Shown one piece after another: positions 1 through 27,984 of a stretch of DNA of 27,984 bases. Both the position numbers and the translations under genes were made by a program. The notes beneath the pieces were generated by a model. That model saw only the letters and a program-made list of their open reading frames with translations. It ran no database searches and was not told the DNA's origin. The first letter of the stretch is position 1. Each line of letters opens with the position of its first letter. Source of the stretch: Phaeodactylum tricornutum CCAP 1055/1 (taxonomy: Eukaryota; Bacillariophyta; Bacillariophyceae; Surirellales; Neidiaceae); contig NC_011700.1 of assembly GCF_000150955.2 (NCBI RefSeq), positions 129,070-157,053 on the forward strand, given 5' to 3'.

Positions 1-152
1 CAACATCATGTTTCAATAAAAGCCATAAGAAAGCCCACTGGTAATTTTTAGAGGAATTGGAGAGCAGAAATTGGGAGGCCGCAGAGAGCAGCAGCCTCGA
101 AGGCAATTGCTCAAGCTACAAGGTATAATCCTGGATGAAGAGTAAGTAGGAT
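1..152. other. 3' flank of ATPase pseudogene
   Basis: I see no gene here. The stretch lies just downstream of the stop codon of the minus-strand ATPase pseudogene and probably holds its 3' untranslated region. Confidence 0.4.
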
Positions 153-3100
153 CTATTTTCTAGAACTTTGTTGTATGTATGCTGAGTAGCACCCCCCAAG
201 CTGGTCAACTTTAGAATGGGCTCCCCAGTTCAGGTACCCTTGCCAGGCTTCTTGGAAATATTGAGCCGCTTTCTTTTCCTTTCCACGCGCTAAACAGTAT
301 AGTGCGGCGCGCTCGTTCGCCAAGGCCGCATGGTTGAAAAATCCAGCCTGTACGGCTCCAGAAATGGCCTCGTCGTAGGATTTTAGAACTTCATTGCTCT
401 GTTTTGATTCAAGTTTGTACTTTTCTGCCCTGAGGAACATGAACATATGCTCGCATTTGCTGTCCCCTTTGACGACCAACCGACGCATCATGCGTAAAAT
501 CTTTTGGCCACTTCGTTGAAACTCAATGCCACACCCAGACTGTGCTAAGAAGAAATCGGAGAGCCCCACAAAAAGCCAGCACACGACAACTTGCAAAGTT
601 CTTGACAATTGTACCTTTACAGCTCGGTGCGCATCTAGTTGAGAAGCTCGTATCGAACTGAGATCTTGCATGTAATAAGCATATATTATGCGGTATAGAC
701 AAATGGTATTGACTTGAATAGCGGCTCCTGCATTCTGACATCTGACCATCCATACGGTATCGTCATATAAATCAGTCGGATTGGCCTCCGCTGTTGATGT
801 CTGAATGAAATACATCAGTGAGGAGAGTCCTACTTCGTGCACAGTCTGAAAGAAAAGGGTGAGAAAATGGTCGGATGCCCATGCAGAGCTAGAATTTGAA
901 ATGCCGTACCTGCTTATATTCGCTTAGCATGGTCAGGAAAGTCGGCAGATCTTTCATTAGGGGTGGTATAGGAAGTCCACTCCAAAAATAGAGGCCACAA
1001 TAAGAAAGAACTGAGGTACACGCGCACACAACCTCGCCACACTCCATTGCGAGCCGATATCCGTACAGAGCTTGACCAGCTGCTTCCGAGACGGTGCCTT
1101 GCAAAGGCGTCAAGATCCAACTTCCAACGGCAAGAGATTGCGCTCTTCCAGATTTGCCCGCCTTTTCACCTAAAGACAGCGCAACGGACAAGTATTGGCT
1201 AGCTTCGTTAAAGTGTCGACTTGTTTGGGATAGAATATTCCCGAAGACCACAAATGCTTTTGGAGATTCCCGAGCAACACCGTACTTTGTGCTCAGTCTG
1301 ACGATTCTCAACGATGCCACAAAGTAGCTGAAATAGTTTCCCATGGCAAAGAAGCTGAGGGATAGTAATCCTAGAAACCGAACCGTAGCACATGCTCTTT
1401 CGTCAGCCATTTTTGGTAGGCCTGACAAATCCTTAAAGGGTTCCGGGTCAAGATGCGTTTTGTCTTGACAATTTCCCAAATTAAAAGCGCTTTGCTAACT
1501 CTGTTGGGCAAAGGTTCATTCAAGCTTCTGAGGACGTCAAATCCTATGTTGAATGCTTCCTCTACATTCCCTTCAACTCGAGAAGACTCCATGACAGCTT
1601 CGAAAGCACCAAGCTTTTCAAAAATGGACGAACTGCGGGACACCACATCGTTGGCGACTCTCTTACAAGCTTCATGCTCACCGAGGCAACTGTACATTCG
1701 ACATAAATGCGTGCTCAACTCCCAGGTCACAGCAAAGTCTGTTTGCCATCCTCCAACTCGTCCTATCTTTTCCAAACCAGCTGACGCATACTGGGCAGCC
1801 GAGAAGAACGCTAACTTCAGCATTGATTTTTCTGCTGCCCTTCCATTGAGACGAGCAAGTTCAATCAACTTGCGCTCCTCATGCAGCTGAGAAGAACCTA
1901 GATTCAGACACTGCTGTCCATAGAATAGTATCGTCCTCGGAGCTAGAGGAAAAGCTCACCTTTCGAAGCGTGTGTTCGCCTATTGGCAAATGTATTCGTT
2001 CTCTCTTACACGAACTATTCCTGAAAAGGTCATAGGCCGCATCGCGGATCGAATGATGAGTGAATTCGAACCAAGGGATACCGCATCGTTTAGTGACCAG
2101 GCCGTTAACGATAGCTTCGTTCAATGTCTCCTTGAGTTCACTTTCAGACAAATGCTCTGAGTCGTCCAAACGTCCCGATCCCCAATTAAAAGGCATGACG
2201 TCCGGTTGCAGAGAAGCGTTTCGTGTTGATCCATATGTCGTGACAAAAGGAGCCACCCAATCCATGCAAAACCTCAGTCCAAAGCAGGCTCCCAAAAACA
2301 AAACATCTTGAGCTGGCTTTGCCAATCGGCTCAGGCGGCCCTTGATCACTGACAAAATTCCAGCTTTTACACCGTTGTCAGCTTCAATTTCTAATTCCTT
2401 AAGCAAGCCTCCCTCGTCTATTGCCTTTACACAAAGAACGGTCAAGAAAGGGTTGCCCATAGTCTTTTTGAAGAGAATATCCAATTCTTCGGTTGCAATG
2501 TAGCTTTTCGCTTTCTTCAAGGTTTGCTTTGTCATCTCGATCCAATCATTCTTGGAAAAGTTGCGAATACGAATTTTGGTAGCATTTACGAGATCTCTAT
2601 TGACCTGAGCTCGTCGAAAAAGTCCTGGTTCATCAGATGTGATAGCTAACAGAAACCCGCTTACAGGCTCGCCTTCGGATAAGAGCGCCTCTATCAGAAG
2701 CAAACTCAATTGGTCTGCCCATTACACGTCGTCAAGCAACAAAACTATTCGGGAGGAGATGGGGTGACAAATTGCTCTGAGGAATCGTTGAAAGAGGAGT
2801 TTTATGCGGGTAAACCCAAATTCGTTTCGCCTGAATGATGCTCGGATGTCATTCCAATCTCCATTTCCCTCAGTGTCGTCATCCGATTCAAGAAAGCCGT
2901 CAACGAGCGCCTTGAAGTTGGGAATTAAATGTGAAAGTTGATTGACGTCTGATTCTAGTTCCTCGCAAAGCGCCTTCCGTATTTTCGATCGTCTTTCGGA
3001 AGCAAGACACTGTACACACAAATCGCTGAAAGCGTCCACAATGGCTGGCCAGGGCTCGCCGACGGGACTGAGTCGAACTTTCCGTATATGAAGAAGCCGC

Positions 3101-3323
3101 CCTCTTGCCTTATCCGTTCCTCGAAGACGTGCTGTAACAAAGCAGTTTTGCCCAAACCTGATGGACCATGTACGAGAATTACGTGAGACTTCTCGCTTCC
3201 TCGCATTGCTGTGGCCAAATCCATGCACTGATCGTTAGCGACGGAGATTGCGGCTTTTTCCTTCACGCGGCCGTACAGATCCCGTTCTGGTTCTTCCACG
3301 GTGAGAATCGTTGGAATCGCCAT
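153..3323 (-). pseudogene. AAA_16/STAND ATPase of signalling multi-kinase type, broken
   Basis: This is a remnant of a large predicted ATPase of the kind found in bacterial and diatom multi-domain signalling kinases: an AAA_16 domain followed by a long helical, TPR-like region. The most likely start is the ATG at 3323-3321 (MAIPTIL), followed by an LYGR motif. Walker A (GPSGLGKT) is near 3150-3170 and is followed by the family's GKFD. Walker B is LLLDDV then WAD near 2710-2750. The C-terminal signature is at about 180-400 (ALANERAA, AWQGYLNWGAHSKVDQL). The reading frame is lost near 3060-3085, near 1900-1925 and near 1435-1470, and a TAA stop occupies 2722-2724 inside Walker B, where the family usually has Gln. 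A GT-AG intron of 64 bases (909-846, phase 0) restores the reading frame near the 3' end and looks genuine. Intact, the protein would be about 1,000 residues. No kinase or histidine-kinase domain is visible. A further 5' exon around 3470-3550 is possible but unproven. Sequencing error is an alternative for single lesions but unlikely for four. Confidence 0.8.
846..909 (-). other. GT-AG intron in ATPase pseudogene
   Basis: On the minus strand CAG|GTACGG at the 5' end and TTTCTTTCAG|ACT at the 3' end bound a 64-base segment. Removing it joins two reading frames in phase 0 (…EYKQ to TVHEV…), and both sides fit the same ATPase family. The pyrimidine-rich acceptor supports a real spliceosomal intron. 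Confidence 0.7.
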
Positions 3324-3584
3324 CGTGAGAATACGGCTAGACAATGGTGACGAGGAGAGTATCGGAAGGCGTGTCGGAATTGGTAAAATGGTGTGCATAA
3401 ATTTTCGTAGACGCCACTGTGGATAAAGTGTCCTCACTCCATGAGGTTTACCCTTACAAAGCGTTTTCCAATGTTCTGGTAAAACTTACGAGGAAAGTCA
3501 CTGTGTAATCTATTCTGAACTTGAGAAGGAAAACGATCACTCTCTGATACAAAGTTTAAAAATGTGAGTCGGTTCGGATGACCA
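3324..3584. other. Gap between ATPase and transposase remnants
   Basis: I find no secure gene in this stretch. On the minus strand 3470-3550 stays open and could be a lost 5' exon of the ATPase gene, joined through a 41-base GT-AG intron that would be unusually short. A TTAA tetranucleotide, the piggyBac target sequence, lies at 3556-3559, but I could not find matching terminal inverted repeats. Confidence 0.3.
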
Positions 3585-5133
3585 GTGAATTTCCCGCCAA
3601 TCTCCGCCCAGCCTCCAACTGATACACTTGATAGCACGCTTCTTGGTGGTGCAACTGTAGCTCCTGCTCTTCCACCAGTTGTCAACTCTCCAGATATCCC
3701 AGTTGTAACAAAGCATGGTGTTGATTGGTATGATGATTCAGAAGCCATATTGGATCCGGTTGCGTCAATGCCAGCCCGAAAATGGTCATTGACAACTCCC
3801 ATTGGAGAAACTCTGCATCCAGGAAGCAACAAACAAAAATACATGTCGCGCTTGGATGTTTTCCTGTTGGTATTCCCCCCAAAGGCACTCACAAGCCTCT
3901 GTAGGAACACAAACATGGCCCTCATGTTGAGAGGAAGGCAGTCAACAGCATTTCCTGAGCTACTGAAGTTCTTTGGTGTTATAATTTTGTCAACAAAGTT
4001 TGAGTTTGAAAGCAGGGCAAGTCTGTGGTCTACTATTGCACCGTCTAAATATATATTGGCACCAGCATTTGGCAAAACTGGAATGTCGCGAGATTGTTTT
4101 GACAACATCTGGTCTTACCTTTGTTTTGGTTATCAACCAACGGAGCATCCCCAGGCCATGTTGTCCAAGCAGTTCTGTTGGTTGTTGATTGACAGTTTTG
4201 TTGAAGAGTTCAACAAATACATGGCAGAAGTTTTTGGACCAACAGAGGTCATATGTGTAGATGAATCTATCTCCCGCTGGTATGACCAGGGTGGACATTG
4301 GATCAACATTGGATTGCCAATGTATGTTGCAATCAACCGGAAACCAGACAATGGATGCAAGATACAATATGTGGCGTGTGGAAAGAGTGGCATCATGATT
4401 TGGCTAAGGCTAGTTAAGGCGGCAGAAGAGGAAGACAGAAATGTGCAGGAGCATGACAATGGGCTCTTACATGGAACTATTGTTCTCAAGGAACTGGTCT
4501 ACCCATGGGCTTGCAATGGTAGGATTGTATTCGCAGACTCCTACTTTGCTTCAGATGAGACGGATTGGGTTGAAATTCATAGGAGTTGTGAAGATGGCAA
4601 CAAAGAAGTTCCCCTTAGCCTACCTTCAAAGATTACCAATCACCTCTCCAAACAGTGCAAGGAGTGGTTTGGTGTCACGGACAGAGGATGGAAAGCCTTC
4701 AATGGTTGCATGTGTTTGGATTGACCGGGAGCAGCGGTACTTCATTTCAAATGCATATGGGCTGACTCCAGGTTCTCTGTACATCAGAAAACAATGGAGG
4801 CAAGAAGACCAAGCACCAAATGCACCCACCACACAAGTAACACCAGAAGTGCCTCAGCCAAAGGTGGCTGAAGTCTACTATGATTCATGCGGAAAGATTG
4901 ATCAGCATAATTGCGACCGACAGGATACACTTGGTGTGGAGCGAAAATTGGTAACCCACTTCTGGGATAAACGGGTTGGCTTGACAATTTTTTCGATGAT
5001 TGCAGTGAATTTGTTTTGTATGTACAACTGCACTGTCCAGAATAGCGTGCAGCAATGCAGGATCCTTTCCACAGGGAGGTATTGGCTGAAAGGAACGCAG
5101 GGATTCAACCTCCACCTCAACCGTATTGTCTAG
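3585..5133 (+). pseudogene. piggyBac-type transposase (DDE_Tnp_1_7), frameshifted
   Basis: The product would be a cut-and-paste transposase of the piggyBac superfamily, in the plant/algal PGBD-like form. Recognisable blocks in order are SRLDVFLLVFPP, a VDES.SRWY..GGHWINIGLP block with the first catalytic Asp codon at 4260, and FADSYFAS with the second at 4536. After a frame change come GLKFIGVVK.ATKKFP, CVWIDREQRYFISNA and a GKIDQHN..RQDTL..ERKL block with the third Asp at 4900. The frame breaks near 4545-4565, directly after the second catalytic block. The 5' end has no in-frame ATG: an in-frame stop at 3579-3581 precedes the coding similarity, so the N-terminus is truncated or an exon is missing. 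The C-terminus runs into a decayed membrane-protein gene at about 5130. The ends of the element were not found. It is unlikely to be active on its own. Confidence 0.88.
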
Positions 5134-5149
5134 CTTATTGCTAGCGGAT

Positions 5150-5826
5150 TGTCCCAACAATGCTCCATTCTTGGCGGCAACTCTCGTCAAACAACAAACG
5201 GCTTTGCCTGACCGCATGCAGGTAGCTCAGCCCAACACGTACGCGCCTAACAAGGTTGTTGTGCTAGCCATAGCTGCGCCTTGGAAACAGCGACCCTATA
5301 CAGGTACTGCGGCGTCTATACGGACAGGCGCACCACGGAAACAATCCCGCATAAACTACAGACTTGTGCTCCTTGCGGAACTCATTGCCTTGGTGGTGGG
5401 AATAGCATTGGGGCTGACAGCAAAATCCAGTAACAACAACACCGACATTTTTGTGTTTGACAACAATCTAGCGGAGGAGGATAGCAGGGAGAATGAAGAG
5501 GGAAATAGCAGGAAGGTGAAAACAATGACTGGGACTTGTACACTTCTGTGCTCAATTTGTGCCCCCATTCCGGCCGCACCCTTTTGGTAAACACCTAACC
5601 ACCAAGCGCTCACGGCAGCAACTAGCTCCCTTTGTATAATTTACCGGACACGGAAGAGAGCAACAATAACAGAAAAAATTCCACGCAAATTGGTATGGCC
5701 ACTGTGCACAAATCAGTATCCTGTTGTCACAATTGTCCGGGGCCCTAGCGTACAGAGTATGTGGAACAAAAAGATCAACAAGTTTGTTCCGAACGCTTTT
5801 GGAGAGATGTCTGGAATACAACCATA
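5150..5826 (+). pseudogene. Decayed copy 1 of ten-Cys membrane-protein family
   Basis: This is a remnant paralogue of the intact genes at 8297 and 11032. It contains the juxtamembrane motif (FLAATLV), the block VVVLAIAAPW, a basic stretch and a hydrophobic membrane segment (LVLLAELIALVVGIALGLT, about 5365-5420). After that the ectodomain is mostly gone. Similarity returns at about 5700-5826, where VHKSVSC and the WR..WNTT block match the VHASVSC…WRELWSTT tail of the copy at 8297. The first ~145 codons, including the EPAQD/PGAF motif, are absent; the piggyBac remnant lies in their place. The ORF ends at 5590, so at most a short membrane-anchored peptide could be made. Confidence 0.72.
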
Positions 5827-5924
5827 AGGCCTTAAGAGATGTGCAAATCTAAGGTTGTGAGTTTTAATAGTAAAAAAGCCTAATGATCCAGCGGAAGTCA
5901 GCGGTGTGTCTTTTGTTCATTTGT

Positions 5925-7150
5925 GACAGAATCATCCGCTTTGAGAGAGCCTCCGCAAATGGGAAGGCTATTGCCGCTAAGGCAACGGCAACATATAAGG
6001 TGTTTGAGGAATCCGCACCGGATATTCTACTCCCAACAGAACTGCAGTGAGCTTTGCAGAGCACATGAGGAGCCTTTCAGCAAAGTGGAATTGGAAGTAC
6101 AGGACAATACCCAGCGGTCTACATCAAGCCGCAATGGTTCACAGCACTCTCACTTGACAGAAAATTCAAGTGCCGACAAAGTGCCGCTGTTGGCGGCGTC
6201 TCTGGTGGAAGATGCGCCCGAGCAAATTGATACGACAGGGGCTACTAGAGGGCCAACAAAGCAGAATTGGACACAGTGATGGTCTGGGCACTCACATGGT
6301 GGCATGGGAACGCGATTGCTTGGACAAGATGGCTACCGTAGAAGTGGCACAAATGAAAGTCAAAGAAGGAAAAATGGTAAATTGGGTTGATACCGCTGGA
6401 TCAATGCTGCAACACGGTAATTTGTCTGTCACAGACCGTGAATGACATAATCGAAAAAATGAAAGTACCAATGACAATGTTGTACTAGAGATGTCAATGA
6501 TTCTATTTCATTGCACTGAATGGAGGATTGTCCAAGCGCGTCTGGTCCCATCACAAACGCCGCTACATTAATTCTCTGAAATTTGAACTTGTCCCGCATC
6601 AGACACAATCCGGGGCTAGTGTCCTTAAGTACCGTCACTGCTATGGCTAGAGTCTTATAGTTTTTGGGGGACTTTTGTCTGGAAGAGAGTGTTTGGGGCC
6701 GCAACACCATTCAAAACCGGCTACGTAGTTGCACAAGTCGGGAACTTACATGAAGCAAGGGTAAGGACAAAGTGACTTCTAAAGGAGGCAATGGAAGTGA
6801 GGTCTAGCTACTACAAACTTTCATATTGGTTGTGAGCCAACTCTCCACCCGTAACCTTTTAGTTGACGCAGAAGTGACCCGTTCTCCCAACATAAAATAG
6901 CTCCAGCTTTGATACGCACTGGACAATGAGGACAATACTAACAACAAAGATGATGAAAAAGAAGGAGATGGAGGCAACAAGGAAGATGACAATGATGGCT
7001 ACCAGTCTGATGCATGTACAAACCGGTATCCTATCAATACCAGATTGGCTGTGCCACAGCAAGCAGACAATGTTCAATAAAGTTGATGAACTCATTTTTA
7101 CCTAACTCTTTTGGCGAGATTTGTAGAGTACAACAATATATGGGCTTTAG
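5925..7150 (+). pseudogene. Decayed copy 2 of ten-Cys membrane-protein family
   Basis: The DNA can be followed along almost the whole of the intact gene at 8297-10093, but in shifting frames with stops. The EPAQD/PGAF region is present as DNA near 6000-6075, out of frame and with a TGA after the LQ codons. VPLLAASLVEDAPE is at about 6180-6225. THMVAWE..CLD is at about 6290-6330, MSMILFHCTE at about 6490-6520 and GDFCLEE near 6668-6690. STRNLLVDAE is near 6850-6875 and the terminal W(R)..V.YNN region near 7110-7145. Roughly 350 bases corresponding to 8835-9190 of the intact gene are deleted cleanly, which removes the membrane segment. It is not expected to make a functional product. Confidence 0.75.
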
Positions 7151-8296
7151 AAAAGATTGAATTGAGGCCAGTAAGCCAGATCAGAACAAGTGGTGCAATC
7201 AGAGCACACACTTTCCTTTGGCAATATGCTGAATTCTTGACAATCTCTCTATCCCGCTCTATCTTTTTCAAAATCAAAAGGAGGGCTTCCACAGCATCCC
7301 TGTTTCTAGCTACGAACTTTAGCAAATAGCCTCACAGTTGCTGATGTCTAACACCATTTGCTCTATATCAATTTTTGTGTGAGACGCATGAGAGGGAGAA
7401 ACATTTTTCGTGACAATCATCCTTGATGTTTGTTCCAGCCAGCAATTGCAATAGTCTGCAGCATCCAGTTTGTACACCACAACCTCCGGACTGTTTGTAT
7501 CATCTTGATGATATCAAAGGTTGAGAAGACCTAATTTACAATCCTATCCTCTACTAGAATACAATCAATTGACCCCCGCAACACGGCACAAGAATACATT
7601 CTGACATTCATTTTCTGTCGACCTAACTGGGCCACAGTCGTAGCAAAGGCTGGCTTCCTGCAATTGGCTCCGTGCCCGGTTTGTGGAAGATAGAGATTGG
7701 TCTGGGTCGTGACAAAATGTACAACACAGCGGATTTCGGTATGAACAATGCTGCCGTTTGAATCTTTGCGGACAATTGCAAAATACCAATTTCGGTGTTT
7801 CCCAAAAACGTGTTTACAGTAAGTCAATAAATCAAATATAAGCTACAAAGTGAGACATAAGTAAGACTGATATATGACTCTTACATTTAAAGGTCCCCTT
7901 CTGGAACTCCTTCACCGTCCTTCCTCTCTACTACTAGCTAGCTAGCTCGCTCGTAGTGTGACCTCTACTCTAAAATGAATGACGTCATCCATTTGCACAG
8001 AACTCGCCGTATCGTTTACAGTTAGCGTGGGTTTTTGTTCCTTTGTGTTTCTTGTCGTGTGTTCGGATCACTCACAGCCACGCACTCGCCAACGTTTTCG
8101 CAATCGTCTCTCTCGTCGTTGTTCTCTGCAAAGGTTATGAACTACGGATGACCCACATCTTCACTAGAAGGCCTTTCTCACTCTCCCATCTATCCAGGGG
8201 TCCTCATTCGTGAATCCCCTTAACCACGTATACCTGCAATTGAGATCTATATCCGCGGAAAGGTACATCACATGTTGACAGTGAACAACACTTGAT
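7151..8296. other. Intergenic region upstream of intact copy 3
   Basis: I recognise no gene. Short open frames on both strands near 7531-7830 match no family known to me and have no convincing start or composition. A small AGCT-rich simple repeat lies at about 7935-7955. The last ~350 bases before 8297 presumably hold the promoter and leader of the downstream gene, but no core element can be named with confidence. Confidence 0.4.
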
Positions 8297-10093
8297 ATGA
8301 AAGAAAAAAATGACCACTCACCAAAAACTTCGAACCATGAGTTGGAGTCTAACGAGGAAACGGGAGTGAATAGTCCTGCGGAGTCGGACGCCTCCTCTCC
8401 TTCGTGTGGTGAACAGCCAAAGCAGCCACGATCGTCACCAGAATCGTCTAAGGTGCTACGAAATGTGCCCGACAAAGGACCACAGGAGGCCTCCACGGAT
8501 GGGAAGCCTATTGCCACTACGGCAAAAAATGAAATGTTTGCAGAACCCGCTCAAGATATTCCATTCCCAACGGAACTGCAGCGAACTGCGCAGAGTACAC
8601 CAGGGGCTTTTCCGCAAATTGGAATGGGAAGTACGAGAAGCAGCGAGACGCCAGTGACCCCGCACTCCGCTCCGACCCGCGATGGTTCCCAGCGTTCCGG
8701 ATCGGCGGAAGAGGATTTTTCCAGTGCCGGCGAACCGCCGCTGTTGGCGGCGACTCTGGTGGAAGATACCCCCGAGCGAAGTGATACGACAGGGACTACC
8801 GGGCCCAACGAAGCAGAATCGGACAAACTGATGGTCGTGGCTGTGGCCGAGCCTGTGGAGCAACGAACCGATACAGAGAAGGCAGCGTTTTCTCGAGGAG
8901 CCTCTTCGAAACGTTGGCGCATGTTGTATGGAGCATTGCTGATAGCCGGGGTAGTCGCGCTGGCCGTGGGGGTGACCCTGGCATTGACGATACAAACGTC
9001 ATCGGGGTCATCAACAACATCGTCTTCGTCAACAGCACTCGGGAGCCCCAACGGCACCAATGCTTCCGTGCCGGATGATACCAATACCCCCCTTCTCAAC
9101 GATACCAATACCAACGACTTCAACGAGGACGTTGAGCAACCCATTCCCGGCAATATTCCATCTAGCGCGCCGGGAGGACCCGTCGTACAGAGCACCCACC
9201 TGGTAGCTTGGGAAAGTAGTTGCATGGACGAAAAGGTAACTGCAGAAATCCAATGTGGAACTAATGAAATTTTGTCGGTCCAAGAAGCAAGAATCGCAGA
9301 GTGTACGATTCAATCGGATCAAGGCTCGAACAGGGCGATTTGCCTGCCTTTAACTATGAATGGTACCATTGAAAGCCTTGAGAGTGCCAATGGCAATGAT
9401 GTACGAGAGATAGCCATGGTTCTGTTTCAATGTACCGGAGTGGAAGATCGTCCCAACGGTCCAGTCCGAGCGCGCTTGGTCCCAACCAGAAATGTTGATA
9501 CAACTGCTCCTGCAAACATGGACTGGCTCTGTGTCAGATTTAACGAGAATCTCCAGTCGGCCATTGCCGATACAGTTCCTGCCACCGCTATGGCTGACTT
9601 TGAAGTCGAGCTTTATATAGTATTAGGTGACTTTTGTCTGGAAAGACGCAGTCAAGGCGACATCAACGCTGTCCGCCACCGGCTTCGTACCAATACGCGT
9701 CGACAACTTGTCGAAAGCAATGTTAGTGACGTGGAAGTCGAGAACGCCACCGGAGATGACACGAGTGAGGGCTGGAGACTACAAAGTTTCGTACCGGGTT
9801 CGTGCCAGCTCCCCGCCCGCAATCTGTTGATGGACGCGGAAGCGACCGGTGCTGCCGAGAACGAGTGGCTCCAGGTGTGCTACGCATTCGACAATGACGA
9901 TACTGGAGACGACGATGACGACGGCAATGATGCGAACGAAGACGAGCTGGTCGTAGTGCACGCGTCGGTCTCCTGTCGACACGAGATTGGTCTTGGTCCC
10001 AGCAGGGCGGCGGTATGGAACGAATTCGAACGACGCATTCGTCCCCCATTGATTTGGCGAGAATTGTGGAGCACAACCATGACTGGAGTGTAG
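8297..10093 (+). CDS. Single-pass membrane protein, ten-Cys ectodomain (copy 3, intact)
   Basis: The 598-residue product is a member of a local gene family I do not recognise. Residues 1-208 are hydrophilic and Ser/Thr/Glu/Pro-rich, with a conserved block at 80-109 (EPAQD.PFPTELQR, QSTPGAFPQ) and a second at 146-160 (EPPLLAATLVEDTPE). A basic stretch (SSKRWR) precedes one hydrophobic segment at about 209-230, and there is no N-terminal signal peptide. This predicts a type II protein with a cytosolic N-terminus and an extracellular or lumenal C-terminus. The linker after the membrane is Ser/Thr/Asn/Asp-rich with several N-glycosylation sequons. The ectodomain has ten cysteines whose order and spacing context match the paralogue at 11032, as in CTG, GDFC, GSC and SCRH. 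An acidic low-complexity run lies near 535-550. Diatom LRR-type surface proteins can carry PGA-containing N-terminal tails, but no LRRs are visible here. The start is the first ATG after an in-frame stop. Function is unknown. Confidence 0.85.
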   Translation: MKEKNDHSPKTSNHELESNEETGVNSPAESDASSPSCGEQPKQPRSSPESSKVLRNVPDKGPQEASTDGKPIATTAKNEMFAEPAQDIPFPTELQRTAQSTPGAFPQIGMGSTRSSETPVTPHSAPTRDGSQRSGSAEEDFSSAGEPPLLAATLVEDTPERSDTTGTTGPNEAESDKLMVVAVAEPVEQRTDTEKAAFSRGASSKRWRMLYGALLIAGVVALAVGVTLALTIQTSSGSSTTSSSSTALGSPNGTNASVPDDTNTPLLNDTNTNDFNEDVEQPIPGNIPSSAPGGPVVQSTHLVAWESSCMDEKVTAEIQCGTNEILSVQEARIAECTIQSDQGSNRAICLPLTMNGTIESLESANGNDVREIAMVLFQCTGVEDRPNGPVRARLVPTRNVDTTAPANMDWLCVRFNENLQSAIADTVPATAMADFEVELYIVLGDFCLERRSQGDINAVRHRLRTNTRRQLVESNVSDVEVENATGDDTSEGWRLQSFVPGSCQLPARNLLMDAEATGAAENEWLQVCYAFDNDDTGDDDDDGNDANEDELVVVHASVSCRHEIGLGPSRAAVWNEFERRIRPPLIWRELWSTTMTGV

Positions 10094-11031
10094 ATTCTTC
10101 ACGGCGTTTGGCACGTGCGTGGTTGCGGGAATTTTGGTAGATATTGGATACGTGAGGAACGGGCGTATACAGACTGTACCGACAACCATTGTCGCCCAAT
10201 CCTCTTTTTGCTTATCCAGGTGCCGTGCCGTCGAGAAAAACACTATATATTGTATGATGGCCAATAATTGGAGACACGAATGATCCCACCATCTAGCCGG
10301 AATGTACTTGGTTGTATTCTATACTCTAGAGTCTACCGGTACATAGGCAGGATATATGGGGGCCCATCACTGCAGTCACCATAGGTTAGTGAATAGTATC
10401 CATGAAGCCAGTGAACAACAGTAAGTGTAACAGGAACAGTAATTGCTCTAGAGGTAGAGGGGGGTAGTCGTTCACGGGGGGTCGATTTTGGGTCGTGTCG
10501 GACACGGATCAGACAGTGGACCGAGTTGGAACGACGAGTCGCAGACTGGCAATCGTGTTTGTTTTGGAATGACACCGTGTACCTACTCCGAGGAGCGTGT
10601 CGCGGTAGATGATGTCATCCTTCACTGTCAATGATACTCCCCGTCACAGTCGGTTTCACCGGTTTACCGTAACAGGAACTGTTGAGGAGAATCATCTCAC
10701 GATAGGACACTCCTTCCCTCGTGGAGACCGCCTCTGTACGAAATTTCTTCTCTCTTGGAGATTTCTTTTGGTTTCTTGGCTCTTTTGTTTGCATTCTCTC
10801 GTGCGGCCTCGACCTTTTTGGTTTGTTGGTGATAGCGTCACTGTTCGTGCAAATCCATTGCGGATTGGATCCAAGCCAACCCACGCAACCAACCATCTCC
10901 GGTTGGACTCGCCCTGGTGGAACCGACGGCCTCTTTACCCAACGAAACCAACCAACCAATTCATTCATCATTCATTCACGGTCGTTCGTTTCCTCACCTT
11001 ACCTATCCCCACCACCATTGTTGCGTGGGAC
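10094..11031. other. Intergenic region and probable 5' leader of copy 4
   Basis: No separate gene is recognised. From about 10730 the sequence is T/C-rich with short repeats of CAACC and ATTC type near 10930-10980, which looks like promoter and untranslated leader. The frame of the downstream gene is open back to an ATG at 10609, so a longer N-terminus cannot be excluded from sequence alone. Confidence 0.45.
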
Positions 11032-12597
11032 ATGACGAACGCGTCCATCTCCACCAACACGGACCTGCCGCAGACGACGGATGAAAGACGCCCGTTACCA
11101 TCAACGAGCGTCAACGAATCCAACTCTGTGGAAACAAGCAAGACGACAGCGGTCGCAAACCAAACCCCGGAAGAGTCCATTCGTCGTTCCCGGGACAAAC
11201 CCGACATGTTCGCCGAACCCGCCCAAGATCTGCCTTTCCCGACGGAGTTGCAACGTGCCCGGCAGAGTACACCGGGAGCCTTTCCACAAGGCGGTACCGC
11301 CACTCGTAGCACGACCTTGTCGACGACGACGACGACGGATGCCAGTCAGTCTACCGCGTCAGTGTCACCGTTGTATATAGCCGCATCCGGTATGCCTTTG
11401 CTGACGGCGACGCTCGTGGCGGAAGACGAGGACGACGCTACCGGACATTCGGAGACTACCAGTGGAACGCACTCAACCCCGCGTCACAATGACGATGATG
11501 ATGAAGAAAAGCAGCGTGGATCGGTAGTCCTTGCCACAGCGGAACCGTGGGAACAACATTCCGTAACCGAAAAAACTCTACGCCGGACTCGCCGTAAGCG
11601 CTGCACGTACGCCCTTGTGGTCTTGCTGGGAATCGTGGGGCTCGTACTGGGCGTAACTTTGGGGATTACCAACCGCACGAACAGTCGCACCGACAGCCAA
11701 ACGACTGCAATAACGGCGAACGACGGTACAACTACCGGAGACGCCAACGGCGATCGTGACAGTTTGGATGGCGACACCGACGATGCACTCTCCGTCTCGC
11801 AAACGTCCCACGTCGTGGCTTGGCCGGTAGCTACTTCCTGTCTGGATGAACCATCTCGGCCACTCGTACGGGTTTCTTGTGGCGCCACGGAAACGGTACG
11901 CATTCGCACCGTCCAAAACGCCAACTGCACCCTTACGAGCGATCGCACCAACGAAGCCACGTGCGTCCCGGATCAGCTTGCCAATTCAGCAAGGTTGGCG
12001 GTTGCCTTTTGGGACTGTACCGGCATCGTGCCGGGGTCCGTCGGCCCCGTCCAAGCGGTGCTATCCCCGTCGCTCCCTACCGACACCGCCAATAACGTTC
12101 CAAACGACGCTTGTTCGACATGGACGGTGGACACCTTCACGTCCAATGCCCCCACCGTACCAACCTACCTTATTCTGGGCGACGTGTGTCCCGTCGTTGC
12201 CTCCAACACGGAAGCTGTCCCAAGCCAAGATAGTGCCGACCACGATGCGACGGAAAGTGCGACCAACGACGACGCGTGGAACGACGACGACCGCCGCATC
12301 CTTACGGTCCCCGATACAACCCAAGCCGATTGGCACATTGTTACACAACGAGACGGTTCCTGTCCGGCACCCGGCACCAACGTGACGGTAGCGTCGAGCC
12401 AACTGCAAGTATGCGCGTGGTTGGAACCGAACGATTGGGAGATGCCGGAACTCCGCGTCCGCCACGACCGTTTGCCGTGCCGACACGCGGTAGATCGAGG
12501 CCCAAGCCTGGAGTCGTTTTGGTATCAGGCGGACCAATTGTTCCAGACCGACGTCATTGTGAACGCGCTAGAACCGTACGGTACGCCACAAGGGTGA
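11032..12597 (+). CDS. Single-pass membrane protein, ten-Cys ectodomain (copy 4, intact)
   Basis: This is a paralogue of the gene at 8297 with the same architecture. From the ATG at 11032 it is 521 residues. The EPAQD/PFPTELQR/QSTPGAFPQ block begins at residue 59, followed by PLLTATLVAED, a basic stretch (RRTRRKR) and one membrane segment at about 193-215. A Thr/Asp-rich linker and an ectodomain with ten cysteines follow, each in the same local context as in the paralogue (SCLDE, SCGAT, NCTL, TCVP, DCTG, ACST, DVCP, GSCP, QVCA, PCRH). Outside these anchors the two proteins are strongly diverged, so the duplication is old. I prefer the 11032 start because it gives an N-terminus like copy 3; the extension from 10609 adds 141 residues including a second hydrophobic stretch that copy 3 lacks. 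Predicted type II topology. Function is unknown; a surface or secretory-pathway role is inference. Confidence 0.82.
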   Translation: MTNASISTNTDLPQTTDERRPLPSTSVNESNSVETSKTTAVANQTPEESIRRSRDKPDMFAEPAQDLPFPTELQRARQSTPGAFPQGGTATRSTTLSTTTTTDASQSTASVSPLYIAASGMPLLTATLVAEDEDDATGHSETTSGTHSTPRHNDDDDEEKQRGSVVLATAEPWEQHSVTEKTLRRTRRKRCTYALVVLLGIVGLVLGVTLGITNRTNSRTDSQTTAITANDGTTTGDANGDRDSLDGDTDDALSVSQTSHVVAWPVATSCLDEPSRPLVRVSCGATETVRIRTVQNANCTLTSDRTNEATCVPDQLANSARLAVAFWDCTGIVPGSVGPVQAVLSPSLPTDTANNVPNDACSTWTVDTFTSNAPTVPTYLILGDVCPVVASNTEAVPSQDSADHDATESATNDDAWNDDDRRILTVPDTTQADWHIVTQRDGSCPAPGTNVTVASSQLQVCAWLEPNDWEMPELRVRHDRLPCRHAVDRGPSLESFWYQADQLFQTDVIVNALEPYGTPQG

Positions 12598-12806
12598 GAT
12601 CGACCCCCCGGGATGGACTACAGGCCATACGCGAGGGGACTGGTCAACAATCATTCTCGGGCTGCGGGTGAACATCGAACAAGGCCGCCATGATAACGAG
12701 CGAGTGCACAGTATGCGTATTACCTATAGTCTAAATATTCTTGTACACGGAAAAATGTGTTCAACTACAATTCCGTGTAGGGTCACGGTAACGCCGTTGA
12801 CGGCGT

Positions 12807-13520
12807 TTACAGTTCGTTTTCCGCGTCATCCGATGTCGCCGGGGGGCCCACCATTTGCTGCAACAAATGAATACGTCGTTCCATCCATAGTTTGAGTTCT
12901 GGTTTGACCTTGGCGTCCACCATCCGTTGGAGTCGTTGCAACTCGGTCGTTTTCTGTTCCACCTCCCAGGCATGAATCTTGTCCAAATAGGCGATTTCCT
13001 GATCATTGCAACCTTCGCGCGAGACGACGTCACACCGAAAGGCCGGCACGACGTCGGCTCCCAGAATTTCCAAGATTTCTATACGAAAGATGAGGACGGC
13101 GTTGGGGGGAATGCGCGGTGGACTGCCGCGTTCACCGTACGCGAGTTCGGAAGGAATGTAGAGTTCCCACTGGTCGCCTTGCACCATACGCTGCATGGCT
13201 TCGGTCCATCCGGCAATGACTTGATTGGGTGCGAACGTGGTGGGTTCGTCGCGATCGTAGGAACTGTCAAAGGTGCTTCCATCCAGCAAGGTTCCGGCGT
13301 AGTGACAGGAACAGGGTGTGGAGGCACCGGGATGGTAGGCGCCCGTCCCATTGACCAGTGGCTTGTACTGCAAACCGGAAGGCAACTCGATGACTCCGGG
13401 TTGGGCCCGGTTGGAAGCCAGATACGCGAGGCCTTCGGCGTCACTCGCGGCCGCGTACGGAGATAACGAGGCGACGGCAACAACGCCGACGAACGAGAAG
13501 AATGAGCGAGACAGGAACAT
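12807..13520 (-). CDS. Secretory-pathway FKBP-type peptidyl-prolyl isomerase
   Basis: The 237-residue protein has an N-terminal signal peptide (hydrophobic core FFSFVGVVAVASL, likely cleavage after about residue 25, near AAAS|DAE). A single FKBP domain spans about 43-155. Typical FKBP residues are visible: HYAGTLLDGSTFDSS, the pocket segment VIAGWTEAM, and AYGERG followed by IPPNAVLIFRIEIL. It should catalyse cis-trans isomerisation of Xaa-Pro bonds in secreted or ER proteins. A C-terminal extension of about 80 residues is largely helical and charged, possibly coiled coil (about 180-215), with an added Cys pair. The protein ends in -ENEL, close to but outside the classical K/HDEL-type retention pattern. 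There is no diatom plastid-targeting Phe motif at the cleavage site, so plastid import is unlikely. It is convergent with the membrane-protein gene ending at 12597. The start is the first ATG and immediately gives the signal peptide. Confidence 0.93.
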   Translation of the reverse strand: MFLSRSFFSFVGVVAVASLSPYAAASDAEGLAYLASNRAQPGVIELPSGLQYKPLVNGTGAYHPGASTPCSCHYAGTLLDGSTFDSSYDRDEPTTFAPNQVIAGWTEAMQRMVQGDQWELYIPSELAYGERGSPPRIPPNAVLIFRIEILEILGADVVPAFRCDVVSREGCNDQEIAYLDKIHAWEVEQKTTELQRLQRMVDAKVKPELKLWMERRIHLLQQMVGPPATSDDAENEL

Positions 13521-14220
13521 ATTCCAAAAACAAGGCCGAACGAGATTAGCAACGACGGAACGTGGGAGATTGCTCGAGCAAAGAGAGTGTACTGCGCAGA
13601 GAGCTTGGATTGCTCGAGTAAGAAAATGAAAGATTGTCAGAGGATACAGTTTCAGTTTACAGTTAGTTGCATTAGCTAGAGAGGCACACGTGAGAGTAAA
13701 GTACTGGTGGGAGACGGACTAACCGTCGCTCTCGCTAGTACAGTACTTGTGCGTCCGTTCCCACCGCTCGAGCAAGACCCTACACGAATGTTGAACTGTA
13801 GGGGTTGTTGGCAAATGACTTTGAGTACCGTTCGTAATCACAGTCAATCCCACTCCTCGTACCGTTCCGATTTTACTCGTGACTAAAGTTGATATTGCAT
13901 CGTACCATATTTTCGCCAACAGTGAGAAAGAACTTTACATTCCCTTCGTATGTCAGGCAAGGATCATTCACAAGTCACATTATACGCGGCACTTGAACTC
14001 TTCGAAGACACTGCGTTGCCAAAAGGAAAGGGAAGCTAAGGAACCTGTAGACGTCTTCCGTGGCATTGCATTCACGGACGCGCCGTGGGGGAAAATTCCT
14101 AGATTCCTGCGGTAGAACACACGTACCTAGTGTAAACCGTGGAGCTGACTGTGCGTGCGCGACACTACCACCAAACCTTGCTCGTCCCAAAGTCCCGACG
14201 TATTATCCACTCGGTAGTGA
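13521..14220. promoter_or_regulatory. Divergent intergenic region between FKBP and lipase genes
   Basis: This 700-base gap separates the starts of two divergently transcribed genes, so it must hold both promoters. No coding region is convincing. Three copies of a CTCGAG-centred palindrome lie on the FKBP side: TTGCTCGAGCAA at 13570-13581, a one-mismatch copy at 13610-13621 and a partial copy at about 13765-13776. They may be binding sites, but this is inferred from repetition only. Confidence 0.45.
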
Positions 14221-16011
14221 ATGACGGTTCAGCGGTGGCGGAACGGGTGGGGGAGGGTAGGATGGTGCATTCTGTGGTACGGCGCGCTGCCGATCTACGG
14301 GACGGATATTCCCTCGGAGGAGGGTTCCCCCGGGTCGGATCCCACGACGACCTCAACAAGAACGACGCCCACCCCCAGTACTGCCATTCCCAACGACTAT
14401 GCCTGGCTCAATCTCGGGTCGTCCGTTCCGTTCTTTTCGCAACTATTCGACAATCCCGATCCTTCCGATGATCCCTTTGATCGCCTTGCCGGTTCCCACG
14501 AATCGGAAGATTCCGATCTCTTTCGGAAGCTCGCTTCCCTCTTTCGATCGACACCATCTCTGAGTGTGTTTCCGAACGACAACAGCAACAACAATTACGA
14601 CAAGGTACACGACGAGAGTCAGAAATTCGTCAACCAAATTGTGAACACCTTTAGTTCTCCCGGGCAAGCACAAACTCGCCAACAAATCTTCAAATTGTTC
14701 CAGCAAAGCATCATCGCCATGCAGGAACAAATGCAGAAAACCTTTGGAGACATGCAGAACGAACTTTGGGAGCGTTTCAATCTACTGCAACTCACCTATT
14801 TTCTACAGCACGAAGAATCCGTCAAGAATCCTGTTTGGAAACGACGCCAGCATCGATTTATGACGCCACTGCCCGTCAGCGAGGCCGTACAACTGGGCGA
14901 TGGACTCTTTCTCTCCCATCTCGCTTACGTGGACGACTGTCACCTCATTCAGGAATATCTGCGGAGCTTCCATAACGGCGCCTTTGTCCTACGCAACTGC
15001 ACCACCTCCAGTCAACCCAACCAACCGGCCCACTTTTTGGCCGTCCGTAAGATCGCCAGCCCCTCCCAGACAACCACAAAATCCTTCCTGACGCCTGAGT
15101 GGAAATGGCTCATTCATCAGTACTTGCCCTTCTTCTTTCGTCCCGAACCGCTCGAAGTCGTCCTCACGATCCGCGGCACCAAAGAAATAGGTGACTTCTT
15201 GTCCGACGCCATGTTAGCCGCCGCGAAGCATCGGAATGGTAAGGCACACGACGGTATACTCAAATCAACCCAATGGATGCTGAAAACATACACGGACGAT
15301 TTGCAACAATTGTTAAAAGATTCTCAACGGGATAGAATGAATCTATGGTTGGTCGGACATTCTCTAGGAGGCGGAACGGCGGCCTTAATGGCCATTGAGT
15401 TGTTCGAAACGCAAGACGGATGGGTTCAGCCCCACGCATTGGGCTTTGGTACGCCCTCCTTGGTCTCAGCGGAACTATCCCGCAAGTACAAACCAATTGT
15501 TAAGACCGTCATTAACGATGCCGATGCCGTGCCCCGCATGTCGGGTGCGTCCATTGCCAACGCTTGGCTACGAGTCGTCCGTTTTAACTGGACCGATGCC
15601 TTCTTGCAAGACTTTGATCAAACCGTTGGTTTTTTGAGCGATTACTTCTTAAAATTCAAGATGAATACCGATTGGATCAATGAGTGCTCGCGTGACATTC
15701 GACAGATACTCATCACTTGGCTTGATCAAAAGGTTTCTCCGGGCTTGAAGAACTTGCCTAAAGCGACCGAAAAAGAATCCGAACTCATTCCTCCCGGAAA
15801 CTGTGTCCACTTATACCGTGATGGAACTTCCTGGCAAGGAGCATACACCAGCTGTTACTTCTTTCAAGAGTTGGAAGTGGTTCGGCACTTGGTCGATGAT
15901 CATTTGATTCCGGGCGGGTACTACCGTGGCCTTTTGAATTATGTTCGCGAGCAGAAACAGAATGTTTCATGGAAATTCGACCATGACCTGCTCACACTCC
16001 CGGTGGGCTAG
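14221..16011 (+). CDS. Secreted class 3 (Lipase_3) triacylglycerol lipase-like protein
   Basis: The 596-residue protein has an alpha/beta-hydrolase fold of the fungal/plant class 3 lipase type, acting on acyl-glycerols or related esters. The N-terminus has a hydrophobic segment (VGWCILWYGALPIYG) suited to a signal peptide or anchor. A Gln-rich helical region lies at about 155-195. The oxyanion-side motif VVLTIRGTKE.GDFLSD is near 313-328 (RGT at 318-320). The nucleophile elbow GHSLGGG places the catalytic Ser at 381, the INDADAVPR segment gives a likely catalytic Asp at 435, and VDDHLIPGGY gives a likely His at 561. All three are in the order expected for the family. The natural substrate cannot be deduced. 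It diverges from the FKBP gene upstream and converges on the ESCRT gene downstream. No break is visible and the frame is uninterrupted. Confidence 0.9.
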   Translation: MTVQRWRNGWGRVGWCILWYGALPIYGTDIPSEEGSPGSDPTTTSTRTTPTPSTAIPNDYAWLNLGSSVPFFSQLFDNPDPSDDPFDRLAGSHESEDSDLFRKLASLFRSTPSLSVFPNDNSNNNYDKVHDESQKFVNQIVNTFSSPGQAQTRQQIFKLFQQSIIAMQEQMQKTFGDMQNELWERFNLLQLTYFLQHEESVKNPVWKRRQHRFMTPLPVSEAVQLGDGLFLSHLAYVDDCHLIQEYLRSFHNGAFVLRNCTTSSQPNQPAHFLAVRKIASPSQTTTKSFLTPEWKWLIHQYLPFFFRPEPLEVVLTIRGTKEIGDFLSDAMLAAAKHRNGKAHDGILKSTQWMLKTYTDDLQQLLKDSQRDRMNLWLVGHSLGGGTAALMAIELFETQDGWVQPHALGFGTPSLVSAELSRKYKPIVKTVINDADAVPRMSGASIANAWLRVVRFNWTDAFLQDFDQTVGFLSDYFLKFKMNTDWINECSRDIRQILITWLDQKVSPGLKNLPKATEKESELIPPGNCVHLYRDGTSWQGAYTSCYFFQELEVVRHLVDDHLIPGGYYRGLLNYVREQKQNVSWKFDHDLLTLPVG

Positions 16012-16362
16012 TTTTACCTTTCTCTGGAAGTGTCCATGTGTAGACTATATTTGTCTCTGCGCCTTCATTTCGGAAAGTGCACGACATTAGGCTGCAATGT
16101 TGAGATCTTGTACCAGATAGTGCGCAATGTGGGTCTACTTAATCAATACCTCTGTTGTCAATTCATTCTTCGAGCGACGCATATGTTGGAATGATAGGAG
16201 AACTCCATGGTATTGGTGTGCCATTATTTGTAAGTCTAGCATTCAAAACTACCACTCTAGTCCTCTGTAGACCCGCATTTACAAGATGTTGCTAAAAAGA
16301 TGTCGAGATTCGTTCTAGTTTTAAAGAAAAGCAATAAGATACTCGCTAGAGAGTGCGTGTAT
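16012..16362. other. Convergent 3' intergenic region
   Basis: No gene is visible. The stretch lies between the 3' ends of the plus-strand lipase and the minus-strand CHMP1 gene and should contain both 3' untranslated regions. Confidence 0.5.
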
Positions 16363-17066
16363 CTAATTGCGTAAATTGGCCAGTCGGGCTTCCAGATCAT
16401 TCGATTCGGACTTTGCAGGCTCCTGCACCTGGGGCGTCTTTTTTGCAATCGGACCTGCTTCAGAGAACGCTTCTCCCAATTCGAGATTATTCTCATCCGC
16501 CACTCGCCCAATAAGTTCATCGACTTGTTCCGCAGGTGTCGATGTCGCTGTAGTAGCGTTCATAGCACCCTCCATGTACTGCGTCTTGACATCAAGATCT
16601 TCAAACTGCTGCTCAAATTTATCCATCGTGGAGCTGAGTTTCTCAATATCCATACTCGCCATGGACCTGCCCATTCCTTTTACAACGCCTTTCATGCTAT
16701 CCGAAACTGCATTCATACGGACTGCTGTTTCGATTCGTGAACAGCAAGCGTCCAAGCGCGATGCCATCCGCAAATGATTAAGAGATTGGTTCTTTTCGCG
16801 AATGGCGTCTTGACCGTAAATCCGAGCTCCTTCGGAATTTCCTTGTTGGATCGCCTGTTCGAAGAGTCGACCTAGCGTCAGTCCCATTGATAAGGAAAGG
16901 CTGCAGGCTGAATCAAGCTTTTGGTGGATTTCCTTTGTCTTACCTTTTTAAGCTTTTCCAAAGCTGCCTTTTCGTTCTTCTCACATTTTTTGGACGACCG
17001 ATGCATTTGCTTGCTCGTAATCCGCAAGTTTACGAGCTCTTCCTCTAGGCTAATCTTGTTCCCCAT
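16363..17066 (-). CDS. CHMP1: CHMP1/Did2-like ESCRT-III subunit
   Basis: This is a spliced gene. Exon 1 (17066-16944) encodes 41 residues starting MGNKISLEEEL. A GT-AG intron of 89 bases (16943-16855) follows, with donor AAG|GTAAGA and acceptor CAG|GCG in phase 0. Exon 2 (16854-16363) gives a total of 204 residues, the usual CHMP1 length. The joined sequence shows the Snf7-family N-terminal helices with K/R-rich face (LKITSK-like, KCEKNEKAALEKLKK, then AIQQGN.EGARIYGQDAIR.K), the CHMP1-typical RL…IETA and the MKGVVKGMG.SM segment. An acidic C-terminal half follows. It ends in an MIT-interacting MIM1 helix, LEARLANLR. CHMP1 proteins recruit Vps4 and act in late-endosome vesicle formation, cytokinetic abscission and nuclear-envelope sealing. 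The gene converges with the lipase gene. Confidence 0.95.
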
Positions 17067-17412
17067 GGCGCTATTGATAATCGGAAAGAAATTGGATTGG
17101 GTGGGGGGATACCAAGAAAGAATGCGAGATACTCTATGAACTGAACAGTGGTCCAAGTCGTTCGATAACCTGTGAAGACTGTTCCGCCACCATTGTGCTC
17201 TTCCGTTTCTGTAGACTCGACTCGTCCTTTTTGCCCCGTTGAGTCTTGCAGTGCAATTTTGCCTTCATCGTTGATAGATCAATATTTTTAGTAGTGTTTC
17301 AGTAAGACGTTATATTTCAGAAGGCTGAGGAAAGCAAATAGGGACCACTGCGCGACTCGTTCTCCCCGAAACAGTCTTCCGTCCTGCCAAATTCGAACTC
17401 ACAGTCACAGAC
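17067..17412. promoter_or_regulatory. Upstream region of the CHMP1 gene
   Basis: This 346-base stretch lies between the CHMP1 start and the left arm of the inverted repeat. It shows no coding region and should contain the CHMP1 promoter. No specific element is recognised. Confidence 0.35.
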
Positions 17413-18179
17413 AGAGAAAATTCGCTGAAGGGATGGGAAAAAGTGAAAAACTTCTAGAAGGGAACAGAACGTGTTCAATATAAGTAGCTTTACTTGGAAC
17501 CGGCATTTTGTTAAGTATTAAACTCAAGGTCATGATTTCGTCACGGATGCAGAAGGTTCATGCCAAGATACTTATTACTTGGCGTCCGAGAAGAGATGCT
17601 GCGGTGCCACACCACAAAGGAAACAAGTTGTTTCGGCAGCAAACGTCTGCAGGGGGCCGGATTGTTTCCCCAAACGTTGCGTGCAAGTGGATTGAACCGC
17701 AAACAGTTGTGGAAATCGACAGATGACGCTTAGGGACTTCTATGTTCCGGCTCATTGCAGTCATTTGGGCTGGAAGTGCATATGCCCTGTCTGGGCTGTA
17801 CGTTTGTTGGCAGATTTTTCCTTTTTAAAGAGAGAAATAAGAACAAGAGAACCCTGAAGGGAAGCGAACAATAGATTAAACCTACCATACGGAGCTGATT
17901 GGATTGCTCAGCAGCCTTTTTGCGGATCCTACGGTTTGGAAACTGAAGCCATCGCCCTTTCCATAGTTGTTGAAAGAGGTTAAAGAGACAGTAAGTACCT
18001 GCCGTTGGGTAATTGACCGGCAACGGTCGGCATCTTAGGCAACGACGCGGTGTTTAGCTTAAATGGATTGAATACTTAGTATAGTACTTGCGTCAAATGA
18101 AGCTACTTAGAATGATTACGTTCTGTCCCCTTTAAAGAAGTTTTCCACTTTTCCGCATCCCCTCAAGCGAATTTTCTCT
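17413..18179. repeat. 767-base unit with ~107-base imperfect inverted ends
   Basis: The left arm (17413-17519) and the reverse complement of the right arm (18179-18071) align along their length. Both begin AGAGAAAATTCGCT. They then share a GGGATG…AAAAGTG…AAAACTTCT run, a CAGAACGT block, TAAGTAGCTT, and AAGTATT at the inner edge, with scattered substitutions and short gaps. The interior of about 550 bases is not repeated. It contains a weak possible minus-strand spliced ORF (ATG at 18033, candidate donor at 17998) that I do not recognise. The structure resembles a non-autonomous DNA transposon or an inverted duplication. I did not find a convincing target-site duplication. Confidence 0.65.
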
Positions 18180-19760
18180 TAAAAATTAACACTGTAAGTA
18201 AAAAGGTTTCGGTCTTATTCACTGTCCGACACTCCATTCAGCACAATCTATTCGAAGGACATTTTATCTAGAGACACATTGGGTACCGCAAAAACATCCG
18301 GGAGCAACACTTCCTCTTTACAGTTAATTGTTACCGGGAGTTCGAAATGTAGATTTTGAAGAGCCCATCTTGTCTTCGTAGCTTTGTCAAGATCATTTTG
18401 CGACTTTCTTCATCGCTTGTAGATCGTATGATGTTTGACTGACTGTGAAATAGTAGCGTTGATTTTTGCTTTCAGGTATTTTACCCTTCCCTTTGCCCCA
18501 TGCAAATTCAGTTTAGTTTTCAGAATGGAATGTTGTATGGAATATAAAGCGTGTTCAATCCAGTGTGATTCTCGCATTCTAGCCATTAGAAATGGAGTCA
18601 CCAGTGGCATCATTACTGGACAATTGGCGGGGCCTAGCTAGACACGCTGGAAGACGAAACTACTGCAAGCGCTGTCTTTCAGATAAACTAATCTAACATT
18701 AAATGAAAAATTTGGCTCTTTAAAAAAATGAATTCTACAAGCATCCAAGGCTGCAAGGTAACAAGCGCACTAACCACAAACCCCCTACGGTTTATGTGCA
18801 CCTCCATGAAAGCGCTCCGGAGTACATTTGACAGATGAGTACAAGTTTCGTAGTATTCAGGAAATATGATGATACCATCATTGAGCACTCACCGTGTATG
18901 GTGCTCATTCCACCAATAGAGCTAATTATTTGTAAGGAAGAGAACTCGAATTCTGTGGTTATATTGTGCACGGAATAAGGTCATCGAATTGACAGGAAGT
19001 TCTCGAGAGAAAAAGACTGCCACCACACCCGAAGTTTCTTGTGAGGCGGAGCCGTCGAGTGCACCAATTGACCGCTCTGGCTCCAAAGGATATTGGAATA
19101 ATTTTTACCGCACGTATATTCTGCATCGGACCGACCTTGCAGAATAGATTCATATAAAGGGCTGTCCAACAAAGCTAGAGACCTAATTACACTTACATTG
19201 GCGAGCTTTCTAACAGGCGAACTCTCTCTAAAACAAATAACCTCTGACATCATTGTATATGACGTAGTTGTGCGAGCGTTTTAGTATACAACTTGCAATC
19301 GGTGTCTTAAGTAAACGGGTTTTCAACCCAGAAAAGCGAAGAAAAGCGGAAAGATGAAGTTTGCTTCATCGCAATGTTCCGCCGGTTAAAGCCATTGTTG
19401 CGAATGAAGACGAAGGTACAGAGCTCTCGTGCAATCTCTACTTTGCAATGCGCCACCAGTAGACCGTCCATCAATATACTTTGGGTGCACAATGAGGACC
19501 GACCAGCTGAAATGGACCGCCTAGCCTTGAAGGCGAAAGGGTGGATTGCAAAACATGCAGAAAGAGTAAGCAAGCAAACAATCCTTGTCTCCATGAGACT
19601 TTGTATGTCTCTACTTTCCATTGCTTTAAATTTGTGAGCAATTGGGCCTTTTTACTCATAGGTTAACTTGTGTTCCACAAGTTTATCGATGGAGAAAACG
19701 ACGATACTGAAGTGGCGTCTATCACTCACTACTGCTAAAGCATCGCATCGATTCGCCGAT
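18180..19760. other. Long intergenic stretch, no recognised gene
   Basis: Nothing here matches a family I know. Short frames on both strands look like chance. The best of them is a plus-strand ORF from 19374 that could splice through a GTAAGC…CATAG intron (about 19566-19660) and would then run antisense into the HSF gene. It has no recognisable domain, and I give it little weight. Confidence 0.35.
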
Positions 19761-21023
19761 TTACTTGCCTTTCAATGCTGGTGCCCCAGCCCTTCGTATT
19801 CGGGGGAGGAATTCCGGGAATCCGCGCTTAAAGTTAGGATGCATGTATATATCCACGATACCGCCTTCGCATATGCGGTGAAAGCTGTACATTTGCAGTT
19901 GTCGCATAAACGAACTCATCTTGGTGTGTCGAAAGTACTTTGGGGCAATATCTCGCACAAATGCTCTTTGCTTATGTATCCGGAACGATAATCCACCAGG
20001 CATCCAGGACACAACGTCTTCGTTGCCGAGGTCAGCTACTTCTTCTAACAAACGGTACAGCTTTTGTGGAAACGGTTCACGACCCTCCTGAGCTTTACTT
20101 CGCTCTATCGCGCACAAATCTGATGAGCTTGAACCTGTTCCTGAAAAGGATCGACTGAACTCTTCGCTTGGTACCGTTGGGACAGCTAAGGAACCGGACT
20201 TGGGCTTTACCGCAACGGAACTGACCGTTGTTGCTGTTCTGGACAGGGATTGGATACCCGCTTTGCGTTTGTCTGCTGCTGCCACCCTTTCGTCAAAACC
20301 TACGGACGCTCTTGAAATATGAGATATACCAGCTCTTCCGCTGGCATCCATATCACTTTCGAGTTTATCCCTCATCCCGACTAGGAAGTTTGCGGCAACT
20401 AGTTCTCTAGCCTCGTTTCCAAGGTCTGGTTTCGGATTAGCTGGTAATTTCTTACAAAGCTGCTGCTGATGATTTATCTCGACAAGGGATTGTAAAAGAA
20501 GCCGAGATTGAAGTTGCTGAAAGGCTTGTAGATTCTTTGATGCATCTTGCACCGGAGTAGCACCATCAAGGACCGGCCTTCCTTGCAGTATGGCCAAGAA
20601 TTTTTCAACGGAAACATTTGGATTCGGTGCCTCGTTTTCCTCCGATACGAAAGGTTGTCGGGCAACTCCTTCTGAAGGCGTCTTGCTGCTGTTGCTAGTC
20701 GTGCTCTGACCGTGGGGAGGAGGATGCAGTCTGGACGCTGTATTTGCCAACGTAGACAGCAAAATTCGAAGCGCATTTTCGAGGCTTCCCGCCGCCGCTG
20801 CAAGATGGACCCTCTTGAGCTCCTCCATGTATGACTGAATTGGGTTTTCAATTGGCACGTCTTGGACTTGAGAGTGACGTACGAGAAGAGCGGGAGCTAG
20901 AAGGTTTTGGGGCTGGTTAATCGCACTTTCTCTCTGGGAAGCCGAAGCAAGTGCAGCGAGGCGTTCACTAAGTAACCTTCTGAGCTCTTGTTCGTTGCTG
21001 TGAGCGGAATCTTCGTCGCTCAT
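19761..21023 (-). CDS. Heat-shock-factor-type transcription regulator, C-terminal DBD
   Basis: The 420-residue protein starts at the ATG 21023-21021 (MSDEDSAHSN); the frame is open slightly further upstream but without ATG. Residues 1-315 are low-complexity and Ser/Ala/Gln/Leu-rich with several amphipathic Leu-repeat segments (about 12-25, 85-105 and 165-200) that could mediate oligomerisation. The HSF DNA-binding domain occupies residues 316-420: FPQKLYRLLEE, VSWMPGG.SFRIHK, the recognition-helix region PKYFRHTKMSSFMRQLQMYSF, and YMHPNFKRGFPEFLPRIRR. It ends a few residues before the stop. Diatoms have greatly expanded HSF families, and many members differ from the animal/yeast order in which the DBD is N-terminal. 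Nuclear role; targets unknown. The basic tail could act as a nuclear localisation signal. No intron is visible. Confidence 0.93.
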   Translation of the reverse strand: MSDEDSAHSNEQELRRLLSERLAALASASQRESAINQPQNLLAPALLVRHSQVQDVPIENPIQSYMEELKRVHLAAAAGSLENALRILLSTLANTASRLHPPPHGQSTTSNSSKTPSEGVARQPFVSEENEAPNPNVSVEKFLAILQGRPVLDGATPVQDASKNLQAFQQLQSRLLLQSLVEINHQQQLCKKLPANPKPDLGNEARELVAANFLVGMRDKLESDMDASGRAGISHISRASVGFDERVAAADKRKAGIQSLSRTATTVSSVAVKPKSGSLAVPTVPSEEFSRSFSGTGSSSSDLCAIERSKAQEGREPFPQKLYRLLEEVADLGNEDVVSWMPGGLSFRIHKQRAFVRDIAPKYFRHTKMSSFMRQLQMYSFHRICEGGIVDIYMHPNFKRGFPEFLPRIRRAGAPALKGK

Positions 21024-24000
21024 GGCCCCAATCAAGGCTTGGACATCGCTTTTTTCTATCTAGTGTGGTGAACGAAACAGGAAACGCAGCAACCATTCTT
21101 GTGCTTTCGTCTGAGATTGTGGTGACCCAGCTCCTTTCACCAGATGGATGTAACCAGATGCCGAATCGCAGTCGTCATTTTGTTTTTTTCTGTGCGATCA
21201 TGAGCTCCAATTAACGATTTTATTTGTCGTTTTCTGAAATGCACTAAAGTAGATCATCATAGAATCCGTAACTAAGACACCGGAATCCGGCAAAGCAGGA
21301 AGTTTTTATAAACTCATTTTGGTTCCACATATGAAATACCGCTTCAACAGAAACATTTGACGTATTTAAGTAAACTACATAGTCCTCAATTTTTTAAACA
21401 AGCGTCACAAGCACAACTTCTGTCACTCGTTGCACTATTGGGTCTGTAGGTCCACGGCAAAAATTTGTATCTGTACTGTCTAGTAGATGACGAAACTTGT
21501 GAGCAATGTTACTTCTGAATTTCGAAAAGAGCACCGCTTGATGTGCATCATTTGAACGAGATTCGATTAAAAAAATGGCTGTATCCGAATTTTTTTTACA
21601 GATTTTCTCGTAGAGCTTTAGCATTCACAGTTGGTAGAGAGGTGAATTAGCGGTAAATTTGTCGGTTCCAAAAACAAGGGGAAAATCTTCTTCTGAGCTG
21701 CCCTATCTGAGCAAGTTGGCTAGGCAAATGAACCCGCTTTGGCTAAGTGATCGCTGAGAGATATAGACTGATCATATCTCTATAGCCGCGGCTAGAGAGA
21801 CAGTGTGCAGAACTCGGCAATTATACGAATAACAGACTATTCCCCTCTGATATAAGTACGAAATATATGTGCGAAGTGATGTCAGTGCGACGTTTCTGAG
21901 AAATCCAAAGTAATCCAGATGACATCACTCCAATTACGCTGGTTAGTTGCGTTCTCCAATAAAAGAATTGAAAACAAGGACTGTTCACCTGTACGGTACT
22001 GGAATTGGTCGTATAGTTCGCGTCTTGAGTATCGTGCTTTCACGGGGTCTTTTATGCGATCTTCGACGGAAAGCTAGCTGCGGCCATGGAATAAATTCAT
22101 TCGTCCCCTGATTTTGCGACAAACGGCCTTCGATTTAGCAAGGTTTGCCACTATTTGGCATCCAAGCTATATTGAACATGGTTGTAGAGGTAACACGGAG
22201 GAGTTTGCTTTCGGCCTTCAGTTCTTGTTTTCACGAGATCGGCAATGTCAGCCTTGTGGGGAACGACAGAAGAACGGTGGCTTCGGCGTATCATTGCAGG
22301 AGCGAACTCTTCCGAGAACTATCACAGCTTCAACTCTGCCTGTACTAATCTTGGCAACATCATCGCTACAACCTGGCCAGAACTTACTAATTTTTCATAG
22401 CTGTTTCAGCGATGTTTGACTTGGACAGCAAGAACTCCGAAAGCGTGTTCACGATCTGGCTAGTCTCACCACACTGCCCATCTCGAAATAACTTTTCTTC
22501 TCCTGATATTGTTTACCTTGAGATAAGCAGTTTTTAGCGATCTGGTTAAGGGTCGAAGATAGATTGTTGGAAGCAAATGAAGATACTATCACAGCATCCG
22601 TGGATGTGGGCATTACTTCACAAACAATAGGGTACTTCGGGTGCAGAAACCAGTGAGGCACATTCATGTACTCAATTCTAGGACGCTCCGGTAATGCAAA
22701 AAGGACGGGCATACTCAATTTCGAAAGACGACCAACCTGATCGACAATCGCATTGAACGACAAACAATTCACTCTTGAAATGGAAGCCCCTGTGAAACAT
22801 CAACCACGAAAATTGGAACAATCGATCCATCTGCCCCCCCCCCCCCCCCCCTACCATTTCTCCACTCCCACCCCAAGCGAATTCAAGCATGTTTAGTCCA
22901 CCGGAAATTGACGAGATGTCTATCGAGAAAGCGAGTCTGTTTTTCAACGCAGGCTGCGTTCGGTGGAAGATTTCTTGTCCAATCGGCGCCCATAGATTTA
23001 TGGATTCCAGTTCGGAGCAGCATCAGCTTTAAATAACGGATTCGTTTTATAAAGTAAGCAAAAAATGGGAGAGCAGGGCTTTGTCGGGGTGTCTTCAAGA
23101 CGGTTTTTCCTCACGATGGATCCTTGTTACGACGCTAATTTGGAGAAGTTTGTGGTCGCGATTCGTTATTGTGGGTTTTCAAGTAGGATGACAAGGTATG
23201 CAGTGTCCAATGTTCAACGACAAGAGCTGCCCGCTATGAAACTAAACCACAATCGACCACGAGCACGGGCTAGCATGACCGGATCAGAGCACGGAAGTCG
23301 CTTTGGGGATTTCAGTATTTTCGATCCGAACGCTGATCGAATTGTCATCTGCAACATGTTGAATGCTTTGACCTCTGCAGCTCCAAACTTAACTGGTTTG
23401 CCTCTTCATCAATGGCGCTGAAGGATGCCGTGGCAGTGAGAATGGGTGTTGCACCGTTTAATTCGTGAGGATGGGCTTCCCACCGTGAGCCAAAAAGACT
23501 AATGTACGGGGCTTCGTTTCCGGTTCGCGTAAACGAAAAACGCAACGTACGCCGTTTCGTTCTGAAAATGGCAGAAAGCAGATTGCGCAAGCTTGCGGCG
23601 ACAAACGCTTACTTATCACACTAAAATGGATCTGATAAACGAGTATGTCTGAATGACAAAAGAAGAAATGCTTCTGTTCTGCGCTTTCTGAAACATCCTG
23701 TTTTGGTGACAAATCTGAAGAAGCTCCATCGGTTGCTTGGCTACCCGAACGTAAACTCTACCTACCTGATCCCCTGCCGCAATAGAGCTATACACCGCGA
23801 TCACTTCTAACAAGTCTACAGACAACTTTTCCCAAACGGAACTGGTATTGTGCGATATGGGGCTAGTTGGCAAGCTATCGAAAAACGGCACCCGGGTGTC
23901 GTTTTCGTAATAACCGGACCGAGCATTGCGATCTCAAGTGTGTTTAGAAGAAGCAAACCAATGTATACTTGTTGTATACAAAGACTTGCTCGTATTCCGT

Positions 24001-24187
24001 TGAATGAGCGTTCAAAAAGTCACGGAGCACAGCTTCCATTTTTGGACTGAGTCGCAGGTGAGCTGACTGTGAGTATCAATTGTACACCGGCGCCCGGTTG
24101 CCGCAGGTTGCGCATCTACCACCGAACAAAAAGAAGTGAGTGCCCGTGTATCCCCATACAAAAAGGCACGTTTTTCCCGATGCAGTA
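21024..24187. other. 3.1 kb between the two HSF genes, no recognised gene
   Basis: I see no family-level similarity on either strand. Several ORFs of 60-118 codons exist (for example plus 23065-23421, minus 22449-22772 and minus 22678-22947), but none has a recognisable domain. The minus-strand ORF 22678-22947 is partly made of the poly-C tract read as poly-Gly. The region should include the promoter of the HSF gene starting at 21023 and the 3' flank of the one ending at 24188. An unrecognised non-coding RNA or decayed gene is possible. Confidence 0.35.
22834..22851. repeat. Homopolymer tract of 18 C
   Basis: Eighteen consecutive C on the plus strand, hence 18 G on the minus strand. Such runs are unstable and the length may be wrong in an assembly. 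The G-strand can form quadruplex structures. Confidence 0.9.
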
Positions 24188-25249
24188 CTACTTTTTGGAC
24201 ACGCTGGCTCGACGAATCTTATACAGCAGCTCCGGATGCCCCTTTTGAAAGTCGATGTGGACATAACAGTCCACACTGGCACCCTCAACCGTGCGCGAGA
24301 AATGGTACAACTGTAACTGCCGGGTAAAGGAACTGAGCTTGGAATGTCGAAAGTAATTAGGTGCGACTTCTTTGATGAACTGGTGTGGTTGATGTATACA
24401 AAACGATTTCCCCGATGGCATGAATGATATAATGTGGTCGAACCCTAAGCGTTCGGCTTCGTTCAAAAGGCGAAAGAGCTTTTGTGGAAAGGGTTCGGGC
24501 CCGTCCGCGTCTCGATGAGATTGTGGACGAGGTGAGGATTTTGAAGATGGATTCCGTCCGGCAGAAGCTTGTGCCGGCAAGGTCGCAAAGGGTGCCATCG
24601 GGAGTGTCGAGGACCTGGCGACCCCGCTGGCCCACGCCGAGCTAGAAACTGGCGAAGTAGGCAGGGCGGGGAGTGGAATACGCTGTGAATTTTCGGACAG
24701 AATTTGTTGTGCTTGAGCTTGGCTATTCAAGGCAACGTACTGCAACGCGGCGGCCGTGCTTTGTAGCGACGTTTGCAGATACTGCTGTTGTTGTTGGAGC
24801 GTTTGTTGGCGGTGGAGTGCGAGCAGCTGCAACAGATCCTGCGATGCGTGACTCAGCGAGGCGTACTCCGGATAATAGCCCGATTGTCTAGACGGATTGG
24901 ACAAGGCTTGGAGCTGTGCGAGAGCGTTGGATATGGGATCCTGCGGGAAAGCGTTCGCGTGCGCACTGGTACCCGCCGTGGACTGGTCGCCGGAGAGAGA
25001 GTTCGGGGGCGGTGGTAGGAGTGGTTGGGCCCGGTGCGCTGGTTGTCTCGCTTGCTGATCTGGTCCTGCGTCGCGACTGGACCCCACGAGCAGACGCAAC
25101 AGCGCTTCCTCAACGGATCGGGTCGTGTGGAGGGGCGCCAGCGCCTCGGACGGCGATGCAGAGCTTGCCATACCGGACGACGACTGTAGTGCTATCTGCA
25201 GCAACCGACGGAGGATGTCTTCCACATTGGGTTGTGGAGGATCCCCCAT
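24188..25249 (-). CDS. Heat-shock-factor-type transcription regulator, C-terminal DBD
   Basis: The 353-residue protein starts at ATG 25249-25247. The N-terminal ~250 residues are Gln/Ser/Pro/Ala-rich. They have short Leu-repeat helices (DILRRLLQIAL, EEALLRLLV) and a poly-Gln-containing helix at about 150-170 that may serve in oligomerisation or activation. The HSF DNA-binding domain is at residues 252-353: FPQKLFRLLNE, ISFMPSGKSFCIHQ, PNYFRHSKLSSFTRQLQLYHF and YVHIDFQKGHPELLYKIRR. The protein stops seven residues after it. The domain order matches the HSF gene at 19761, and both begin the DBD with EPFPQKL, so the two are probably related by duplication, although the N-terminal halves are strongly diverged. 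The usual Trp of the first DBD helix region is Phe here. Expected to bind heat-shock-element-like DNA; real targets are unknown. Confidence 0.93.
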   Translation of the reverse strand: MGDPPQPNVEDILRRLLQIALQSSSGMASSASPSEALAPLHTTRSVEEALLRLLVGSSRDAGPDQQARQPAHRAQPLLPPPPNSLSGDQSTAGTSAHANAFPQDPISNALAQLQALSNPSRQSGYYPEYASLSHASQDLLQLLALHRQQTLQQQQQYLQTSLQSTAAALQYVALNSQAQAQQILSENSQRIPLPALPTSPVSSSAWASGVARSSTLPMAPFATLPAQASAGRNPSSKSSPRPQSHRDADGPEPFPQKLFRLLNEAERLGFDHIISFMPSGKSFCIHQPHQFIKEVAPNYFRHSKLSSFTRQLQLYHFSRTVEGASVDCYVHIDFQKGHPELLYKIRRASVSKK

Positions 25250-25755
25250 GGGTGGTACGCAAGGAAGATAGATGTCTGCCTGCCTGTCTACCTACCTGTC
25301 TATGTGAACCAAAACAATGGGAAGCCAAGCGAGAGGAAATGGAGACGACTTTGTGTGTTGAGTGTATTCCCACCGGTAGGCGCACGCCTTTTGGCTGTGT
25401 TCGTCGCTGGCTCTAGCGAGCGCCAATCCTGCAGTGATATATCACCCACAGATATCATTTTCGAGGGCCACGCGTGTTGATCCAACTCCTAGTAAGGACA
25501 ACGTCTCACCAGAAGTTCAATCGCCTACTGCTAAACGCCAAGTCGCTTCCGTCCCACACACAACGAATCACAGCCCCACAGTCCCTACGAATATCCAAGA
25601 GTACAATGTAGACTCATAATCTTCGTAGTTCATCGTTTTCCTCAACTGTGATCTTCATCGTCGTTTTGTGTTCTTCAATAGAACTACGAAGCAACCCCAC
25701 CGTCTTTACGCTCCCAGCCCTGCCCTACCGCCCATCCGCCATCTCTTCGGTCCCG
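25250..25755. other. HSF upstream region and 5' end of copia-like element
   Basis: The first part (25250-25470) should contain the promoter of the minus-strand HSF gene and includes a CTGC/CTAC microsatellite-like run at about 25275-25300. The 5' edge of the retroelement probably lies near a TGTTGA at 25475-25480, which fits the TG start of an LTR, but without the 3' LTR this cannot be proved. An 11-base perfect inverted repeat (25621-25631 with 25681-25691) lies in the leader before Gag. No clear primer-binding site was found. Confidence 0.4.
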
Positions 25756-27168
25756 ATGTCGACCTCTGCTCACTTCAAACTGAGCGACTTTCCTCACAAA
25801 GTCCTGGATCCGATTGCCACCCTCACCGTCCCACCGACTTACGCGACCATCAAACATGCCCAACGTCAGCTCATGACCAACGCAGCCGCCATCCCCACGC
25901 TCAACGGTGGCGGCGCCCACGGCCACATGGCCTTAACCCTCACCGCTCTCGCGTACGCCGACATCAGCGACGTCCCGTTCGTCATTCCCGTCGCTCCCCC
26001 TGCCAATCCGCCCCCCGGCGCCACGCAACCCCAAATCACCGAGAATAACCGCGTTCACCAACGCGACGCTGACATTTACAACCTTTATGTCGCTGTTAAC
26101 AACGCTCTCCGCCAACAGCTTCTCGATGCGATTCCCCGCATCTACGTACGCGCCCTCGCGCATCCCATGTTCGAGTTCAGCAACGTCACGTGCCTTGACT
26201 TGCTTTCGCACCTCTGGACCAAATACGGTACAATCAAGCCCGCTGAGCTCCAGAAAAATTTCCAGTCAATGTTCACCCCGTGGAATACAACAGAACCGAT
26301 TGAATCCGTTTTTCTCCAGCTCGACGAGGCCATCGCCTTCTCCGTCGACGGTAACGACCCCATCTCCGAAGCTGCCGCCGTACGAGCCGGCTATGAAGTC
26401 ATCGCGCACTCTGGCCTGCTCCTCCTCGACTGCAAAGAATGGCGCAAATTACCCCTTGCTTCTCACACCCTTGCCAACTTTCAGCAGCACTTTTCCCTTG
26501 CCGACGACGACCGGCGCCTTACGGCCACCACTGGTTCCCTCGGCTATGCCAACGTTCTCGCTGCAACCCCCTCTCTGACTCCAGCCACGGTTTCCGACAC
26601 CCTCAGCCTTCCCTTCTCCGCGCTCTCTGTGTCACAGACTTCCGTCTCCTCTCCGGATATGACCTATTGCTGGACCCATGGGACCAGCAAGAACCGACGC
26701 CATACGAGCGCCACGTGCAAGAACAAGGCCCCTGGCCATCGCGACGACGCGACCGCCACCAACACTCTCGGCGGATCCACCAAGATTTGGACCGCCCCCA
26801 AACCCCCCAAATAGGAAAGAGGGACGGCTACGCCAACAATTTATAATGATTATTTAAATCATATTACAAGTCTTAACTTGTCTGTAGTCCCCTCCCCGAA
26901 TAGTACACATACCTCAGCCATTGCTGACACCGGCTGCACCGGCCACTACATCACGGACAACTGCCCCCACACCAATAAGCACCCAGCCAACCCCAGCCTA
27001 GCCGTCCGTGTCCCGAACGGCGCCGTCCTTCGCTCGAGCCACATTGCCACCCTGGCCCTTCCTGGTTTCTCCCCCGCAGCCTGCCAAGCCCACATTTTTC
27101 CTGGGCTCGCTTCCCATCCGCTCCTCTCCATCGGACAACTGTGCGATGACGGCTGCACGGCAACCTTG
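25475..27168 (+). mobile_element. Ty1/copia-like retroelement, 3'-truncated
   Basis: The left part of a diatom copia-like LTR retrotransposon: a possible LTR/leader, a Gag reading frame and the beginning of Pol (aspartic protease). Integrase, reverse transcriptase, RNase H and a 3' LTR are missing. The similarity to protease fades at about 27168, and the sequence then runs through about 530 bases of unrelated DNA to the telomere. The left boundary is tentative. The element cannot transpose by itself as it stands. Confidence 0.75.
25756..26814 (+). CDS. Gag-like protein of copia-type retroelement
   Basis: The 352-residue structural protein starts at the first in-frame ATG, 25756; the frame is open further 5' but without ATG. 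The N-terminal and central parts look like a copia Gag (LSDFPHKVLDPI near the start, then a region with LWTKYG and FQSMFTPWN…EPIESVF.QLDEAI). Near the C-terminus is a zinc-knuckle-like motif with C305, H308, H316 and C321 (C-x2-H-x7-H-x4-C, in YCWTHG…RHTSATC), the arrangement I associate with diatom copia elements. It would package element RNA in virus-like particles. The reading frame is intact and ends at a single TAG, after which the same frame stays open into the protease. Confidence 0.8.
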   Translation: MSTSAHFKLSDFPHKVLDPIATLTVPPTYATIKHAQRQLMTNAAAIPTLNGGGAHGHMALTLTALAYADISDVPFVIPVAPPANPPPGATQPQITENNRVHQRDADIYNLYVAVNNALRQQLLDAIPRIYVRALAHPMFEFSNVTCLDLLSHLWTKYGTIKPAELQKNFQSMFTPWNTTEPIESVFLQLDEAIAFSVDGNDPISEAAAVRAGYEVIAHSGLLLLDCKEWRKLPLASHTLANFQQHFSLADDDRRLTATTGSLGYANVLAATPSLTPATVSDTLSLPFSALSVSQTSVSSPDMTYCWTHGTSKNRRHTSATCKNKAPGHRDDATATNTLGGSTKIWTAPKPPK

Positions 27169-27201
27169 TCACGATATAGTACCATGCGACATGTCTCCTA
27201 G
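26815..27201 (+). pseudogene. 5' fragment of Pol (aspartic protease) of the copia-like element
   Basis: In the same frame as Gag, directly after its TAG, comes a retropepsin-like domain. ADTGCTGHYI carries the catalytic Asp codon at 26926 (DTG), followed by the family's VPNGA and HPLLSIGQLCDDGC segments. Similarity stops after about 27168 and the frame closes at 27201 in unrelated sequence. No integrase or reverse transcriptase motifs follow, so this is a truncated Pol. Confidence 0.78.
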
Positions 27202-27335
27202 TGATGTCCGTCCTCAAGACGTCAACACGGTGAACGGCGGTTGGAGTGTTCATAAGGGAGAAGTGAGTCGTATGGAAGTTAACTCGGTCTTATTGCATGA
27301 AATTCCTAGATACAATGATGTATCGTGCGTTGGAG

Positions 27336-27362
27336 AGAACGCGACTGAACATGTCGCGTTCT
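27336..27362. repeat. Perfect 10-bp hairpin, 7-base loop
   Basis: AGAACGCGAC at 27336-27345 pairs exactly with GTCGCGTTCT at 27353-27362 across a 7-base loop. The function is unknown. Confidence 0.8.
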
Positions 27363-27596
27363 GACAGTGGCAACGGAGTGGGACTGACAATACTTATTGC
27401 CTGACTAACGGATGTAAATGGATGCGCTCCATTTCCCGCGGCATGCATGTTTTTATGAAAGGTATTTCCGGTTCCACTATAAGTATATGTGAGCGCGCGT
27501 CATGGTATAAGGATACTATGATGGAAGAAAGATATTTGTGTACGTTTGAGTTTGTTCCTCAGGTTTTGTTGTATCTCGGCAAATCGGAGGAGCAAC

Positions 27597-27623
27597 AAGA
27601 ATTAGTTTATAGCACTAATTCTT
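27597..27623. repeat. Perfect 10-bp hairpin, 7-base loop
   Basis: AAGAATTAGT at 27597-27606 pairs exactly with ACTAATTCTT at 27614-27623 across a 7-base loop. It has the same stem and loop size as the hairpin at 27336 but an unrelated sequence. Confidence 0.8.
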
Positions 27624-27698
27624 CAATCTTTGTTTTATAAGTTCTTTGATCCGCATTGCTAGTTTACGCATAGGTCCTCGTATCCGCTGCCTAACCCA

Positions 27699-27984
27699 GG
27701 GTTAGGGTTAGGGTTAGGGTTAGGGTTAGGGTTAGGGTTAGGGTTAGGGTTAGGGTTAGGGTTAGGGTTAGGGTTAGGGTTAGGGTTAGGGTTAGGGTTA
27801 GGGTTAGGGTTAGGGTTAGGGTTAGGGTTAGGGTTAGGGTTAGGGTTAGGGTTAGGGTTAGGGTTAGGGTTAGGGTTAGGGTTAGGGTTAGGGTTAGGGT
27901 TAGGGTTAGGGTTAGGGTTAGGGTTAGGGTTAGGGTTAGGGTTAGGGTTAGGGTTAGGGTTAGGGTTAGGGTTAGGGTTAGGGT
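27699..27984 (+). repeat. Telomeric TTAGGG array (right chromosome end)
   Basis: 286 bases of uninterrupted hexamer repeat, nearly 48 units with no variant unit by eye. The G-rich strand runs 5' to 3' towards the window end, so this is a right-hand chromosome terminus. A single unit in inverse orientation (CCTAACCC, 27690-27697) sits immediately before it, separated by one A. Confidence 0.98.

Follow-up and report, generated by a model that had tools for sequence, protein, structure and literature searches.

A single-pass membrane-protein family with a cysteine-rich ectodomain in Phaeodactylum tricornutum, and a Mutator-like element carrying part of one copy

The window analysed here, a stretch of 27,984 nucleotides from Phaeodactylum tricornutum CCAP 1055/1 (contig NC_011700.1, positions 129,070 to 157,053 of the forward strand), contains a tandem array whose analysis supports the existence of an unrecognised family of membrane proteins that cross the membrane once and have a cysteine framework under constraint. 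A 660-bp piece of one array copy recurs on four other contigs, and the element that carries it is a Pack-MULE. The explanation we favour, at a probability of roughly 0.55, combines a diatom single-pass membrane family with a disulfide-braced ectodomain and the capture of this piece by a Mutator-like transposon.

The array and its relatives

In the array, four copies follow one another head to tail on the + strand; C and D are open, and A and B are decayed, as an earlier note on this DNA had proposed. Its description of the locus as subtelomeric is fair, a telomere repeat beginning 15 kb downstream of the array. The features referred to below are as follows.

3768-5130, + strand: piggyBac-type transposase (PF13843), split by a frameshift into two overlapping ORFs and ending roughly at the start of copy A
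about 5027-5826, + strand: decayed copy A (tblastn of C, D and P0001-P0003)
about 5943-7147, + strand: decayed copy B (tblastn of C, D and P0001-P0003)
8297-10093, + strand: intact copy C, ORF of 598 aa with one membrane segment and ten ectodomain cysteines
8549-8623, + strand: conserved tail motif of copy C, residues 85-109 (invariant columns of alignment A1)
8936-8992, + strand: membrane segment of copy C, residues 214-232 (hydropathy)
9203-9976, + strand: cysteine ectodomain of copy C, residues 303-560
11032-12597, + strand: intact copy D, 521 aa from the ATG at 11032
11448-12107, + strand: 660-bp piece of copy D, residues 139-359, recurring on contigs C4, C11, C12 and C15
11611-11667, + strand: membrane segment of copy D, residues 194-212 (hydropathy)
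11839-12480, + strand: cysteine ectodomain of copy D, residues 270-483
17413-18182, no strand assigned: decayed inverted-repeat element from the TIR group of the D-piece elements, located 5 kb downstream of copy D

The start of D was placed at 11032 and not at 10609, because the strain protein P0003 starts there and the match between C and D begins only at 11152. At the N-terminus of C and D stands a hydrophilic tail that bears a conserved linear motif; a basic stretch follows, then the membrane segment and finally the cysteine ectodomain. The tail motif, A.D.P.PT.L.R....TPGAF.Q.G, is common to C, D and a paralogue on contig C1, and is still recognisable in B. The earlier note had ascribed this architecture to all four copies, which holds for C and D only. 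Copy A is preserved in two parts: 5027-5509 holds what is left of the N-terminal motif, the basic stretch, the membrane segment and the stalk, and 5521-5826 what is left of the C-terminal end (last ~100 residues). It has internal stops, its motif is decayed and its membrane segment is kept, while most of its ectodomain is unrecognisable, with no clear tblastn match to residues ~240-488 of C and a 23% stretch with the strain protein P0002 as the sole, partial cover of that region. Copy B comprises the N-terminal motif (5943-6261) and the ectodomain (6290-7147), interrupted by several stops, and has lost residues ~173-299, that is, the basic stretch and the membrane segment; its positions 5949-6284 are 72% identical to copy C at the DNA level.

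Profile searches with C, D and the C1 paralogue reported no Pfam match over the curated cut-off (a remote relation is possible) and no match in NCBIfam, in keeping with the earlier statement that no named domain is visible, and the family has no match among PDB sequences. Four close proteins were found among the matches listed in searches of about 5.8 billion, and among these matches the family is so far known only from proteins of P. tricornutum. The C1 paralogue is intact and related to C with an E-value of 1.8e-6; this gene and the dispersed pieces on C4, C11, C12 and C15 had been missed in the first reading of the window. Its N-terminal part scores 14.7 s.d. above shuffles against C and 9.0 s.d. 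against D, its ectodomain 8.7 s.d. against D and a marginal 2.8 s.d. against C, and the ectodomain similarity was not recovered with the cysteines masked (0.6 and -0.6 s.d.). The C1 ectodomain has 14 cysteines, of which eight fall in columns common to all rows of alignment A1; in pairwise alignment only 3 coincide with cysteines of C and 8 with those of D. Thus, the number ten fits C and D and not the whole family.

Cysteine framework and predicted role of the ectodomain

Copies C and D each contain one strong membrane segment and exactly ten ectodomain cysteines, which stay in place while the rest of the ectodomain drifts (28% identity). All ten coincide in the pairwise alignment with the cysteines visible; when these were masked before alignment, 7 of 10 still coincided versus 0.30 expected (seven was reached in 0 of 100,000 random placements), and the masked alignment scored 21.6 s.d. 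above shuffles. This bears out the earlier claim of ten matching cysteines in the diverged intact pair. The sixth cysteine of C and that of D occupy different columns in the four-row alignment A1. Five disulfides would be a possible arrangement; two structure predictions gave no confident fold (pLDDT 38 and 34).

The family members are most likely type II surface-exposed proteins. The basic flank would keep the tail in the cytosol, where the tail motif may dock a trafficking or signalling partner, and the ectodomain, displayed on the cell surface or within the secretory pathway, could serve as a disulfide-braced module predicted to bind a partner, possibly built of two lobes (cysteines 1-5, beta-rich, and cysteines 6-10). 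For the first lobe an immunoglobulin-like beta sandwich is a candidate fold. The N-glycosylation sequons of C all follow the membrane segment; in D and the C1 paralogue sequons are also found in the supposedly cytosolic tail. Family copies would arise via tandem duplication and die via deletion.

C, D and the C1 paralogue each have a full-length strain counterpart: P0001 is 91% identical to C, and P0003 agrees with D at 504 of 520 positions. Over residues 301-598, 294 of 298 positions are the same in C and P0001, compared with only 69 of 99 over residues 1-100; this argues against a rapidly diversifying ectodomain and weakens the case for a recognition role under diversifying selection. Recognition, adhesion or mating-type functions, which the earlier note had named as candidates, are conjectural. 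The family is therefore fast-diverging, as had been supposed, between paralogues, but not between the strain proteins seen. Judged by its sequence, P0002 is a mosaic strain protein, with near-identical front parts (148 of 149 positions shared with P0001 over 51-200, and 94 of 99 over 301-400) and a divergent second lobe (only 100 of 192 over 401-597); its second half is nearer to decayed copy B (47% identity) than C is to B (40%).

The proteins could instead be structural or associated with the cell wall, as in a vesicle or frustule coat, with the acidic stalk and ectodomain serving the wall and not ligand binding. The acidic linkers visible in the family sequence, the placement of the sequons of C and the nearly invariant ectodomain of C and P0001 would all suit such a role. 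Well-known wall proteins, however, are shared among diatoms, whereas this family yielded four close proteins among the matches listed and no match in Pfam over cut-off, NCBIfam or PDB sequences; we regard the wall role as unlikely, if worth keeping in view. Still less credible is a dying orphan family, of which C and D would be the last open copies, with no function under selection. It would account for two dead copies out of four and for the decay of the pieces elsewhere, but not for the retention of ten cysteines between C and D at such low identity, the full-length strain counterparts or a dN/dS of about 0.3 in comparisons that include the D lineage. The values are 0.28-0.34 for D versus each of the four dispersed pieces and 0.49-1.15 among the pieces; they argue for constraint on D, with the caveat that they come from one gene compared with decaying pieces by a simple method, with small counts and non-independent pairs.

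The transposon-borne piece of copy D

The 660-bp piece spans the membrane segment and the first five ectodomain cysteines, ending just before the sixth, and its counterparts on C4, C11, C12 and C15 show 92.1-93.9% DNA identity. The left junction with one transposon arm is common to all four places and the right junction to three (C4, C11 and C12), the C15 copy reaching only 11889 and stopping before it; on C12 the D sequence is interrupted after its first bases by about 200 bp of other sequence. On C11, in the region 868109-869653, and on C12, in the region 885773-887520, the piece lies between two facing Mutator-type inverted repeats (TIRs; C11: 156 nt, 97% complementary; C12: arms of 132 and 49 nt, 98 and 94% complementary), while on C4 and C15 one TIR only was found in the stretches examined. 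Identical 10-bp direct repeats outside the ends of the C12 element form a perfect target duplication, within the 9-11 bp expected of a Pack-MULE; that of the C11 element is not clean (best 7/8). Among elements with two TIRs, 7 of 13 have a perfect direct repeat of at least 9 bp, two have 8 of 9 and four have none; in a control with a narrower search, 9 of 9 was reached by 6 of 13 true end pairs versus 0 of 156 mismatched pairs.

The element with the D piece has no working transposase. Its left arm retains codons for about 33 residues from the start of a MULE transposase (62% identity, E-value 1.3e-12); on C11 this reading frame continues into the membrane segment of the captured piece. Its right arm gave no credible transposase match (E-value 0.07 or worse). 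On C3 a relative shares the sequence as far as the capture junction, beyond which it continues as a MULE transposase relic. The D piece thus occupies the position of the transposase in the C3 relative, which identifies the element as a Pack-MULE. A transposase on C8 (PF10551, 37 bits; one of 18 PF10551 matches in the genome) has one TIR of this group at a distance of about 1.4 kb, with no second TIR within the 6.5 kb examined. The relic at 17413-18182 of the window is 83% self-complementary over 86 bp and matches the TIRs of the D-piece elements at 73-80%; no target duplication was seen by eye.

As part of the favoured explanation, and with the same somewhat better than even confidence, we propose that a Mutator-like transposon swapped most of its transposase for 660 bp of D or a close relative and then moved the piece to other contigs, where the copies are in decay and probably yield no working protein. 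A reshuffling of surface receptors, in which tandem copies swap ectodomain lobes (the mosaic P0002) and Mutator elements carry the membrane segment and first lobe elsewhere, strikes us as quite improbable; if true, the carried piece could fuse to other genes and strains would get different receptor sets. We give hardly any credence to ordinary segmental duplications into which inverted-repeat elements were inserted later, which the single TIR in two of four places and the unclean duplication on C11 might suggest, but which are at odds with an identical start junction and transposon arm in 4 of 4 places, with the facing TIRs on C11 and C12 and with the repeats outside the C12 element.

Comparison with known systems and significance

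Pack-MULEs of plants and Pack-TIR elements of animals are described in PMC6446971, PMC8277862 and PMC8903248. As far as the available parts of these sources go, the diatom element resembles plant Pack-MULEs in its long inverted repeats, 9-bp target duplications and several copies, and in carrying a fragment of an intact host gene in the place of most of the transposase; it differs in its diatom host, in its donor, a subtelomeric family without named relatives, and in the about 33 transposase codons left in the left arm. For P. tricornutum, 152 MuDR copies and a repeat set including host-gene fragments are reported (PMC5859163), and in the available part of that paper no MuDR/MULE element is said to harbour part of a host gene. 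Among the papers listed in our literature searches, no diatom Pack-MULE was found.

Among diatom membrane proteins, MRP2 and MRM2 of Pseudo-nitzschia are presented, in the available part of PMC6261938, as transmembrane LRR proteins without a kinase. They and an LRR protein on contig C23 (L026) share with the array family a membrane segment with a large domain on one side, and the C23 protein also has a hydrophilic N-terminus ahead of the segment. Unlike them, the family proteins have no LRR match in the Pfam profile search, and the C23 protein matches the array family only weakly, around the membrane segment (E-value 0.02).

Most known cases of gene capture by Mutator elements come from plants, and animals offer parallels that involve other inverted-repeat elements. 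A diatom case would extend such capture to stramenopiles, in a compact genome. Here the donor gene, the capture junctions, a target duplication and a relative without the captured piece can all be seen, and such a case would provide a small, tractable test system. The family itself, with its constrained cysteines, its dead copies in the reference and its mosaic relative outside it, would be a good target for work on the role of diatom-specific surface proteins.

The array and its cysteine framework

The window (C32:129070-157053 in a genome of 27.45 Mb and 88 contigs) ends in 47.8 copies of AGGGTT, a telomere repeat 15 kb from the array. The four copies, with A and B broken and matched by residues of C, are as follows:

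5027-5443, copy A, residues 92-239 of C
5530-5826, copy A, residues 493-595 of C
5943-6261, copy B, residues 63-172 of C
6290-7147, copy B, residues 300-598 of C
8297-10093, + strand, copy C, open
11032-12597, + strand, copy D, open, 521 aa

The long ORF of copy D begins at 10609; we set its start at 11032 because P0003, one of four JGI proteins similar to the family, starts at that ATG and C aligns with D no earlier than 11152. The middle part of C has no clear match in copy A, where only P0002, another of these proteins, gives a 23% stretch over 5332-5826. Since its matches to C skip from residue 172 to 300, copy B is without the basic stretch and the membrane segment. The observation of the earlier note was largely right, but the single architecture it assigned to all four copies holds for C and D and fails for A and B. 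A frameshifted piggyBac-type transposase (PF13843; 3768-5130, + strand, two overlapping frames) ends near the start of copy A.

Both C and D have a hydrophilic tail that bears a conserved motif (A.D.P.PT.L.R....TPGAF.Q.G in the four-row family alignment); a basic stretch, one strong membrane segment, a stalk and ten cysteines follow in that order. The proposed correspondence of the ten cysteines was borne out by the pairwise alignment, in which 10/10 coincide, and by its repetition with cysteines masked, in which 7 still coincide (0.30 expected; 0/100,000 random placements); in the four-row alignment the sixth pair is out of register. The basic flank N-terminal of the membrane segment suggests, by the positive-inside rule, a type II topology. 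N-glycosylation sequons occur only after the membrane segment in C, while D and a paralogue on contig C1 have some in the tail too.

This paralogue (L008:1420-2835, 472 aa) is the one further intact member in the genome, with motif and order as in C and D. Eight of its 14 ectodomain cysteines lie in columns common to all rows of the family alignment; in pairwise alignments, 8 cysteines coincide with those of D and no more than 3 with those of C. Its N-terminal similarity exceeds shuffles by 14.7 s.d. (to C) and 9.0 s.d. (to D), and that of the ectodomain is clear for D (8.7 s.d.) and marginal for C (2.8 s.d.), vanishing when cysteines are masked before alignment. Outside the genome, only the four JGI proteins were found among the matches listed: P0001 (C-like), P0003 (D-like), P0004 (like the C1 paralogue) and P0002. 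The family gave nothing above the cut-off in the Pfam profile search and no match in NCBIfam, in agreement with the earlier note, which saw no named domain, and no match in the PDB sequence search. AlphaFold models have a mean pLDDT of 38.0 (C ectodomain) and 34.0 (C1 paralogue); parts of the first ~100 and ~75 residues, respectively, are beta-rich and score above the rest (in C, blocks at 45-69 and one at 34). Fold searches with these low-pLDDT models returned no significant match.

Elsewhere in the window, several ORFs at 153-3398 (- strand) resemble one broken large gene, the first of which (2958-3398, - strand) has an AAA_16 match above the cut-off. Two HSF-type DNA-binding proteins (PF00447, domain C-terminal) are encoded at 19764-21023 and 24191-25249 (both - strand), and a 352-aa ORF at 25756-26811 (+ strand) appears copia gag-like by eye, without a match in the Pfam search.

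A piece of copy D in Mutator-type elements

That a Mutator-like transposon captured and spread part of copy D is our most solid new result. Searches with D found protein identities of 87-93% on contigs C4, C11 and C15 and 79% on C12. At the DNA level the piece is a single stretch (window 11448-12107; 92.1-93.9% identical to D), reaching only to 11889 on C15 and continuous from 11499 on C12. It corresponds to residues 139-359, comprising the membrane segment and the first five ectodomain cysteines, and stops two residues before the sixth. On C11 and C12 it is flanked on both sides by inverted repeats (about 156-180 bp, facing each other), with one terminal inverted repeat (TIR) visible on each of C4 and C15; the element ends are GAGAAAATACGC or near it, and a genome search with the TIR gave at least 43 matches. 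Identical 10-bp repeats stand outside both ends of the C12 element. Among 13 two-TIR elements examined, 7 have perfect direct repeats of at least 9 bp, 2 have 8/9 and 4, including C11, have neither; a narrower control search found 9/9 repeats at 6/13 true end pairs vs 0/156 mismatched pairs. Such repeats with target duplications are the Mutator signature.

The N-terminal ~33 residues of a MULE transposase are encoded in the left arm, which extends from the TIR to the D piece (62% identity, E 1.3e-12). A relative on contig C3 can be aligned with the element as far as position 352 (85%), within a few bases of the capture junction; beyond it the relative continues as a transposase relic with stops, 45-47% identical to MULE transposases of this genome. 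By eye, D and the C3-type arm share a short run (TT.GGA) at the junction. PF10551 matches 18 places in the genome, 17 above the cut-off, and one match, on contig C8, lies ~1.4 kb from a TIR of the D-piece group. The left junction is common to four places and the right one to three, which points to one capture; the piece would then have spread to the other places.

The pieces on C11 and C12 each have a 1-bp deletion; the former also carries a stop, the latter some 200 bp of other sequence close to its left end. The C15 piece ends early, and that on C4 is open but lacks an ATG near its start. On C11 the transposase start opens a frame that continues into the D piece and stays open for 146 codons before it breaks. 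The dN/dS values, from small counts and non-independent pairs, are 0.28-0.34 between D and each piece and 0.49-1.15 between pieces, a pattern that fits constraint on the D lineage, lost in the cargo.

For P. tricornutum, the repeat data of PMC5859163 include 152 MuDR copies (100 kb) and host-gene fragments. A eukaryote-wide survey gives target duplications of diatom MULEs as none or unstated and mentions Pack-MULEs for plants (PMC6446971). No report of a diatom Pack-MULE was found among the papers listed, mostly titles and abstracts with few subscription papers; of eight papers that mention both diatoms and Pack-MULEs, none, judged by title and abstract, deals with a Pack-MULE of a diatom.

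Related elements were also seen. At 17413-18182, about 5 kb away from donor gene D, is an old element with inverted repeats of the MULE TIR group, and contig C12 starts (positions 1-200) inside an element of the D-piece TIR group. On C16 and C12 a second TIR subgroup is represented by two elements of 1576 bp, 99.2% identical and each with a perfect 9-bp target duplication, which together argue for recent movement. Three MULE transposase ORFs of 635 aa (C9, C29 and C18), nearly identical and with upstream sequences that differ once past about 520 bp of each locus, belong to a family that is, judging from sequence, recently active.

Counterparts and divergence

Their identity to the reference proteins suggests that P0001-P0004 originate from conspecific strains. 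C and P0001 are identical at 546/597 positions (69/99 in residues 1-100), the C1 paralogue and P0004 at 466/472, and D and P0003 at 504/520, with 12 of the 16 differences in residues 401-450, a stretch lying between cysteines 7 and 8. P0002, as its alignment to P0001 reads (148/149 over 51-200, 94/99 over 301-400, 100/192 over 401-597), is a mosaic. Its best reference match is C (72%); its second half is 47% identical to the dead copy B, vs 40% for C, and it may be the living counterpart of that copy.

The earlier picture of a fast-diverging recognition family is thus only partly supported, as residues 301-598 of C and P0001 are identical at 294/298 positions. In the few proteins compared, counterparts have kept their ectodomain, which changes by copy exchange or loss rather than through rapid point change.
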